Of a stretch of 64,000 nucleotides of DNA, positions 1-64,000 are shown piece after piece. Within the stretch, counting starts at the first letter, position 1. Every line of letters begins with the position of its first letter. The translations under genes were made by a program, and so were the position numbers. Source of the stretch: Anaerolineaceae bacterium. Lineage in GTDB: Bacteria; Chloroflexota; Anaerolineae; Aggregatilineales; Phototrophicaceae. The stretch is from positions 124,001 through 188,000 of the forward strand of contig WGMX01000010.1 in NCBI GenBank assembly GCA_016124855.1, given 5' to 3'. The notes beneath the pieces are model-generated. The model saw nothing but the letters and a program-made list of their open reading frames with translations, made no database searches and was not told the origin of the DNA.

Positions 1-650
1 TGGGAGAGTGCATCTAATATGCGGTCGGAAGTATAGGTCGCGTCGGGTTCAGCACCATTCAAACCGCTTAACGTCGGAATCTGATAAAGCAGAGGATTTT
101 GTGTACCCGTTGAGCCGGGGCGGGTAATGGCGATGACTCGCATGTTAAACGCATGTGCCAGCCTTCCGATTTCCTTGCCAATGCTGCCATAACCGACAAT
201 CCCTACTGTCGCACCAAATAATTCGGTCGGCGTAAAGTTGTCCCAGCGGAATTGAAAGCTGGGCCATTCATTCCGCATTTGCAGTTTCACCATGAGGGGT
301 AAACGTCGTCCAATTGCCATCATCATCATCAGGGTGTGTTCTGCCATGTTGGGCGGTGCTACACCAATTAATGTGGTAATGGCGACATCGGATTTACCAA
401 GTGGGCTGCTTAAGGCGGCATCCGAACCGGATGTGTCCAACTGCACCCAGCGCAAATTGGAGCACTGAGTCGGTTCAGGGAATGCGCCCCATGTGTATAA
501 GACATGTACCCAATCCAGCAATTCGGACGGAATTTCATGACCATGCTCGCAAGAATGCTGGCGGACTTCAACCTCTGGCGAGACAGCCCGCAGCCGGTTT
601 AACCAATCTTCAGAAAACGAGCGTGTGCTTAAGATGTGAACGGGTGGCAT
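1..650 (-). CDS. D-2-hydroxyacid dehydrogenase, C-terminus cut by window edge
   Basis: NAD(P)-dependent D-2-hydroxyacid dehydrogenase family; reduces a 2-oxoacid to a D-2-hydroxyacid or the reverse, in the cytoplasm. Reading the minus strand from ATG at 650 gives about 216 residues with no stop before the edge. Residues about 1-100 resemble the substrate-binding half, followed by a helix rich in Met (AEHTLMMMMAIGRR) and the Rossmann nucleotide-binding motif VGYGSIGKEIGRLA (GxGxxG). The catalytic Arg/Glu/His residues would lie beyond the edge and cannot be checked. The start follows the stop of the Asp-box protein by 17 bp with a purine-rich GGGACAAGCGAGAG upstream, so it is probably the last visible cistron of the dehydrogenase operon. 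The family is certain; the substrate is not. Confidence 0.85.
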   Translation of the reverse strand, partial: MPPVHILSTRSFSEDWLNRLRAVSPEVEVRQHSCEHGHEIPSELLDWVHVLYTWGAFPEPTQCSNLRWVQLDTSGSDAALSSPLGKSDVAITTLIGVAPPNMAEHTLMMMMAIGRRLPLMVKLQMRNEWPSFQFRWDNFTPTELFGATVGIVGYGSIGKEIGRLAHAFNMRVIAITRPGSTGTQNPLLYQIPTLSGLNGAEPDATYTSDRILDALS

Positions 651-667
651 TTCTCTCGCTTGTCCCT

Positions 668-3600
668 TTATAGGAGGATTGCCGCCCAACCGCCTTCTTG
701 GAAATGACGATTGAAAGCAGGTAATTGGGTATCGATAACGTTTTGGAAACGGGAATAAGGTTCGACAGTTTCCGCCACGAACTCATCAAACATTGCGTAA
801 GCTTGCTGCGTAGGGGCGTTATCTGAGCGCCCGACTTTATACCCCAGCGCTTCGAGTTTGCCATCGGGCATACCCTCATAGTGTGATCCATCCAGTTCAC
901 CACTATTGATATTCAAATCAGGCTGAATGAGGCTGTATTCAATAGCCTTCAGTTCCGCGATGAGTGAATGGCCTTCGGCTAAAAGAGCTTCGGCACCTGA
1001 GCGACCTTGCAATGGATGTAATCGTTCGGCCAACTGCCGCCGCAAGTCACGACACTGCTGAACCACACGATGAATGTCAGCTACTCGTTCACGAATTTTG
1101 AGCATCAAATCCAGTTGTGCTTCAAACTCGGCTTGTGTGGTTGTCACGCGCGGATCTTTCAAGACCTCAACCGGTTGTATCCATGTCTGGTCGCCAACTG
1201 TAAGGCGAACTTGATAGGTTCCCGGAACGATTAGCGGATCGGTAATGCCACCACCGCGCTGCCCTGCAACTCGCTGAATATCGCGGTATTGAATAGGTAA
1301 GACAAATCGATTGATACCTATCTCGGAGGGAACGACGCTGCTGCCACTCTCTTCGAGGGTAAGCGGCCCCCACTTGACACCCGTTTCAGGTTCACCTGCT
1401 GGTTGTGTCTTTAATGCGACCGAGCCACCGCGCATCTGATAGCTGTAGGGTCCGACAGGTATTGGAACTATATCAGATTGCTCGTTACTAAAACTCTGAA
1501 TACTGTTCCCATGAGCGTCTAAAAGCTCAAGCGTGACTCTCGCATCGGTGCGGTCTTTTAAGTAATACTGCACAATGATGCCTGCAGGCGGATTATTAGC
1601 CGCGTAGCTGAAGTAAGCGGCATTCAAGCTGCTTAATCCGTAAGCCTGCCGCGTCACACGATAGGCTGGTTGTGGATGAAACAGATGAACCGATTCAGCC
1701 ATAATATCGTCAGTCAATTGCCGTAGGGGGCTCAGATCGTCCAGAATCCACATGCCGCGTCCATGCGTTGCAATCACCAAATCGGCATTTTTCACGAGGA
1801 TGTCATAAACGGATGTTACCGCCAGATTAGTCTGCAGCGAATGCCACTGATAGCCATCATCCAGCGAGAAGAAGATACCGGCTTCTGTTCCTGCGTAAAG
1901 CAGTCCTGCGCGTTCAGGATCTTCACGCACAACTCGTAGAAAATAACCATCGGGGATTCCTGTGGTGCGCAATGTCCATGTTTGCCCGTAATCCTCTGTG
2001 ACGAACAAATAGGGCGTAAAGTCGTCTGTATAATGTCCGCTGGCAGCGACATAGGCTTTTCCAGCGGAGTGCTGCGACGGTTCTATTTGGGAGATGCTCC
2101 ACTCCGGAAAGTTCGGAGGGGTTACATTCTGCCAAGATTGACCGTCATCCCTCGACATTTGTACCAAACCGTCGTTCGTGCCAGCCCAAAGTTCGCCTCG
2201 CACCAGATACGACTCGGCAATGGATGTAATGTTGCCGTACTGATCCGCCGAGCTGTCCTCGCGCATGACCGGACCACCGGACGGGATCATCTTGGATGGA
2301 TCGTTACGCGTCAGGTCGGGGCTGATGATGTCCCAGCTTTGACCATCGTTATGGCTGCGAAAGACTACGTTTCCAGCCACATATAAAATATTAGGATCAT
2401 GTGGCGAAAGCACCACCGGAACCGCCCAATTGAAACGGTATTTGAGTTTTTTGACATCCCAACCCGTAGGATCAGCCCACGGGCCAACCTCCCGAATTTG
2501 GAAGGTGCTGTGGTCGTAACGTGTAACCCCTAAACCCGGTAGATCACTGGAAAAAACAATATTGGGGTTATCCTCTCTCACGGCGATAAATCCGCTTTCG
2601 CCGCCGCCAATGTCGTACCAATCCATCTGTGAGATTGGCCCACGCTCGGTGCGGCTGGGCAAACAGAGCGTGCTGTTGTCCTGCTGTGATCCATAAATGC
2701 GGTAAGGGAAGTGATTATCAACTGCCAGCCGGTATATCTCGGCGGTTGGCTGATTGGTGAGAGTTGACCATGACGTGCCACCATTAAACGACACCGCAGC
2801 ACCGCCATCATTCGCAATAATCATGCGCTGTGAATCGTATGGCGCGACCCAGAGATCATGTTGGTCTACATAAGGTGTATTCAGTTGTACGAAGGAGCGT
2901 CCCCCATCAACGGATTTCCAGACTTTTCGATTCGGCATGTAGACAATATTTGGGTCTTGGGGATCAGCTACGATGTGGCAAAAATAAGATGCCCGAACCA
3001 GAAAACTGCGATTATTATCCATCCACGACCATGTGTCACCGCCATCATCTGAGCGATACACACCACCTTGATCAGCATGTTCGATCAACGCCCACAGACG
3101 GTCAGGCCGCGCGGGTGAGAGGGTAATCCCAATTTTGCCGAGCGTGCCTTTCGGCAAACCGGGATTGTGGGTCAGTTCTGTCCACGTATCGCCACCATCA
3201 ACCGATTTATAAATGCTGCTGTCTGGCCCGCCGCTGACATGCGTCCAAGGGGTGACGTAAGCATGCCACATTGCGGCATAAAGTACATCAGGGTTTAGCG
3301 GGTTTAGCGTGATGTCAATTGCACCAGCCTGTTCACCGCGGAACAACACCTGATCCCAATGTTTGCCGCCGTCTTGGGTCCGATACACCCCACGCGAACG
3401 GCTCGGCCCGAAGCGATGTCCCCATGCAGCTACGTAAGCAATATCTGGATTGGTCGGGTGGATACGAACCCGCCCAATACAATGTGTATCTTCAAGTCCT
3501 AAATGACGCCACGTTCGTCCACTGTCGTCGGAACGGTAAACACCATCCCCATGCGTTTGACCATGAATAATACTGCATTCGCCCATACCTACATAAATGG

Positions 3601-3847
3601 TTTCCGGGCTAGAGGTTGAGACGGCTATTGCACCAACAGACGAACGTTTGAAAAACCCATCCGACACATTATTCCATATAAACCCACCATCGGTTGTTTT
3701 CCAAACACCCCCGCCGCAGCCCCCAAAGTAAAAGGTCATGGGATCGGTTGGATGTCCGGCTGCCGCGACAACACGCGAACCACGGTACGGGCCAACCATG
3801 CGCCAGCGCAGGCCTTGTAACCACTGTGAGTCAATATTGTCAGCCAC
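668..3847 (-). CDS. Large Asp-box (BNR/sortilin-like) beta-propeller protein
   Basis: A 1059-residue protein of the family often annotated as 'glycosyl hydrolase' or VPS10/sortilin-like. About ten Asp boxes (S-x-D-x-G-x-T/S-W) are visible, including SDDSGRTW, SVDGGDTW, SDDGGDTW, SVDGGRSF, SRDDGQSW and TEDYGQTW. They are spaced as in a 10-bladed propeller pair over roughly residues 30-680. The last ~350 residues form a beta-rich then helical tail. No signal peptide or membrane segment is evident, which is unusual because many relatives are secreted. A GTG at 3847 with GAGGAG eight bases upstream is the preferred start; an in-frame GTG at 3856 is also possible. It lies 24 bp after the phosphotriesterase gene, so it is in the same operon. 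Enzymatic activity has not been shown for most of this family, so no reaction is assigned. Confidence 0.85.
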   Translation of the reverse strand: MADNIDSQWLQGLRWRMVGPYRGSRVVAAAGHPTDPMTFYFGGCGGGVWKTTDGGFIWNNVSDGFFKRSSVGAIAVSTSSPETIYVGMGECSIIHGQTHGDGVYRSDDSGRTWRHLGLEDTHCIGRVRIHPTNPDIAYVAAWGHRFGPSRSRGVYRTQDGGKHWDQVLFRGEQAGAIDITLNPLNPDVLYAAMWHAYVTPWTHVSGGPDSSIYKSVDGGDTWTELTHNPGLPKGTLGKIGITLSPARPDRLWALIEHADQGGVYRSDDGGDTWSWMDNNRSFLVRASYFCHIVADPQDPNIVYMPNRKVWKSVDGGRSFVQLNTPYVDQHDLWVAPYDSQRMIIANDGGAAVSFNGGTSWSTLTNQPTAEIYRLAVDNHFPYRIYGSQQDNSTLCLPSRTERGPISQMDWYDIGGGESGFIAVREDNPNIVFSSDLPGLGVTRYDHSTFQIREVGPWADPTGWDVKKLKYRFNWAVPVVLSPHDPNILYVAGNVVFRSHNDGQSWDIISPDLTRNDPSKMIPSGGPVMREDSSADQYGNITSIAESYLVRGELWAGTNDGLVQMSRDDGQSWQNVTPPNFPEWSISQIEPSQHSAGKAYVAASGHYTDDFTPYLFVTEDYGQTWTLRTTGIPDGYFLRVVREDPERAGLLYAGTEAGIFFSLDDGYQWHSLQTNLAVTSVYDILVKNADLVIATHGRGMWILDDLSPLRQLTDDIMAESVHLFHPQPAYRVTRQAYGLSSLNAAYFSYAANNPPAGIIVQYYLKDRTDARVTLELLDAHGNSIQSFSNEQSDIVPIPVGPYSYQMRGGSVALKTQPAGEPETGVKWGPLTLEESGSSVVPSEIGINRFVLPIQYRDIQRVAGQRGGGITDPLIVPGTYQVRLTVGDQTWIQPVEVLKDPRVTTTQAEFEAQLDLMLKIRERVADIHRVVQQCRDLRRQLAERLHPLQGRSGAEALLAEGHSLIAELKAIEYSLIQPDLNINSGELDGSHYEGMPDGKLEALGYKVGRSDNAPTQQAYAMFDEFVAETVEPYSRFQNVIDTQLPAFNRHFQEGGWAAILL

Positions 3848-3871
3848 GCGTTTCACTCCTCGGTTTTCGTT

Positions 3872-4780
3872 TCAGCGCGCGTAAGCACGGAAAGGATTGG
3901 TATGGGTTATCTGCCGGATAATAGCTTCATCAATGCCAGCCGTGCGCAGCTTGGGCAAAAACACATCGCTGATATAGGTGTAGGGCTTGAAGACGCCGCC
4001 ACCTATCTGTGACGGATCATACCAACCGCGATCTTGACTAAGCAGCAAATGATCGTGAAATCCGGCATCAATCAAACGGCAAATCCAGTTAATATATTCC
4101 TCGTCTGTGCGGAAATCACCAATGGCATCGTACTCAATCCATGCGCCACGCCGTGCGATTTCCAAATGGATATTAAAGTCATCTTCCATCTGAGTATGAA
4201 TCCAGATGAATCGTTCGGGGGTATACCCTGCCTGTTCAATGACGTCAAGCTGGTCGTGGGCCACCCGACCTTTTACCGTATGTACGCCAATCGTCGCTTG
4301 TGTCGCGCGTCCGGCTTGGGCAGCCGCTCGAAGCAGGAACGTTTCATGATCCATGAGGCCATCGTCCGCCACGCTTAGCTTAATCCATCCGGCACGGACT
4401 CCGGTGTTGTCAATCTGAAAATTCAATTCGCCAATCATCCAATTGGCAAGTCCTTCTTGACCGAAGGTTTTGACACGATCCGCTTTCCATGGTTCCTTGA
4501 AGATACCTGTCGCAGGCACAATCGGTAATTGAGCCGCTAGAGATAGGGCCAGTAGGATGTCTGCTCGCCGCGCACCGCCGACCGCTGTTGCGTCTACAAG
4601 CGCTGTCACACCTGCGGCCTTCGTTTTAGCGACTTCTGGAAGCAGCGCTCCAACCACCACTTCCGGCGTACAATTCAGATCATCACCAGTCGGGAAATTG
4701 GCGAAGATGTGCTCGTGAGGCAAGATCATGTCCAGCTCATCTTCACGTTTTGGTCCTAAGGTGGTGATCAGTTCAGCCAT
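3872..4780 (-). CDS. Phosphotriesterase-family metal-dependent hydrolase
   Basis: A 302-residue TIM-barrel amidohydrolase of the phosphotriesterase-related/lactonase group. The N-terminal metal ligands H22 and H24 (PHEHIF), the likely carboxylated lysine (GWIKLSVADD), later metal histidines (IGVHTVKG, IWIHTQMED) and a catalytic Asp (LLSQDRGWYDP) are all visible, so the binuclear site looks intact. Relatives act on lactones or organophosphates; with the 2-hydroxyacid dehydrogenase and oxoacid dehydrogenase in the operon, a lactone substrate is plausible (inference). The ATG shares one base with the E2 stop (TGATG at 4778-4782), which implies translational coupling. The length is typical of the family. 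Confidence 0.88.
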   Translation of the reverse strand: MAELITTLGPKREDELDMILPHEHIFANFPTGDDLNCTPEVVVGALLPEVAKTKAAGVTALVDATAVGGARRADILLALSLAAQLPIVPATGIFKEPWKADRVKTFGQEGLANWMIGELNFQIDNTGVRAGWIKLSVADDGLMDHETFLLRAAAQAGRATQATIGVHTVKGRVAHDQLDVIEQAGYTPERFIWIHTQMEDDFNIHLEIARRGAWIEYDAIGDFRTDEEYINWICRLIDAGFHDHLLLSQDRGWYDPSQIGGGVFKPYTYISDVFLPKLRTAGIDEAIIRQITHTNPFRAYAR

Positions 4781-6021
4781 CAGTCCGCGCTCACTAATAT
4801 GAACGCGTCTTCCAGATAACCTTTCAAGGTCTTGAGGAAACGGGCGACTTCGGCTCCGTCACTAACCCGATGATCGGCTGAAACTGTTGCTGTCATCAAT
4901 TGTACTGGAATGACCCGATCAAAAGCGTCAAATGTAGGTTCGCGGCGAACGGCTCCAACTGCCAAAATCGCGGCCTGCGGGGTGTTCACAATCGCTTCAA
5001 AACTCTTAACACCAAACATGCCTAAATTAGTCACGGTGAAACTGCCGCCAGCGACATCACCTGCGTTCAATTTGCCAGCTCGCGCTCGCTCAAGCGCTTG
5101 TTTTGAAGCTGCTGCAATCTCAATCAGAGACAGAGTCTGACACGCTGGAATAACCGGTGTCAGCAGACCTTCAGATTCTGTCGCCCCGAGTGCGACAGCA
5201 ATCGCCAGATGAATATCGGTATGCTGCTCAAGCGAGTCACCCGTGAAGGTGCTATTGAGATTCGGGTATCCGGTTAGGGCAAGCGCTGTAGCCTTTAATA
5301 GGAGATCATTGATGGTGACTGCTTTGCCTCTAGCTTTGAGCGACTCACGCAGTTCTAGAGCGCGGCTCATCTCAATATCCATTGATACATAGAAATGGGG
5401 TGCAGTCGTTTTACTTTCGACCATACGACGTGCGGTCGCCAACTTCATCTTGGAAAGTGTAACTTTATGTCCACCGTTGGATGCTGGTGCATTTGTAGCT
5501 GTAGGAAATGGTGCAACTGCCGTTAAGGTGCTTGTCGCAGCTTGAGTTGGCTTTTGATTGGCACCCAACCATAGCCGAATATCATCTTTACCGATACGTC
5601 CACCGGGTCCAGTACCTTTTATGGTGAATAAGTCGATATCGTATTCGAGGGCGAGCCGTTTTGCTAAAGGTGAGGCGTTGACACGCGGCTCTTTGCTGCG
5701 TTTAGGCGGTTCTGGTGCTTTGGTCGGCGACGTGACGGCGGGCACAGCGGGGCGAGCTTCGGTCGCCACCGTAGGAACCGCTTGTTTGTCCTCCACAATC
5801 GCGATGACCGTACCGACGGCAACTGCTTGACCCTCCGGCACGATTATTTCAAGTAAGGTCCCTGTCGCAAAACATTCTATGTCGACAGTTGCTTTGTCGG
5901 TTTCAATCTCGACTAAAGGCTCACCACGCGTGACGGTATCGCCAATCGACTTTAACCACTTGAGGACGGTGCCTTCTTCCATACTTTGACCCATGCGGGG
6001 CATGGTGACTTCGGTACGCAT
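4780..6021 (-). CDS. 2-oxoacid dehydrogenase E2 (dihydrolipoyl acyltransferase)
   Basis: A 413-residue E2 core subunit that carries the acyl group on lipoate to CoA. There is a single N-terminal lipoyl domain with the lipoylated K43 in EIETDKATVDIE, then a Pro/Ala-rich linker. The peripheral subunit-binding domain spans about residues 113-152 (ASPLAKRLALEYDID, GTGPGGRIGKDDI). The catalytic domain ends with SADHRVSDG, where H384 and D388 are the expected active-site residues. It starts one base after the E1 beta stop, with AAGGTG upstream. The order E1a-E1b-E2 fits pyruvate, branched-chain or acetoin dehydrogenase and the sequence alone does not decide between them. The binding domain implies an E3 encoded elsewhere. 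Confidence 0.92.
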   Translation of the reverse strand: MRTEVTMPRMGQSMEEGTVLKWLKSIGDTVTRGEPLVEIETDKATVDIECFATGTLLEIIVPEGQAVAVGTVIAIVEDKQAVPTVATEARPAVPAVTSPTKAPEPPKRSKEPRVNASPLAKRLALEYDIDLFTIKGTGPGGRIGKDDIRLWLGANQKPTQAATSTLTAVAPFPTATNAPASNGGHKVTLSKMKLATARRMVESKTTAPHFYVSMDIEMSRALELRESLKARGKAVTINDLLLKATALALTGYPNLNSTFTGDSLEQHTDIHLAIAVALGATESEGLLTPVIPACQTLSLIEIAAASKQALERARAGKLNAGDVAGGSFTVTNLGMFGVKSFEAIVNTPQAAILAVGAVRREPTFDAFDRVIPVQLMTATVSADHRVSDGAEVARFLKTLKGYLEDAFILVSAD

Positions 6022-6022
6022 C

Positions 6023-7006
6023 TCACACCTTGCCCATGGTCATGCGAGCGGCACGGACAATATCCGCCACCGAAGGCAGTACGAACCGTTCCAAATCTGG
6101 CTGGAAGGGCAGCGGCACATTGAGCGAACACACCCGTTCAACCGGCGCATCCAGATCACTAAAGGCGCATTTCTGTACCATCGCTGCGACCTCGGCTGCC
6201 CAACCACAGCGTTCAACACCTTCATTCACCACCACAAGGCGATTGGTCTTGTGCACCGACTCTAAAATAGCAGCTTCATCCAATGGAACGAGCGTGCGCG
6301 GGTCAATCACTTCTGCGGAGATGCCCTGCTGCTCCAGTTCACCTGCAGCTTCGAGCGCAAACAAGACCATGCGCGAAGTGGCGACAATCGTTACATCTTC
6401 GCCTTTGCGTTTGATGTCCGCGACACCGAAGGGAATAGTATATTCACCGTCCGGCACTTCGCCCTTTGTCATATACAGCATCTTGTGCTCAATGAAGAAC
6501 ACCGGATCATCCATACGTATCGCGGTCTTCAAAAGACCTTTGGCGTCATAGGGTGTCGCAGGCATAGCCACAAACAAACCGGGTACGTGGCATAGCCATG
6601 CTTCAAGGCTGTTACCATGTTGCGCCGCCGAGGATTTTCCACCGCCGCCCTGTGCGCGAATGACCAGTGGTACTTTCGCCTGCCCACCAGACATGTAACG
6701 CACCTTCGCCACTTGGTTGACCACCGAGTCCATCGCGCGCATCACAAAATCAAGATACTGTAATTCAGCCACTGGACGCATACCAGTCAGCGCTGCGCCT
6801 AATGCCGCGCCGACAATCGACTCTTCGGCAATAGGGGTGTTAATCACGCGGTCGTTACCCACGACGTTCGAGATATTTTGAGTGGTTTTATACGCCCCAC
6901 CCCAAGGATCGCGCAAGTCTTCCCCGATCAGAAAGACGTTGGGATCTCGTTCCAGTTCTTCGCGCTGTGCGTCACGAATGGCCTCGCGAAACGTAATCTC
7001 GCTCAT
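6023..7006 (-). CDS. 2-oxoacid dehydrogenase E1 beta subunit
   Basis: A 327-residue transketolase-like beta subunit that pairs with E1 alpha to bind thiamine diphosphate and decarboxylate the 2-oxoacid. Family features include LIGEDLRDPWGGAYK near the N-terminus, the glutamate-containing stretch TPIAEESIVGAALGAAL (ThDP-activating Glu), RAQGGGGKSSAAQHGNSLEAW, and the C-terminal SVHKTNRLVVVNEGVERCGW. The start ATG overlaps the E1 alpha stop by four bases (ATGA at 7003-7006), and the stop is one base from the E2 start. This extreme packing indicates a single mRNA and 1:1 production. The length is normal for the family. Confidence 0.93.
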   Translation of the reverse strand: MSEITFREAIRDAQREELERDPNVFLIGEDLRDPWGGAYKTTQNISNVVGNDRVINTPIAEESIVGAALGAALTGMRPVAELQYLDFVMRAMDSVVNQVAKVRYMSGGQAKVPLVIRAQGGGGKSSAAQHGNSLEAWLCHVPGLFVAMPATPYDAKGLLKTAIRMDDPVFFIEHKMLYMTKGEVPDGEYTIPFGVADIKRKGEDVTIVATSRMVLFALEAAGELEQQGISAEVIDPRTLVPLDEAAILESVHKTNRLVVVNEGVERCGWAAEVAAMVQKCAFSDLDAPVERVCSLNVPLPFQPDLERFVLPSVADIVRAARMTMGKV

Positions 7007-8001
7007 ATGCGCACTCCTTGAATAGCGCGTGAACCCAATACAGGGTCGGAATAAACATCTTCGAGTGCAGCGCTCAGCGGTGGTTTCGGCTCGTGTTCGG
7101 CCATTACAGCCGCCGCTTGCATCCGCGTATTTTCTTCATCGTCAATGGCATCGAGCTCTGCGCCGCTGGCGACGTTGTGTTCGATAATCACCCGCCGGAA
7201 ACGCGCAATAGGATCGCGTGCCTTCCACATTTCAACTTCTTCTTTGGGACGTGCGGTTCCCGGATCGCCAATGTTATGGCCGTACCAGCGATAGGTTTCG
7301 CTATCTACAAAACTCGGCCCTTCACCGCGCCGCCCACGCGCTGCTGCTTGTGCTACGGCTGTATAGACTGCGAGAACATCATTACCGTCAACCTTTACGG
7401 CAGGCATTCCGTAGCCTTCCGCCCAACGCACGACATCCGGTATTCCTTGATACTCGTGGCGAGGGGTTGATTCGGCATAATGATTATTCTGGCGCACAAA
7501 AATGACAGGCAGATTCCACAGCTTGGCCATGTTCATGCCTTCGTGTAATGGACCGATACCGGTCGCACCATCACCGAAGAAACATAATGCTACCTGACCA
7601 CTCTTGCGCTGTTTAGCAGAAAGTGCTGCACCGACCGTAATCGGTATGCCCGCGCCAATAATGCCGTTTGCACCGAGGATACCTTGGCTGAAATCAGCAA
7701 TGTGCATCGAGCCACCCTTTGCATGACAAGCGCCCGTCGCACCACCAAACAGCTCAGTCATGGCCGACTCGACTGAGACACCTTTTGCAATGGTATCGCC
7801 ATGACCTCGATGTGTACTCGCCATATAATCATCTGCGCGAAGGGCAGCACAAGCACCTACGCTCGTCGCCTCTTGCCCGATGGAGAGATGGAGAAAGCCG
7901 GGGAGCTTACCACCTGTATACAGCTCAAACGCCATCTGCTCAAAATGCCGTATACGTACCATGAGACGAAAGAGATCAAGCCAATTTTCTTGTGATTCCA
8001 T
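7003..8001 (-). CDS. 2-oxoacid dehydrogenase E1 alpha subunit
   Basis: A 332-residue ThDP-binding alpha subunit of a pyruvate, branched-chain or acetoin-type dehydrogenase. The ThDP/Mg signature GDGATGIGPLHEGMNMA followed by NN is present, as is the phosphorylation-loop-like stretch ETYRWYGHNIGDPG. The chosen start is ATG at 8001 (MESQENWLD), which matches the family N-terminus. The longer frame from 8055 would begin about 14 nt after the predicted transcription start and adds a non-conserved stretch. It is the first gene of the operon, behind the promoter at 8076-8104 and divergent from the DeoR regulator. The acetoin-dehydrogenase option remains open because these families share all the motifs. 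Confidence 0.92.
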   Translation of the reverse strand: MESQENWLDLFRLMVRIRHFEQMAFELYTGGKLPGFLHLSIGQEATSVGACAALRADDYMASTHRGHGDTIAKGVSVESAMTELFGGATGACHAKGGSMHIADFSQGILGANGIIGAGIPITVGAALSAKQRKSGQVALCFFGDGATGIGPLHEGMNMAKLWNLPVIFVRQNNHYAESTPRHEYQGIPDVVRWAEGYGMPAVKVDGNDVLAVYTAVAQAAARGRRGEGPSFVDSETYRWYGHNIGDPGTARPKEEVEMWKARDPIARFRRVIIEHNVASGAELDAIDDEENTRMQAAAVMAEHEPKPPLSAALEDVYSDPVLGSRAIQGVRI

Positions 8002-8075
8002 AATGGAGTTCTCGGTAAACCTATTTTGAAATGAAACTATTCTGAAAACAATCAATATCGGTCAATTTCAACCAT

Positions 8076-8104
8076 AAAATAGCACCTTTCACTGCCACCG
8101 TCAA
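8076..8104 (-). promoter_or_regulatory. Sigma70-type promoter of the dehydrogenase operon
   Basis: On the minus strand TTGACG (8099-8104) is separated by exactly 17 bp from TATTTT (8076-8081). The predicted start of transcription is near 8069, giving a leader of about 68 nt to the E1 alpha ATG at 8001. The inverted repeat at 8152-8214 lies 48-110 bp upstream of the -35 box, a position suited to regulation of both divergent units. Confidence 0.6.
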
Positions 8105-8151
8105 GCACATCAAAAGCCATTTAGGTTCAAATTGAGTGCATTTGATGCAAC

Positions 8152-8214
8152 TTCAGTCAAAAACGATCACAAAAATTTGACAAACAAAATTAATCGTGAT
8201 ACTTTTTGACTGAA
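8152..8214. promoter_or_regulatory. Inverted-repeat operator between dehydrogenase operon and DeoR gene
   Basis: Two 19-bp arms, TTCAGTCAAAAACGATCAC (8152-8170) and GTGATACTTTTTGACTGAA (8196-8214), are inverted copies matching at 17 of 19 positions and separated by 25 bp. A candidate promoter for the DeoR gene (TTGACA at 8177, or TTGACT at 8206 with a weak -10 at 8229-8234) overlaps the structure, so occupancy should block it. The DeoR-type regulator encoded at 8295 is the natural ligand. Its identity as the binder is inferred from position. Confidence 0.6.
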
Positions 8215-8294
8215 TGCGCGGTTTTTGCTCTTTATCTTTTGTTGGCTAACATCATCACTACCGCATTGAATATGACGTTAGAACAGGAAAAGAA

Positions 8295-9053
8295 ATGCTC
8301 AGCCAGCAAAGACAAAAATTAATCTTGGACTATTTAAGAACACACAAAACCGCACAGGTGCAGCAGTTAAGTGACATTCTCGGTATCAGCTTATCAACAG
8401 TGCGACGCGATTTAAGCGATATGGAAGAGATTGGCAGTCTGCGGCGGGTTCACGGTGGAGCTATGTTGGTGCAAGTTGTCCCCGAATCACCCATCTTGCA
8501 GCGCAGCGATGAGTATATCGAAGAGAAACAGCGCATCGGTCAGGCTGCTGCGCAAATGGTCAACGATGGCGAAACCATCATTATTACTGGTGGTACGACT
8601 GCCGAGATGATGCTTCCCTACTTGGCCGAAAAGTCCAATCTGACGGTCGTCACCAATGCACTCAACATCGCGTGGAAGTTAGCACAGCATACGCAGATTA
8701 ACGTGGTGGTCTTAGGCGGTTATCTGCGCCATTCCGAATATACACTGCTCGGTCACTTAACCATTGAAGCCCTCAAAGATATTCATGTTAGCAAAATTTT
8801 TCATGGCATTTATGGACTGGATTCTGAAGGCGGATTATTTGGCACATACATTCAAGAAGTGCAGACAGATCGCGTAATTATCAATGCTGCTGAGCAGCTA
8901 ATTATTCTGGCGGACTCAAGCAAGTTTGGGCGAACAGGCGCAGTCCGATTGGTACCCATCGAACAGGTCTCAACCTTAATTACAGACAACGCTGCGCCAA
9001 TTGATGAAATTGCGGTATTAAGGGAAAAAGGTATTACTGTCTTACTGGTTTGA
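8295..9053 (+). CDS. DeoR/GlpR-family sugar-phosphate-responsive repressor
   Basis: A 252-residue cytoplasmic regulator. The N-terminal winged helix (residues about 6-57) has the DeoR signature VQQLSDILGISLSTVRRDLSDMEEIG followed by LRRVHGGA. The remainder is the DeoR effector domain with the phosphosugar-isomerase-like fold, including NDGETIIITGGTTAEMML and a C-terminal ADSSKFGR. The start has a good AGGAAAAG ribosome site. It heads a plus-strand cluster with the isomerase and sugar transporter, so the likely effector is a phosphorylated (amino)sugar made by that pathway. The 19-bp inverted repeat just upstream suggests autoregulation. Confidence 0.9.
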   Translation: MLSQQRQKLILDYLRTHKTAQVQQLSDILGISLSTVRRDLSDMEEIGSLRRVHGGAMLVQVVPESPILQRSDEYIEEKQRIGQAAAQMVNDGETIIITGGTTAEMMLPYLAEKSNLTVVTNALNIAWKLAQHTQINVVVLGGYLRHSEYTLLGHLTIEALKDIHVSKIFHGIYGLDSEGGLFGTYIQEVQTDRVIINAAEQLIILADSSKFGRTGAVRLVPIEQVSTLITDNAAPIDEIAVLREKGITVLLV

Positions 9054-9112
9054 AATCGGCTGGCACAGCATTTCGCCACGTTACGGCAGTTTCAAGTTAA
9101 GGATTGATTTTT

Positions 9113-10213
9113 ATGGTAGATAGTGTGCTTAACCGAAACTATGCGACGTATGGCGAAATCATCGACCAGCCGATAGCTTGGCAGGCAACACTCGATGATC
9201 TTCAAACCAAAACCGCAGCACTGCAAGATTTAATTCACGCTCACAATGTCACCGAGGTGCTCTTTACCGGCTGCGGTTCACCTTATTACCTAGCTTTGAC
9301 TGCGGCATCTATGTGTCGGTCACTCACTGGAATCCGTGCTGAGGCTCATCCTTCCTCCAGTGTATGGCTCTACCCCGAAATGACCGTCAACAAGGGTGGC
9401 AACACCTTAGTCGTCGCCATCTCACGTTCCGGCGAAACGACAGAAATCCTCAAGGCGGTCGAGCAGGCTGGACGAACAACCAACACCAAATCCGTTACTG
9501 TGACCTGTTACCCCGCCTCTCCGCTGGCGAAGTCCACAGATTTTGCACTTATCGCGCAGGACGCTCAGGAAATCGGGTTGGCACAAACCCGTTCCTTCAC
9601 TTCCATGTTGATTGCAACCCAGCACTTGCTTTTTGCACTCGCCAACCAAACACCGGGCTCCCGATACTACCAACTTCCGGCATTGGGACGTTCCCTTATT
9701 GATGATAACCGTGATCTAGCACAGGAACTTGGGCAGGATACGTCGCTCAACCAATTTTTCTTCCTTGGCAGCGAACCTTATTACGGGCTGGCTTGTGAAG
9801 CCATGTTGAAGATGAAAGAAATGACTCTCAGTTCTGCCGAAGCCTACCACTTTATGGAATTCCGGCATGGCCCGATGGCGATGATTACGCCCCAGACCTT
9901 AATCGTCGGCTTAGTTTCCGAATCAGGACTGCCGCATGAAGTCGCCGTACTCAGCGAAATGCGCGCACGCGGTGCACGGGTGCTTGCCATCACACCAACT
10001 GCCTTGGAGTCCAGCGTTGCCGATTATCAAATTCTCCTTCCCAATGGCCTCAGCGACATTGAACGCGCACCCCTATATCTACCGGCTTTACACGTGCTTG
10101 ATTATTCCCGCACACTTTCCAAAGGACTCAATCCAGACAGACCGCACAGTCTTAACGCGGTCGTCAATCTGGATGTAGAGGCCATTGAAAGTGGAGGACA
10201 GTCTGCACGTTAG
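9113..10213 (+). CDS. SIS-domain sugar-phosphate isomerase/deaminase, AgaS-like
   Basis: A 366-residue protein with two SIS domains and no N-terminal glutaminase domain, as in AgaS and related aldose-ketose isomerase/deaminases. Visible motifs are LFTGCGSPYYLAL and AISRSGETTEI in the first SIS domain (about residues 45-190), and FFLGSEPYYGLACEAMLKMKE plus EFRHGPMAMI in the second. It would act on an (amino)sugar 6-phosphate in the cytoplasm; the exact sugar is unknown. ATG at 9113 with AAGGA nine bases upstream is preferred over an in-frame TTG at 9104. It lies between the DeoR regulator and the sugar ABC transporter, supporting a joint role in taking up and converting one sugar. FrlB-type deglycase activity is the main alternative. 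Confidence 0.75.
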   Translation: MVDSVLNRNYATYGEIIDQPIAWQATLDDLQTKTAALQDLIHAHNVTEVLFTGCGSPYYLALTAASMCRSLTGIRAEAHPSSSVWLYPEMTVNKGGNTLVVAISRSGETTEILKAVEQAGRTTNTKSVTVTCYPASPLAKSTDFALIAQDAQEIGLAQTRSFTSMLIATQHLLFALANQTPGSRYYQLPALGRSLIDDNRDLAQELGQDTSLNQFFFLGSEPYYGLACEAMLKMKEMTLSSAEAYHFMEFRHGPMAMITPQTLIVGLVSESGLPHEVAVLSEMRARGARVLAITPTALESSVADYQILLPNGLSDIERAPLYLPALHVLDYSRTLSKGLNPDRPHSLNAVVNLDVEAIESGGQSAR

Positions 10214-10251
10214 CATCTGGCTGAGTAATCTAAAAAGATTTAGAGAGGAAC

Positions 10252-11616
10252 ATGCAAATGAGTAACCAGAAGTTAAGTCGCCGTCGTTTCCTAGGGCTGT
10301 CCGCTGCTGCTGCGGGCAGTGTATTTGTCAGTAGTTTTCCTCGTTTTGCGTTTGCTCAGGATGCGGCTCCTTTGACTTACAAAGGGACGAGTGATTTTTG
10401 GGACTGGGAATTTGCGCCTCGCCAAGAGTATTACAAACAGCTCATCGGTGAGTGGCAAGATACCCATCCCGGTATCACGCTGAACTACACCACCTTCCCC
10501 TATGGTGATTTGGGAACCAAACTGCTAACCGCCAATGAAGCTAAGCAGAATCCTGCCATTTCTAACGTTCACAGCGAATGGCGACCCGCACTGCAAAAAT
10601 CGGGCCTGTTGGCACCTTATCCAGATGATTTGTTCACCGATTATGACAAACTTGCCAGCACCCCGTTCCTGCGCGCGATGGACGGCAAAATTTACACTAC
10701 GACCTTTGGTTACTATTGCAACATCAACTTCTTCAATACCGATATGTTGAAGGAAGCTGGCGTGACTATTAGTGACGTACCGAAGTCATGGAAAGATTTT
10801 GTAGAGTTTGCCAAGAATCTCACGAAATATGATGCTAACGGCAATGTCGAGCGTCCCGGCGTGGGATTGAACCATTACTACTCACAGCGTTGGCTGTGGC
10901 AGGATCTCATCTATCAAGCGGGCGGTTTCCTATATGACGAAGAAGGCAAGAAAGCGCTTTGGGACAGTGATGAAAGTGTGGCAGCATTACAATTCATTGC
11001 GGATTGGTATCACGTCCACAAGATTGATGATCCGTTGTTGGAACGCCACTTCGATATGTTCCAAACCGAACGCGCGGCGGGCTTCATTAGCCATGGTTAT
11101 TGGGCAGGTGACTTAATCTCAGATACCACATGGGATGGCAAGTGGGACACCACCTCGCTTGCGACTTGGAGTGGTACCGGATTACCTGCTTGGGGCATGG
11201 TCGCGCCGGAAGAGGGTCCTGCGGTCTTCGCGAATTACCCCGCCGAAGTTCAGACCGCTATGTTTAGCTTCTTGCAACATGCTTTGGGTTCCGATGAAAA
11301 GCGTATCAAATGGGCGCTGATTCACGCCATCCCCACTGACCGTGTTGATTTGCTTGATAACCAAGCATTCAAAGACAATGACAAAGGTAACGTCATCCGG
11401 TCACAAGGTGCCACCATTCCGTACCGTGTGAATCCCGGTGAACAACCCCTTGAAGCCGATACCTACTGGCGAGAAATGTTGGATCGTGTTATCACCAACA
11501 AAGAAGAGCCAAAAGCAGTTTTGACAGATATCACAAAGCGTTTCAATGAAACAATGGCCGCAGCAGAAAAACCGTATCTCATCACTGAACGCAGTTACGT
11601 CGCCCCCAAATCGTAG
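10252..11616 (+). CDS. Sugar ABC transporter substrate-binding protein (family 1), Tat signal
   Basis: A 454-residue extracytoplasmic solute-binding protein. The N-terminus carries a twin-arginine motif (SRRRFLGL) followed by an Ala-rich hydrophobic stretch ending near FAFAQ, so export is probably by Tat. The mature part begins TYKGTSDFWDWE and has the family-1 binding-protein layout. Either ATG 10252 or ATG 10258 could be used; the AGAGAGG at 10242-10248 suits the latter by spacing. It is followed by a 12-bp intercistronic hairpin and two permease genes. No ATPase gene is nearby, so a shared MsmX/MalK-type ATPase elsewhere is likely. Confidence 0.88.
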   Translation: MQMSNQKLSRRRFLGLSAAAAGSVFVSSFPRFAFAQDAAPLTYKGTSDFWDWEFAPRQEYYKQLIGEWQDTHPGITLNYTTFPYGDLGTKLLTANEAKQNPAISNVHSEWRPALQKSGLLAPYPDDLFTDYDKLASTPFLRAMDGKIYTTTFGYYCNINFFNTDMLKEAGVTISDVPKSWKDFVEFAKNLTKYDANGNVERPGVGLNHYYSQRWLWQDLIYQAGGFLYDEEGKKALWDSDESVAALQFIADWYHVHKIDDPLLERHFDMFQTERAAGFISHGYWAGDLISDTTWDGKWDTTSLATWSGTGLPAWGMVAPEEGPAVFANYPAEVQTAMFSFLQHALGSDEKRIKWALIHAIPTDRVDLLDNQAFKDNDKGNVIRSQGATIPYRVNPGEQPLEADTYWREMLDRVITNKEEPKAVLTDITKRFNETMAAAEKPYLITERSYVAPKS

Positions 11617-11630
11617 CGAAATATGAAGTT

Positions 11631-11663
11631 AGAAAGGGGATGCTACTTACACATCTCCTTTCT
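11631..11663 (+). terminator. Intercistronic hairpin between binding protein and permease
   Basis: Arms AGAAAGGGGATG and CATCTCCTTTCT (one G-T pair) enclose a nine-base loop and are followed by TTTAT. This can act as a partial terminator or as a 3' stabiliser of the binding-protein message. Equivalent hairpins occur in the other two transporter operons of the window. Confidence 0.65.
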
Positions 11664-11715
11664 TTTATCAACAGGTCTCGAATAAATATTATTGTTGTAA
11701 ACAGAGGTCTTGCTG

Positions 11716-12597
11716 ATGGAAGCCACTGGCCAATACACAATCAACCATCACAAAAATAATGGCTGGCGTTGGACACGTCTCAACCTCGAACGTTGGATTT
11801 TATGGCTTGTGCTGGGCATTGGCTCTATTGCCATGATTGGCCCATTTTACTGGATGTTCATCAGTTCATTTAAAAATAAACGTGAAGGCGTTGCAATCCC
11901 GCCAACATGGTGGCCCCAGACTTTTACCTTGGATAATTGGAAAGGTTTATCTACCCTCACCGTTGGTAGTATGCCTATTTTTTTCCGCAACAGCCTATTT
12001 GTAGTGGTCGTCGTGACCATTATTACGCTTTTCACCAGCAGTCTTGCAGGTTATGTTTTCGCCAAATTTGAGTTTCGCTTCAAGAACATCATATTTGGTT
12101 TTGTCATTAGTATGCTGGTGGTTCCGTTCAGTGTGACGCTAATCCCTCTTTTTAGTATGGTCGCCGATTGGGGTTGGCGTAACAATTATCTGGCGCTGGT
12201 GGTTCCGATCCTATTCAGTCCTTTTGGCATCTTCCTTATGCGTCAGCAAATTTCAAATATTCCTACCGAGTTGATTGATGCGGCGAGGATTGATGGTGCC
12301 TCAGAGTTTCGGATCTATTGGCGTGTTATTCTACCGCTTTCGACCGCCTCACTAGCCGCCTTAGCCATTTTCACCTTCACCTATCAATGGGATAACTTCC
12401 TCTGGCCGCTCGTCGTATTGGATCGCCCCGAACTTTATACGCTGCCACTTGGATTATCCCAATTTCGTGGGCGCAGCGGCGTCGATATTGGCCCGCTTTC
12501 AGCGGCATCATTTGTAGCCGTTTTACCCATCTTGATCGTTTATATTTTTGCCCAGCGTCGTTTTATTGAGGGTATTACCCTGACCGGTATGAAGTGA
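11716..12597 (+). CDS. Carbohydrate ABC transporter permease (MalG-like)
   Basis: A 293-residue inner-membrane permease with about six hydrophobic helices. The cytoplasmic EAA loop is clear: DAARIDGASEFRIYWRVILPL, which contacts the ATPase. ATG at 11716 has AGAGGT upstream; the in-frame TTG at 11710 is less likely. The MalG-like gene precedes the MalF-like gene here, the reverse of the usual order. The partners are the binding protein at 10252 and the second permease 10 bp downstream. Confidence 0.9.
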   Translation: MEATGQYTINHHKNNGWRWTRLNLERWILWLVLGIGSIAMIGPFYWMFISSFKNKREGVAIPPTWWPQTFTLDNWKGLSTLTVGSMPIFFRNSLFVVVVVTIITLFTSSLAGYVFAKFEFRFKNIIFGFVISMLVVPFSVTLIPLFSMVADWGWRNNYLALVVPILFSPFGIFLMRQQISNIPTELIDAARIDGASEFRIYWRVILPLSTASLAALAIFTFTYQWDNFLWPLVVLDRPELYTLPLGLSQFRGRSGVDIGPLSAASFVAVLPILIVYIFAQRRFIEGITLTGMK

Positions 12598-12607
12598 GGG
12601 AGGTGCA

Positions 12608-13570
12608 ATGATACAACCTCCAGCCCAAACAGCCTCACTTGCATCATCAAAACAGTCAGATTCTGGCTCGCTCCGCCGCAATCAACGGATATTCATTCTT
12701 TCCGTGATTGTGCCAATGCTCGTTTTCTTCATCGTCTTTTACATTTTGCCAATCGTGATTGGTTTTGTTGGCAGCCTGACCAATTGGCGCGCTTTCCAAG
12801 ATCCAGCGGAACGGGTCTTTATCGGATTAGATAATTACAACAAGCTCTTTGCCGATCCAGTATTTGTTGCCTCAGTAGTCAATACATTCAAATACGCCCT
12901 CATGTATATGCCCTTGGCGGTAATCCTTGCCTTACTGCTTGCGCTAGCCATTAATGCCTCTGGTGCCTTAGCGGGCTTTTTCCGCACCGTCTATTTTCTG
13001 CCCGTTGTCACCTCCGTGATTGCTACAGCTTTAATCTGGTCAGTCGGCTTTTATCAGCCACGCTACGGTCTGTTCAACCAAATATTTGCCCTCGTTGGTC
13101 TCCCGCAGCAGAGTTTTTTACGCTCGCCAGATACTGCACTTTTTTCAGTGGTGATCTACAGCATTTGGAAAAATATTGGTTACGATGTGGTGATCTTTAT
13201 GGCTGGACTTTCCGCCATTCCCACTACTTTTTATGAAGCGGCTAAAGTTGACGGTGCATCGCGTTGGCGTATTTTTTGGAGGATTACGCTTCCCTTACTT
13301 CAGCCGACGGTTGTGTTTATCATTATCACAGGCATCATCAATTCGCTTCAGGTCTTTGGCCCGATTTATGTTATGACTGTTGCTTCAGGTGCAGATAAGC
13401 CCGGTGGGCCGCTCAATTCCACCATCGTTGTTGGGGTGTATCAGTGGCAGGTCGCTTTCAATGAACTCCGGTTAGGATATGGTTCGGCAATGGGTGTAGC
13501 TTTATTTGTGATTGTCTTGGTGATCACGCTGCTTCAATCGCGATTTTTGCGGCGGCGTTGGGAATATTAA
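12608..13570 (+). CDS. Carbohydrate ABC transporter permease (MalF-like)
   Basis: A 320-residue permease with a short hydrophilic N-terminus and about six transmembrane helices. The EAA loop reads YEAAKVDGASRWRIFWRITLPLL. GGGAGGTGC precedes the ATG. It forms a heterodimer with the preceding permease. The C-terminus overlaps a downstream non-coding frame only; the small membrane protein follows 35 bp later. Confidence 0.9.
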   Translation: MIQPPAQTASLASSKQSDSGSLRRNQRIFILSVIVPMLVFFIVFYILPIVIGFVGSLTNWRAFQDPAERVFIGLDNYNKLFADPVFVASVVNTFKYALMYMPLAVILALLLALAINASGALAGFFRTVYFLPVVTSVIATALIWSVGFYQPRYGLFNQIFALVGLPQQSFLRSPDTALFSVVIYSIWKNIGYDVVIFMAGLSAIPTTFYEAAKVDGASRWRIFWRITLPLLQPTVVFIIITGIINSLQVFGPIYVMTVASGADKPGGPLNSTIVVGVYQWQVAFNELRLGYGSAMGVALFVIVLVITLLQSRFLRRRWEY

Positions 13571-13605
13571 CCTTTGCAGTACACCTCCGGAGGAGAAGAC
13601 AGCTC

Positions 13606-13905
13606 ATGGAAGTCATACGCGAATTGCTCCCGTTTATACTCGGTATAGTCGTGGTTCCACCCATCTATATTTTGCTGTTTCCGAAAAGCTGGTCGAATCG
13701 CGTAAAGTTTGTTGTGATCTTTGTTTTGTGTGTGGTGGTTGGGTTCATTGGTAGCACGATGGTCGGCGAACAAATCGGTGAACTTGAAAAACGTGTCATA
13801 ACACTGATTTTCGACACTTCAACTGTATATACTGGCTCACAAATCGCCTACTGGTTTTTCTGGAAATCCGTACTCGAAAATCGTTTACAGAAAACGCCAA
13901 CGTAA
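13606..13905 (+). CDS. Small membrane protein of unknown function
   Basis: A 99-residue protein with two to three hydrophobic segments (about residues 7-24, 30-48 and 73-83). GGAGGAG sits about 12 bases before ATG 13606, which is why this start is preferred over the longer frame from 13558 that would overlap the permease gene. Its location as the last gene of the sugar transporter operon suggests co-expression but gives no function. No catalytic motif is visible and the family is not recognised. Confidence 0.6.
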   Translation: MEVIRELLPFILGIVVVPPIYILLFPKSWSNRVKFVVIFVLCVVVGFIGSTMVGEQIGELEKRVITLIFDTSTVYTGSQIAYWFFWKSVLENRLQKTPT

Positions 13906-14184
13906 GCAATTTGTAGTGTACCATTCCATTTGCGTCATCAGTTGGTTGCCATAAAACACTTTGTTGTCATGTCCGAAAAACAGAGCTTATGCAAACAGAA
14001 TTCCAAAAAATGCTAAAGGACAGTTTAGGGTTGGCATGCTCGCGAACATGATGCTCCTCTCGGTTAAACCGGAGCAAGGTCAACTCACGCAGTCATCAAA
14101 GAATTATGTCATTTGGCAGTTCATCAGTATCCGATGGCTGATTTTCAGCATTAGCTAGACTCCATTCGAAGTCAGTATCCCACT

Positions 14185-14468
14185 TCACAGGCACTCTATT
14201 GGCATTTGAAAAAAGCGACGCTTATTATGTTGGTTCTTTGTGACCGTGAAAATAAGAAACAGCCCGTTATTAGTGTTTAAAAACATCGAGTAACTGTTCG
14301 GTTCATCCCGATCCATTCGTCCAGTCTCACGAAGAAATTTCACAAACCGCTTAAAAATGACGCAATTGATGCCGCGTCAATTCTGCGATAACTCATACCC
14401 TCCTCAACCAGCGTTACGATTTCATCATGCAACTGTTTCTTATCATAATTGCGTAGACCGCCCTCAGT
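14185..14468 (-). pseudogene. Frameshifted remnant with a helix-turn-helix-like segment
   Basis: On the minus strand the frame reads LRNYDKKQLHDEIVTLVEEG then MSYRRI. A change of frame then gives GINCVIFKRFVKFLRETGRM followed by DRDEP, and the frame runs to a stop near 14185. Together the pieces resemble a helix-turn-helix of the transposase-orfA or small-regulator kind, broken by an indel near 14375. There is no start codon at the expected place (a stop lies just upstream). The family assignment is tentative. Confidence 0.4.
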
Positions 14469-14517
14469 AGGCTAAGAACTTGGGACATCAAACGGCAGGA
14501 TATGTCTAGTTAACGAA

Positions 14518-14536
14518 ACTCTTCCCCTCGGGTCCA
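14518..14536 (+). repeat. Degenerate dispersed repeat R1, copy a
   Basis: ACTCTTCCCCTCGGGTCCA matches the copy at 23057-23075 in 17 of 19 positions. Its function is unknown. Confidence 0.45.
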
Positions 14537-14563
14537 AACCATAAAATTGGATATGATCAATTG

Positions 14564-14592
14564 ACCACCACATATGCTGGTGGTTTTTGTTT
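14564..14592 (+). terminator. Terminator-like hairpin in the gene-poor stretch
   Basis: ACCACCA, a 7-base loop and TGGTGGT form a perfect stem followed by TTTTGTTTG, the form of an intrinsic terminator on the plus strand. It is about 660 bp from the nearest upstream gene end (13905), so it may belong to a lost gene or mobile remnant. Confidence 0.55.
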
Positions 14593-14612
14593 GTTCACCA
14601 TACAGTCCCCGG

Positions 14613-14647
14613 ACTCAGTCAACGATGAAAAAAGCCGTGAATCCTAG
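14613..14647 (+). repeat. Degenerate dispersed repeat R2, copy a
   Basis: The ~35-bp stretch, including AACGATGAAAA and AGCCGTGAATCCTAG, closely resembles 22930-22965, with about six differences and one indel. Both copies lie in gene-poor DNA close to an R1 copy. Confidence 0.5.
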
Positions 14648-15063
14648 CAGTGATACGTTGGTGGTCAAGTGTGAATTGTCAACGGTTTATGTGGGCAGTA
14701 CCTGCCTTAGGAGTAGGGATGCAAGTTGGTTTTGTAACGGATCACCGACAATGCCACCCCACTCTGACAATGGGGCAGTCATGGGGTGATTGGAGTTTCC
14801 AGTGGCGTGGACGATGCGCTTGCCATGTTTCCCACATATGCCTCCGCCTGTCACCGGCAGCAGGACCATCCTTAGGGTGCGGTTCTCCAGAACGATGGCA
14901 CGTAGTCCATGAATTGCCAGTTGCTATCAATCCTCGCTACCATCTCGCTAATCACCAATCCGTCAGTTTGAGGATGCTCAAAACGTCAGTTCAGGACAAA
15001 CATCAGAAAGTGAATCATGTCTCATGTCGGGAAGTACTACAAAATATCCTCTCTCAAATCTGT

Positions 15064-16239
15064 CTAAAAAGCTGGTGTTTTATAAAGTGTTTTATCACCC
15101 ACCACAATTTCTGTTTGGACAACATATTTTTGGAGTGCGAGTACATCTGGAGTAATGCCTAATCCCGGATTTTGCGGCAGGTTGATCGCTCCATTGGCAT
15201 CCGGCAGTAAATGTTCGGTCGTTAGTTCAAAAGCGAGCGGCTTCAGCTCCACTGGATATTCACATAAGTTGTGTTCCCGCAGCCCTGCATAGGGTTGAAT
15301 AGAGGCACTTAAAGCCAGATGCGATGTAAAGGTATGATTGACGTAGCGCACACCCCGTGCTGATGCATAATCGGCAACACGTTTGGCAATCGTAATACCG
15401 CCAATGCGTCCGGTATCAATCTGGATATATTCGACCCCGCCATAGTCTATCATATGACGCGCCATATGCTCATTATGTGACCCCTCACCACCAGCGATAT
15501 GAATCGGCTTACTCTGCGCAGCCAGAGTGCGATAGGCTTCTAAGGCTCCCATATGAAACGGTTCTTCAAGCCAGTAAACACGCGCAGCTTTGAGCACTTC
15601 TAATCGCGCTTCCGCCAAAGCAAGATTTTCCCCCCAGATTGTACCCACATCGACACACAGTAGAATATCCTCCCCTAACGCCTCGCGAGCAGCCATAATT
15701 TGTTCCCGGTCTGCCGCAACCTCTCCTTTTCCAAAGACCCCCCAACCTAATTTGACGGCTCGGAATCCTTGCCGGCGCATCTCCTGACACTTCTCAAGCG
15801 TTTCCTGAGGAGTATCGCCAAAGAGCATTGATGCATAGGGATACTTTGGATATGTCTCATCATAACCCAGCAGCTTCCACACAGGTTCCTGATAGTGCTT
15901 CCCTAACAAATCCCATAAGGCAATATCAATGCCGGAAAGCGCATGGTCGGCCTGAAGCAAATCCATGCTGTTCTGACGAACATTTTGGTGAATTCGGTCA
16001 ATATCTGTCGGTGAATCGAGCGGTGCACCCAGCACCGATGCCAATAAAGGTTTGCATGCGCTGTGTGACATGGGGCAAATCATGCTGGCAATGGTTACCA
16101 GCGGCGAAGCCTCACATTCTCCCCAGCCCACATTACCACCACCGGCTACGCGCACCAGAAGCGTGTCCTGGCTGCCATCACCGATGTCTAAGATCTCTGG
16201 CATCGCCAAATAAAAGAAATCTACGGCTTCAATTTTCAT
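15064..16239 (-). CDS. Enolase-superfamily (mandelate racemase/MLE) sugar-acid dehydratase
   Basis: A 391-residue enzyme that abstracts a proton alpha to a carboxylate, probably dehydrating a sugar acid. The N-terminal capping domain (about 1-130) is followed by a TIM barrel. The metal ligands appear as D197 (CVDVG), E225 (WLEEP) and E252 (GGEGS). D275 (IQIDTGR) and H302 (NHTFTSH) are in the places of the His-Asp pair. Where most relatives have KxK, this protein has K163-L-G165, so the second lysine is missing, an odd feature that would affect substrate choice. AGTGAG precedes the ATG. A decayed SDR fragment lies immediately upstream, matching the usual dehydratase/SDR pairing in sugar-acid pathways. 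Confidence 0.85.
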   Translation of the reverse strand: MKIEAVDFFYLAMPEILDIGDGSQDTLLVRVAGGGNVGWGECEASPLVTIASMICPMSHSACKPLLASVLGAPLDSPTDIDRIHQNVRQNSMDLLQADHALSGIDIALWDLLGKHYQEPVWKLLGYDETYPKYPYASMLFGDTPQETLEKCQEMRRQGFRAVKLGWGVFGKGEVAADREQIMAAREALGEDILLCVDVGTIWGENLALAEARLEVLKAARVYWLEEPFHMGALEAYRTLAAQSKPIHIAGGEGSHNEHMARHMIDYGGVEYIQIDTGRIGGITIAKRVADYASARGVRYVNHTFTSHLALSASIQPYAGLREHNLCEYPVELKPLAFELTTEHLLPDANGAINLPQNPGLGITPDVLALQKYVVQTEIVVGDKTLYKTPAF

Positions 16240-16256
16240 GAATATTACTCACTATG

Positions 16257-16349
16257 TTAGAAGGTGACCGTTAGGCCATCGTCAGCAGTAATCCCTTGCC
16301 CTGTAATATAACTAGCATCGGACCAACCAGAAAATAGGCTACTCCGGCA
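16257..16349 (-). pseudogene. C-terminal remnant of a short-chain dehydrogenase (SDR)
   Basis: The minus strand encodes GVAYFL, then after a one-base frame change WSDASYITGQGITADDG and LTVTF before a stop. This is the standard C-terminal end of classical SDRs (VAYFLASDEASYITGQ...DGG). Only about 30 codons survive; everything upstream is replaced by the GntR promoter region. The remnant sits directly upstream of the enolase-superfamily gene on the same strand, so the pathway once probably contained both enzymes. Confidence 0.7.
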
Positions 16350-16367
16350 TGGTGCGACTCCTATGAT

Positions 16368-16396
16368 TTGACAAAATCTTGAAGCCTTCATATACT
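16368..16396 (+). promoter_or_regulatory. Near-consensus sigma70 promoter of the GntR gene
   Basis: TTGACA (16368-16373), a 17-bp spacer and TATACT (16391-16396) give one of the best promoters in the window. The start of transcription would be near 16403, leaving a leader of about 36 nt. The repeated TTGTCACTTGTCG just downstream of the -10 is a possible operator. Confidence 0.8.
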
Positions 16397-16438
16397 AACC
16401 GTTGTTGTCACTTGTCGCAAGCCATAGGACAAGATTAA

Positions 16439-17413
16439 TTGCCTAAACCAATTATTTCGGCTGAAGAAATCCAGCAGGCCATTATCAATCGGATCATGAG
16501 TCGACAGTATGACTCGGGTGCGCGGCTACCGTCTGTGCGCGATCTGGCCGATGAATTAGGCGCAAATCGCAACACAGTCAACAAGGCCTATCAGATGTTG
16601 TCCGATATAGGCATTGTTGAAAGTCTACCCGGTGGGCGCAAGGGTTTTCTGGTCAAGGAAATCACCGAATTAAAACAAAAACCACATGAGGAATTTGCCA
16701 CCTATTTCTATCAGCAGGCCGTGAATCTGGTCTGGCAAGCACTGGCCGCCGGGATGAAGGCTACGGCGGTGCGCGATCACTTCAATAACGCGATTAACGA
16801 AGTTTATAACCTAGGCAAAGTCAATATCGCTTTCTATGAATGTAACGAACACGACAGCCTCGAAATGGGTGCGCATCTAAAGCATGAATTGGGTGTGGAT
16901 ATCGACTGTGCCCTGCTGGACGATTTGTATACCCACGTTGATGAGGCGGTCGCGCACTATGATGTGATTATTACGACTTTTCATCATCTGTCCGAGATCA
17001 CGGAGCGGCTCAAAGGCGCAGAACAGATTGTTGGCATAGACACCCGCATAAAACCGGAGACGATGCTGCGCATCGCGCGCTTGCCCAATTCGCATATCGC
17101 GGTCATCGCCACACTAGATACGACGACGCAAATGTTGGAGCATATCCTCTACAGTTACTATCCAGATCGTAAGATTCGCGCCGTGACCGTCACGGATACT
17201 GAAAAAGTTATCGAAGCTACACGGAATTGTGATCATCTGATCGTGACACACACCTGCGCTGAACAGGTTATCCAACTTACCCGGCGGGAACCCGATGTCT
17301 ACATCAATTTTCAAGTTGATGACCAATCCATCCAGTTTCTGAACCGCCGTATTCACGATATTCAGACGCAAAAAACTGCAATGCTCCATCTACCATTGGC
17401 TTCGCAGGGCTGA
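16439..17413 (+). CDS. GntR-type regulator with a long unassigned C-terminal domain
   Basis: A 324-residue regulator. The N-terminal winged helix (about 5-72) is of the GntR/YtrA kind: RLPSVRDLADELGANRNTVN KAYQMLSDIG in order, ending SLPGGRKGF. The remaining ~250 residues are far longer than in YtrA (~120 in total) and do not show the FCD, UTRA or aminotransferase motifs of other GntR subfamilies. Segments such as VNIAFYECNEHD and YDVIITTFHHLSEI suggest an alpha/beta ligand-binding fold. Translation begins at TTG 16439 with AGGA nine bases upstream; no ATG is available at that place. It lies directly before the sugar ABC operon it probably controls. Confidence 0.8.
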   Translation: MPKPIISAEEIQQAIINRIMSRQYDSGARLPSVRDLADELGANRNTVNKAYQMLSDIGIVESLPGGRKGFLVKEITELKQKPHEEFATYFYQQAVNLVWQALAAGMKATAVRDHFNNAINEVYNLGKVNIAFYECNEHDSLEMGAHLKHELGVDIDCALLDDLYTHVDEAVAHYDVIITTFHHLSEITERLKGAEQIVGIDTRIKPETMLRIARLPNSHIAVIATLDTTTQMLEHILYSYYPDRKIRAVTVTDTEKVIEATRNCDHLIVTHTCAEQVIQLTRREPDVYINFQVDDQSIQFLNRRIHDIQTQKTAMLHLPLASQG

Positions 17414-17478
17414 GGGAGGTCGATGCCGCTCTTCAGGCCTTGTAGCAAAATAAAATTATGAGATTCGAGGAGAAAAAA

Positions 17479-18786
17479 ATGTTTCAAGGTCGTATTCGTT
17501 CAAGATTGATTTTAGTGTCTATCCTACTAGTTCTTGTTTTGGCATCCTCACTGTCAATCGTTGCTGCACAGGAATCTGTCACGATTACATTCTGGGACAA
17601 TCTGTTCGCCGTTGATGAAACTGGCCCGCGCGAAGATCAATTCATCTTCCGCGCTATTGACATGTTCCAAAAAGAAAACCCGAATATCGTCATCAATCGC
17701 GTCCATCAGGCTCCTGACCTAGGGACATTCGATCAGCTTTTACGCGCGGCCAGCATCGCCGGAAACGGCCCTGACGTCTTCAACGAATTTGCTGGCGGCT
17801 CATTAATCAGTTTTGCACCCTTTATCGAACCACTGGACAGCTATTTTACCGCCGATGAAATGTCGCAGATTGTCGGTTGGGAGTCGGTGCGTAATGATTT
17901 CCGTTCCGATGGTGAACTACTGGGTGTGCCATATGGAGCGGGTTCCTATTTCGCTGTCTACTACAACAAAAAGATGATGGAGCAGGGCGGCGTGGATATG
18001 AGCAAGTTCACCCCACCTGCGACTTGGGAAGACATGATCACGTTAGCCAAGGGTATCAAGGATAAGGGTGTTCTTCCCTTTGCTATGGGCGAACAGGAAG
18101 GATATACCGGCGCGTGGGTAATGGCGACACTCGTTGGCGGTCTGATGGGGCCGAATGCTTTCTTTGACATGCGTGCTCGTACAGCACCTATTAATTCGCC
18201 GGAATGGGTGAAAGCCTACGAGGCCTACCGCCAATTGTATGATCTCAAGCTCGTCAATGTGGATGCCGGATCAACCCCCAGCGGCGACGGGCAGCTTATG
18301 TTCACGCAAGGTAAATCCGCCATGTGGATTCAGGGTGGCTGGGCAAACAAGGATATCAATAATGTCTTTGGTGAAGATGCGGGCTTGTTCCCGATTCCCA
18401 CGCTGGCTGGTTCAGTCTATCCGGGTGGTATTGCGGGCGGCCCCAATATCGCGGTCGGCGTTATGAACTATTCAAAGCACAAAGATGAATCTGTCCAGTT
18501 CATCAAGTTCCTGATCCGACCAGATGTACTCGACCTGTACGTTTCGCTGAACCAGACCGAAGCCTCCAACAGTTTGAAGGCCGACACTTCGGTCATTAAG
18601 AACCCACTGCTTCAGGAACAGGCTAAGGAACTGCTGACGGGCAAAACCATCTATCCATTCGACAACATTATGCCGGGCGAGATTAATGCCATGTTCTACC
18701 GTCTAAACGCAGCGGTATTTATTGGTCAGCTCAGTTCACAGGATGCCGCTGACCAATTGCAGGCCGCCTACGAAGCCATGAAATAA
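17479..18786 (+). CDS. Sugar ABC transporter substrate-binding protein (family 1), Sec signal
   Basis: A 435-residue extracytoplasmic binding protein. Start ATG 17479 has AGGAGA upstream; the ATG at 17458 lacks a ribosome site. The signal peptide has RIRSR, a hydrophobic core (LILVSILLVLVLASS) and a cleavage region near VAAQES. The mature part starts TITFWDNLF and shows typical family-1 features such as AGNGPDVFNEF. It belongs to a four-gene transporter/alpha-galactosidase operon, so the ligand may be an alpha-galactoside such as melibiose or raffinose (inference). Confidence 0.9.
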   Translation: MFQGRIRSRLILVSILLVLVLASSLSIVAAQESVTITFWDNLFAVDETGPREDQFIFRAIDMFQKENPNIVINRVHQAPDLGTFDQLLRAASIAGNGPDVFNEFAGGSLISFAPFIEPLDSYFTADEMSQIVGWESVRNDFRSDGELLGVPYGAGSYFAVYYNKKMMEQGGVDMSKFTPPATWEDMITLAKGIKDKGVLPFAMGEQEGYTGAWVMATLVGGLMGPNAFFDMRARTAPINSPEWVKAYEAYRQLYDLKLVNVDAGSTPSGDGQLMFTQGKSAMWIQGGWANKDINNVFGEDAGLFPIPTLAGSVYPGGIAGGPNIAVGVMNYSKHKDESVQFIKFLIRPDVLDLYVSLNQTEASNSLKADTSVIKNPLLQEQAKELLTGKTIYPFDNIMPGEINAMFYRLNAAVFIGQLSSQDAADQLQAAYEAMK

Positions 18787-18834
18787 GATAACCGGATTCG
18801 GGACAGACCACTTCAAGTGAAGGAGTCCAATATA

Positions 18835-18859
18835 AAGGGAGAGTCTTAGGCTCTCCCTT
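18835..18859 (+). terminator. Intercistronic hairpin after the binding-protein gene
   Basis: Perfect 9-bp stem AAGGGAGAG / CTCTCCCTT with a 7-base loop and no following T-run. It is therefore more likely a 3'-end stabiliser or processing site than a full terminator. It explains how the binding protein could be made in excess over the permeases downstream. Confidence 0.7.
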
Positions 18860-18939
18860 GTCACAAGATACTCTCTAAAAAACTGCCCCGAAACGATAGT
18901 CAGAAGTGCTACCCCCTTATTGAGAAAAGAGCGTTTCCT

Positions 18940-19812
18940 ATGAGCATTCTGGCAAAGGCCGAACAACGATTTGCCTATATCGCTATTCTCCCCGCCATCC
19001 TGATGATTGGAGGTTTGCTGATGTATCCCATCGGCTATGCCATCTTCATCGCTTTTCATCGTACCAACAACGGCCTCAACTTCCGCTGGGTTGGATTGGA
19101 AAATTTCACCCGCCTTCTGAATGACCCTACCTTATGGCGCGTATTTGGCAATAACTTTCTGTTTCTGGTTTCTGTCCCTTTAGTCCTGCTTTCCTCGCTA
19201 GTCTGCGCGGCACTGATTTATGAAGAAGCATGGGGATGGCGTTTTTTTCGTGTCGTGTTTTTCATACCTTCTGTAATTTCCACCGTTGTGATCGGCACGC
19301 TATTCCGCCAGTTTTTTGATTATGACGGGCCGGTCAACCAGATTCTTGCGAGTTTTGGTGTTGCGCCTATCGACTGGTTAGCTCGAGGAAGCAGTTCGGG
19401 CTTCGTCATCATCCTTGTGTTGGTGTGGAGCGGCTTCGGCTATGGTACGCTCATTCTGTTGTCTGCCATGACGAGCATCGACCCGACGATGTTTGAATCA
19501 GCACGGCTGGATGGCGCGAACTGGTGGCATCGAATTCGCTATATTACGATTCCCCTCATTGCCAAGGTTCTGGCCTTTCTGACCATCATCAACGTAATTT
19601 ACACCTTCCTGTCCCTGTTTGGTCTGATCTTCGTCCTCACCAACGGCGGCCCCGGATATGAAACGACTACACTCGATTATTTCGTATTTTTGAAAGCCTT
19701 CAGCGGCTTTGATTTCGGGCAGGGCGCGGCGCTGGCGCTCATGCTGGCGGTGATTACATTAAGTCTGACCGCGATCCAACTGTGGGTCGCCCGCTTTGGT
19801 CAGGAGGATTAA
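18940..19812 (+). CDS. Carbohydrate ABC transporter permease (MalF/UgpA-like)
   Basis: A 290-residue inner-membrane permease with six predicted helices. The EAA loop FESARLDGANWWHRIRYITI is present, as is the usual GGPGYETTTLDYFVFLKAF extracytoplasmic segment near the C-terminus. It follows the hairpin by about 80 bp and is followed by the second permease within 3 bp. Confidence 0.92.
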   Translation: MSILAKAEQRFAYIAILPAILMIGGLLMYPIGYAIFIAFHRTNNGLNFRWVGLENFTRLLNDPTLWRVFGNNFLFLVSVPLVLLSSLVCAALIYEEAWGWRFFRVVFFIPSVISTVVIGTLFRQFFDYDGPVNQILASFGVAPIDWLARGSSSGFVIILVLVWSGFGYGTLILLSAMTSIDPTMFESARLDGANWWHRIRYITIPLIAKVLAFLTIINVIYTFLSLFGLIFVLTNGGPGYETTTLDYFVFLKAFSGFDFGQGAALALMLAVITLSLTAIQLWVARFGQED

Positions 19813-19814
19813 AC

Positions 19815-20714
19815 ATGGGAACAGAAGCACAGGGCATGTCTGGATTTCAGTCTCGTCAAACCAATAACAATCTGCTCGCAGACCCCAAAACCCGGCATAT
19901 TCTACTTGTCAAACTCCCTATCTTCTTAGTGTTGTGTGTCGTTGCCTTGACCACCCTGCTCCCGATTATATACATGGCAATTACAGCCTTTAAAAACCGT
20001 ACTGAATATCTGGTCAGCCCATTTGGTCTGCCGCAGAACGTCAACTTTGATAACTTCCGCATTATGGTGGAAACCTACGGTTTCCTGAGGAGTCTGGGCA
20101 ATTCCGTCCTTATTGTTGGCGCATCGCTCACTTTGTCCCTGCTAATTGGCAGTCTGGCAGCATTCGCGGTGGCAAAACTTCGCTTTCGTGGAAAAAAAGT
20201 CTTCTTCTTTTTTCTTATCTCGCTACAGCTCATTCCCGGCCAAGTGATGCTCATTCCCATTTATCTGATGTTTTCAAGACTACAAATGATCAACAATTAC
20301 CTGTCGGTCATCCTGATGTACACGGTTGGCAGCCTCCCTTTCAGCATATTCTTTCTCAGCGCCAGCTTCCGCAGTATGCCCGATGAACTCATGGAAGCTG
20401 CCAAAATTGATGGGGCATCTCTGTGGCGGGTCTTTATCAATATCGTTTTGCCTATCGGAAGCCCTGCTATTCTGACGCTCGGTATTCTGAACTTCCTGAG
20501 TATGTGGAATGAGCTTATCCTCGCAATGATGCTGCTGCCAGACGAAAACAAGCGTACGATTACCTCATCCGTTGCAATGGTCGTCGGACGCTTTAACACG
20601 AATCAGCCGCTGCTCATGACAGGGCTGCTCCTATCGTCGTTACCAACAATCGTCGTATTGATTATGTTTTCAAATTATCTCGTTAAAGGCATCTCGGCGG
20701 GTATTGGCAAATAA
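19815..20714 (+). CDS. Carbohydrate ABC transporter permease (MalG/UgpE-like)
   Basis: A 299-residue permease with six helices and the EAA loop MEAAKIDGASLWRVFINIVL. ATG 19815 has a strong AGGAGG and follows the previous stop by two bases; a GTG at 19782 lies inside the upstream gene and is rejected. No ATPase gene is nearby, as in the first sugar transporter. Confidence 0.92.
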   Translation: MGTEAQGMSGFQSRQTNNNLLADPKTRHILLVKLPIFLVLCVVALTTLLPIIYMAITAFKNRTEYLVSPFGLPQNVNFDNFRIMVETYGFLRSLGNSVLIVGASLTLSLLIGSLAAFAVAKLRFRGKKVFFFFLISLQLIPGQVMLIPIYLMFSRLQMINNYLSVILMYTVGSLPFSIFFLSASFRSMPDELMEAAKIDGASLWRVFINIVLPIGSPAILTLGILNFLSMWNELILAMMLLPDENKRTITSSVAMVVGRFNTNQPLLMTGLLLSSLPTIVVLIMFSNYLVKGISAGIGK

Positions 20715-20738
20715 CCCTTTTACACGGAGGCTTCATTC

Positions 20739-22772
20739 ATGCGTATCAATCTGTCAACTGCTGCGCTCGACCTTGTTCTTGAATATGTTGACAACCAATT
20801 ATTTCCAACCGCCTACGGGGACAAAGGACATTCATGGTTATATCCCACTAATGATAGTAATTTGTTTGCTGTGACGATTGATGGGCAGCGCCATACGAGC
20901 CGTACCCTGACCTTAAGCGGTTCGGAGATGGATTATGCTACTGCGGGTGTGCAGCACATGATTGCCCACTTCAGTGGTCAGGGCTTTGAGGTCGATCACC
21001 ATCTGAAAGTGTATCAGGACACGGCGCTCACCGAATTTTGGCAAGTTATCCGCTGTACAGGCAGTCAACCCGTTAGGATATCACGAGCCGACTCATTCAC
21101 TTTGGACATTCCGGCAAGCGAGTACACCCTGTTCCACTATACATCCAACTGGGGAAGTGAATTCGAACCCGTACATACACGCTTGATTGGTGAAAAAGTT
21201 CTGGAAACCCGGCTGGGACGCTCATCAAAAGGACAACATCCTTGGTTCGCGTTGACCCACAGCAGCGGCGCGGTGCTTTCAGGATCAGTGGCATGGTCAG
21301 GTAACTGGACTTTTCGCTTCGAACCGCTTCCCCAAAGCGGTTATCGTCTCAGCGGTGGCCTTCACGATTGGGAATTTGCAAAAGACCTCGCGCCAGAGCA
21401 GACGATGGAAACCCCTGTCGTGGTGCTGGTACTTGGCGAGAACCTGAACACTGTCTCCCATCAATACGCCCGTGTCGGACGGCGCTACTGGTATCCGCGT
21501 TCGCCCCTTTCCAGCTTGGTTCCGGTTGAATGGAATCATTGGTGGTCATACGAAGATGACCACATCAATGCCGAGACATTCCACCAGAACATCGCTATCG
21601 CTCAACAGATGGGTGTAGATGTCTGCGTTTTAGATGCCGGATGGTTTGGCCCCAGCGAAGTCAACTCTTTCTGGGAACATTATCGCGGTGATTGGGATAT
21701 GGTCAACGACCAGCGCTTTCCGCACGGTGTACGCCCACTTGCCGATGATGCCCACTCGCGCGGCATGAAATTCGGTATGTGGTGTGAGATTGAAGCGATC
21801 GGCCCCAAAGCTCGACTTGCTGAAACACATCCCGAACTGGTGGCACTCCGCGACAACCAGCGGCTCGGCTATATCTGTCTGGGCAGCCCGCAGGGACAGG
21901 AATTTGCCTATCAAACGCTTGCCCGCCTGATCGTTGAAAACAATCTGGACTGGATTAAGCTCGATTTCAATCTTGACCCCGGCGCAGGCTGCAATCGTAC
22001 CGATCACGGCCACGGCGCAGGCGACGGCCTCTACGAACATTACACGGGTTACTACCGCGTGCTCGAACGCATTCGCCACAATTTTCCGCATGTCACGCTT
22101 GAAGGCTGCTCGTCCGGCGGTTTGCGCATTGATTTGGGGCTTCTGCGCCGCCTCGATATGGCTTTCCTGAGCGACCCAGACTACCCTGTACATGACTTAC
22201 AACTCTTCTGGGGTGCAAGCACCATGCTTGCGCCTGATGCCATTTTACATTGGAGTTTTAGTGATTGGAAAAGTAAAAATCCGCCGCCCCAGCAGAATTT
22301 CAACCCTCGCGATCCAAAGCTTAGACCGCATCAGTTCGATTACTACACCCGTATCTCAATGCTTAACGTTTTCGGCTTCTCGCAAAAACTGCCGGAATTA
22401 CCTGCTTGGGTAGAAAGCCGCTTGATCGACCATATCCGCATTTACCAGCAGTTTGTCCGACGCTTCATCCGCACCGCAGATGTGTACCGTCTAACCGGTC
22501 AGCCGCGACGCGACGGAACGGGTGATCGCTGGAGTGCCTTCCAGTACAGCCTGCCAGATCAATCCGAGCATTTGCTGTTTGTCTTTCGTTTACCTGCTGG
22601 CGAAACCTCACGTACTATTCGTCTCTTTGCTCTACAGTCTGATCGGTTCTATCGAATTACAGGTTTTGAAGGCGAAGACATGGGTGAAATGCGCGGCAGC
22701 GACTTGATGAAGAACGGCATTCTCTTCGATAAGCTGCAAGAAGAGGGTTCGATGCTGCTGCGGCTTTCGTAA
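20739..22772 (+). CDS. GH36 alpha-galactosidase
   Basis: A 677-residue alpha-galactosidase that hydrolyses terminal alpha-galactosyl residues. It shows the GH36 plan: an N-terminal beta-supersandwich (about 1-270), a TIM barrel (VDVCVLDAGWFGP, MKFGMWCEIEAIGP) and a small C-terminal beta domain. The catalytic nucleophile is D409 in DWIKLDFN and the acid/base is D479 in FLSDPDYP; GCSSGGLRIDLG is the usual signature between them. There is no signal peptide, so it acts on imported substrate. GGAGG precedes the ATG, 24 bp after the permease, so it belongs to that operon. Confidence 0.93.
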   Translation: MRINLSTAALDLVLEYVDNQLFPTAYGDKGHSWLYPTNDSNLFAVTIDGQRHTSRTLTLSGSEMDYATAGVQHMIAHFSGQGFEVDHHLKVYQDTALTEFWQVIRCTGSQPVRISRADSFTLDIPASEYTLFHYTSNWGSEFEPVHTRLIGEKVLETRLGRSSKGQHPWFALTHSSGAVLSGSVAWSGNWTFRFEPLPQSGYRLSGGLHDWEFAKDLAPEQTMETPVVVLVLGENLNTVSHQYARVGRRYWYPRSPLSSLVPVEWNHWWSYEDDHINAETFHQNIAIAQQMGVDVCVLDAGWFGPSEVNSFWEHYRGDWDMVNDQRFPHGVRPLADDAHSRGMKFGMWCEIEAIGPKARLAETHPELVALRDNQRLGYICLGSPQGQEFAYQTLARLIVENNLDWIKLDFNLDPGAGCNRTDHGHGAGDGLYEHYTGYYRVLERIRHNFPHVTLEGCSSGGLRIDLGLLRRLDMAFLSDPDYPVHDLQLFWGASTMLAPDAILHWSFSDWKSKNPPPQQNFNPRDPKLRPHQFDYYTRISMLNVFGFSQKLPELPAWVESRLIDHIRIYQQFVRRFIRTADVYRLTGQPRRDGTGDRWSAFQYSLPDQSEHLLFVFRLPAGETSRTIRLFALQSDRFYRITGFEGEDMGEMRGSDLMKNGILFDKLQEEGSMLLRLS

Positions 22773-22929
22773 CAAACCTTGCCTTTTGTGGTAGAAATTT
22801 CGTCAGGAAGGCAATCGTACTCGCTCAAACTTGGGCGCTGGAAACGGGAACTCGTTGATAATTCAAGATGGGCGTTCGCGCTCCCGAAATGGTCACGAGT
22901 CCCGCTTGCCAGTCGCCAAACACCAATAG

Positions 22930-22965
22930 ACTCAAGCCACGATGAAAAGCAGCCGTGAACCCTAG
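22930..22965 (+). repeat. Degenerate dispersed repeat R2, copy b
   Basis: Stretch containing CACGATGAAAA and AGCCGTGAACCCTAG, matching 14613-14647 apart from about six differences and one indel. Confidence 0.5.
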
Positions 22966-23056
22966 AGATGCCTATCGGAAGGTCGAATAGAGTCGCAAGA
23001 TTTACTCTTTAAGGTCACAGAATATGATTGCTGACTTGGGCACGTGAGAGATATCA

Positions 23057-23075
23057 ATTCTTCCCCTCGGCTCCA
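23057..23075 (+). repeat. Degenerate dispersed repeat R1, copy b
   Basis: ATTCTTCCCCTCGGCTCCA, matching 14518-14536 in 17 of 19 positions. Confidence 0.45.
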
Positions 23076-23263
23076 CATGTAGAGATATATTGAGACCGGG
23101 AATCCTGTATTTCAGATTTCCGTTTTTGTTTCCTAGAACAGCCGTCACAAACTGCCTTGCCTATCAGAAGGATGACGGCTGGTTAATCAGCGGGAGCAGC
23201 GCTCAGATGAGGAGTGCATGTTCGGGGCAGTTAAACGCCGAATTCAGCCCCTGTTTCAATCCA

Positions 23264-24079
23264 TCAAAACTCCTCACGTGTGAAGCGCCAGATGGCGATG
23301 GTCACAAAGACAATAATCCACACAATAGTTGCCCAGATAGGTGTTGTTGTGGCAAGCGGTTGCCCAAGCATGGCATCGATGGCAAGACCTTGGAAACTCC
23401 CCGCGGGAATAATCATCCACGGCATCAAATAGGCGAACTGACCTACATAGCCCATCAAGAACATCGCGCTGAACAGGATTCCAATCGGAATGCCAATCAC
23501 TGGCCCCCGGTCACTGAAGAGCGTGCCTAACATCAACGTCAGGGTAAGATAAAACAGCATGTGCAAAGCAATTAACGCCATACCGGCGACAAAAGGCCCT
23601 AGCGCCGGTGGGCTTCCACTATAGTTTGCAAGCTGCAGATAGGCGACCACACCTTGAACAACGACAATGATGACCAACAGTGCAAGTCCATTGGCGATCA
23701 GTTTGGAGAGGATAAAGGCCGGGCGTGAAGCAGGCTTGGACATGATCCATGCTGCTATCCCGCTTTTTTTCTCGTCAATGATAGCCCCCTGTGTGGCGAT
23801 AACGACACCAATAGCTCCGAACATTCCTGCCATTACACCGAGTACAGTTCGGGCTTCAGCAAGTATCTGTTCTGGTGTCATCAAATTCATATGTTCCGCT
23901 TCAGACGCCGAAGACAGCATCGCAAGCAGAGTTCCATTTATCAGGACGAGCCATATCAGCAGATTGATCCACCAGCGACGGCTGCGCCACCACATCGCAC
24001 TTTCACGCATGAAAAGATTCGCAAATCCCCTTCTCCAGCCGTGTTCGTTAACCAATTCAAATGTCGAATTAGTGGACAT
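23264..24079 (-). CDS. ABC-2 type transporter permease
   Basis: A 271-residue membrane protein with about six hydrophobic helices and an N-terminal cytoplasmic part (MRESAMWWRSRRWW). The segment IIDEKKSGIAAWIMSKPASR is characteristic of ABC-2 permeases such as ABC exporters of antibiotics or lipids. Its start overlaps the ATPase gene by 11 bp, so it is the partner of the ATPase upstream. It is the last gene of the unit headed by promoter element A. Confidence 0.88.
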   Translation of the reverse strand: MSTNSTFELVNEHGWRRGFANLFMRESAMWWRSRRWWINLLIWLVLINGTLLAMLSSASEAEHMNLMTPEQILAEARTVLGVMAGMFGAIGVVIATQGAIIDEKKSGIAAWIMSKPASRPAFILSKLIANGLALLVIIVVVQGVVAYLQLANYSGSPPALGPFVAGMALIALHMLFYLTLTLMLGTLFSDRGPVIGIPIGILFSAMFLMGYVGQFAYLMPWMIIPAGSFQGLAIDAMLGQPLATTTPIWATIVWIIVFVTIAIWRFTREEF

Positions 24080-25037
24080 GTTGTTCTTCTCCTACCATAT
24101 TCATAAAGACTTCTTCCAGATCGTACTTTTTGCGACCAAACTGGGTCACATTCAGACTTTGATTTTCCAGTAAGAGCCGCAGCAGATGTGCTTCAGCAGC
24201 ATCCTCATCCGTGACGCTGATCTGCCAGCTCGTTGTGTTGCTGCCGTTGATCTGCGTGTTGATTGAGGATACCCACGGTTGGCTTGCTACACGGTTCTGT
24301 GCGCCGTTCACGTTTCCTTTGAAAGTGACATTGTAGACCACGCCCTCACTCCCGCTAAGCAGCGCTTCAATCGGCGCTTGGGCGATTAGTCGTCCGTGTT
24401 TCAGAATGGCAACCGTGTCGCTTACACGCTGGACATCGCTCAGAATATGCGTGGAATAAAAAATGGTGGTGTGTTTCCGCAGCCGCTCCATAACTTCCAG
24501 CACGTCATGACGCCCCATCGGGTCCAGTGCTGCCGCCGGTTCGTCCAGAATCAGCAGATCAGGGTAATTAATTTGCGCCTGCGCAATGCCAAGCCGCTGC
24601 CGTTCGCCACCCGAAAACCCTTTGATGGGGCGATCTGCTTTATCCACAAGCCCAACCAACTCCAGCGTATTGCTGATGCGTTCTTCGACAGCCGAATTAG
24701 GCCCGCGATAAAAAAAGCGGGCGATAAAGCGCAGTGTCTCGCGGGCGGTCATTCCCTCGTAGTAACGCGGGTCTTGTGCCAGATAGCCCACACGCTTGCG
24801 AATGTCGGTACTGTTTTTGACGACATCCATTCCGAATATGGATGCGCTGCCGCTGGAAGCACGTGCGAGTCCCAGCAGCAGTTTGATGGTGGTTGTCTTT
24901 CCTGCACCGTTCGGACCCAAAAAGCCAAAGATCGAGTTTTTCGGTACTTTCAGGTTTAGCGATTGCAGTGCGTTAACCCCTTTAAAGGTCTTTGTCAAAT
25001 TTTGCGTGTCGATGACCAGTGTATGGTTGTCATTCAT
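24069..25037 (-). CDS. ABC-2 transporter ATP-binding protein
   Basis: A 322-residue cytoplasmic ATPase. Walker A GPNGAGKTTT, the signature FSGGERQRLG, Walker B LLILDEPAAALDP and the H-loop (YSTHIL) are all intact. The C-terminal ~90 residues match the DUF4162-like tail of exporter ATPases. ATG at 25037 with GGGAGG upstream is the start; a longer frame from 25139 would overlap the small gene before it. It energises the permease at 23264. The substrate is unknown. Confidence 0.9.
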   Translation of the reverse strand: MNDNHTLVIDTQNLTKTFKGVNALQSLNLKVPKNSIFGFLGPNGAGKTTTIKLLLGLARASSGSASIFGMDVVKNSTDIRKRVGYLAQDPRYYEGMTARETLRFIARFFYRGPNSAVEERISNTLELVGLVDKADRPIKGFSGGERQRLGIAQAQINYPDLLILDEPAAALDPMGRHDVLEVMERLRKHTTIFYSTHILSDVQRVSDTVAILKHGRLIAQAPIEALLSGSEGVVYNVTFKGNVNGAQNRVASQPWVSSINTQINGSNTTSWQISVTDEDAAEAHLLRLLLENQSLNVTQFGRKKYDLEEVFMNMVGEEQHVH

Positions 25038-25101
25038 GGTAGATTGCCTCCCTACGTGCTTTTCTGATTCAAGTATTTGTGCGAACTCTCTATCATTTGT
25101 A

Positions 25102-25350
25102 CTAATCCGCTTCTCCTTCCTCTGGATGTCCATCTTCAATCAGGTTGACTGAGACAAGCTGGATGCCCAAGTCGCGAAGACGGTTCAAAACACCGTGCAG
25201 TGCTGCCTGATCCGGCAGCGAACCTATTAGCAGGGTCTCACCGCTATCTTCATGGTGGATCGTCAGCCCGTTGAGCCAATCTGTCCAGCTTTCATCGATA
25301 TGGTCTTTGATACGAATTTGGTAGTGTTTTCTCATGGCGTCTGCCTTCAT
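25102..25350 (-). CDS. Small conserved protein of unknown function (82 aa)
   Basis: Compact 82-residue soluble protein: MRKHYQIRIKDHIDESW, then a segment with GLTIHHEDSGETLLIGSLPD and QAALHGVLNRLRDLGI, and an acidic end. Similar short proteins are widespread in Actinobacteria and Chloroflexota (recalled, not searched) and have no assigned role. The start ATG at 25350 overlaps the hydrolase stop as ATGA; an internal ATG at 25335 is possible. It lies between a hydrolase and an exporter in one operon. Confidence 0.7.
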   Translation of the reverse strand: MKADAMRKHYQIRIKDHIDESWTDWLNGLTIHHEDSGETLLIGSLPDQAALHGVLNRLRDLGIQLVSVNLIEDGHPEEGEAD

Positions 25351-26324
25351 ATTGCTTCGGCTATCAACGAGGCCTGATGCGTCTCCGCAACCACTTTCAA
25401 GATGGCGTTGGATACGATATCCGCATATTTCTTTTCTGAAACCAGCGTGTAATGTGTTGCGCCTTCGACGGTAATGTGTTGGCTGCTGTCGGAAAGATTC
25501 GGTAGTTCATTCTGCAAAGCGGTTAACTCGTCGGCATAAACAGCCTGCTCAGTAACGCTGATCACCATCAGCGGCAGATTACCGAGCGGTCTGGCATGAT
25601 TAACTTGTTCTCGTGAGATGTCGCGCCATGCGACCAGTCCGTCCGCACCCACTATCCACGGTTCGGGCTGTGCCAGATAGGCACGCATTTCGGCAGATTG
25701 CCGGAGTGGTAATCCTTCAATGTAGGATTTTTCCAGCCGGAAAAGTCGAATGACTCCGAAACGGGCGAGGAAAGCCGTTGCCCGATTGATGCGCTCTACA
25801 GTCTGACCGCCCCGCGAAGCCGGGATAGACATCCATTGGTCAGGATGCGAACCATCAACGAGCACTAAACCGGCCACTTCATCCGGGTACAGATCAGCAA
25901 ACATGCGTACCACGAGGCCGCCGTAGGAATGTCCTGCCAGTACATAAGGCGCATGGCAGCCCGCATTGCGCAGCGCGGTATGCAGCTCACTAGCGCTTTT
26001 GGCGGCGTCTAAGGGCAGTGTGCCGGGGTCGCTCCAGCCTAGTCCGGCGCGATCATAGGCGATGACCTGCGTTTCTTTTGCCAGTTCTTGCTGCACCCAA
26101 ACCCAATTGGCCGAATAGGAGGCCATGCCTGCTTCGAGAATGACGGTAGGGCCGTCCATGCTTTCGCCCATGAGGTTGAGATGCAGCCGCCGACCACCGA
26201 TGTCCACCAGCTTGCCCGGTGGAGGAAATCGGCGTTTGTCGCGTTGAGTTGCGATGGTTTGATAGACAAACCCGGCTGCGGCTGCGCCGATAATGCTGAT
26301 TAATACAATGGTTAGGACGTTCAT
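25347..26324 (-). CDS. Alpha/beta hydrolase with N-terminal membrane anchor
   Basis: A 325-residue hydrolase. One N-terminal hydrophobic helix (residues about 2-24) is followed by the hydrolase fold. The oxyanion-hole region LILEAG-like VILEAGMASYSAN and VIAYDRAGLGWSDPG precede the nucleophile elbow AGHSYGGL (Ser nucleophile). The catalytic His is in EGATHYTLV and an acid is likely in LVDGSHPD. It probably hydrolyses esters, epoxides or similar small lipophilic substrates near the membrane; the substrate is unknown. It is the first gene of the unit driven by element A, 27 nt downstream of the predicted transcript start. Confidence 0.88.
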   Translation of the reverse strand: MNVLTIVLISIIGAAAAGFVYQTIATQRDKRRFPPPGKLVDIGGRRLHLNLMGESMDGPTVILEAGMASYSANWVWVQQELAKETQVIAYDRAGLGWSDPGTLPLDAAKSASELHTALRNAGCHAPYVLAGHSYGGLVVRMFADLYPDEVAGLVLVDGSHPDQWMSIPASRGGQTVERINRATAFLARFGVIRLFRLEKSYIEGLPLRQSAEMRAYLAQPEPWIVGADGLVAWRDISREQVNHARPLGNLPLMVISVTEQAVYADELTALQNELPNLSDSSQHITVEGATHYTLVSEKKYADIVSNAILKVVAETHQASLIAEAI

Positions 26325-26357
26325 GGTTTTCTCCCAGTGACCTGAACTTTTATGATC

Positions 26358-26416
26358 ACTCTAAGCTGCAAAAGGGTTGATTGCGGATAGCCAAAAGGCG
26401 TATTCAGGAGGTTGAT
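26358..26416 (-). promoter_or_regulatory. Regulon promoter element, copy A
   Basis: Reading the minus strand from 26416: ATCAACC box, core AATACGCCTTTTGG, second ATCAACC box 35 bp after the first, and -10 TAGAGT at 26358-26363, 53 nt after the element start. No -35 hexamer fits. It drives the hydrolase at 26324, the small protein and the ABC-2 exporter. Confidence 0.8.
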
Positions 26417-26454
26417 ATTTGAGAGGCAATCCGCTCATATTCGTGTGGCAACGG

Positions 26455-27498
26455 TTAACCGGAATGTATTGCCTCAACGACATTCATAATTGCTTCAATG
26501 ACAAGATCGGGCCGTTGGGCCTGAATGAAGTGATTCGATCCTTGTGCAACCACAACATGTGCATTTGGCATAAGCGAGGCGAACGCGAGCCGATCTTCGT
26601 AATAAATCTGTTCGTTCGGATTTGAGCCTAAATCTGGCGCGTGGATTAGTATGACAAGTGGCAGTGCGCTGCTCATAACTGGTAGTGCGGCGCCGTAGCG
26701 CAGGTTGGCAGGGTAGTAATTCATCTCTTCTCCCACCGACACGAAGTAGCGTGTCTGATTGGCAGCGGCGCTGTATGAAGGGAGCAATTCAGCAGGAAGG
26801 TCATGGCATATCGGCGACAGGCATCCTGCAAGACGAAAGATGCCAAGCAGATTGAGCAGACGCGCCGCAGCAATCTGCTTGAGTGACAACTCATTGGTAA
26901 TGATCTCATCATCTGCAAGATTAGCCGTAAGATATTCGGCAGCCGGACGATCTACCATAACCATTCCAACAACGTCCTCAGGAAACTGATTTACGTAAGT
27001 CTGAGTATGAATTACCCCAATCGAATGCCCTACAAGAATATATGGGCCCTCGATATGGGCGTTTGCCAACAGCGTGTGTAAATCAGTGGCGACCTGCTGG
27101 CTGGTACGTACATGGGTTCCGTCCTCGCTCCAAGCGTAGCCCTGACGATCATAGGCGCAGACACGGGTACTTCTGGCGATTTTCGGCTGGACCAGCGACC
27201 AGTCGAGCGATGAACCACCCGTTCCAGCTTCTAGAATGACCGTTGGACTGCCTTCGCCTATGCAGTGGATGTGCAGCCGAAAATCGCCAATGTCTATCAG
27301 TTGTCCCGGTGGTGTATAGGCTTGTCTATCGCTCGCTTCAGCCATCTGCTGATAGACCATGCCTGACAACAGCAAAGCGACCAGACCAATGCTGAACCAT
27401 TTCGCCACACGCAGTAAGGTGAACAGACAGCCGCGCTTAAGGGGCGTTACTTCCGTTTTGACTGTGCTTTCACTGGCTGAAGTCATCGTACTCATCAT
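26455..27498 (-). CDS. Alpha/beta hydrolase with N-terminal membrane anchor
   Basis: A 347-residue hydrolase. The N-terminal segment has KRGCLFTLLRVAKWF and a hydrophobic helix ending in GMVYQQ, a leader shared with neighbouring hydrolases. Fold motifs are VILEAGTGGSSLDW, VCAYDRQGYAWSE and the nucleophile elbow VGHSIGVI, where the usual G-x-S-x-G is G-H-S-I-G. The catalytic His is in AQGSNHFIQ. It forms its own transcription unit behind element B. About 30-40% resemblance by eye to the other anchored hydrolases suggests local duplication and divergence. Confidence 0.88.
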   Translation of the reverse strand: MMSTMTSASESTVKTEVTPLKRGCLFTLLRVAKWFSIGLVALLLSGMVYQQMAEASDRQAYTPPGQLIDIGDFRLHIHCIGEGSPTVILEAGTGGSSLDWSLVQPKIARSTRVCAYDRQGYAWSEDGTHVRTSQQVATDLHTLLANAHIEGPYILVGHSIGVIHTQTYVNQFPEDVVGMVMVDRPAAEYLTANLADDEIITNELSLKQIAAARLLNLLGIFRLAGCLSPICHDLPAELLPSYSAAANQTRYFVSVGEEMNYYPANLRYGAALPVMSSALPLVILIHAPDLGSNPNEQIYYEDRLAFASLMPNAHVVVAQGSNHFIQAQRPDLVIEAIMNVVEAIHSG

Positions 27499-27539
27499 CC
27501 TTATCCTTTAAGCTGATCAGTTGTTGGTTCGATATCGTT

Positions 27540-27598
27540 ACTGTAAGCGGCGGGAAGGTTGATTGTGGATAACCAAAAGGCGTATTCTGGGGGTTGAT
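27540..27598 (-). promoter_or_regulatory. Regulon promoter element, copy B
   Basis: Same arrangement as the other five copies: ATCAACC starting at 27598, core AATACGCCTTTTGG, a second ATCAACC, and -10 TACAGT at 27540-27545 exactly 53 nt from the element start. The gene start is at 27498. Confidence 0.8.
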
Positions 27599-27614
27599 TG
27601 TTGGAGGTAGGAAG

Positions 27615-27657
27615 AAAATGGTCAGGATAAGAGAGCGGCCTATACCCTGACCATTTT
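27615..27657 (-). terminator. Terminator hairpin after the membrane-protein gene
   Basis: Inverted arms AAAATGGTCAGG (27615-27626) and CCTGACCATTTT (27646-27657) enclose about 19 bases, 12 bp beyond the stop at 27669. The stem is strong. Directly next to it begins element B for the following unit. Confidence 0.7.
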
Positions 27658-27668
27658 TGTTTAACGCA

Positions 27669-28718
27669 TTAGGAGTTTGGAAGCGGGATCTGTACCATTT
27701 TCGGATTTTCCCGTCTTACCGATGATGCAGCCCAACTCCACATGAGCAGAATGAGGGCGATTGCCGAAACAACAATACCGGTCAGCAGAAAACTACCCCC
27801 GACTTGCTGGACGACAGGGACGACCAGTTGCGCTATCGCTTCACGATAGGCGGTGCTGTGCTGCACGGCGAACCATCCGGAAGGTACAGAACTAATTGAG
27901 ACAATCACCGCCGGTGATACCAGAATCAGTCCCGCCAACACCGCCAGCCCTCCCGGCACAAACAGCGCTGCACTGTACCACCGCAGCCGTCCGCGCATAT
28001 CATCTCCACCCAAAATTGATCCCACGAAAGCGGCGCCCGCCGCAGTAACAATGATCAGCAAGATTGAGACATCGAGTACCGCGTGAACACCACTACCGAG
28101 CAGCCAAGCATAGTCGTACCAATTTGTACGAAGGTAACCCCTGTTACCAATGACAATCGTGTCCGGCGAGGCTTCAAGGGCAGCAGGCAGCGCAGCAGTT
28201 ATTTGGTTTGCTGCCTCATCCACCGAGACCCCGGGCGCGATGCAGCGGGTCAACCTACCACCAACCGCAATTGACGACTGACCAATCTCACAATTCGGGA
28301 GCGCCGCCGCCAGCGCTGTGGCGAAGACTTTTCCCTTTTCGCCTACCAAATCAGCCTTAAGTGGTGAAATATCCAGCATCACTTGGAAGTTCTGCTCACG
28401 CCCTTCAATGAAGTCGAACACATCATTGACTACCTTCGTGGCCTGCGTCCGCAGATAATCTGGCGTTGCTACTTCGCGAAGGGCGATACTGAGTGCGTCC
28501 AGAGGAAGCTGTTCGACGGTAGTAAAGACTTTCTGATCAAATTGGGCAGATAAATCATCTGTCCACAACGTTTCGTAAAGCCGTTCATCGCCGACAAGTC
28601 GCTCATAAAAGCCCCGATCTAGTATCCATGGACGTATCGAAATCAACGTCATCGCTGCGAATGCCAGCGGCAAATAGATGACCAGTAAGATTGATACAGC
28701 AACTAATTTGCGCATCAT
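27669..28718 (-). CDS. Membrane protein of unknown function
   Basis: A 349-residue protein with one N-terminal transmembrane helix, a ~190-residue extracytoplasmic domain (starting RPWILDRGFYERLVGDERLY) and about three C-terminal helices. The ectodomain has two cysteines (one in ALPNCEIGQS, one in LTRCIAPG) about 20 residues apart that could form a disulfide. The start is ATG 28718 with AGAGGAG upstream. I do not recognise a family beyond hypothetical membrane protein. It is co-transcribed with the RDD protein 32 bp upstream. Confidence 0.7.
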   Translation of the reverse strand: MMRKLVAVSILLVIYLPLAFAAMTLISIRPWILDRGFYERLVGDERLYETLWTDDLSAQFDQKVFTTVEQLPLDALSIALREVATPDYLRTQATKVVNDVFDFIEGREQNFQVMLDISPLKADLVGEKGKVFATALAAALPNCEIGQSSIAVGGRLTRCIAPGVSVDEAANQITAALPAALEASPDTIVIGNRGYLRTNWYDYAWLLGSGVHAVLDVSILLIIVTAAGAAFVGSILGGDDMRGRLRWYSAALFVPGGLAVLAGLILVSPAVIVSISSVPSGWFAVQHSTAYREAIAQLVVPVVQQVGGSFLLTGIVVSAIALILLMWSWAASSVRRENPKMVQIPLPNS

Positions 28719-28750
28719 TACATCTCCTCTTGTTTGAATTGAATAGCCTG

Positions 28751-29152
28751 CTATTCGGTTTTGACCACATAGGTGTTGGCGAGTTTGTCGTGCCAACCTT
28801 GGCGATTTTCGTCAATGAGCATCCACAACCAGCCGATGCACCAGACGAAATTGATGATCGTACCGATAAAACGAATCACTGCGTCAGCATCACTAATCGG
28901 GCTGCCGTCGGTTTTCATCACGCGGATTTTCATGAGCATCATGCCCAACGTCTGACCATTGTTGCGAGTCAGGAAAAACCATGTGTACGCCAGTCCAAAA
29001 ATGAAACCGATGCTTAGTCCCGGATTGTGCGCGGCAAAAAATCCCGCCCCTTCGATAATGAAGAGGATTGCCCCATCAATCGACCAAGCTATAAAACGTG
29101 TCCCGATATCGGCCAGTTCGTAGTTTGCCTTTTCATATACCTGTGCTGTCAT
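28751..29152 (-). CDS. RDD-family membrane protein
   Basis: A 133-residue protein with three hydrophobic helices. The RDD hallmark is visible as ADIGTRFIAWSIDGAILFII (conserved Arg and Asp residues), followed by NNGQTLGMMLMKIRVMKTDG and the closing LIDENRQGWHDKLANTYVV. RDD proteins are small membrane proteins, in some cases linked to transport or ion stress; the role here is unknown. AAAGGAGG precedes ATG 29152. It is the first gene of the unit driven by element C. Confidence 0.88.
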   Translation of the reverse strand: MTAQVYEKANYELADIGTRFIAWSIDGAILFIIEGAGFFAAHNPGLSIGFIFGLAYTWFFLTRNNGQTLGMMLMKIRVMKTDGSPISDADAVIRFIGTIINFVWCIGWLWMLIDENRQGWHDKLANTYVVKTE

Positions 29153-29203
29153 GCTTAATCCTCCTTTGGATTGCACCGACAATGGCGCTCGTTCAATAAC
29201 TGA

Positions 29204-29262
29204 ACTTTATGCGATTAAGCGGTTGAGATTGGGTAGCCGAAAGGCGTATTTCAGGGGTTGAT
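29204..29262 (-). promoter_or_regulatory. Regulon promoter element, copy C
   Basis: ATCAACC from 29262, core AATACGCCTTTCGG, second box degenerate (CTCAACC), -10 TAAAGT at 29204-29209, with the same 53-nt distance. It drives the RDD/membrane-protein unit. Confidence 0.8.
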
Positions 29263-29266
29263 TGTT

Positions 29267-29293
29267 GGAGGGCTGACACGTAATCAGCCCTCC
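29267..29293 (-). terminator. Hairpin terminator after the alpha/beta hydrolase at 29302
   Basis: Perfect 10-bp stem GGAGGGCTGA / TCAGCCCTCC with a 7-base loop, 8 bp beyond the stop codon. It abuts element C. Confidence 0.7.
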
Positions 29294-29301
29294 TTTGTCG
29301 G

Positions 29302-30366
29302 CTAATTTTCCAGCGGTTCGCCTGTCTGCACAGCCTGAATGACTTCGAGGACGGCATCTGTCACCTGCTGGGCATACTGTTCACTGCCGAGGATCGAGCC
29401 GTGATCTGCGCCTTCGATCACCCGTGTGACACTGTTGGATGAAAACGTAGAAATGTTCGCACGGATAGCAGGTGCTTCTACGATCATTGAATCGGTACCC
29501 GTCCAGCTTTCCGACGCCCATAGGACTGCCATTGGAAGACTGCCTAGTGTCTCGGCAGCCGTAGCGGCCTTTAATATCGCCCAGTAATTGGTCTGAAACT
29601 CGGCGAAGTCCGAATCAACAACCTGATTTCGTGCATGAAGGGCTGTTATTTCGGCAGCAATATCCGCCGGGTATCCGGCGCGTTGGAATTGACCCGGATC
29701 AAGGAGGCGTGTCAAGCCAAGTCGTGTCAGCACGTCGAACAGCGTGTGCAGACCTGCTGACTGTCCGAGCCATGTATCAAAATCACTCTGACTGTCAAAA
29801 TGATCGGGAATGAGAATCGCGCTATCGACAAGCACAATGCCCATAACATCATCAGGATATTGACTGGCGTAGATTCGCGTCAGGACAGCGCCCCAAGAAT
29901 GCCCGGCCATCACATAGGGTGACTGAATCCCTGCTTGTGCAAGTAGGGTATGAAGTTCGCTGGTTATAGTGAGTGCATCATGTGATCCGCTGACGGGTTC
30001 GCTCCAACCGTAGCCGGGGCGGTCATAGGCGCAGACCTGTGTGTGCGCTGCCAGCTGGTTCTGGACACGATACCACCACAACGACTCCGCTGCACCACCC
30101 GCCTGCAAAATGACTGCCGGACTGCCTTCACCCATGCAGACCAAATGCATCTGGTGACCGTTCACCATATAAAGCTGACCGCGCGGCGAATATGCGCGTT
30201 TGTCCAATTCGACTGCGGCGGCCTGATAGATTACACCGAGCAGCAGAAGTGTCACCAGAACGATACCGAACCATTTCAAGGCACGTTTAGCGTAGAAAAG
30301 GCAGCCGCGTTTCTGAGCGTGCGCCCCGCCAATACTATCGGTTTGTGTGGAGACGGAAGGCGTCAT
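29302..30366 (-). CDS. Alpha/beta hydrolase with N-terminal membrane anchor
   Basis: A 354-residue hydrolase. The N-terminus has QKRGCLFYAKRALKWFG and a hydrophobic helix, then HLVCMGEGSPAVILQAGG, VCAYDRPGYGWSEP and the nucleophile elbow AGHSWGAVL. The catalytic His lies in EGADHGSILG. It is about as similar to the hydrolase at 32778 (both have DHGSIxG) as to the others. It is co-transcribed with the CPBP protease 27 bp upstream. Confidence 0.88.
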   Translation of the reverse strand: MTPSVSTQTDSIGGAHAQKRGCLFYAKRALKWFGIVLVTLLLLGVIYQAAAVELDKRAYSPRGQLYMVNGHQMHLVCMGEGSPAVILQAGGAAESLWWYRVQNQLAAHTQVCAYDRPGYGWSEPVSGSHDALTITSELHTLLAQAGIQSPYVMAGHSWGAVLTRIYASQYPDDVMGIVLVDSAILIPDHFDSQSDFDTWLGQSAGLHTLFDVLTRLGLTRLLDPGQFQRAGYPADIAAEITALHARNQVVDSDFAEFQTNYWAILKAATAAETLGSLPMAVLWASESWTGTDSMIVEAPAIRANISTFSSNSVTRVIEGADHGSILGSEQYAQQVTDAVLEVIQAVQTGEPLEN

Positions 30367-30393
30367 GATTGATCTCCTTTGGATAAACTATCC

Positions 30394-31185
30394 TTAAACT
30401 GTGGATGGAACGGGTTCGCTAACCTTCTGGTCCAGCGGTTGCGACAGCCACATATGCCAACCGACCAAAACGAGAACTGCGGTTATCAGTGAATAACTGA
30501 TTACTGCCAACCATTCCCCCTCTGGTATCAATGGCGCGACGAAAGTGAAGGAATTCAAGGAGATGTGCAGAACGGTAGAGACCACTACCTTATGTTTGCT
30601 TTTGATGAAAATCCACGTCAGGGCGAAGGTAATCGGCAAAATAGCGAGCCCGTCCCAGATCCCTGTTCTGCCCGGTACATAAAGAAAGACAAGTAAAAGG
30701 TGAATAACGCCCCACGGAACACCGATGATGAGGCTAGCTGCGAGGGGTGAATGGCGATCCAGTAAACGGCGCAGTGCGAAACCACGCCAGCCGATTTCTT
30801 CCAAGAGCGCCGCGTGCGGAACCACCAGCAGGCGGAAAACAACCGGTGCGCTGATCGTGATCACCGTAATCTTGCCCAAGAGCACCGCCAAAACGCTCAC
30901 GCCAAAATTCATCAGGAAACCGATACCGATGGCGATAATGGCCCACTTAAGCGTGCCGCGCCAGCGGAAACACTCGCGCACAAAAGCCATCACACCCCGA
31001 CGTCCGCCCATGATCGCCTCAAGTCCAATGGCGACGATTGTCGGAAACATGACCAAGATCAGTGCGATGATGGCGAAGGCCATTTCTCCTTCCACTGGCA
31101 AAAACAACGATGCGACGGATAGCCCCAGCGTGAGGACGATAAAGCTGGCGACGGGATTCTGCGTAATCATTGCCTTGAGATTCAT
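30394..31185 (-). CDS. CPBP-family intramembrane metalloprotease
   Basis: A 263-residue polytopic membrane protein of the CAAX-protease/bacteriocin-processing (Abi) group. The conserved motifs are LLEEIGWRGFALRRLL (EExxxR), GVIHLLLVF and a later HISLNSF with metal-binding histidines. About seven helices are predicted. ATG 31185 with AAAGGG upstream is chosen; the longer frame from 31239 reads through the -10 of element D. It may cleave membrane-associated peptides; the substrate is unknown. Confidence 0.88.
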   Translation of the reverse strand: MNLKAMITQNPVASFIVLTLGLSVASLFLPVEGEMAFAIIALILVMFPTIVAIGLEAIMGGRRGVMAFVRECFRWRGTLKWAIIAIGIGFLMNFGVSVLAVLLGKITVITISAPVVFRLLVVPHAALLEEIGWRGFALRRLLDRHSPLAASLIIGVPWGVIHLLLVFLYVPGRTGIWDGLAILPITFALTWIFIKSKHKVVVSTVLHISLNSFTFVAPLIPEGEWLAVISYSLITAVLVLVGWHMWLSQPLDQKVSEPVPSTV

Positions 31186-31225
31186 GTTGTTTTCCCTTTC
31201 AAAGTTGTAATCGTTTGACACGGAT

Positions 31226-31284
31226 ACTCTACACGACAAAAGGGTTTAGGATGGACAGCCGAAAGGCGTATTCCGGGGGTTGAT
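31226..31284 (-). promoter_or_regulatory. Regulon promoter element, copy D
   Basis: ATCAACC from 31284, core AATACGCCTTTCGG, degenerate second box (CTAAACC) and -10 TAGAGT at 31226-31231, again 53 nt apart. It drives the CPBP protease/hydrolase unit. Confidence 0.8.
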
Positions 31285-31291
31285 TGTTGGT

Positions 31292-31312
31292 GGGATGGTT
31301 GCCGACCACCCC
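31292..31312 (-). terminator. Hairpin after the PAF-acetylhydrolase-like gene
   Basis: GGGATGGT and ACCACCCC (one G-T pair) form an 8-bp stem with a 5-base loop, 12 bp beyond the stop at 31324 and just before element D. There is no long T-run. Confidence 0.55.
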
Positions 31313-31323
31313 ATCGTTACGGT

Positions 31324-32640
31324 CTAGTTTGCGTGAACTTTGAGGGTCACTTCGGGATAATCCGGTGACGTGCTATCCAGAAGCGGTGACGATTTGTCTT
31401 TCAGGTACTGATCAAAGAAGGCAGCAATGTAAGCATTGATGATGTGATTGGCGCGCCCCGCGGGAATACTGCCAAAGGCGTCGGCAGGAGCCCCGAACGC
31501 TAATGCACTTGCTAGTGCGCTGCCAGTGGTGTAAGTGACGTGTTTAGAACCGTCTAGCACGAACAGGTAGCCCGGTGCGCCGTTTTCGTAAACGGTTTGT
31601 ACCGTCATCTTGCCACGCGTGACGATAAACTCGGCATTGTCTACCGCTGCTCCGGCTTGAATCAGCATGTCCGTTGTCATCGAGGCTTGCTCATCCGAAA
31701 GCATCAACATGATCGGGCGATTGACGCCTTCCCATGCTGAATCGCCAACCAGTGTGCCGTCCATGTTGATTGCGGCGAGGAAACGTGGGTCGTCATGCAG
31801 CGCCTCGACCGCTGCGCCGCCGCCCATCGAATGACCGAAGACACCAACCCTCGATAGATCGAGGTGTCCTGATAGGAAGGGATCCTCGGACTCTAGGCGC
31901 TCCAACTCATCAAGGGTGAAGCGAATATCGCTGGCCCATACATCACTGATTGGGCTAACCACCGCAGCGAATTCGTCTTCATTCGTCGCTTTTGCGGTGA
32001 TCTGGCTTAGCGCACGGCTGCCAAACTCAGCACTGGATCTGATGACGCGACCATCAGGGAAGATTGTTGCACCGGTACTGTAGGGATGCGAGAGTGCCAC
32101 GACGATATAACCCTGACTGGCGACTTCCTCTAAAGTTGGCGTATAGACCAGTGGCATGAAGCCCATACCCGGCGAGAATATGAGCACTGGAAATGGTGCC
32201 GTGTTGCTGACAATACCAACGTTGGTATAGCTCTGCGAACGGATGGTATCCAGAATAAAACCGGGAAGCCGTAGAACATCCGCGGTCACTGTTTTCAGTG
32301 CACCCTCGGTAAACGGTGCAGGTGACGCGCCTTCGGGTACGTCTGCCGGGTAATAAATGGTGGCCATCAACTCGCGCAGGTCGTCTGGCGCTTCGCTGAA
32401 AATTTCGGGGCGAGACTCATCGAGCAAATGGTATTCGACTTTACCAACCGGATACTGGCCGGTGAGCGGAGGATAATTTACCAAGCCCCGAGACCAAGCG
32501 ACGACTCCGAAGACAACCATGATGCCAACCGCGACGATCAGCGCAAATAGCCCACGCTTGATGTAAAAAAGCCAGCTACGCTTGCGATCAGTAGGTTCTG
32601 AACGTTTCATGTCTTGATTTGACGCTGAGATCGCACTCAT
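31324..32640 (-). CDS. PAF-acetylhydrolase/dienelactone-hydrolase-like enzyme, membrane-anchored
   Basis: A 438-residue hydrolase. The N-terminus SWLFYIKRGLFALIVAV plus a hydrophobic stretch resembles the anchor of the neighbouring alpha/beta hydrolases although the catalytic domain is of a different family. The catalytic features are FGHSMGGGAAVEAL (Ser nucleophile), AINMDGTLVGD (acid) and LDGSKHVTYT (His). VLIFSPGMGF is typical of the plasma PAF-acetylhydrolase group. A phospholipid or short-chain ester substrate is likely. It is a single-gene unit behind element E. Confidence 0.85.
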   Translation of the reverse strand: MSAISASNQDMKRSEPTDRKRSWLFYIKRGLFALIVAVGIMVVFGVVAWSRGLVNYPPLTGQYPVGKVEYHLLDESRPEIFSEAPDDLRELMATIYYPADVPEGASPAPFTEGALKTVTADVLRLPGFILDTIRSQSYTNVGIVSNTAPFPVLIFSPGMGFMPLVYTPTLEEVASQGYIVVALSHPYSTGATIFPDGRVIRSSAEFGSRALSQITAKATNEDEFAAVVSPISDVWASDIRFTLDELERLESEDPFLSGHLDLSRVGVFGHSMGGGAAVEALHDDPRFLAAINMDGTLVGDSAWEGVNRPIMLMLSDEQASMTTDMLIQAGAAVDNAEFIVTRGKMTVQTVYENGAPGYLFVLDGSKHVTYTTGSALASALAFGAPADAFGSIPAGRANHIINAYIAAFFDQYLKDKSSPLLDSTSPDYPEVTLKVHAN

Positions 32641-32679
32641 CCTATTACCTTCCTTGTCTAAGTGTTATTCGTTACGGTC

Positions 32680-32738
32680 ACTCTAAGCGGTAAAGGGGTT
32701 GATTGCGGATAGCCGAAAGGCGTATTGAGGTGGTTGAT
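32680..32738 (-). promoter_or_regulatory. Regulon promoter element, copy E
   Basis: ATCAACC from 32738, core AATACGCCTTTCGG, second ATCAACC, -10 TAGAGT at 32680-32685, 53 nt from the element start. It drives the PAF-acetylhydrolase-like gene (start 32640). Confidence 0.8.
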
Positions 32739-32742
32739 TATT

Positions 32743-32768
32743 GGAGGGGCATTTCGCCTTTCCCCTCC
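32743..32768 (-). terminator. Hairpin after the alpha/beta hydrolase at 32778
   Basis: GGAGGGG and CCCCTCC make a 7-bp GC-rich stem with a 12-base loop, 10 bp beyond the stop and immediately before element E. There is no T-run. Confidence 0.55.
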
Positions 32769-32777
32769 ATCAAGATG

Positions 32778-33842
32778 CTAATGAGCTACAGGTTGATCGC
32801 TGCGGATAGACTCCAGCACATCGTGAACGGCTTGAGTGACCTGCGCCGCATAATCCATATTCCCGATGATCGAACCGTGATCTGAGCCATCAACAATGCG
32901 CGTGGCACTGTTGGAAGAAGAGACGGGTACAAGCGTCCAGATTGCTTCCAGTTTGGCGCGGTCTTCCGGTGCAGTCAGTTCAGGATGCCCCGCCCATAAA
33001 ACCACCAGCGGCAGCGCCCCCGCGTCTCTGGCAGCATTTGCTTGCTGGCTCAGTTCCCACTGTGCGAGGCGCACTTCTGCGTCCCACGTATTGACAGCAC
33101 TCAAGGTTGATTTGAAGGCTGTTAATTCGTCTACAATCAGCGCGGGATAGCCGTAGCCCCTAAATTCATTGCGGATGATGAAGCGCAGTGCACCGACTCT
33201 GCCTAAAGTCATCATGACACCATAAGCACTGGCATTGGTGTCCATATAATTTTGAAACTCAGCGTCCGTCCAGTTTAAGCCTATCGGAACCGCGGAGTCG
33301 ACCAGCACCAACCCTTGCACTTCAGCGGGATACTCCCGGGCATAAATCGAATTGGTGACACCGCCCAGCGAATGACCGACCATGATGTAAGGGGGCGCTA
33401 CACTGGCCGCTTTCAGCAGCGCGTGTAAATCATGAGCAATGGTCAGGCCATCACGCGGCCCGCCGACGGTTTCGCTCCAACCATTACCCGCCCGATCATA
33501 CGAGCACACGCGGTTGGTACTTTCAAGTTGGTGCTGTACCCAGTACCACTCCGACGAAAAGCTGTAAGCGCCTGCCTCTAAGATGATCGTGGGACTGCCC
33601 GTGCCGGTGCAGTTGATGTGCATCAGGTGACCGTCAACGGTGACCATCTGGCCCGGTGGTAGATAGGTGGCTTTGTCACTCGCTTCGGCAACGGTTTGAT
33701 AAGTCATGCCAACTACTGAGACGGCGACGAGCAGCAAGATTATGATTAGCAAACCGCGCTTGACATAGAATCCCGCACCTCGCTTGCGTCGAGCCGTTTG
33801 AGGCGATGGGCTTTGTGTGTTGGTCGTCGTAAGTTTGTCCAT
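32778..33842 (-). CDS. Alpha/beta hydrolase with N-terminal membrane anchor
   Basis: A 354-residue hydrolase. The leader has KRGAGFYVKRGLLII and a hydrophobic helix ending in GMTYQT. The fold motifs are INCTGTGSPTIILEAGAYS, VCSYDRAGNGWSET and the nucleophile elbow VGHSLGGVT. The catalytic His is in VDGSDHGSIIG. The 64-bp gap to the upstream serine hydrolase gene has no regulon element, so it is probably the third gene of the unit started by element F. Confidence 0.88.
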   Translation of the reverse strand: MDKLTTTNTQSPSPQTARRKRGAGFYVKRGLLIIILLLVAVSVVGMTYQTVAEASDKATYLPPGQMVTVDGHLMHINCTGTGSPTIILEAGAYSFSSEWYWVQHQLESTNRVCSYDRAGNGWSETVGGPRDGLTIAHDLHALLKAASVAPPYIMVGHSLGGVTNSIYAREYPAEVQGLVLVDSAVPIGLNWTDAEFQNYMDTNASAYGVMMTLGRVGALRFIIRNEFRGYGYPALIVDELTAFKSTLSAVNTWDAEVRLAQWELSQQANAARDAGALPLVVLWAGHPELTAPEDRAKLEAIWTLVPVSSSNSATRIVDGSDHGSIIGNMDYAAQVTQAVHDVLESIRSDQPVAH

Positions 33843-33905
33843 TTCTTTTTATATCCTTTATGTAACGGGACTTGCTTTACGTGCTCAGACGCCCGCACCG
33901 ACATT

Positions 33906-35450
33906 TTAGGCTGCCTGCAGCACCCCGCCCACAGCATGTGACGATGATGAGCGCAGCAGAATAACAATCCCCACAATTCCCCAGCCCATCCATCCCGCTG
34001 CCAGCAAGCCGCCCAGCACGAAACCCAGCCCCCAGTCAGGAATGTAAACCAGTAGTGTTTCAAAGCGCAAACCGGCAAATTGTGGCAGTCCAACAAGGAA
34101 GATATAGGCGACTAGCAGGTTGAGGACTACAGGCAGAATGATGCGAACGAGTACTTGTCCCAAACCGTGCGGACGGCTCTCAAGATTGCGGTTCCAGCGG
34201 CGCAGCCGGAACGCTCCCCGTATCAAAGTCACGAGCTGTATTGCGACAATCAAAAATGTTAACCAGAATAGGATCCGGGTAAATGGAACATTATCCTGAA
34301 CCGGCTGGTTGACTAACATACCCATCACTTTCCACGTCATGGACTCAATCGGCTGCGTCATTAATAACAGATGGTCTGCGTTCGTGAGGATGACCACACC
34401 CCAACCGTTATCAGACGATACCGCCATATGGCTGTGGAAACTCCCGCTGCTGCCGCTGTGATCGTTGCCCGATATTTCATACGGCACATCCGTCGTCCAA
34501 CCCAGTGCATAGTTACTGTGTTCGTCGCGCGGGATATAGGTTGGTGCTTGCCAGAGCTGCGCAATGCTGTCCGGCGAAAGCAACACGTTTGCACCGTACT
34601 TCCCTTTATTCAGGTAGGGGATCAAATAATGCGAAATATCCTCTGCTGTCGAGATGATTCCACCAGCAGCTTCGATTGCGTAAGGGAAAGGCAAATCAAC
34701 CGGAAATGGTTGGTCAAAACGCATTTGATAACCCGTCGCCATCCCGTGTTGGCGTGCTTCTTGTTCCGATAAAAACGTATTGGTCATAGCAAGTGGCGTG
34801 AAGATATTTTCGTTGAGATACTGTTCGTAAGATATGCCGCTGACTGCCTCGACAACCAGTCCAAGAATGGCATAGTTAGCGTTGCTATATTCCGGTACTT
34901 CCCCGACTGGATGGGATAATTTCACATCACTCAACCCGCGAACATAGGTCTCAGGGCTGAGCACACGGGGATTGTCAACAGGCAGAAATCGAACCCCCGT
35001 GAGGCGCGAAATCCCGCTGGTATGATTCAATAGATGGCGTAAGGTGATACGTGTAGAAGCGTCATCATCCGCCAGCCTGAACCACGGCAGGTAGCGTCGA
35101 ACGGGCGCATCCAGTTCCACCTGTCCCGCTTCTACTAACTGCATGATCGCCACCGCCGTGAATGACTTGGTCAGTGAGGCCACCATGAAGGGTGTCTGCG
35201 GAGTGACAGGACGTCCCGATGGATCGGCAATGCCAAAACTTTGCAGGTGAACAACGTTGTCACCGTGAACGATTCCTAGTTCGAGACCCGGCAGATTGGC
35301 GCTTTTCATACTGGATTCCACAAACGCATCAATGGCTGCAAAATCCGGCGTACTGGACTGTGCAATTGTCACGGGCAGACCAGCGACAAAGACGGCTGTC
35401 AGAAAAACTATCCCTACCATCACGCGAGCCGAAACCTTCCTAACATTCAT
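33906..35450 (-). CDS. Beta-lactamase-type serine hydrolase with C-terminal membrane helices
   Basis: A 514-residue class C beta-lactamase/penicillin-binding-like hydrolase. The N-terminal signal peptide runs from VSARVMVGIVFL to about TIAQSS. The nucleophile motif is VASLTKSFT (SxxK), the second is EYSNANYAI (YxN), and a late HSGSSGSFHSH replaces the classical KTG. The last ~150 residues contain about four hydrophobic helices, an organisation seen in esterase-like members. It may act on cell-wall peptides or D-amino-acid esters. ATG 35450 has CAGGAG upstream. Confidence 0.88.
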   Translation of the reverse strand: MNVRKVSARVMVGIVFLTAVFVAGLPVTIAQSSTPDFAAIDAFVESSMKSANLPGLELGIVHGDNVVHLQSFGIADPSGRPVTPQTPFMVASLTKSFTAVAIMQLVEAGQVELDAPVRRYLPWFRLADDDASTRITLRHLLNHTSGISRLTGVRFLPVDNPRVLSPETYVRGLSDVKLSHPVGEVPEYSNANYAILGLVVEAVSGISYEQYLNENIFTPLAMTNTFLSEQEARQHGMATGYQMRFDQPFPVDLPFPYAIEAAGGIISTAEDISHYLIPYLNKGKYGANVLLSPDSIAQLWQAPTYIPRDEHSNYALGWTTDVPYEISGNDHSGSSGSFHSHMAVSSDNGWGVVILTNADHLLLMTQPIESMTWKVMGMLVNQPVQDNVPFTRILFWLTFLIVAIQLVTLIRGAFRLRRWNRNLESRPHGLGQVLVRIILPVVLNLLVAYIFLVGLPQFAGLRFETLLVYIPDWGLGFVLGGLLAAGWMGWGIVGIVILLRSSSSHAVGGVLQAA

Positions 35451-35484
35451 GTGATATTCTCCTGATCGATTGTGAATGAACGGT

Positions 35485-36399
35485 TTAGAAACCACCTGCC
35501 AGCAGAATGACGATATAGACCGTGAAATCAGACACGAAGTGCATAAACAGCGGCCATGCAAAACCGCGTGTTTCGACCATGCTCTTGGCAAATACCCAAC
35601 CGCCGATAGTGGTCAGAATCACGCCGGTGACTCCCGATGGCACACCGAAGTAATGCCCCATGCCAAACCACGAAGCCACGAGAATCAGAGACGCCCCTTT
35701 GCTAAACAGCGGCAGCACTTGGGGAAGCAGCGCCGAACGGTATAGAAACTCTTCGGCAAAAGCGTTCATCACAGCGCATAATGCGGCGAACAACACCAAG
35801 CCAACCGACAAATTGCTCAGTGATGGTTTCATAGCAGGAACCATGAAGACCAGCAAAATCGTGACGATAATGAAGGCGTAGCGGATGCTGAATCCCGGCC
35901 ATTTCTCCGTTCGGCGCGGAACGCCATATTTTTCCGGCTCGGCGGTGGCTGTGAGACTGCCCGGTGTTAGGAAAAAATCCTGCCGCTTCAACCCCATCGC
36001 CAGCAGCACCAGCAGCATGACGAGGGACGCCCCGATGCGCATCAACCGTTCCCCAAAGAATGCAAGGTTCGGATTGCCGCCGAATAGCTGCGAATAGAGC
36101 GGGCTGTGGGGCACGAACGTCCCGAAAAACCAGCCTTCAACGCCATAAATCACGAGAAAAATCAGCGCGAAGCCCCTCAGTGGTCGGATAGAAGGCCACA
36201 CAAAACTCAATGCCACCAGAATCCCTAAAAGACCAACACGTACTGGCAGCATCCACGAGGTATCCATGTGCATGAAAGCGCGTAGAACGATCTCAGGAAT
36301 GGTTAACGCCAACACAATGGCCCATGCCGTGACGAGTAAAGAGCGATTTCCACTGACTGCTTGAGATGAACTGACCGAGACAGCGATAGTTGGACGCAT
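35485..36399 (-). CDS. CPBP-family intramembrane metalloprotease
   Basis: A 304-residue polytopic membrane protein. The CPBP motifs are FAEEFLYRSALLPQ (EExxxR), WFGMGHYFGVPSG and LFMHFVSDFTVY. About eight helices are predicted. GGAGGG precedes ATG 36399, which is preferred over an ATG at 36414. It is the first gene of the unit driven by element F, upstream of the serine hydrolase (gap about 34 bp). Confidence 0.88.
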   Translation of the reverse strand: MRPTIAVSVSSSQAVSGNRSLLVTAWAIVLALTIPEIVLRAFMHMDTSWMLPVRVGLLGILVALSFVWPSIRPLRGFALIFLVIYGVEGWFFGTFVPHSPLYSQLFGGNPNLAFFGERLMRIGASLVMLLVLLAMGLKRQDFFLTPGSLTATAEPEKYGVPRRTEKWPGFSIRYAFIIVTILLVFMVPAMKPSLSNLSVGLVLFAALCAVMNAFAEEFLYRSALLPQVLPLFSKGASLILVASWFGMGHYFGVPSGVTGVILTTIGGWVFAKSMVETRGFAWPLFMHFVSDFTVYIVILLAGGF

Positions 36400-36440
36400 A
36401 ATGACTCCCTCCATTTCATATCGAGACGATTGATATGGTC

Positions 36441-36499
36441 ACTTTATGTTGCAAAGGGGTTGATCGCGATTAGCCAAAAGGCGTATTCAGGGGGTTGAT
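36441..36499 (-). promoter_or_regulatory. Regulon promoter element, copy F
   Basis: ATCAACC from 36499, core AATACGCCTTTTGG, second ATCAACC, -10 TAAAGT at 36441-36446; the distance is 53 nt as in the other copies. It lies between the divergent CPBP gene and the first LuxR regulator and ends only 9 bp before the regulator's own -35 box, so the regulator could also control itself here. Confidence 0.8.
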
Positions 36500-36507
36500 A
36501 CTTTTAG

Positions 36508-36536
36508 TTGCGGTGTATCACAGCTGTTGTTACACT
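36508..36536 (+). promoter_or_regulatory. Promoter of the first MalT-like LuxR gene
   Basis: TTGCGG (36508-36513), 17 bp, TACACT (36531-36536). The transcript would begin near 36543, about 23 nt before the ATG at 36566. Confidence 0.5.
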
Positions 36537-36565
36537 AAACTGCTTTATAGAATCGGGATAATTTC

Positions 36566-39262
36566 ATGGTCGTATCAGCGGCGGACATTTTACGAACGAA
36601 GCTGACACCTCCACCTGTCCGCGCTGACCTTGTCCTTCGTCCCCGTCTTACTCAACTGTTCAGCGCCAGTTTAGAACATCCGCTTACGCTTATCTGTGCG
36701 CCTGCCGGATACGGTAAAACCACATTGTTGGGCGAGTGGATCGTTTCTGACGCAGGGAGAGCGATTCCTGTTGCATGGCTGTCGCTGGACGAGGATGACA
36801 ACGATCCAGTTCGTTTTCTGACTTATTTGATATCGGCTGTGGCCAGTGTCAACGATATAGATCTTGTCGAAATGCTTTCCCTGCTTCGGTCTCCTCAGCC
36901 ACTGCCACCAAAGGCTGTACTCACAGCGCTCATAAGCCGCTTGGAAGATTTTCCTCAGCATTTCATTCTTGTGCTGGATGACTATCACCTTATCGCCGCA
37001 GCACCCATTCACGAAGCATTGACATTTTTGCTTGATCATCTTCCTGCCCGGATGCGTCTTATCATGACTAGTCGGGAAGATCCACTATTACCGCTGGCGC
37101 GTCTTCGAGGGCGTGGGCAACTTGCGGAAATTCGTGCTGATGATCTGCGCTTTACGCCGGATGAAGCCAAGCAATTTTTAGAGCAGATGCTGGGCGTTGA
37201 ATTAAGTATTGAGCAAATCAACAACTTGGATGTGCGAACTGAAGGCTGGATAGCCGGGCTGCAAATGGCGGCGCTGGCGATGAAAGGGCGCGAAGATGTT
37301 GGAGGATTCATTTCGGCCTTCACGGGTAGTCACCGCTTCATACTCGATTATTTGACCGAAGAAGTATTGAGCAGACAGTCCGAACAAATTCAGAATTTCT
37401 TATTGGAAACATCAATACTGAAGCGTATGAGTGGAGCACTCTGTGATGCGCTAACTGGCAGAATGGATGGACAAGTGGTATTGGAACAGATCGAACGAAA
37501 TAATCTGTTCTTAATTCCACTTGATCAGGATCGTCACTGGTTCCGTTATCACCATCTGTTTGGTGACATACTGTATCGGCATTTGCAGCGCACAAAGCCT
37601 AATTTAGTTTTAGAACTGCATCGCCGTGCCAGTACGTGGTTTGAAGAACACGGCTGGCTAGGTGAAGCTGTCGGATATGCGCTTGCTGGAAAAGACAATG
37701 AACTGGCAGTTCGTCTCGTTGAGCATTACGGTGAACGTTTGCGATTGATAGGGGAAGTCGATACTGTCTTGCGCTGGTTGGCCGCCCTTCCCGATGAGGC
37801 TCGTCGTTCACGTCCAAAACTTGAGTTGAACTATGCTTTCTTACTTGCCAGAAATAGCGCGACTGTAGAAGCAGAGCAACGTGTCGAATGGGTAGAACAG
37901 AAACTGCTAAAGGAAAAAGGCAGCGCAAATGAACCTGAACGAAAAGCGCTCTTAGGGCAAGCGGCAGTTGTTCGTGCCACGTTGTCGCTTATCGCAGCAT
38001 ACGAAGGCGATAAAACGATCAGTGCAGGGCGTCATGCGCTTGATCTTCTGCCAGACTCAGATCTCCACTGGCGCAGTTGGGTCAACATGATTCTTGGTAT
38101 TACTTATCTAGAGTCAAAGGGAAACACAACTGAGGCAAAACGCTGGCTAGATGAGGCCGCCCGAATGGGAGAAAAAATCGGCGATGTTTTTATTCAAATG
38201 ATTTCAATCTTCCATCTCACAAGGATCGATATTGTTCAAGGAACGCTTCAGCAGGCTGAAAATAGGTGTAACACATTGCTGCGACTTGCTCACGAGCCTG
38301 TCTGGAAAGGTCAGCCGGCCGCCGGCTATGCACGACTGAATCGGGCATGGATACGTTTTGAGCGAAACGAGTTGGAAGCGGCACATGAAGATGTCGTTGC
38401 AGCGCACAACATCATGGAAGCCTATGGACTTACGACCATGTCGCTTGCCGGCGACGTTCTTCTAGCGTGGATAAATCATATACAGGGTCACCAAGCCGAA
38501 GCCCACGAGTTGATGCAGAACGCGAATGAGACGATTCGTCGAAAAAAACTGACACTGGTATTTGTATCCGCCTCAGCTTGGCAGGCGTGGTTGTCACTAA
38601 AGCAAGGTGATCTTCTATACCCGATCCAATGGTCTCGGAGTATAGAAGAAACTATAAAAGGCAGTCTTGACCCTGCATTGGAATTTGAACACATAACGCT
38701 CGCTCGTGTCCTTATAGCTCAGGGGCGTTTAGACGAAGCACAAGAATTGCTAATGAGCTTGTACTTAACGGCAAACAACAACGGACGGTTGGGAAGGGTT
38801 ATTGCAATCTGCATCCTTCAAGCGCTTGCCACGTCCATGCAAGGAAACATTGATCATGCAATTGATCAATTAATGTATGCACTCTCTCTAGCTGAACCAG
38901 AGGGCTATGCTCGTACTTTCTTAGACGAGGGTCCATTGATGTTAGCGCTGCTGCGCGAAACAAAAACCCGCGGTATCGCGGTGGATTATGTGACGAAACT
39001 GCTTGCTGCATCTGACTATGCGGCAGCAGCAGAAAGCAATACTTCTCAACATCCAAGTGCTGGTGAATTGGAATCGCTGAGTGAACGCGAGTTAGAAGTA
39101 TTACAGCTTATCGCCGAAGGAGCATCTAATCGTGAAATAGCCAATATGTTGGTGATTAGCATCGGCACCGTCAAGAAGCACCTGAACAACATTTTTCTCA
39201 AACTTGATTCTCACAGTCGCACTGAGGCCGTTGCCACTGCTCGCAAGCACAACATTCTGTAG
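36566..39262 (+). CDS. MalT-like LuxR (LAL) transcriptional activator
   Basis: An 898-residue STAND-type regulator. The N-terminal NTPase has Walker [11 protein letters not shown] (K51) and the downstream [12 protein letters not shown] long helical TPR-like region (about 350-820) follows, then a C-terminal LuxR DNA-binding domain (about 832-895: [20 protein letters not shown], then [20 protein letters not shown]). Such proteins bind ATP and an inducer, then oligomerise on repeated DNA boxes. It is divergent from the regulon unit F and is the best candidate to bind the six shared elements (inference). A close paralogue follows. Confidence 0.92.
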
Positions 39263-39340
39263 AATGTAGTATTCAAAAAGTGTCCTTGGAGTAATAAAGG
39301 GGTTGTTAGTGGCTAAATTGAATAGGGCTGGTAATACCGC

Positions 39341-42022
39341 ATGGCAGTCCTAGAAACAGACATCCTACAAACGAAACTGTCCCCTCCCTTCGTTCGCAGC
39401 GATCTTGTTCTGCGTGCCCGCCTTACACAGCGGTTCAGCGCCAGTTTAGAACGCCCATTTATGCTGATCTGTGCACCTGCTGGGTATGGCAAAACCACCT
39501 TATTGGGCGAGTGGCTTTCTGCTGATGGAGCAAGCACTGCGCCTGTCGCTTGGCTGTCGCTGGATGAAGATGACAATGACCCCATCCGCTTTCTGATCTA
39601 CTTGGTTTCCGCGCTCACCAAGATCGGCCACTCAGGCATGGACGAGGTACTGTCTCTGCTGCGTTCGCCACAGCCACCGCCAGCCAAGGTCGTGCTGACC
39701 GGACTCATCAGTCGCTTGGAAGCCTATCCCGGTCAGTTTGTGCTGGTGTTGGACGACTATCACCTCATTACCGCTGTGCCCATTCATGAAGCGATGACCT
39801 TTCTGCTAGACCATCTTCCTACACAGATGCATTTGGTAATCATCAGTCGTGAAGACCCACCGTTCCCGCTGGCTCGTTTACGCGGTCGCGGACAAGTCTC
39901 CGAAATTCGTGCGGATGAATTGCGCTTCACACTGGATGAAGCCGGACGATTTCTGTCGCAGATGTTGGGCATTGAGTTAAGTGTCGATCAATTACACGAT
40001 TTGGACACACGGACGGAGGGCTGGGTCGCAGGGCTCCAGATGGCGGCGCTGGCGATGAAAGGGCGCGAAGATGTCGGCAGATTCATCGCAGCATTTACGG
40101 GCAGCCACCGCTTTATCCTCGATTATCTAATGGAAGAAGTGCTGAACCGCCAGTCAGCTGATATTCAGGAATTTCTGCTGCACTCGTCCGTGCTGGATCG
40201 TTTGAGCGGTTCGCTATGCGATAGGGTAACAGGGCGTAGCGACAGCCAGTTCATACTGGAGCAGATTGAGCATGGCAATCTGTTCTTGATTGCCTTGGAT
40301 GACGAGCGTCACTGGTATCGCTATCACCACCTGTTTGGCGAGATGTTGCAGCGTCACCTACAGCTGGTCAATGGGAACATTGTGCCGGAACTGCACAACC
40401 TCGCCAGTGAGTGGTTTGAGCAGAATGGGTGGTACAGCGAGGCGATAGAGCATGCCCTCACGGGACATAATGAACGCAGGGCGGTGCAGTTGATTGCCCA
40501 ATATGGCGCACAAGTACGTATGCGCGGTGAACTGGCCACCGTCCTGCGTTGGCTGAAATCGCTACCCGACGCAGTTCTCCGGTTGTTCCCGGAACTTGAG
40601 TTAGATTACGCATTCATGCTGACCATGACCGACTCTGACACAGAAGCGGAAAAACACGTATTGGAAGTTGAGCAAGCGCTTCTTAATCAGAATTTGGTTG
40701 AAGATGAAGCCAAGCGGACAACTCTACTGGGACGTGCAGCTGCTATTCGCACCACGTTGTCTCTCTTACTGGGTTACGAAGGTGATATAACCATTGCTAC
40801 AGGTAGAAAGGCGCATAACCTATTACCCGAAAGCGATGTGTTTTGGCGTGCGTGGGTCTATTTCAATATGGGAGTCGCTTACTACATTTCAAAGGGCGAA
40901 GTACGTAACGCTGAACATTGCCTTCAAGAGGCGATTCACTTGTGCGAACACTTGAATGACACCTTTACGATAATGGTCTCGCTTTCCCAATTGTCAAGAA
41001 TGTATATCATTTGTGGACGCCTGCGACAGGCCGATGCAGTTATTGATCAGTTGTTACAAACGAAGATGGCACCAAGAGCGTGGGGGCAGGCATGGTTTGA
41101 CCGCAGTCAAATACGTTATGAGCGAAATGATATTGCGGGCGCCCTTGAAGATGTAATAGAGGCTCGTCGCATTTTCGCAGGCTATGAATTAAAACGGTTT
41201 TCCATTGATGGATGTGCGAAAATGGCGCGTCTCAAATGGGCGATGGGAGATGAAGTCGAAGCCAATAAACTAATGAAGCAGGCTGTCGAGATAGCCCGTG
41301 CATCGAACTTGACATTGACTCTTGTCGATGAAGATGTATGGCAGGCATGGTTGTGGCTTAAGACCGGTAATCTTTCATTAGCAGTCAAATGGGCCGAGGC
41401 TATTGAACCGACTACGCGCGAACACCTCAATCCTGCCATGGAGTTCAAGCATATAATGCTCGCTCGGGTCTGGTTCGCAAAGGGCCGTTATGAAGAAGCC
41501 GAAGAGCTTCTGGGGCGTCTGATGCTGTCAGCTGATGGCGCCGGACGCATGGGACGGATCATTGAAATTTGTATACTTCAGGCCTTGACGTTCAGTTTGC
41601 GCGGCAATCTTGACAGGGCGTTGGAAAAACTTGCACGCGCCCTAACTTTGGGTGAACCTGAGGGCTACGTGCGCACATTCGTAGATGAAGGACCTCCAAT
41701 GATCGCGCTGTTGCAGGATGCACAGAAGCGTGGCATTGCGGTGGAGTACGTCACACGACTGCTGGCGGCCTTTGACTGGAAGTTGCCAGTCGAAAGCGTG
41801 CTTGATGACCACGGCATCAGGAGTGAAATCGAGCCACTCACCGACCGCGAACTTGATGTGCTGCGCTTAATCACCGATGGGGCATCTAACCGCGAGATCG
41901 CTGATGCTCTGTTCATCAGTATCGGTACCGTCAAGAAACACTTGAACAATATTTTCCTCAAACTTGATGTCCATAGCCGCACACAACTGATTGCTAGTGC
42001 AAGGAAATACAATCTTCTGTAG
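39341..42022 (+). CDS. MalT-like LuxR (LAL) transcriptional activator, paralogue
   Basis: An 893-residue regulator strongly similar over its whole length to the preceding gene, for example [28 protein letters not shown] versus [11 protein letters not shown], and the LuxR domain [20 protein letters not shown]. The N-terminal ATPase and HTH are more alike than the middle TPR region, as expected if the two sense different ligands but read similar DNA. It begins 79 bp after the first gene ends and may have its own weak promoter. Confidence 0.92.
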
Positions 42023-42177
42023 CCTGCGGCAGAATTCGAACAATCTAAACATTGAATATCCAGCTCTGACTCAACGGAAACCACTAAATTTTACTCATAC
42101 CCCGACCAAATCCATATCGCTAGGTACGTACAAAGTGTTCAAAACCGTCTTTGTACTATGTTTATTCTGCTTGGGAT

Positions 42178-42375
42178 ATAGAAGTTTCAACGGTACTTTC
42201 CGCAGCGAATGTTTGGATCGCTGGCTCTTTGCTGATGGTCAGCAGGCTCAAACCGTTATTGAACAGTGGCGTCTGGAGTACAATCATCATCGTCCGCACA
42301 GCAGCTTAGGTTATCTGCCTCCCGCAGTATCCCCATCAATTCATCCATTATCTGCAAGCCCTCAAAGTGCTTAAA
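42178..42375 (+). pseudogene. C-terminal remnant of an IS3-family transposase
   Basis: The frame encodes SFNGTFRSECLDRW, then IEQWRLEYNHHRPHSSLGYL and PPA before a stop. This is the end of the DDE integrase core of IS3-family OrfB, with the last catalytic Glu missing from view or out of frame. Only about 65 codons remain and no terminal inverted repeats are visible. It lies between the second and third LuxR genes. Confidence 0.8.
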
Positions 42376-42533
42376 AGGGTCAGCGTTGCCTTCCACTTCT
42401 CAGCAATCATTATGAGTTTGAGAAAATGGATCGGTACCAATCACATGTGTTTTATAGCGTGAGATGCATGTCACTCAACGCGCAGGTACAATACGGTGAC
42501 ACCATAAGCATCAAACCATGAGGCTAAGGTATT

Positions 42534-45455
42534 ATGCATCTGCCGCAAAGCGACATCCAGCTTGTCGGACGATCTCGCGAAATGAATGATTTACACACGC
42601 TGCTCAAGCGAACCGCACAGGTGCAGGGACACGTTGTCTTGTTAAGCGGCGAAGCGGGGATCGGGAAAACGCAGCTGCTCACGTCGTTGACCGGCCTTGC
42701 AAAGCAATACAAATTTGAAGTTGTACGCGGCGAATGTAATGAGCTGGATCAAGATTTCCCTTATGCGCCAATCATTGATGGACTCCGCACCCATTTTTCG
42801 GGAATCACCGCAGAGGAATTGCAGCGTATCATCGGACCATTTCAATCAGAAATTCTCCGTTTGTTTCCGGAACTGTCACTTCAATTTGACATCCTCACGC
42901 ATCCCGGTTGGCTCGATCCCGAAGCAGAGAAACGCCGTCTTTTTGAGGTATTGGTACAGATCTACCAGCGGATTGCGACATCCGGGCTGCTGCTGATTTT
43001 TGAGGACATTCACTGGTCTGATGACACCAGTTTGGAGTTCTTGCGGATCCTGACGCGGCGCGTCAGCAAGCTGCCCATCATGGTCGCCCTCAGCAGCCGG
43101 AATGTGCCACCGGAAAGCGAGGTTGCGAAACTACAATCCTATCTCGACCGGTCAGAGAATGCCCAGACCACCACGCTGCACTTACTGACTGAAGTCGAGA
43201 CAGAGTCTCTGCTCAAAACCGTCTTGAAGACGACTGAAGCAATCCACCCTTCCCTCTTTCAGCGGCTCTACAGCCTGACGCAGGGCAATCCACTCTATGC
43301 GCAGCAGATCGTTCACATGCTGCAGCAGAACCGGCAAATTAATCTGGTGAACGGTGTCTGGATTGTGACGGATGTCAACAGTGAAGTTGAAATCCCGCAA
43401 TCCATCAGGCAGACCATTCAGCAGCAGTTAGCCATGCTAACTGATGAAGACGTGCGATTGTTGCAGGTGGCGGGGGTTGCCGGACGGGAGTTCAGCCTCA
43501 CACTTTTGCAAACGCTGCTGCACTTCGACGATGCCCTGTTGCTCAAGTTGATCAAGAAATTGACCAAACTACATTTTTTCAACGAAATCTCGCGGGATCG
43601 TTTCGCCTTCCGCCATGCGGTCATACGGCAGGTGATATACGACAGCCTGCTCATCCGCGAACGCCAGTCCATCCATCAAGCGATTCTGCGTTATCTCCAA
43701 AACTTGTACGAACCCGTGAGTCTGGTGGATTTATCGCATCACGCTTACAACGCTGAAGACTGGGAGGCGGCATTTAATTACGGATTTCAGGCGGGGCAAC
43801 ATGCTTTGGCGCTGCATTCCTCACAAGCGGCGGTTGAGCAGTTTACGCACGCGATACAGGCTGCCAGTCGTCTAGGGAAACGTGATATTGCGAAACTGTC
43901 TATGTTGAGGGGCGACGCCTTCAGCAACCTGAGCCGGTTTCAAGCCGCACATGCGGATTATGAGACGGCTTTACAAATCGCAGAAGCAGCGGGTGACCGC
44001 ATATCGGCGTGGCAAGCCATGATTGCGCTGGCAAAACTCTGGACAGCGCAGGATTATCGACGGGTGAAAGACTATTGTGAACGTGCTCTGGTGTTAGCGC
44101 GCGAGATGGATGATGTGGCAAGCATTGCCCACAGCCTAAATCGGCTTGGGAACTGGCACTTGAATGACGGTCAGGTTGATTTAGCTCTACAACACTACGA
44201 GGACGCGCTCACGATTTTTGATGGCAGCAGTGATCTGGCGGGCAAGGCTGAAACCTTCGGCCTGATCGGCATGGCGGCCAATGCCAATTTCTACTTCAGT
44301 AAATCGGCTGACTATTATCGTCGTGCTATCGAACTTTACCGTCATCTTGATAATCGCCAAGCGCTGGCTTGGACACTGGCAAATATGGGACTGATAACGT
44401 CTGACGCGGAGATGATCCATGAGTCCATCGACATTGCCCGCGAAATCGGTTTCTACAGCGCTGAAGCCTATGGCTGCATCTGTGTAGGCAATATCTATTC
44501 GTATCGCGGTGACTACAGTTCGGCGCTTGCCTATGTGGATCGAGCCGTCGATCTGGCGCAATCGATTAACCACACAGAGTGGCTGGCTGCTGCCCATCTG
44601 CGATTGGGACTAATCTATCGTGATCTGTTTGATCTGGATAAGGCGACAGAACATGCCGTGACAGGTACCGCGCTGGCGAAACAGTCAGGGTCGCATTGGT
44701 TCATTGCACGTGCGATCGGCTTGAATGTTAGCATTTTAGTTGCAAACAATCAGTTCGCCGAAGCCGAAGCGTTGCTCGCGGAGTATCACGCGCCCCCCAA
44801 GCCGATCCTCCAGCAGTTCGAGATTACGTTGGCTCGTGCAGAACTTGCTAGAGCACGGGCGCAGCCTGAAAAGATCCTCGAAATTGCCGAAGCGATGGCG
44901 AATGTTTCCCATGACACCGAAGAGGACTTACCTTTAGTTCCCTACTTCACCTTTTATAGGCTGTTGATTGCTGAAGCATATTTGCGTCTTGATGAGCAAG
45001 AACAAGCATTCATCACGCTTGAAATCGCCAAACGCGACTGTGAGCACTTCCATCTGCTGTCACTGCTTTGGCAAATCGATGCGATGTTAGCGAAGATATA
45101 TTCTCAGGATCATGAAACCACCGCACATGAGTACTATCAATCCGCGCAGGATACGATTAATCAAATTGCACAGACCGTGCCGGAAGACCTGCGGACGAAT
45201 TTTCTAAAACATACCTTGGCCGCAATTCCAGCAAGCAACATGCTTGGTGTGACAAAAGTCGAAGACCACGATTTAACCCGACGTGAAACGGAAATCGTCC
45301 ATGAAATTGCGCTTGGGAAAAACAATCAGCAAATCGCAGGTGACTTACACATTACCATCAAGACAGTCGAAGCCCACATTACCCGAATTCTCTCGAAGCT
45401 TGATATGACCTCGCGTACGCAGATCGCATTATGGGCCGTTGATAAGGATCTCTGA
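42534..45455 (+). CDS. AAA-type ATPase/TPR LuxR-family regulator
   Basis: A 973-residue regulator. The N-terminal AAA_16-like ATPase has LVGRSREMNDL, Walker A GEAGIGKT (39-46) and LLIFEDIHWSDD. A middle region of TPR repeats (about 400-880) includes DVASIAHSLNRLGNWHLNDG, and a C-terminal LuxR HTH follows: LTRRETEIVHEIALGKNNQQ then IAGDLHITIKTVEAHI. It differs from the MalT-like pair in the ATPase subtype. It probably controls the following NTF2-like/GNAT/methyltransferase genes or itself. The start is ATG 42534; the upstream 160 bp holds no clear promoter. Confidence 0.9.
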   Translation: MHLPQSDIQLVGRSREMNDLHTLLKRTAQVQGHVVLLSGEAGIGKTQLLTSLTGLAKQYKFEVVRGECNELDQDFPYAPIIDGLRTHFSGITAEELQRIIGPFQSEILRLFPELSLQFDILTHPGWLDPEAEKRRLFEVLVQIYQRIATSGLLLIFEDIHWSDDTSLEFLRILTRRVSKLPIMVALSSRNVPPESEVAKLQSYLDRSENAQTTTLHLLTEVETESLLKTVLKTTEAIHPSLFQRLYSLTQGNPLYAQQIVHMLQQNRQINLVNGVWIVTDVNSEVEIPQSIRQTIQQQLAMLTDEDVRLLQVAGVAGREFSLTLLQTLLHFDDALLLKLIKKLTKLHFFNEISRDRFAFRHAVIRQVIYDSLLIRERQSIHQAILRYLQNLYEPVSLVDLSHHAYNAEDWEAAFNYGFQAGQHALALHSSQAAVEQFTHAIQAASRLGKRDIAKLSMLRGDAFSNLSRFQAAHADYETALQIAEAAGDRISAWQAMIALAKLWTAQDYRRVKDYCERALVLAREMDDVASIAHSLNRLGNWHLNDGQVDLALQHYEDALTIFDGSSDLAGKAETFGLIGMAANANFYFSKSADYYRRAIELYRHLDNRQALAWTLANMGLITSDAEMIHESIDIAREIGFYSAEAYGCICVGNIYSYRGDYSSALAYVDRAVDLAQSINHTEWLAAAHLRLGLIYRDLFDLDKATEHAVTGTALAKQSGSHWFIARAIGLNVSILVANNQFAEAEALLAEYHAPPKPILQQFEITLARAELARARAQPEKILEIAEAMANVSHDTEEDLPLVPYFTFYRLLIAEAYLRLDEQEQAFITLEIAKRDCEHFHLLSLLWQIDAMLAKIYSQDHETTAHEYYQSAQDTINQIAQTVPEDLRTNFLKHTLAAIPASNMLGVTKVEDHDLTRRETEIVHEIALGKNNQQIAGDLHITIKTVEAHITRILSKLDMTSRTQIALWAVDKDL

Positions 45456-45472
45456 CGTTCCACCACTGACAT

Positions 45473-45486
45473 TAGGGTAAACCCTA
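45473..45486. promoter_or_regulatory. Palindromic operator candidate after the third LuxR gene
   Basis: TAGGGT-AA-ACCCTA is a perfect inverted repeat, 100 bp upstream of the NTF2-like gene. Its position suits an activator site for the LuxR-type protein encoded just before it. Confidence 0.4.
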
Positions 45487-45585
45487 TATTTTGCATACCG
45501 GGCATTTTGTGGGGTTAGCTCTGACGACACCACTCCTGAATGAGTCTATCCTCAAGACATCATCTTATTCATATAGGAGTGCAAA

Positions 45586-46002
45586 ATGAATACCACCAAA
45601 GAAGGTCAGATTATCGGTGTGATGAATGAGTTTCTAAACGTCTGGGCGTCCCGCGATATGGATACGATCATGTCCTACTGGTCGCCCAATGTGACGCTGT
45701 ACGGAACGGGAATGGACGAAAAACGCGTCGGCAAGGACGAGGTTCAATTCCAGATCGAACGTGACTTCGCCCAATCGGAAGAGTTCTCATGCACGCTGGA
45801 CTGGAATCAGGTTGGCACGAACGGTAATGTGGCATGGATTGCGTCTGATGTCACAGTCATGGTCAAGGTGCCCGGTGCGCAAGAAATGTCATTCCCGGCG
45901 CGCCTGAGTACCGTCATGCAAAACTACGATGGGCGCTGGTTGTTCGAGCATTTTCATCTGTCGGTCGCAGCCGCAGGACAGGATGAGGGCGACTCATTCT
46001 AA
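45586..46002 (+). CDS. NTF2-like (SnoaL/DUF4440-type) protein
   Basis: A 138-residue protein with the NTF2-like cone fold pattern: an initial helix (FLNVWASRDMDTIMSYWSPN), beta strands, and the closing DGRWLFEHFHLSVA. Members range from small-molecule isomerases or cyclases to non-catalytic ligand binders; none is indicated here. AGGAG precedes ATG. It lies downstream of the third LuxR gene and a palindrome. Confidence 0.8.
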   Translation: MNTTKEGQIIGVMNEFLNVWASRDMDTIMSYWSPNVTLYGTGMDEKRVGKDEVQFQIERDFAQSEEFSCTLDWNQVGTNGNVAWIASDVTVMVKVPGAQEMSFPARLSTVMQNYDGRWLFEHFHLSVAAAGQDEGDSF

Positions 46003-46127
46003 GCCAAATCGAAATTGACGCCACGTTGAATCAGCAAGTAATTTCAATCGTATGCTGTTGTATACAAATGTGATGCTGCTGGTTCACGCCATTGTCCGGT
46101 TTCAAGTCATAGTGAGAGGCACAAAAC

Positions 46128-46967
46128 ATGATGATCTACCAGACCCAAGAACTCAGCAAGCATGAGATCGCCACCGTCGTGGAAACAGCAGAGCAGACGA
46201 TGTGGACGGTTTCGTGGAATAGTACACCCCCCGAAATGCAGCAGGCGTTAAGTATGCACTTCGCTTCGGTTGGCGGCGCATCCGCAACCGTCATCGAGAA
46301 GTTTCCGATCCCGTTCTTCAACCGGGTCATCGGTCTCGGCATCCATCAACCCGCCACAGAAGCCTTAGTAGATGAACTCATTTCGATCTATCAGCAGTAT
46401 GACGTACCGTGGGAAATCTCGCTAAGTCCCCTCGCGCTGCCGTCCGACACAGCCGAGTGGTTAACGGCACGGGGTTTCAAACACACGTCCAATCTCGCCA
46501 AGATGATTCGCGGCAATGAGCCGCCACCGATAATTGCAACCGATCTGCGAATCGAGCGGGTTGGAGCGCATAATGCGTCGGTGTTTGCTGAAATCAACCA
46601 ACGCGCTTTCGAGATGCCCGATTGGTACCCTGTAATGGTGCAGCACTTACTCAAACAGGACAACGTCTATGGCTATATCGCCTACGATGGCGATTCGCCA
46701 GCAGGGTCTGGTCTCCTGATGGTTTCTGGCGATGTCGGTGGACTTTTCAGCGGGGCGACACTTCCGGAATATCGGCGGCGTGGGGCGCAGAGGGCAATAA
46801 TGACCCAGCGCGTCCGTGATGGGCTTGATCTCGGCTGTCGCTGGTTCAGCACCGAAACAGGCGAAGAGTCACCGCAAAACCCCAACCCATCGTATCACAA
46901 CATGCTGCGTACAGGCTTTGAACTCGCCTATCTACGCCCGAATTATACCTATCAACCCGCGAACTAA
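46128..46967 (+). CDS. GNAT-family N-acetyltransferase
   Basis: A 279-residue acetyltransferase with the acetyl-CoA motif A in the C-terminal half: GLFSGATLPEYRRRGAQRA followed by IMTQRVRDG. The N-terminal half is probably a divergent second GNAT fold. GAGAGG precedes the start; ATG 46128 or 46131 could be used. The acceptor substrate is unknown. It may be co-transcribed with its neighbours on either side. Confidence 0.82.
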   Translation: MMIYQTQELSKHEIATVVETAEQTMWTVSWNSTPPEMQQALSMHFASVGGASATVIEKFPIPFFNRVIGLGIHQPATEALVDELISIYQQYDVPWEISLSPLALPSDTAEWLTARGFKHTSNLAKMIRGNEPPPIIATDLRIERVGAHNASVFAEINQRAFEMPDWYPVMVQHLLKQDNVYGYIAYDGDSPAGSGLLMVSGDVGGLFSGATLPEYRRRGAQRAIMTQRVRDGLDLGCRWFSTETGEESPQNPNPSYHNMLRTGFELAYLRPNYTYQPAN

Positions 46968-47011
46968 TCGTTGTCAGATTCAGAATGAAGCAAGCAAGAG
47001 GGCAAACGGTC

Positions 47012-48049
47012 ATGGAAAAGAACGGCTCTATTCTGGAAAACCTCAACTCGTATTCCGATGCCTATGCCGTCATAGCGCCGCTCATTTTCCATACCCAACT
47101 CTTGGGCTTGCTTCAAGGCGCGTATGCCACGGGCATCCTGAATGCCGCCTTGAATCCCACTTCTGTGGAAGCAATGGCAGTCGAGACAGGGATGAGTATG
47201 GCTCGTACTCAGGATATGTGCCGGGCACTGGATGCCTATGGCATTTTCATCAAAGCGAACGAGGGTTACCGCTTAGATGAGCAGTGGGCCTTACTCGTGA
47301 CCTCCGATTTGATCAGAACGTTTCAGGTGACAGTCAGTGACGCATTTGCCAAAGCACGGATGTTTTCACACCCCGGCGCCAGTTATGGGCAGTTGTCCTC
47401 AGAAGAGCGGCTCGCGCTGGCTAAAGGAGTGACCTTTAATCCGTTTTCGTCCAGCACGCCTGATTTCTACGAAATGCTGTTTCAGGATATGCTGCCCGAA
47501 GTTGTAGACAGGCTAACCCATCAGGAAATCCACTATCTTGAACTGGGTTGTGGCGTAGGCGGTGGTCTTAATGGCCTGTTACGCACCTATCCGCGGGTAA
47601 CGGCTGTGGCGGTCGATCTTGCCGGAGATGTGCTTGCCGAAGCACAGGCGACCGCTGAAACACTCGGGCACAGGGATCGTGTGACGTTCATCCATGCTGA
47701 TGCGCGCAGCTTTGATGCCCGTGATGCCTTCGATCTGGTCTATTGGAGCCAATTCTTCTTTCCTCAAGCCGGTCGTGCTGAAGTGCTTCAGGTGGCATAT
47801 GCGGCACTGAAACCGTCCGGTTACCTGATCGCCCCCCTGCTCACAGACCCAATAGCCGAAGATCATATTCACACCGCCGAAGGCAGACAATATGCCATGT
47901 CCCAATTGATGTATGGTGGTTGGGAAATTCCGAGATTGAGCGCAGACAAGGTCAAAGCAGAGATTGAAGCAGCCGGTTTCATCAATGTGCAAGTCAGGAA
48001 GCGGCCGTTCTTGAGATTGATAGTCGCGCAGCGTCCGAACATAGCCTAG
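47012..48049 (+). CDS. SAM-dependent methyltransferase with winged-helix domain
   Basis: A 345-residue methyltransferase. The N-terminal ~100 residues form a dimerisation/winged-helix-like part (TSVEAMAVETGMSMARTQDM) as in O-methyltransferases. The SAM-binding motif I is YLELGCGVGGGLNGLL, followed by VTAVAVDLAG and FIHADARSFDARDAFDLVYW. The class of acceptor is not evident. ATG 47012 with AGAGGG upstream is preferred over ATG 46985, which lacks a ribosome site. Confidence 0.85.
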   Translation: MEKNGSILENLNSYSDAYAVIAPLIFHTQLLGLLQGAYATGILNAALNPTSVEAMAVETGMSMARTQDMCRALDAYGIFIKANEGYRLDEQWALLVTSDLIRTFQVTVSDAFAKARMFSHPGASYGQLSSEERLALAKGVTFNPFSSSTPDFYEMLFQDMLPEVVDRLTHQEIHYLELGCGVGGGLNGLLRTYPRVTAVAVDLAGDVLAEAQATAETLGHRDRVTFIHADARSFDARDAFDLVYWSQFFFPQAGRAEVLQVAYAALKPSGYLIAPLLTDPIAEDHIHTAEGRQYAMSQLMYGGWEIPRLSADKVKAEIEAAGFINVQVRKRPFLRLIVAQRPNIA

Positions 48050-48349
48050 ATGTCAATCGTAGCTTTATGACCATCTTAACGAGATACTTCCAGCTCGGGA
48101 ATCCACGGTTCAAAATTGGTTCGCTATTCTCCGGTTGATAATATTCATGGAGCGCGCCGAATCGTTCTAAATCGCATCCAAAAAGAGTAATTGTCTTTTA
48201 AGCCAACGAACGCGCATCCGCATCCAAGCCATATTTCACGAGACCTCAACAAGTCATATAGTTAATAATTCCCAAATAGAGCCCAACCAAAATGAAGCAT
48301 CCTCAATCAAAAAGGTTGGGATGAACAAACCATTCGGTCGCTAACTGCC
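48050..48349. other. Intergenic stretch without recognised gene
   Basis: Three hundred bases after the methyltransferase with no frame of supported coding content and no clear promoter. It directly precedes the decayed kinase fragment and may hold further decayed sequence of that gene. Confidence 0.5.
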
Positions 48350-48628
48350 CGAATCTACGGCAAAGTGTAAGGACAATCGGCTCGAAAGGCCTTAGAAGAT
48401 GTTCCCGTTAAACGGCTGATAATTGCCGGTGGTGATACTTCCAGCTTCGTCGCAAGAGAGTTGAAAATCGATGCCGTTGAAATGATTGCACCACTCGTTA
48501 CAGGCGCACCCATATGTCGGGCATAGGCCTCAGGATCGCCAGTTGACGGCATTCAAGTCAACATAAAAGGCGGACAAGTGGGTGATCAAAACTATTTTGG
48601 GGTATTACAAAACGGAACAGCGATATGA
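48350..48628 (+). pseudogene. C-terminal remnant of a four-carbon sugar-acid kinase (DUF1537/OtnK-like)
   Basis: The plus frame reads IYGKV, stop, GQSARKALEDVPVKRLIIAG then GDTSSFVARELKIDAVEMIA and PLVTGAPICRA, stop, then DGIQVNIKGGQVGDQNYFG. This is the nucleotide-binding C-terminal domain of the DUF1537 kinases (AGGDTSS and KGGQVG are hallmarks). Two in-frame stops and the lack of the N-terminal domain show it is dead. It lies tail-to-tail with the SorC regulator. Confidence 0.8.
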
Positions 48629-48689
48629 AAGAAACACCCGACAAAATTTGTTCGGTGCAGACGAATCGATAAACTCCTACTTGGATATC

Positions 48690-49661
48690 CTATTGATTCA
48701 TCAGACGAAGTGCGGTCAGGTGGTCAGTAATCAGGACATTGATCCAACGGCCTGCAATCGCCCCACGGATGGCATTTATTTTACGTGCTCCACCAGCAAT
48801 CCCGACCGAGCGTCGAGCGAGCCGGAGCTGTTCCAAGTGCATACTGATAACCCGCTCATTAAGCGGCGTGAGAACCGGTTCGCCATTCACATCGTAAAAA
48901 CGCAGGCAGATATCCCCGACTGCACCGCGCTCATTGAGCATGGTGAGTTCGTCTTTTGTGAACACGTTACCGCTGCTCATCAGCAGCCGCGATGGTTCTA
49001 CGCAGCCGATGCCAACCAATGCCAAAGTGATCTGGTCAAACAATTCAATCGCATGATGCACAAACGGATTAATCATCAGTTCGTCGTGCATCTGGATCGA
49101 ACTGGCGACGCCGGGAGCAGGCAGATAGATGGCTTCCCCATGTACCAGCGCCGCAAACTGCTCGGTAATTCGCGAGGCGTAAATCTTAGCGGAGGGATTT
49201 CCTACACCTCCGAGAACCTGAACGACTTTTGCATTGGAAGCCTTCGCCAGAGGATGCATGGAATTGACCATCGCCAGCAGCGAAGAACTCCACGAAGACA
49301 AACCAACCACTTCATCTGATCCGAGCGTCGTTTCAACATAATAGGCTGCCGCACTGCCGATATGGTCAAATATGGCCTCATCACTCTCATCATCACAATG
49401 AACGACAATCGCTGCTTTCAGACCATAACGCTCGCACAAATCACTTTCGAGCTGTGTATAGACTCCTGTCGGCATATTCACTGTGATGCGAACAACATCT
49501 TCTTTTTCTGCCCGTTTGAGGGCACGGGAAACCGTTGCCTGTGAAATATCAAGCTGCGCCGCAATATCAGACTGTTTCTGATGCTGCATGTAATACAGAT
49601 AAGCTACCTTACTGATCAGCCGTAATTCTTCGGTCAGATTATTCTTGATGTGTTTTGGCAT
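48690..49661 (-). CDS. SorC-family sugar-binding transcriptional regulator
   Basis: A 323-residue regulator. The N-terminal HTH (about 15-50) reads ISKVAYLYYMQHQKQSDIAA then QLDISQATVSRALKRAE. The C-terminal domain is the phosphosugar-binding SorC fold (LGSDEVVGLSSWSSSLLAMV, RSVGIAGGARKINAIRGAI). The effector is probably a phosphorylated sugar from the adjacent hemicellulose-type pathway. It has its own promoter at 49697-49725. Confidence 0.9.
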   Translation of the reverse strand: MPKHIKNNLTEELRLISKVAYLYYMQHQKQSDIAAQLDISQATVSRALKRAEKEDVVRITVNMPTGVYTQLESDLCERYGLKAAIVVHCDDESDEAIFDHIGSAAAYYVETTLGSDEVVGLSSWSSSLLAMVNSMHPLAKASNAKVVQVLGGVGNPSAKIYASRITEQFAALVHGEAIYLPAPGVASSIQMHDELMINPFVHHAIELFDQITLALVGIGCVEPSRLLMSSGNVFTKDELTMLNERGAVGDICLRFYDVNGEPVLTPLNERVISMHLEQLRLARRSVGIAGGARKINAIRGAIAGRWINVLITDHLTALRLMNQ

Positions 49662-49696
49662 GAATGTTAATACTGCATGGCATATATATCGGGCAA

Positions 49697-49725
49697 AAAA
49701 TAACGCGCACGTTCTCGATTGTCAA
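49697..49725 (-). promoter_or_regulatory. Sigma70-type promoter of the SorC gene
   Basis: On the minus strand TTGACA (49720-49725), 17 bp and TATTTT (49697-49702). Transcription would start near 49690, 29 nt before the gene start at 49661. Confidence 0.7.
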
Positions 49726-49754
49726 TATACCATATCATCATCATCATGAAAATT

Positions 49755-51239
49755 TCACCGCTTACGAATTCGTACCGCCTGAAACGGTTTTCCGGGTAGA
49801 ATAAGCTCATAGCGCGGCGGTTCAGGGTTCGCTCCGGTGATGGCCTTGAACGGTTTCATGATACGACGTGTTCCCGGCCTAATGGTCATCTCCCAAGTGT
49901 CGATGATGTCAATTTCGTAGTCTGGGCTATCCGGCAAGCCTTCGATCCACGAAAGCGGCTGATGTTCCCCAAAGTAGATCAGACGGTAATCACCATTCTT
50001 GCCGCCCGATACCCGAGTCCAGACCCAAGAATCTTCCATGGGGGTTAATCCGCCGACGGGCCCTTCTTCCATTAGTTTCCTCAGGAATGCAACCCGCCGC
50101 CAGCTCTCACCGTGCAAGACGCCGCCTTTCGACCACCACAGAATATCTTGGGGATGCATATACGTTTCACCATGTCCGGCATATCCCCCGTTCGTAACCA
50201 TAATCCAGATGCGGTGTACTTCTTCCCGTGCGCTAATATTCCCCCACGGAAAAACAATATCGCCCTCATACTCCAGTTCATCATTGATAATCGGCTTCTG
50301 GTAATCCCTGCGCCAGCGTTTGACCTGTTTGGTATCCCAGTTTTGAATGCACACATGGGTTACCCCAACTTTCGTATGGTCATAATTTTTCTCGGTGTCA
50401 CCGTTGTGGATGGAACGCAGATGGTTGTAGGGATCTTTTGCCAGCAAAATGCGAAAATATTCGTCCCACTGTTCCATCGGTTTTCGGTCAAGCATGAAGT
50501 CATATTCATTTGCCAGTGACCACCACACGTTGCGATAAGCGGCCAAACGAGCGATTAAGTAACGCAGATAACGATAGTCGCTTTCCGCATCCATTCTCGA
50601 GTATCCCCAGTGGTCATATGGATGAAACACGATAATATCCGCTTCGATACCCATCTGGCAGAGTTCGCCCACCCGTTGTTCGAAATGGCGGAAAAATTCC
50701 GGATTAAAGCGTGTGAAATCATGCTCGCCGGCTGCATTCCGTTCAAACGGATAATAGACAGGTTCGTTTTCGTTAAACGGGTAAAACTTTGGGAAAACGC
50801 ACATGCGCATCTTGTTGAAAGAGGCCTCTTTCAGCGTTTTGAGCGTTTGTTCCTCAAGCGCCTCGCCCTGATGTGTCCAAGCATAGCAGGTTGTGCCGAA
50901 CGGGTAATATGGCGTGCCATCGTCATAGCTAAAATGGAAGGTATTCGTGACATGTACCGGACCATGATTGCCTTTGCTGGCAGGCGTGCAAATAAACTCA
51001 CCCGTCTGACCATTCAGTGCATCAAGATTGCTAACAGTCACATATCGCCAATCGCCTTCAACATCGGGCATGAAGCGCACACGAAAGGTGTTGTCCCCAT
51101 CATAAAAACCGCTGACTTTTAATGAACGGTGTTGGTGTGTGAACTCCGCTTCAAAAGTAACATCTAGGAATGGATTACCTGATGTGTGGGCATTAAGTGT
51201 CAATTCAAAATAATCCCACTTTTCAATGGAATCAGGCAT
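49755..51239 (-). CDS. Glycoside hydrolase with DUF5060 / DUF4038 / DUF5605-type domains
   Basis: A 494-residue probable glycosidase. The N-terminal beta-sandwich (about 1-95) is DUF5060-like (KWDYFELTLNAHTSGNPFLD). A TIM barrel follows (FGTTCYAWTH, DIIVFHPYDHWGYSRMD, WWSLANEYDFM, where E is a candidate catalytic acid, and INDELEYEGD, a candidate nucleophile). The C-terminal beta domain is DUF5605-like (YEIDIIDTWEMTI). No signal peptide is seen. GGAGG precedes ATG 51239; the longer frame starts with a non-conserved leader. Apiosidase-like activity (GH140 relatives) is one possibility, not proven. The neighbours suggest plant-polysaccharide breakdown. Confidence 0.78.
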   Translation of the reverse strand: MPDSIEKWDYFELTLNAHTSGNPFLDVTFEAEFTHQHRSLKVSGFYDGDNTFRVRFMPDVEGDWRYVTVSNLDALNGQTGEFICTPASKGNHGPVHVTNTFHFSYDDGTPYYPFGTTCYAWTHQGEALEEQTLKTLKEASFNKMRMCVFPKFYPFNENEPVYYPFERNAAGEHDFTRFNPEFFRHFEQRVGELCQMGIEADIIVFHPYDHWGYSRMDAESDYRYLRYLIARLAAYRNVWWSLANEYDFMLDRKPMEQWDEYFRILLAKDPYNHLRSIHNGDTEKNYDHTKVGVTHVCIQNWDTKQVKRWRRDYQKPIINDELEYEGDIVFPWGNISAREEVHRIWIMVTNGGYAGHGETYMHPQDILWWSKGGVLHGESWRRVAFLRKLMEEGPVGGLTPMEDSWVWTRVSGGKNGDYRLIYFGEHQPLSWIEGLPDSPDYEIDIIDTWEMTIRPGTRRIMKPFKAITGANPEPPRYELILPGKPFQAVRIRKR

Positions 51240-51578
51240 GAGTTTCCTCCGAAATATGAACAGGGTGATGCTGTACAGGGTATACACAAGAATTTAGGGC
51301 TATAGAGAATCGCGCGACTCGGAATGTCGCCGGTGTGGTGAAGGTTCCTAGATGCGAACCAAGATGACTAATGCTGGAAATAAAATCAAAATTGAACATC
51401 AGATTTTTTGTGAATATTTATTCAATAACTGTATTATATTCTGAATTTAGCGTGTATTCTTAACCTTGTCAAGTGCTCGCATGATGATTTCACAATTGCG
51501 AATGTGCTGATAAACGACGGCTTTTCAGCTAGCACGGGCTGTGCTTCAGTAATTATGTCCAACAAAGGTTTATACTGC
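51240..51578. other. Divergent intergenic region
   Basis: About 340 bp between the divergently transcribed DUF5060-type hydrolase and GH3 genes. It is A/T-rich around 51390-51480. Apart from the GH3 promoter at its right end I see no gene and no confident promoter for the leftward gene. Confidence 0.5.
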
Positions 51579-51611
51579 GGGACAACAACAAATCGTTACG
51601 ATATAATCGTA
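51579..51611 (+). promoter_or_regulatory. GH3 promoter with operator palindrome on the -10 box
   Basis: GGGACA (51579-51584), 17 bp, TATAAT (51602-51607). A perfect inverted repeat TACGAT-ATA-ATCGTA (51597-51611) covers the -10, so a bound repressor would block it. The start of transcription is near 51614, giving a 53-nt leader. Likely ligands are the LacI or SorC regulators nearby (inference). Confidence 0.65.
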
Positions 51612-51666
51612 CACACATTTTTGCGGTCAAGTATCCGCATCCTGTGCAGCAAGGATATTACACATT

Positions 51667-53823
51667 ATGGCCGAATCGACTTCCACTCAGCCGGGCCAAC
51701 CGCCGAATATTTATTTAGATCCTTCATATCAAACACCCGAGCGAGTCAAAGATTTGCTTTCACGCATGACACTAACCGAGAAAATTGGTCAAATGCGCAA
51801 TCCTGCTCAGGCTATACCCCATCTAAATATTCCGGCATATGATTTCTGGAGTGAAGCGCTGCACGGAGTAGCCCGGAATGGGCGCGCCACAGTCTTTCCT
51901 CAAGCCATTGGTATGGCAGCTACATGGGACCCCGCACTTATCCAAAAAGTAGCATCGGCAGTCGGTGACGAGGCGCGAGCCAAATATCATGAAGCGCTGC
52001 GGCGCAAAGGTTCTACTGCAATTTATCAAGGGTTGACCATGTGGTCACCAAACATCAATATCTTTCGCGACCCACGCTGGGGACGAGGTCAGGAAACATG
52101 GGGAGAAGATCCGTTTCTGACCGGCGAAATGGGTTCTGCATATGTACGCGGACTTCAAGGGGATGATCCTAAGTATCTCAAAACGGCGGCATGTGCCAAA
52201 CACTTCGCGGTACACAGCGGGCCGGAAAAACTGCGCCATACCTTCAATGCAAAGGTTTCTCTACGTGATCTCAACGCGACCTATCTACCGGCGTTTAAAA
52301 AGTTGGTCACCGAAGCTAACGTTGAAGCGGTCATGGGCGCATACAACCGTACCAACGACGAACCGTGCTGCGGCAGCTCATTTTTACTCGTCAAGACTCT
52401 GCGCGGCGACTGGGCGTTTCAAGGTCATGTGGTCTCCGATTGCGGCGCATTGACTGATTTCCACGCAGGTCACAAAGTGACTAATGATGCCGTAGAAAGT
52501 GCCGCTCTCGCTCTTAAGGCAGGTTGTGATCTGAGCTGTATTTGCACCTATGACCGCTTAGGCGAAGCGATTGATCGTGGGCTTATTACTGAAGCCGACA
52601 TTGATCGCTCATTGGAGCGAACCCTTACCACCCGTTTCAAGCTGGGCATGTTCGATCCGCCTGCTGACGTACCATATACCAACATCCCGCTTAGCGTAGT
52701 AAACAGCACCGAGCATCGTCAGTTAGCTTACGAAGCAGCCGTGAAATCGATTGTGCTGCTGAAAAACAAGAATAATATCCTGCCGATCCGTGAAGAGACG
52801 CGAAAAATTTTACTGGTCGGACCAAATGCCGCCAGCATTGATGTATTGCTTGGCAACTACTATGGCCTGAATGATTCACTCACGACACTCATGCAGGGCA
52901 TTGTTGCCCGTGTGCCCGAAGGCGTTGAAATGGAATACCGGCCCGGATGTCCGCTCACCCAACCCTCAGAGTTGAAAGACTGGTCTCTAGTCATGGCTCC
53001 GGGAGCCGACGTGACTATTGCTTGTATGGGTCTCTCGCCACTGTTAGAAGGCGAAGAAGGTGATGCAAGTATGTCGGAGGATCAGGGTGATCGTAAAGAG
53101 ATTACATTACCAGCAGTACAAACTGAATACCTTCGCAAGCTTGCACTCAGTGGTGCCAAGGTCGTACTTGTCCTAACTGGCGGCAGTCCTATCGCGTTAG
53201 GCGACCTAGAAGATTTGATGGAAGCCATTGTATACGTCTGGTACCCCGGTCAAGAAGGTGGCAAAGCCGCAGCCGCCGTACTGTTCGGAGATGTGGTTCC
53301 TTCGGGGAAGCTACCGCTTACGTTTCCCAAATCCTTGGATCAACTTCCGCCATTTGAAGATTACAGTATGACAGGAAGAACCTACCGGTACGCTACCGAA
53401 GAACCCCTCTATCCATTTGGCTTCGGCCTGAGCTACACGCATTTTGATTATAGCGATCTAGCGCTGGACAAAAGCACAGTCCGTGCAGGCGAATCGCTGT
53501 CAATTCACTTTACCCTGACCAATACCGGATCAACAGAAGCCGAAGAAGTTGCACAAATTTACCTGAGCGACCTTGAAGCCTCTACCATCGTGCCACTTCA
53601 CAGCTTGATTGGCTTCCAGCGTGTCCATCTCAAATCGGGTGCGCGAACGGATATCACGTTCACCATTACGCCTGAGATGATGCAGATGGTAGATGATGCC
53701 GGAGAGCGCATCTTAGAACATGGTGAATTTCGAGTGACAGTCGGTGGTTGTTCACCTAGTGAGCGCGGGGTTCAGTTGGGCGCTTCTGCACCCGTCAGTA
53801 CGCGCTTTACGGTTGTCGAATAA
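51667..53823 (+). CDS. GH3 beta-glycosidase (beta-glucosidase/xylosidase type)
   Basis: A 718-residue cytoplasmic-looking glycosidase (no signal peptide). GH3 N-terminal domain with EALHGVARNG, FPQAIGMAATWDP, the nucleophile D258 in VVSDCGALTD, then the C-terminal alpha/beta sandwich (LLVGPNAASIDVLLGNYYGL) and a FnIII-like domain (about 640-710). The architecture matches bacterial beta-glucosidases, beta-xylosidases and arabinofuranosidases; the substrate cannot be fixed from sequence, but EALHGV resembles xylosidase-like members. It is driven by the promoter just upstream. Confidence 0.9.
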   Translation: MAESTSTQPGQPPNIYLDPSYQTPERVKDLLSRMTLTEKIGQMRNPAQAIPHLNIPAYDFWSEALHGVARNGRATVFPQAIGMAATWDPALIQKVASAVGDEARAKYHEALRRKGSTAIYQGLTMWSPNINIFRDPRWGRGQETWGEDPFLTGEMGSAYVRGLQGDDPKYLKTAACAKHFAVHSGPEKLRHTFNAKVSLRDLNATYLPAFKKLVTEANVEAVMGAYNRTNDEPCCGSSFLLVKTLRGDWAFQGHVVSDCGALTDFHAGHKVTNDAVESAALALKAGCDLSCICTYDRLGEAIDRGLITEADIDRSLERTLTTRFKLGMFDPPADVPYTNIPLSVVNSTEHRQLAYEAAVKSIVLLKNKNNILPIREETRKILLVGPNAASIDVLLGNYYGLNDSLTTLMQGIVARVPEGVEMEYRPGCPLTQPSELKDWSLVMAPGADVTIACMGLSPLLEGEEGDASMSEDQGDRKEITLPAVQTEYLRKLALSGAKVVLVLTGGSPIALGDLEDLMEAIVYVWYPGQEGGKAAAAVLFGDVVPSGKLPLTFPKSLDQLPPFEDYSMTGRTYRYATEEPLYPFGFGLSYTHFDYSDLALDKSTVRAGESLSIHFTLTNTGSTEAEEVAQIYLSDLEASTIVPLHSLIGFQRVHLKSGARTDITFTITPEMMQMVDDAGERILEHGEFRVTVGGCSPSERGVQLGASAPVSTRFTVVE

Positions 53824-53992
53824 AATCTCGGAGTTTGCGTAACACCAAAACAGTGGCTATACTTTTTTAAACATCATATCATCAGACTGATAACTGTTCG
53901 AGGCATAACAAAAATTCTCGGCACTCATATTGTTGTTTTGTAGGTCTTAAGCGGTATCATCACTTAGAAGAATTTCTTTAAAAGATTCAACA

Positions 53993-54017
53993 TGACGGTT
54001 TCTTCCGTCAATTTTTT
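53993..54017 (+). terminator. Intrinsic terminator before the LacI gene
   Basis: TGACGG / CCGTCA 6-bp stem with a 6-base loop (53993-54010), followed by ATTTTTTG. It probably ends the GH3 transcript, 170 bp beyond its stop, immediately before the LacI promoter. Confidence 0.6.
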
Positions 54018-54043
54018 GACAAGATTTTGCAAACGTTTACAAT
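54016..54043 (+). promoter_or_regulatory. LacI-type operator overlapping the promoter of the LacI gene
   Basis: TTGACA (54016-54021) and TACAAT (54038-54043) are 16 bp apart. The near-perfect palindrome TTGCAAACGTTTACAA (54027-54042) fills the spacer and -10 and has the central CG of LacI-family operators, indicating autorepression. The predicted transcript start falls at about the ATG (54047), so either the mRNA has almost no leader or another start site is used. Confidence 0.65.
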
Positions 54044-54046
54044 TTG

Positions 54047-55147
54047 ATGAATAACGAGAGCAATCCCCCCCAAAAAAAGAAACGCGGCGTTACCATTATC
54101 GACGTAGCGCGCGCTTCAGACGTTTCATATGCGACGGTATCACGTGTCCTCAGCGGGTACGAGTTTGTCAGGGAATCCACACGTAACCGCGTGATGGAAG
54201 CAGTTGAACGCCTCGGTTATGTCGCCAATTTGCAGGCTCGCAGTTTGAAAGGTGGGCGTTCCCGGATCGTCGGCCTACTTGCGCCGAATTTGGACAATGG
54301 CTATGTCGGGACAATCGCACGGGGCATCGACGGTGAGCTAGCAGGTAACAACTATGACCTGATGCTCTATACAAGCCACAGCCACCGTGGCAAAGAAGCC
54401 TTTTATGTCGGCGCTATCATGAATGGATTGGCAGACGGCCTGCTGCTAATCGCTCCGTTGGTTCCGATGACGTATCTAAACGAGCTGCGCGAGCAAAATT
54501 TCCCCTACGCCCTGATCGACCAAGCAGACCCCACAGAAAACAGCAGTGTTGTTGAAGCAACCAATTGGCAAGGCGCGTATGAAGCCACGCGCTACCTGAA
54601 CCAGTTAGGCCATACGCGGATCGCTTTTATTACGGGCTTGCTCGCCGTCCGAAGCGCCGTCGACCGGATGCAGGGCTATAAAGCAGCTTTGACTGACTGC
54701 AACATTCCTGTTCGAGAAGAACTGATTATCGAAGGCAATTACCAGCAGCAAACCGGCTATGAAGCCACCAAAAAGCTGTTACAGAGCGTAAATCCCCCAC
54801 CAACAGCCATTTTCGCATCAAATGACTTATCCGCTTTTGGCGCGATGGACGCCGCACGCGAAAGTGGTTTACGTATCCCTGAAGACATCTCCATCATTGG
54901 TTTTGACGATGTTCCTCAGGCCTCTTTCGTTTATCCCAAGCTCACCACGGTTCGCCAACCGCTCGAAGAAATGGGACGAGTCGCCGCTAAGATGTTGTTG
55001 GCACAAATAGAAGATCGAAGCCATCCTCCGCAACGAATTACGCTGCCAACAGAACTAGTCATCCGCGACTCATGCGGGCCGAACCGACGGCGTGAGCACG
55101 AAGACCTAGTTGAAAAGGACAGGAGGCCGCCTATTGAGAACCCATAA
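54047..55147 (+). CDS. LacI-family transcriptional regulator
   Basis: A 366-residue repressor. Residues about 14-60 are the LacI HTH and hinge ([20 protein letters not shown]). The remainder is the periplasmic-binding-protein-like sugar-sensing domain ([60 protein letters not shown]). ATG 54047 is used; a TTG three bases earlier is less likely. It lies just before the oligosaccharide transporter, which it probably controls. Confidence 0.92.
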
Positions 55148-55215
55148 CACGTTTCTCGCTGTAAACCGAATAAATAAGTCATTTTGCAGTTGTTTGGAAA
55201 ATATTGGAGGAAGAC

Positions 55216-57159
55216 ATGTCAAAAGAAATTAGTCGCCGCGATTTTATGAAGCTGCTATCCGCCAGTACCGGCGCTTTTGTACTTGCGCCATCCGGAATAC
55301 TCTCTTTGCCACAGGGAAGCCCCGAAGCCAAGGCAGCGATGGCTCAAGTACCGGGTACTTTCCCACGAGAGGAAACACTAATTGCAAGAATCCTTACCGG
55401 TCGCGTAGGTACACCCGACAATTTCAACCAGTGGGTTGGCTGGAAATGGCAGGATCGCGGCTTGCAAAACTTAGCCGACGAACCGATGTGGTCAGTCGAT
55501 TTTGCTACCGGTAATATCATCAACGGGGTCGCAGATGGCGACGCGAAATATAATGCAGACTTCACCAGCGTCACTATTCCACTGCGCAAGGGCGTCGCTT
55601 GGTCAGACGGTGAAGCTTTTACCTCTGCCGATGTGGTCTACACAGTTGAGAGCCTCATCAAATATGAGGGATTCAACGCCCACAGCTTCTTTGTGGATAA
55701 CGTCGAATCGGTGACTGCACCCGATGATTACACGGTTGAATTCAAACTTAAGCAGTCTAACTCTCGCTTCCACACCACCTTCCTCGACCGTTGGGGCTGC
55801 ACCCGTTTCTTCCCCAAGCACATCTTCGAGAAGGAAGCCGATCCGGTGCAGTTTACTTTTAATCCTTATGTAGGCTGCGGCCCTTACAAACTGCACAGCT
55901 TTGACCCGCAGGGAAGCTGGACAGCTTGGGAAAAACGTGCAGATTGGGATAAAAGCCCGACGGGTATTATGTATGGCGAGCCTAAACCCAAGTACATCAT
56001 CTACCAGTACTTCGCGGATGAAGGCGCTCAAATCCTCGCACAACTGACACACCAACTGGATGTGGCAGAACTTTCAGCCGATGGTCTTAAGGCACTTTTG
56101 GCTCAGTCAACTTCTTCTCGCGCCTACCAGCCAACATTCCCCTTCGTCGTGAATAACGACCCGGCTATCACGGGCGTTCTCTTTAATACCGCCCGTCCAC
56201 CATTTGACAACGTCGATGTCCGCTGGGCGCTGACCCTTGCCATTGACATCGTTGAGTACACCAGCATCGCCGTCGATTCCTCCGGAACTTTAAGCCCGGT
56301 ACACATTCCGCACCTTGGGCCGTATCCGGCGGACTACATCGGGCCAATGCAAGACTGGCTGAAATCCTTCACGATTGATGTTGGCAATGGTGAGACCTTT
56401 GCACCTTATGATCCCACTGCGCCAAGACGGGTTGCAGACTATGCCAAGAGTCGCGGGTATGCCTTCCCGGACGATCAGGCGTTTATTGATAAGACATTTG
56501 GACTAGGCTGGTACAAATTTGCCCCCGACATCGCAGAAAAACTGCTGGTCAAGAACGGCTTCTCGAAGAACGGCGATGGCAAGTGGCTGCTGCCCGATGG
56601 CACGCCTTGGAAGATCTCGTTCATGGCTGGCACGGTTCTTTCCAACCATGATGCACGAAATGGTGCTGCTGCTGTTCAGCAGTGGAAGAAGTTCGGCATC
56701 GATGCTGAAGTCTATAACACCGAAAACGGTGACGGCTTAGGAGCTACGGGCGACTTCGATGTCAGCGGCGCATGGCCTGCACAGGAGCCTTGGGGCGCTG
56801 GACCCGATCTGTACCGTGTACTCGACCGTTGGAACTCGGCCTACAAGAAACCCGTAGGTGAGCGCACACAGGGTATCTACTCGCGTTGGTCAAGCGATGA
56901 TATGGACGGCATAATCAAGAAGCTGCGGGAAACAGATCCCTTCAGCACTGATAAAGTCATTGAAATCGGTATCGAGGGTCTCAAAGAAGCCGTCAAGAAT
57001 ATGCCCGGTATCCCAACCTATGGCTACATCGGCTTTGTCGGTTGGGACGAAACCTACTGGACTAATTGGCCCGGCAGCGAAAATGCTTACAACGAGCCAT
57101 ACACTCACTGGCCCAACTTTAAGTACACCACTCCATTCCTGAAACCTGTCAGCAAGTAA
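55216..57159 (+). CDS. Family 5 ABC substrate-binding protein (oligosaccharide/peptide), Tat signal
   Basis: A 647-residue extracytoplasmic binding protein. The N-terminus has the twin-arginine motif SRRDFMKLLS and a hydrophobic stretch, so Tat export is likely. The SBP_bac_5 signature region contains VTIPLRKGVAWSDGEAFTSA and DVRWALTLAIDI. With glycosidases on both sides, an oligosaccharide ligand is more likely than a peptide (inference; family 5 proteins of this kind bind cello- and xylo-oligosaccharides in some bacteria). GGAGGAAGAC precedes ATG 55216. Confidence 0.9.
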   Translation: MSKEISRRDFMKLLSASTGAFVLAPSGILSLPQGSPEAKAAMAQVPGTFPREETLIARILTGRVGTPDNFNQWVGWKWQDRGLQNLADEPMWSVDFATGNIINGVADGDAKYNADFTSVTIPLRKGVAWSDGEAFTSADVVYTVESLIKYEGFNAHSFFVDNVESVTAPDDYTVEFKLKQSNSRFHTTFLDRWGCTRFFPKHIFEKEADPVQFTFNPYVGCGPYKLHSFDPQGSWTAWEKRADWDKSPTGIMYGEPKPKYIIYQYFADEGAQILAQLTHQLDVAELSADGLKALLAQSTSSRAYQPTFPFVVNNDPAITGVLFNTARPPFDNVDVRWALTLAIDIVEYTSIAVDSSGTLSPVHIPHLGPYPADYIGPMQDWLKSFTIDVGNGETFAPYDPTAPRRVADYAKSRGYAFPDDQAFIDKTFGLGWYKFAPDIAEKLLVKNGFSKNGDGKWLLPDGTPWKISFMAGTVLSNHDARNGAAAVQQWKKFGIDAEVYNTENGDGLGATGDFDVSGAWPAQEPWGAGPDLYRVLDRWNSAYKKPVGERTQGIYSRWSSDDMDGIIKKLRETDPFSTDKVIEIGIEGLKEAVKNMPGIPTYGYIGFVGWDETYWTNWPGSENAYNEPYTHWPNFKYTTPFLKPVSK

Positions 57160-57195
57160 GGAAAATTGGGCTTAGATCGAATAGGATTTGAATTG

Positions 57196-57221
57196 CTTCT
57201 GGGCGGATTCCCGCCCAGAAG
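57196..57221 (+). terminator. Intercistronic hairpin after the binding-protein gene
   Basis: Perfect 11-bp stem CTTCTGGGCGG / CCGCCCAGAAG with a 4-base loop. It lies 36 bp beyond the binding-protein stop and 64 bp before the permease. Without a proper T-run it is more likely a stabiliser or partial terminator. Confidence 0.7.
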
Positions 57222-57284
57222 TGTATTTCTCTATTTTAGAGTTGCAGGTACTTATAAGGGGTATAGACGCAAGAGGGCAATACC

Positions 57285-58292
57285 GTGACATTTGTAAAAC
57301 GTTATCTTATCCCCCGTCTGATTTCGTACTTTTTAGTTATCTGGATAGGGATCACCGTTGTCTTCCTGATTCCCAGACTCACACCGAATGACCCTGTCAT
57401 GCGCATGATCGGTGAGATGCGGGGACGCGGTTCAACATTAGAACCGGGCGCTATGGATGGCATCATCCATGACCTGACGGAAATGTATGGACTAGAAGGC
57501 TCTTGGCTTGATCAATACGGCGCTTTTTGGGGGCGGCTGGTTCATGGTGACTTCGGCGTTTCGTTCTTCCAATTTCCCGCACGGGTCAGCGATCTCATTG
57601 CCAACGCTTTGCCATGGACTTTGGGACTGCTGCTGACCACAACCGCCATTTCGTGGATATTGGGAAATATTATTGGCGGCCTAGCAGGCTATTACACGCG
57701 CAGGCGATGGTCAAGAACGTTGGATACCGTCGCGATGGTCATTCGTCCACTGCCTTACTACATCTTTGCGTTTGGATTGCTATTACTATTCGCTTATGTC
57801 GTGCGATGGTTCCCGATTACCGGTGGCGCGTCTTTGGGCGCTGTGCCGACTTTCACTTGGGATTATATCAAAGATGTTATCTGGCATTCGATTTTGCCTG
57901 CTCTCTCTCTGACCGTCTTGGGTGGTTGTGTGACGTTCCAAACGATGAAACTCCTTGTCCAAAACGTCAATGCGGAAAGTTTTGTTCAATATGCCAAGCT
58001 CGGCGGCGTGACCGAAAACCGCATTGTGGGCAAGTACATCATTCGCAATGCCATGCTGCCGCAAATTACTGGACTAGCACTTTCGCTTGGGCAAATCTTT
58101 AGTGGGGCTCTAATCACAGAGATTGTTTTCGGATATCCCGGATTGGGTGGATTACTGTTTAGGGCCATCCTCAATGGCGATTACAATCTGATTATGGGGA
58201 TCACCATTCTCTCTATCGTCGGCATCACCACGGCGATCTTGGTTGTCGACTTGACCTATCCCCTGTTTGACCCAAGAGTTCGATATATTTAA
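57285..58292 (+). CDS. ABC transporter permease, OppB/DppB-type
   Basis: A 335-residue permease with about six helices. The N-terminal helix (LISYFLVIWIGITVVFLIPR) and the EAA-type loop (YAKLGGVTENRIVGKYIIRN) are typical of OppB-class permeases. Translation begins at GTG 57285 with AGAGGG seven bases upstream. Confidence 0.92.
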   Translation: MTFVKRYLIPRLISYFLVIWIGITVVFLIPRLTPNDPVMRMIGEMRGRGSTLEPGAMDGIIHDLTEMYGLEGSWLDQYGAFWGRLVHGDFGVSFFQFPARVSDLIANALPWTLGLLLTTTAISWILGNIIGGLAGYYTRRRWSRTLDTVAMVIRPLPYYIFAFGLLLLFAYVVRWFPITGGASLGAVPTFTWDYIKDVIWHSILPALSLTVLGGCVTFQTMKLLVQNVNAESFVQYAKLGGVTENRIVGKYIIRNAMLPQITGLALSLGQIFSGALITEIVFGYPGLGGLLFRAILNGDYNLIMGITILSIVGITTAILVVDLTYPLFDPRVRYI

Positions 58293-58305
58293 GAAAGTTA
58301 GCTTC

Positions 58306-59157
58306 ATGAAAATTTTCAAAGATTTATTTAAAGACTATCGCTTTGCCTTCAGCTTCATCGTACTTGTGATCATCGTCATTATGGCGCTGCTTTCTGCTTT
58401 TTCGCCATATGACCCCACACTGTGGAATGTTGTTCCGCGAGATATGAAACCGTCCGCTGAATACATATTGGGAACCGATTCAAACGGACAGGATATCTTC
58501 TGGCAGGCCACATTTGCCGTACGTAACTCCCTGATCATATCACTCATATCTGGACTGGTTTCTAGGGTGATCGCCATCCTGATTGGAATGGTTGCCGGAT
58601 ACAAAGGCGGTTCAATCGACCGTATACTGATGTTCATAGGCGATAGCCTGCTGGTTATTCCACTCTTTTTAATCTTCGTCATGATTGCCATGATGGTGCG
58701 AGATCGGATGAACCTTGTCGTATTAGGACTGATGCTGGCCGTCTTCGGTTGGGCATGGGACGCCCGCTTAATCCGTTCGATGGTTCTCAGTCTGCGCGAA
58801 CGGGAATTCACGGCGACTGCCATCCTATCGGGCACAGGAACTGTCAAACTGGTACTCAAAGAATACATCCCATTTACAATGCCGCTGATTTTTTCGACAT
58901 TGATCAATAACATGTCGTGGGCCATTGGGCTAGAGATCACGCTTGCCATCCTCGGATTAGTTAATCTTAACATTCCCACGCTTGGCACGATGCTAAACTG
59001 GGCGCTTTTTTACCAGTCGATACTGCTAGGGCGGCTGTGGTGGATTTTGACCCCTGTGGTTCTTTCACTCTTTATGTTTATTGCTCTCTACTGGCTTTCA
59101 GTCAGCATTAGTGAATACCTCGATCCTCGCACGCGCATCCAGCGAGTTGGAGCTTAG
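58306..59157 (+). CDS. ABC transporter permease, OppC/DppC-type
   Basis: A 283-residue permease with about six helices. Landmarks are the N-terminal HPLGTD-like EYILGTDSNGQDIF and the loop TATAILSGTGTVKLVLKEYI. It begins 13 bp after the OppB stop; the TTG at 58267 lies inside the previous gene and is rejected. It pairs with the OppB-type permease. Confidence 0.9.
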   Translation: MKIFKDLFKDYRFAFSFIVLVIIVIMALLSAFSPYDPTLWNVVPRDMKPSAEYILGTDSNGQDIFWQATFAVRNSLIISLISGLVSRVIAILIGMVAGYKGGSIDRILMFIGDSLLVIPLFLIFVMIAMMVRDRMNLVVLGLMLAVFGWAWDARLIRSMVLSLREREFTATAILSGTGTVKLVLKEYIPFTMPLIFSTLINNMSWAIGLEITLAILGLVNLNIPTLGTMLNWALFYQSILLGRLWWILTPVVLSLFMFIALYWLSVSISEYLDPRTRIQRVGA

Positions 59158-59169
59158 GGAGAAGCAAAC

Positions 59170-60177
59170 ATGGCAGCACAAAAGCAAATCGTCTTAAGAA
59201 CCGAACATCTGAAGGCTTTCTACATTCTTGAGGTGCAGGGCACCCAGAAGACAGTAAAAGCCGTTAATGACGTGGACTTACAAATTTATGAGGACGAAAT
59301 CTATGGAATTGCAGGTGAAAGCGGCTGTGGTAAGACCACGCTTTTGAAAACACTTTTCAATGAGGTCGTCCCTCCGCTGCGGCTGATTGATGGCAAACTC
59401 TACTATCGCATCGGCGCTCAAGAAACAGATGTCACCAATATGAGCGCGGAAGAAAAGCGCAAGCTGCGAATGGAATACATCGCTTACATTCCACAGGGTT
59501 CAATGAGCGTCTTCAATCCAGTTCTCAAAATAAAAGGAACCTATGAAGATTTCATTGGCAGCCACGTCAGCGGTCAAAGCCGTGCGGAAATCTTTCAAAC
59601 AGCCCACAAGCGTATTTTGGAACTCGGCTTACCCAAGAACGTCCTTGATGTCTATCCCCATCAATTATCCGGCGGAATGCGGCAGCGTGTGACCATCGCT
59701 CTAGCCTCCTCCTTGAACCCGCGCATCATGATTGGTGACGAGCCGACGACCGCGCTCGACGTGGTGGTACAGCGTGGCGTAATCCAGATGTTGAAAGACA
59801 TCCAAAAGAGTCTCAAAAACACAATCATCTTAGTCACGCATGATATGGGCGTGCACGCCAACGTCGCTGACCGTATAGGCATCATGTACGCTGGAAAGAT
59901 TGTGGAAGAAGCGACCACCGAGCAAATCTTTGCCGAGCCGGTACATCCCTACACCCAATTTTTGATCAACTCACTGCCCAAGTTTGGTGATAAAAGTGTA
60001 CGAACCAGCGTACCCGGCAGCCCGCCCTCCTTGGCGGATTTGCCGAGTGGCTGTCCTTTTCATCCGCGCTGCCCACACGTCAAAGATATTTGCCGCCAGC
60101 AAATGCCAGACTTTACACAACTGGATAAGGATCATAAAGTCGCCTGCTGGTTAGTCGGGGAAGGACAACATGGATAA
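59170..60177 (+). CDS. ABC transporter ATPase, OppD/DppD-type
   Basis: A 335-residue ATPase. Walker A GESGCGKTT, signature LSGGMRQRV, Walker B MIGDEPTTALDV and H-loop VTHDMG are all intact. The C-terminal oligopeptide-transporter tail carries the four-cysteine cluster region (GCPFHPRCPHVKDICRQQ, possibly Fe-S binding). It overlaps the next gene by 8 bp. Confidence 0.93.
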   Translation: MAAQKQIVLRTEHLKAFYILEVQGTQKTVKAVNDVDLQIYEDEIYGIAGESGCGKTTLLKTLFNEVVPPLRLIDGKLYYRIGAQETDVTNMSAEEKRKLRMEYIAYIPQGSMSVFNPVLKIKGTYEDFIGSHVSGQSRAEIFQTAHKRILELGLPKNVLDVYPHQLSGGMRQRVTIALASSLNPRIMIGDEPTTALDVVVQRGVIQMLKDIQKSLKNTIILVTHDMGVHANVADRIGIMYAGKIVEEATTEQIFAEPVHPYTQFLINSLPKFGDKSVRTSVPGSPPSLADLPSGCPFHPRCPHVKDICRQQMPDFTQLDKDHKVACWLVGEGQHG

Positions 60178-61126
60178 ACTACTTGAAATTAACGACCTGA
60201 CCAAACAGTATTCGCAGGGCAATGTCATCGCAAGGGTTACGCTTACGGCAGTTGACCACATCAGTTTCTACATCAAACCCGCCGAAATCTTCACCTTAGC
60301 TGGCGAAAGTGGCTGTGGAAAAACCACGACTGCCAAAGTGATTATCGGTTTTGAAGAAGCGACCACCGGTGCGATTCTCCATAACGGAAAATTGCAGACG
60401 CGTCATGAAAAGCCATGGATTACCGAAGGCGTGCAAGCCATCTTTCAAGATCCGTTCAGCACCTTTAACCCCATGCGTACCGTCGATTCCTATTTCTTTG
60501 AAACCGTGCAAAACTACCGGTTGGCCAACTCAAAACAGGATGCCATTGATCGAATCGATAAAACATTACGCTTGGTGGGACTGACTTATAAAGAATTTGC
60601 AGGCAAATACCCCAATGAGTTTTCCGGTGGACAGCTTCAACGAATCTCCATCGCGCGGGCATTGGTCACGAATCCCAAGCTGATTGTCGCGGATGAACCA
60701 GTTTCAATGGTCGATGCTTCTTTGCGCATGTCGATTGTCAACTTATTCAAACAGCTCAGGGACGAACTAGGTGTGAGCATCCTCTACATTACGCATGATC
60801 TGGCAACCGCCTACTACGTCAGCGACCGAATTGCGATTATGTTCCGTGGCAATATCGTTGAAATGGGTACAGTAGAAAAGGTGCTGATGAATCCAAGGCA
60901 TCCCTATTCAAGGCTGCTTCGCGATTCTATCCCACAAGCAGATCCTCAAAAACGCTGGACTTCAACCGTCACTCTCGCGGAGTTGGAACACGAAGAATAC
61001 CTGCGGCGCGGCTGCAAATTTGCGGGTAGATGCCCCGATGTCATGGACATTTGCAAGGGCGTTGTACCAGCCGATATAACGGTGGATGACGTACTCGTGA
61101 AATGCCATAAATATACTGACGAGTGA
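60170..61126 (+). CDS. ABC transporter ATPase, OppF/DppF-type
   Basis: A 318-residue ATPase. Walker A GESGCGKTTT, signature FSGGQLQRIS, Walker B IVADEPVSMVDA and H-loop ITHDL. The C-terminal cysteine region (RRGCKFAGRCPDVMDIC) is as in OppD-type subunits. It completes the five-gene transporter (binding protein, two permeases, two ATPases). The operon probably ends at the hairpin at 61216-61240. Confidence 0.93.
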   Translation: MDKLLEINDLTKQYSQGNVIARVTLTAVDHISFYIKPAEIFTLAGESGCGKTTTAKVIIGFEEATTGAILHNGKLQTRHEKPWITEGVQAIFQDPFSTFNPMRTVDSYFFETVQNYRLANSKQDAIDRIDKTLRLVGLTYKEFAGKYPNEFSGGQLQRISIARALVTNPKLIVADEPVSMVDASLRMSIVNLFKQLRDELGVSILYITHDLATAYYVSDRIAIMFRGNIVEMGTVEKVLMNPRHPYSRLLRDSIPQADPQKRWTSTVTLAELEHEEYLRRGCKFAGRCPDVMDICKGVVPADITVDDVLVKCHKYTDE

Positions 61127-61215
61127 TGCCAAAAATTGGATTATGCCTATGCTGCTGGTACGAAGCTTACAAAGATGTAATTTAAGCGTGTCACAAACTT
61201 AACAACAGGTTTGCT

Positions 61216-61240
61216 AAAAGGCGCTTTAACAGCGCTTTTT
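61216..61240 (+). terminator. Intrinsic terminator of the Opp-type operon
   Basis: GCGCT / AGCGC stem (61221-61235, loop of five) extended by A/T and G-T pairs to about ten, with a TTTTT run at 61236-61240. It is 90 bp beyond the last ATPase stop. Confidence 0.7.
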
Positions 61241-61359
61241 GTGCTGCGCTGTGTTTTGGACCTGAACAAACGGACTTTCGGTGTTGAATTATTTGGCTTA
61301 AACGGAATTCATGACCGAGCTGCCCCGAAACACTCGCTGGCAAGTTGGAGAAGATATTT

Positions 61360-62325
61360 ATGACCATCATCACACGCCGCGAAGAAGCGCTCGAATACAC
61401 CGAACTTTTTCGGAATTGCAAAGCCAGCATGGCGATTTTCTGCACCGCCGCACATTGGAATACCGAAGCGATTCTTCTAGCCGGACAACGCATTGCCGAA
61501 AAGTATCATTTAGCAAAGGTGCCGCTGTCTGTGGCGATGACCTTCACTTACCCCTATATGCCACAGGCCAAACGCATCACCTACAGCGGAAACCCTCAAG
61601 CCGGTTTTCTTTCCAACATGGCACACTTGAAAGCGCTGTGTGCTGCTCCGGATTCGCCCTATGCCAACGTGGTCGTGCTGCCTCATCTCGATCATGCCGA
61701 CCCCAAGCGCGATCAATGGGCGTTGACCGAGGGTTTACCTTATCTGGCAACTGTCATGTTCGATGCTCAGAAATACCCGCTGGCAGATAACCTTGAATGG
61801 ACGCGCGATTATGTAGCCAGCTACGGCAAGCGGGTTCTAGTCGAGGGGATTATGGAGCAGTTGAGCGTAGCCGGACGCACGCAGGCTGTGCAGCACGATT
61901 CTTACATCGAGCAGGCTGTGAACTATATGGCAGAAACCAAAGTTGATCTCTTGGTCGCTGACTTAGGCACCGAACAGCAATCCGATCACATCGGCGGTGT
62001 GCAGTATTTGAAAGCGCGGGCACAGGCCATTACCGAACAATTAGGGGATGCACGGCTTGTTCTCCATGGCACATCCAGCCTGAGCGTTGACCAGATGCAG
62101 GGTCTAGCCAACGATGGTGTAATCCGTGTGAACATGTGGACGCGCATCGTCAGGGAAGCCGGACAGCACGCCGCCAGAAACCTTATTGCCCGTCATGAAG
62201 AAATTGAAGCGGGCGACTTTGAAGCTGCTGAATCACACCGGTACTTACAGGACTCGACCGAAGCTGCCGCCGATGTAATGGTTGAAGTCATGGAGCAAAT
62301 CGGCTATCCGAAACTGCGGTTGTAA
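61360..62325 (+). CDS. Class II ketose-bisphosphate aldolase-family enzyme
   Basis: A 321-residue zinc-dependent aldolase-type enzyme. The motifs are VLPHLDHAD (HxxDH, metal and catalytic His/Asp), LVADLGTEQQSDH and RLVLHGTSSLSVDQM (VLHG with the loop lysine/serine region). Substrates of this family include fructose- and tagatose-1,6-bisphosphate, and phosphorylated deoxy-sugars; the one here is unknown. ATG 61360 with GGAGAAG upstream is the start; ATG 61345 is possible but has no site. It precedes the sugar kinase, giving a kinase-aldolase pair. Confidence 0.85.
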   Translation: MTIITRREEALEYTELFRNCKASMAIFCTAAHWNTEAILLAGQRIAEKYHLAKVPLSVAMTFTYPYMPQAKRITYSGNPQAGFLSNMAHLKALCAAPDSPYANVVVLPHLDHADPKRDQWALTEGLPYLATVMFDAQKYPLADNLEWTRDYVASYGKRVLVEGIMEQLSVAGRTQAVQHDSYIEQAVNYMAETKVDLLVADLGTEQQSDHIGGVQYLKARAQAITEQLGDARLVLHGTSSLSVDQMQGLANDGVIRVNMWTRIVREAGQHAARNLIARHEEIEAGDFEAAESHRYLQDSTEAAADVMVEVMEQIGYPKLRL

Positions 62326-62373
62326 ACAGCAAACTAAATTTATTTTTCTTCAATAGACGATGGCAAAATCCCA

Positions 62374-63881
62374 ATGAGCTTATTAGGCATCGACATCGGC
62401 ACGACGGGTTGTAAAGCGATGGCGCTTTCCGTTGATGGCACAATTCTTGCTACATCGCATCGAGAATATGATGTGATTCGTCCTCAGCCGGATTGGGCAG
62501 AGCTTGACAGCCAATTGGTCTGGGAAAAGATTCAAGAGGTCATCGCCCAAGTGGCGGCGCGAACATCGCATGATCCGATTGCGGCTATCTGCGTTTCGTC
62601 AATGGGTGAAGCGATGACACCCGTTTCGCAGGATCGAAAGATATTGAGCAACTGTCTGCTCGGATTTGATACGCGTGGTGCCGAAACAACCGCCAAACTA
62701 GGACAACTTGACCCAATCATGTTTTTCGAGCGCAGCGGTAATGTCGTCAGCACCATCTACGGCGGTCAGAAGTTGATCTGGATGCGTGATCACCGCCCCG
62801 AACTTTTCCACAAAACCTATAAATGGCTGTCATGGGCGGATATTGTGGCCTACCTTTTAGGTGGTGATCCGGTCACCGATTATTCGCTGGCAAATCGCAG
62901 TTTGTTTTTCGATCTTCGTCGTCAAGAATGGTCGTTAGAAACTTTGAACCATGTGGGGATGCCAATCGAAAAGTTACCGGATTTGGTTCAAGCGGGAACA
63001 GTAGTTGGAACGGTTTCGTCCCACATCGCCAAACAGTTGAATTTGCAATCCGGAGTGCGCATTGTAATTGGCGCACACGACCAATGTGTAAATGCAGTCG
63101 GTGTCGGTGCGCTCCGTCCCGGAATCGCGGCTTACAGTTTAGGCACTTATTTCTGTATCACCCCGATTTATGACCACATTCCACCTGCCGCAATGATGAT
63201 CCAGTCCAAGCTGAATGTGGAACATCATGCGCTGCCGAATTTATACGTCAGCTTCTACTACAATCTCAGCGGTGGTGCGCTGCTGAAATGGTTCAGAAAC
63301 ACTTTTGCTTGGGCAGAACACGCAGCAGCTCAGGCCAGCGGCAAAGATGTATACGATCAACTGCTGGCTGAAATACCATCCGGGCCAACCAATCTGCTGG
63401 TGCTGCCGCACTTCGCGCCAACCGGGCCGCCTTACTATGACGACAATCCCAACGGGCTGATTTCTGGCCTTACGTTGGCAACCAGTCGTGGTGAATTTCT
63501 AAAAGGCTTGCTTGAAGGCGCGATCTATTACTTTAGAGCCGGACTGGCTGATCTGGCTGAAGCTGGATCGTGATCGAAGAGTTTCGGGTCAGCGGAGGCG
63601 CAGCGCGTTCGGATGTATGGCTTCAGATTATGGCGGATATTTTGGGTCGTCCCTTATTCCGTCCGACCATAACAGAAGCGGGAGCGCTCGGTGCAGCCAT
63701 ATTGGCTGGTGTGGGTGGTGACGTATTCAGTTCGGCTGAAGAAGCTGTTAACGCGCTGGTAAAAGTGGAGAACGTTTTTGAACCAGACCCTCATCGACAG
63801 CCCATCTATGACGAACACTTTGCCCGCTACAGCTTACTCTACCCATTCGCTAAGCAGTTATCGCATCATAAACCGAACTGA
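62374..63881 (+). pseudogene. FGGY-family sugar kinase interrupted by a frameshift
   Basis: Xylulose-kinase-like FGGY kinase of about 500 residues, split by a one-base frame change at about 63570. The first part (62374-63573) has the ATP-binding DIGTTGCKAMALS, AICVSSMGEAM and GAHDQCVNAVGVGALRPGI, and runs to AGLADLAEAGS. The second (63570-63881) begins IEEFRVSGGAARSDVWLQIM and ends with TEAGALGAAILAG, the conserved kinase C-terminus. Both halves are well preserved, so the change is recent, or it is an assembly error. It is tagged here as a pseudogene only because of the break; a GTG restart at 63570 (overlapping the TGA stop) is theoretically possible. Confidence 0.8.
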
Positions 63882-64000
63882 ATCAAAGCAGTATGGTGGC
63901 TTCAACTAGGCAAGTTGAAGCAGCGCATATACTTTAATGAACAAAATCTTTAAATTGTTACAGTAAATGGTTATTTAGTTTAAAGCGCATTTGTCTTTTT
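63882..64000. other. Right-edge intergenic sequence
   Basis: A/T-rich sequence downstream of the kinase with no gene or clear motif. The next gene lies beyond the window. Confidence 0.4.

Follow-up and report, generated by a model that had tools for sequence, protein, structure and literature searches.

Multi-promoter systems run by a MalT-type regulator are known from the Escherichia coli maltose regulon and from a MalT region of Actinoplanes (PMC7567727). In Actinoplanes sp. SE50/110, a MalT-controlled cluster carries one motif at 17 transcript starts (PMC7567727), and in E. coli, MalT oligomers bind DNA at several sites per promoter (PMC10427625), with a MalT box, GGGGA(T/G)GAGG as cited in PMC7567727, that adjoins the −35 hexamer. 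An initial annotation of the stretch analysed here (the window, 64,000 nucleotides of a Chloroflexota contig) held that no locus of its kind had been described; with the Actinoplanes cluster published, this was too strong (PMC7567727), and what is new is the element, the gene set and the lineage. The literature searched, largely without subscription journals, yielded no description of the element, none of a MalT-like regulon from Chloroflexota, and no assigned site for any MalT-like STAND regulator of that phylum.

As in the parts of PMC7567727 that describe Actinoplanes, a MalT-like regulator lies inside the cluster and another MalT-like paralogue is nearby, one motif stands at many units, no maltose gene is recognised and gene order is rearranged in relatives. 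The Actinoplanes motif is given there as a palindrome, TCATCC-N5-GGATGA, overlapping the −35, whereas here two direct TCAACCCC boxes lie 33-35 bp apart around a different core; several Actinoplanes genes resemble amino-acid metabolism, whereas here envelope hydrolases and proteases predominate, alongside an exporter (PMC7567727). The domain plan is common to E. coli MalT and the regulator here (PMC10427625), and the TCAACCCC box is one base off the reverse complement of E. coli MalT GGGGATGA; that is, the E. coli box GGGGATGA and GGGGTTGA here differ by one base, a likeness that in an 8-mer is weak alone (PMC7567727). Set against the passages of PMC10427625 and PMC7567727 on E. coli, the cluster differs in that Pfam and NCBIfam models recognise no maltose or maltodextrin gene among its thirteen genes, and in a central core without counterpart. 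With TANAGT as the −10, box 2 would fall at about −29 to −22, nearer the start than the E. coli and Actinoplanes MalT sites, which overlap the −35 (PMC7567727).

The six 59-bp elements of the initial annotation were all recovered at their positions, in one orientation on the minus strand (Table 1), as was their internal spacing: the hexamer begins 53 nt from the element start in 6/6 copies, and box 2 begins 35 bp after box 1, reading TCAACC in five copies and TAAACC in copy D. The aligned 59-mers have 33 invariant columns, with invariant blocks ATCAACC (1-7), AATACGCCTTT (13-23), GG (25-26) and TA.AGT (54-59). A degenerate 42-base pattern allowing up to three mismatches matches six times in the window, compared with no match in 100 dinucleotide shuffles. 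Across genomes, 49 copies were gathered, of which 47 entered the start-codon count (two truncated copies removed) and 44 the profile (three more removed). The 44-copy alignment shows that the conserved block is really about 76 bp long, with added bases 5′ of box 1 and a weaker TAwCGAA 3′ of the hexamer, and its profile falls to near-zero information beyond the element borders. The gap between box 1 and the core differs by 1-2 bp among relatives; the register from core to box 2 is kept in nearly all copies. Compared with whole-element column shuffles, no direct or inverted repeat within the element is significant; that of the boxes at 35 bp reaches z 2.15, where the bound is 3.34. Half-sites with an 11-bp period, attractive by eye, were rejected, as no lag or inverted centre rose above the 95% column-shuffle bound.

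Table 1. Elements, regulators and cluster genes in the window; distances marked + run from the hexamer to the start codon.
Feature	Coordinates	Strand	Remarks
Element copy A	26358..26416	−	68.7 bits; start codon +34; heads alpha/beta hydrolase 25347-26324, 82-aa ORF, ABC exporter pair
Element copy B	27540..27598	−	61.8 bits; start codon +42; heads alpha/beta hydrolase 26455-27498
Element copy C	29204..29262	−	59.0 bits; ATG with AGGAGG +52; heads RDD and 375-aa ORF
Element copy D	31226..31284	−	61.6 bits; ATG +41; heads Rce1-like and alpha/beta hydrolase
Element copy E	32680..32738	−	66.3 bits; start codon +40; heads PAF-AH-like hydrolase
Element copy F	36441..36499	−	63.3 bits; ATG +27 without Shine-Dalgarno-like site; heads Rce1-like, beta-lactamase-fold and alpha/beta hydrolase; in gap divergent to regulator
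ABC-2 type permease	23264..24079	−	PF12679
ABC ATPase	24069..25139	−	best NCBIfam model DrrA, below cut-off
82-aa ORF	25102..25350	−	similar 78-79-aa ORFs 5′ of exporter in three relatives examined
Alpha/beta hydrolase	25347..26324	−	PF00561; N-terminal hydrophobic segment
Alpha/beta hydrolase	26455..27498	−	PF12697; N-terminal hydrophobic segment
375-aa ORF	27669..28796	−	no Pfam/NCBIfam match; adjoins RDD in related clusters
RDD-family membrane protein	28751..29152	−	PF06271; start shifted to ATG with Shine-Dalgarno site
Alpha/beta hydrolase	29302..30366	−	PF00561; N-terminal hydrophobic segment
Rce1-like (CPBP) membrane protease	30394..31185	−	PF02517; start shifted to 3′ of element
PAF-acetylhydrolase-like hydrolase	31324..32640	−	PF03403; N-terminal hydrophobic segment
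Alpha/beta hydrolase	32778..33842	−	PF00561; N-terminal hydrophobic segment
Beta-lactamase-fold serine hydrolase	33906..35591	−	PF00144; hydrophobic segments near C terminus (hydropathy); true start probably further in
Rce1-like (CPBP) membrane protease	35485..36414	−	PF02517
MalT-like STAND-LuxR regulator 1	36566..39262	+	898 aa; proposed activator; Pfam TPR_MalT, GerE
MalT-like STAND-LuxR regulator 2	39341..42022	+	893 aa; 58% identical to regulator 1

The count of thirteen cluster genes was reproduced (an ABC permease and ATPase, an 82-aa ORF, four alpha/beta hydrolases, a PAF-AH-like hydrolase, a 375-aa ORF, an RDD protein, two Rce1-like proteins and a beta-lactamase-fold protein), and from their positions they would form six transcription units. 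Judged by domains and hydropathy, their products are mostly envelope proteins: predicted membrane-anchored esterases, CPBP proteases, the RDD protein, the beta-lactamase-fold hydrolase and a putative ABC exporter.

Downstream of the element, the distance to the start codon has a median of 40.5 nt (47 elements); in 39 of the 47 a start codon lies within 60 nt, 36 of these 39 with a Shine-Dalgarno-like site, so that the possibility of chance positions unrelated to gene starts, raised as a check in the initial annotation, did not materialise. For copy D the start-codon rule chose a GTG at +5, and the ATG at +41 was adopted instead. The unit of copy F has an inner ATG 15 nt beyond the first, and a short-leader copy in a relative (L088:13166) heads an unconfirmed ORF. 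An exact TANAGT stands at the fixed place in 33 of the 49 copies, two of the 16 misses being truncated, wrongly anchored rows, and in the 44 aligned copies its first T is present in 41, its A in 42 and its final T in 42. We take TANAGT as the likely −10 hexamer, with no clear enrichment upstream of other genes (283 upstream regions, control loci of relatives; small counts). The proposed lack of a −35 was borne out by a sigma-70 scan of 23000-36700, in which no minus-strand pair falls at any element; there are 10 pairs in all against 11.7 expected, and on the plus strand one pair (26412-26441) shares bases with the end of copy A. A terminator scan detected 10 candidates, against 12.4 in shuffles.

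In its own assembly (7.09 Mb; 97.7% complete, 9.1% contamination), the element model falls from 59 bits to 13.4 bits at the seventh-best match, and there is no seventh strong copy. Counting the own genome, 10 of the order's 154 genomes carry the element by a sequence-only model at E up to 1e-4; of the 90 with completeness of at least 90% and contamination no higher than 5%, 3 do. Relaxing the threshold to E up to 0.1 gives matches in 41 of 200 relatives, but 31 of these lack any at E up to 1e-4 and were not taken as carriers. The system is patchy: at the stricter of these thresholds the element is missing from all 16 other genomes assigned to the own genus. It is present in homologous loci of relatives, the outcome on which the initial annotation had staked its claim, and nine related genomes from uncultured bacteria show the same pairing of element and regulator. 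Within each cluster all copies share one orientation; gene content and order vary between clusters. The pattern is that of a shared-operator regulon, with several units, a fixed register, conservation in homologous loci and near-confinement to the clusters. The exception to confinement is one copy in G063, on a 68.7-kb contig with no regulator in the 16 kb inspected. A further candidate, in G141 (22.3 bits), was dropped: the GerE domain of the nearby LuxR regulator scores best against unlinked paralogues.

The initial annotation missed the likely regulator, a divergent MalT-like STAND-LuxR clade whose members start 0-83 bp from an element, divergently, in each of the 11 cluster pieces that contain an element and a regulator (three of the 11 regulators, being truncated, are absent from the tree). 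Regulator 1 combines a STAND NTPase, a MalT-type TPR and a C-terminal GerE domain: TPR_MalT (7.6e-61) and GerE (1.1e-17) are above gathering, AAA_16 reaches 24.9 bits, under its cut-off of 32.6, with a GYGKTT P-loop present, and the E. coli MalT chain 8bob_C aligns to residues 11-417 at 1.2e-59. It falls short of MalT proper, with 444.1 bits for NCBIfam PRK04841 against a curated cut-off of 537.

All 10 carrier genomes have a clade-type regulator, scoring at least 670 bits in eight; that of G055 scores 732.7 bits (from locus DNA), and that of G042 (487 bits), at a contig end, is a 331-aa fragment left out of the tree. Two further genomes are listed, G102 (634 bits) and G065 (631 bits), which have no element at E up to 1e-4. 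The listing, in which G055 does not figure, takes in matches at E ≤ 1e-186, with at most five candidates scored per genome; weaker or broken copies in other genomes would not show in it. In a tree of 59 regulators (59 of 63 matches, those under 650 aa left out; quick method, midpoint root), the 14 element-labelled ones form a single branch apart from 45 other paralogues (SH-aLRT 100), and the label requires one change, compared with a mean of 12.8 under shuffling (0 of 500 shuffles as low). One of the 14 (L083) is labelled by its genome only, on a short contig without an element. The G052 and G063 regulators are near neighbours in the tree. Four GerE positions (A, S, G and K) do not vary across the clade's 13 complete domains; the same residues occur in 2, 21, 5 and 8, respectively, of the 45 unlinked paralogues. 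MalT-like STAND regulators are numerous in these genomes, with ten matching stretches listed in the own genome, and some clusters hold two or three paralogues, any of which could bind, which we count against an assignment to one of them. That one regulator suffices is suggested by three cluster pieces (L078, L086 and L087), because each has a single regulator and keeps the same element.

The six elements are very probably landing sites of the adjoining MalT-like regulator, and we consider it probable that the element combines the operator and the −35-less promoter of a MalT-like activator for predicted membrane-anchored esterases, CPBP proteases and an ABC exporter. The element resembles class II activation of the LuxR/NarL type in having a near-dyad centred about 43 bp before the expected start and no −35; it differs in that the dyad is weak and stands between direct boxes. 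The activator, made from the gene starting beside one element copy, would bind ATP and a ligand, oligomerise, and place its GerE domains on the central near-dyad ATACGCC-TTTY-GGCTAYCC between the two direct TCAACCCC boxes; as there is no −35 hexamer, it would recruit RNA polymerase to the weak TANAGT −10. In this way the units of the cluster would fire together. The regulon first proposed stands as to one cis element in one orientation, a hydrolase, protease and exporter cluster, conservation in homologous loci and the absence of another strong copy; these features fit an activator-dependent promoter, and activation over repression is what we infer. Against this reading stand the position of box 2, the want of clear TANAGT enrichment ahead of other genes, the lack of a significant internal repeat and the patchy distribution. 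One MalT-like clade now has a sharply defined probable site (44-copy alignment), and the element would provide a ready reporter promoter for ligand finding.

That the MalT-like protein binds but mainly represses, or that TANAGT belongs to the binding site and the TAwC about 11 bp on is the true −10, we regard as rather unlikely. Sigma-70 −10 hexamers seldom have G in fifth position, which makes TANAGT atypical, and TAwC is a second conserved patch 11 bp after it (T in 27 and A in 36 of 44 copies), albeit far less conserved than TANAGT. With TAwC setting the start, box 2 would come to lie at about −39 to −32, close to where MalT binds in E. coli (PMC7567727), but in short-leader copies such as L087:9864 (start codon at +30) the leader would shrink to about 12 nt and begin with the Shine-Dalgarno site, which is unfavourable. 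The absence of a sigma-70 pair on the element strand speaks for activation over repression.

An integron-like array, in which the element is a recombination site and each module consists of element, gene or genes and hairpin, would account for the single orientation per cluster, the variable gene content and order, the patchiness in the order and the stems of at least 8 pairs upstream of 10 of 47 elements (1.1% in base shuffles). These hairpins are variable, however, and the consensus fold of the 59-bp element has neither conserved pairs nor attC-like folding; the −10-like hexamer and the start-codon distance are maintained, no integrase was found among the cluster genes scanned (part of the ORFs), and linkage to a single regulator clade would be left without explanation, making this reading very improbable. 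A structured RNA leader, riboswitch or attenuator, common to the units would fit a conserved block upstream of genes, yet we give it hardly any credence: Rfam has no match in 22000-43000 at E up to 1, the consensus fold again lacks pairs and the −10-like hexamer comes after most of the block. Equally improbable is that the copies are alike only through promoter duplication along with paralogous genes. Several units do begin with paralogous alpha/beta hydrolases, but the first genes otherwise belong to different families (RDD, Rce1-like and PAF-AH-like, and beta-lactamase-fold in relatives), and information is near zero outside the element, while the regulators of other genomes share 43-58% identity with regulator 1.

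A different multi-copy element (20 copies listed) belongs to a second MalT-like clade, and because the probable sites of the two regulator clades differ, GerE recognition residues can now be tested against DNA sequence. A layout common to both element classes is suggestive only: the hexamer-aligned register outscores all 2000 column shuffles made in it (19 second-class copies), but a 9-base shift scores 0.126 against 0.092, and 0.092 lies below the all-offset 95% bound of 0.099. We put forward, tentatively and as a conjecture that may well fail, that the order carries mutually insulated promoter systems, in which each MalT-like clade would have co-evolved with its own long, −35-less multi-copy element and would switch on a private envelope-hydrolase set via a ligand-assembled oligomer. 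Both element classes occur together in four genomes, the own genome, where the second-class regulator would lie past the contig end, and G039, G042 and G136, in each of which a regulator of either clade type is seen (a fragment in G042).

The six minus-strand stretches that the initial annotation had taken for one repeated promoter element (copies A–F, table) are copies of a single element, with 33 of 59 columns invariant in the aligned 59-mers, and a degenerate 42-base pattern matches exactly these six places in the window and none in 100 shuffles. R1, a covariance model built from sequence only, scores them at 59–69 bits across the whole assembly (7.09 Mb, 84 contigs, 97.7% complete, 9.1% contamination; the window lies within contig C10), and the next-best match reaches 13.4 bits.

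The window, together with 16 pieces of genomic DNA that we fetched, supplied 49 copies. The register of core and box 2 is constant in 44 of them, with a TA...T hexamer downstream at a fixed site (T, A and T conserved in 41, 42 and 42 of the 44), and the exact TANAGT stands there in 33 of 49; the gap between box 1 and core differs by 1–2 bp among copies. The conserved block spans about 76 bp, with information near zero on either side. By a mechanical first-start rule, a start codon follows 46 of 47 copies at a median distance of 40.5 nt; it lies within 60 nt in 39 of 47, 36 of these 39 with a Shine-Dalgarno-like site. Six copies are more than 120 nt from a start codon, and a short open reading frame (ORF) follows some of them instead. 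A scan for sigma-70 pairs on the minus strand found none at any element; on the plus strand, one pair extends into the end of copy A. Two results speak against the mechanism proposed below: TANAGT shows no clear enrichment upstream of other genes, and no internal repeat of the element, the box repeat included, was significant over column shuffles.

Thirteen minus-strand genes lie downstream of the six elements (table). A simple hydropathy scan finds an N-terminal hydrophobic segment in the four alpha/beta hydrolases and in the PAF-acetylhydrolase-like one. A MalT-like STAND-LuxR gene starts 67 bp from copy F in divergent orientation, followed by a 58% identical paralogue and then by a third, more distant LuxR-type STAND gene. 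A 78–82-aa ORF (about IRIKGHLDESWADW...PDQAALHGLLNRLRDLGI) is conserved before the exporter genes and also precedes an ABC ATPase gene in three fetched pieces (L088, L079, L084); in two genomes, a 36–44-aa ORF with a Shine-Dalgarno-like site stands between an element and a beta-lactamase-fold gene. Intercistronic hairpins, with comparable sites in relatives, often end at the onset of the next element and are possible terminators lacking a U tract; stems of 8 or more pairs occur at 10 of 47 element copies, against 1.1% in base shuffles.

Positions of the elements, genes and associated features
Feature	Sequence	Position	Strand
R1 element, copies A–F	window	26358-26416, 27540-27598, 29204-29262, 31226-31284, 32680-32738, 36441-36499	minus
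Alpha/beta hydrolases (four)	window		minus
PAF-acetylhydrolase-like hydrolase (one)	window		minus
Beta-lactamase-fold hydrolase (one)	window		minus
Rce1-like (CPBP) proteases (two)	window		minus
RDD protein (one)	window		minus
375-aa protein, unnamed (one)	window		minus
82-aa ORF	window	25102-25350	minus
ABC exporter pair	window		minus
MalT-like regulator	window	36566-39262	plus
Paralogue	window	39341-42022	plus
Third LuxR-type STAND gene	window	42534-45455	
Intercistronic hairpins	window	27615-27657, 29267-29293, 32742-32769	
36–44-aa ORF (MSKVKRQMRPNA...)	L077	from 4424	plus
36–44-aa ORF (MSKVKRQMRPNA...)	L080	from about 4364	minus
R1 copy, 37 bits	L089	7952-7988	
Weak R1-like match, 22.3 bits	L090	7482-7529	
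AATACCCTATGTGGGGTATGACACTACCCC element	L145	8815, 6413, 4168	minus
AATACCCTATGTGGGGTATGACACTACCCC element	L137	12049, 13960	plus
AATACCCTATGTGGGGTATGACACTACCCC element	L140	14561, 12646	minus
AATACCCTATGTGGGGTATGACACTACCCC element	L147	6697, 4807	minus
AATACCCTATGTGGGGTATGACACTACCCC element	own genome, C59	165, 2490, 4715	
AATACTCCTCACG.TACTCCTTT then TACTGTG	L125 (own genome, C20)	7950, 5717	minus

The element is linked to one clade of regulators. Eleven pieces contain a clade-type regulator as well as an R1 element, and in all 11 the regulator starts 0–83 bp from an element and diverges from it, with start codons as a mechanical ORF caller set them. Elements without an adjoining clade-type regulator occur in five more pieces: L077, which continues L076, the short contigs L080 and L091, and L089 and L090 (a weak match). 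In a quick tree of 59 regulators, from which the truncated neighbours in L081, L082 and L084 were left out as too short, the 14 element-labelled proteins (L083 labelled by genome only) form one branch with an SH-aLRT of 100; a single change accounts for the label, where shuffled labels need 12.8 on average and none of 500 shuffles came as low. All 13 complete GerE domains in this clade have A, S, G and K at four positions that we take to lie in or near the recognition helix; of 45 domains of other regulators, 2, 21, 5 and 8, respectively, share these residues. The L089 copy lies ahead of an alpha/beta hydrolase on a separate contig of genome G063, the L090 match near a different NB-ARC/LuxR regulator in G141, and two contigs of one genome (L084 and L085 of G039) each carry a clade-type regulator and elements.

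Presence in relatives' loci, on which the initial annotation had staked its reading, is borne out by strong R1 matches in nine genomes among 200 relatives, the own genome not counted, and by matches at E up to 1e-4 in 10 of 154 genomes of the order, own included. The own genus contributes 16 further genomes, and none of them has a match at this threshold, so the system is patchy, by loss or transfer. In a 400-genome phylum sample, evidently without the nine carriers, only the own genome matches at E up to 0.001. The exact degenerate core pattern occurs in GTDB 220 (84,980 species) in 14 stretches of nine MAGs, eight Anaerolineae and one Aggregatilineales; these are the same nine relatives and therefore add no further carriers.

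If transcription starts 7 nt after TANAGT, as we assumed, the GCC-TTTY-GGC dyad of the core is centred near −43, and class II LuxR-type activators sit near −43. On the opposite strand the direct boxes TCAACCCC become GGGGTTGA, one base apart from the GGGGATGA of the Escherichia coli MalT box as cited in PMC7567727. It speaks against the proposed mechanism that box 2 is nearer the proposed start than in described MalT promoters. A TAwC patch 11 bp downstream of TANAGT, kept as an alternative, would restore that spacing, but it is weaker than TANAGT. E. coli MalT depends on ligand, ATP and oligomerisation for binding to several promoter sites (PMC10427625), and on this analogy the MalT-like regulator would most likely assemble on the element. 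It would bind and activate in a ligand-dependent manner, the gap common to regulator and element suggests autoregulation, and the system may have a role in the envelope.

The initial annotation's further claim, that no locus of this kind had been described, goes too far. Of the published cases found, the MalT region of Actinoplanes (PMC7567727) comes closest, and it shows that a MalT-like activator encoded inside its cluster, together with a motif that recurs there, is a known kind. What is new is the architecture of the element, a gene set of envelope hydrolases, the lineage, and evidence that two regulator–element pairs exist in parallel.

The second pair emerged from a comparison of upstream regions, locus by locus, in 40 control loci that surround unlinked paralogues, not all of them long enough to give pairs. 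Three loci (L145, L146 and L125) yielded pairs in which at least 23 of 30 bases were identical, as did ten of the 17 element-side sources. Another MalT-like clade includes L145, and common to all four loci fetched for it is an element, AATACCCTATGTGGGGTATGACACTACCCC followed by TAYYCT, present in nine copies altogether. Its model, R2, matches 20 copies in 9 of 154 order genomes, and in eight of the nine a copy lies at or just past the 3' end of the clade's regulator. With the proteins of G012 and G031 as references, the regulators in the other six genomes match at 78–82% over about 500 aa; in the own genome, contig C59 ends 165 bases away from the first R2 copy, which keeps the regulator out of view. 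The R2 neighbours again include alpha/beta and beta-lactamase-fold hydrolases, and four genomes (own, G039, G042 and G136) carry both R1 and R2 elements. The two repeat copies in L125 adjoin a further MalT-like regulator and perhaps represent a third element class.
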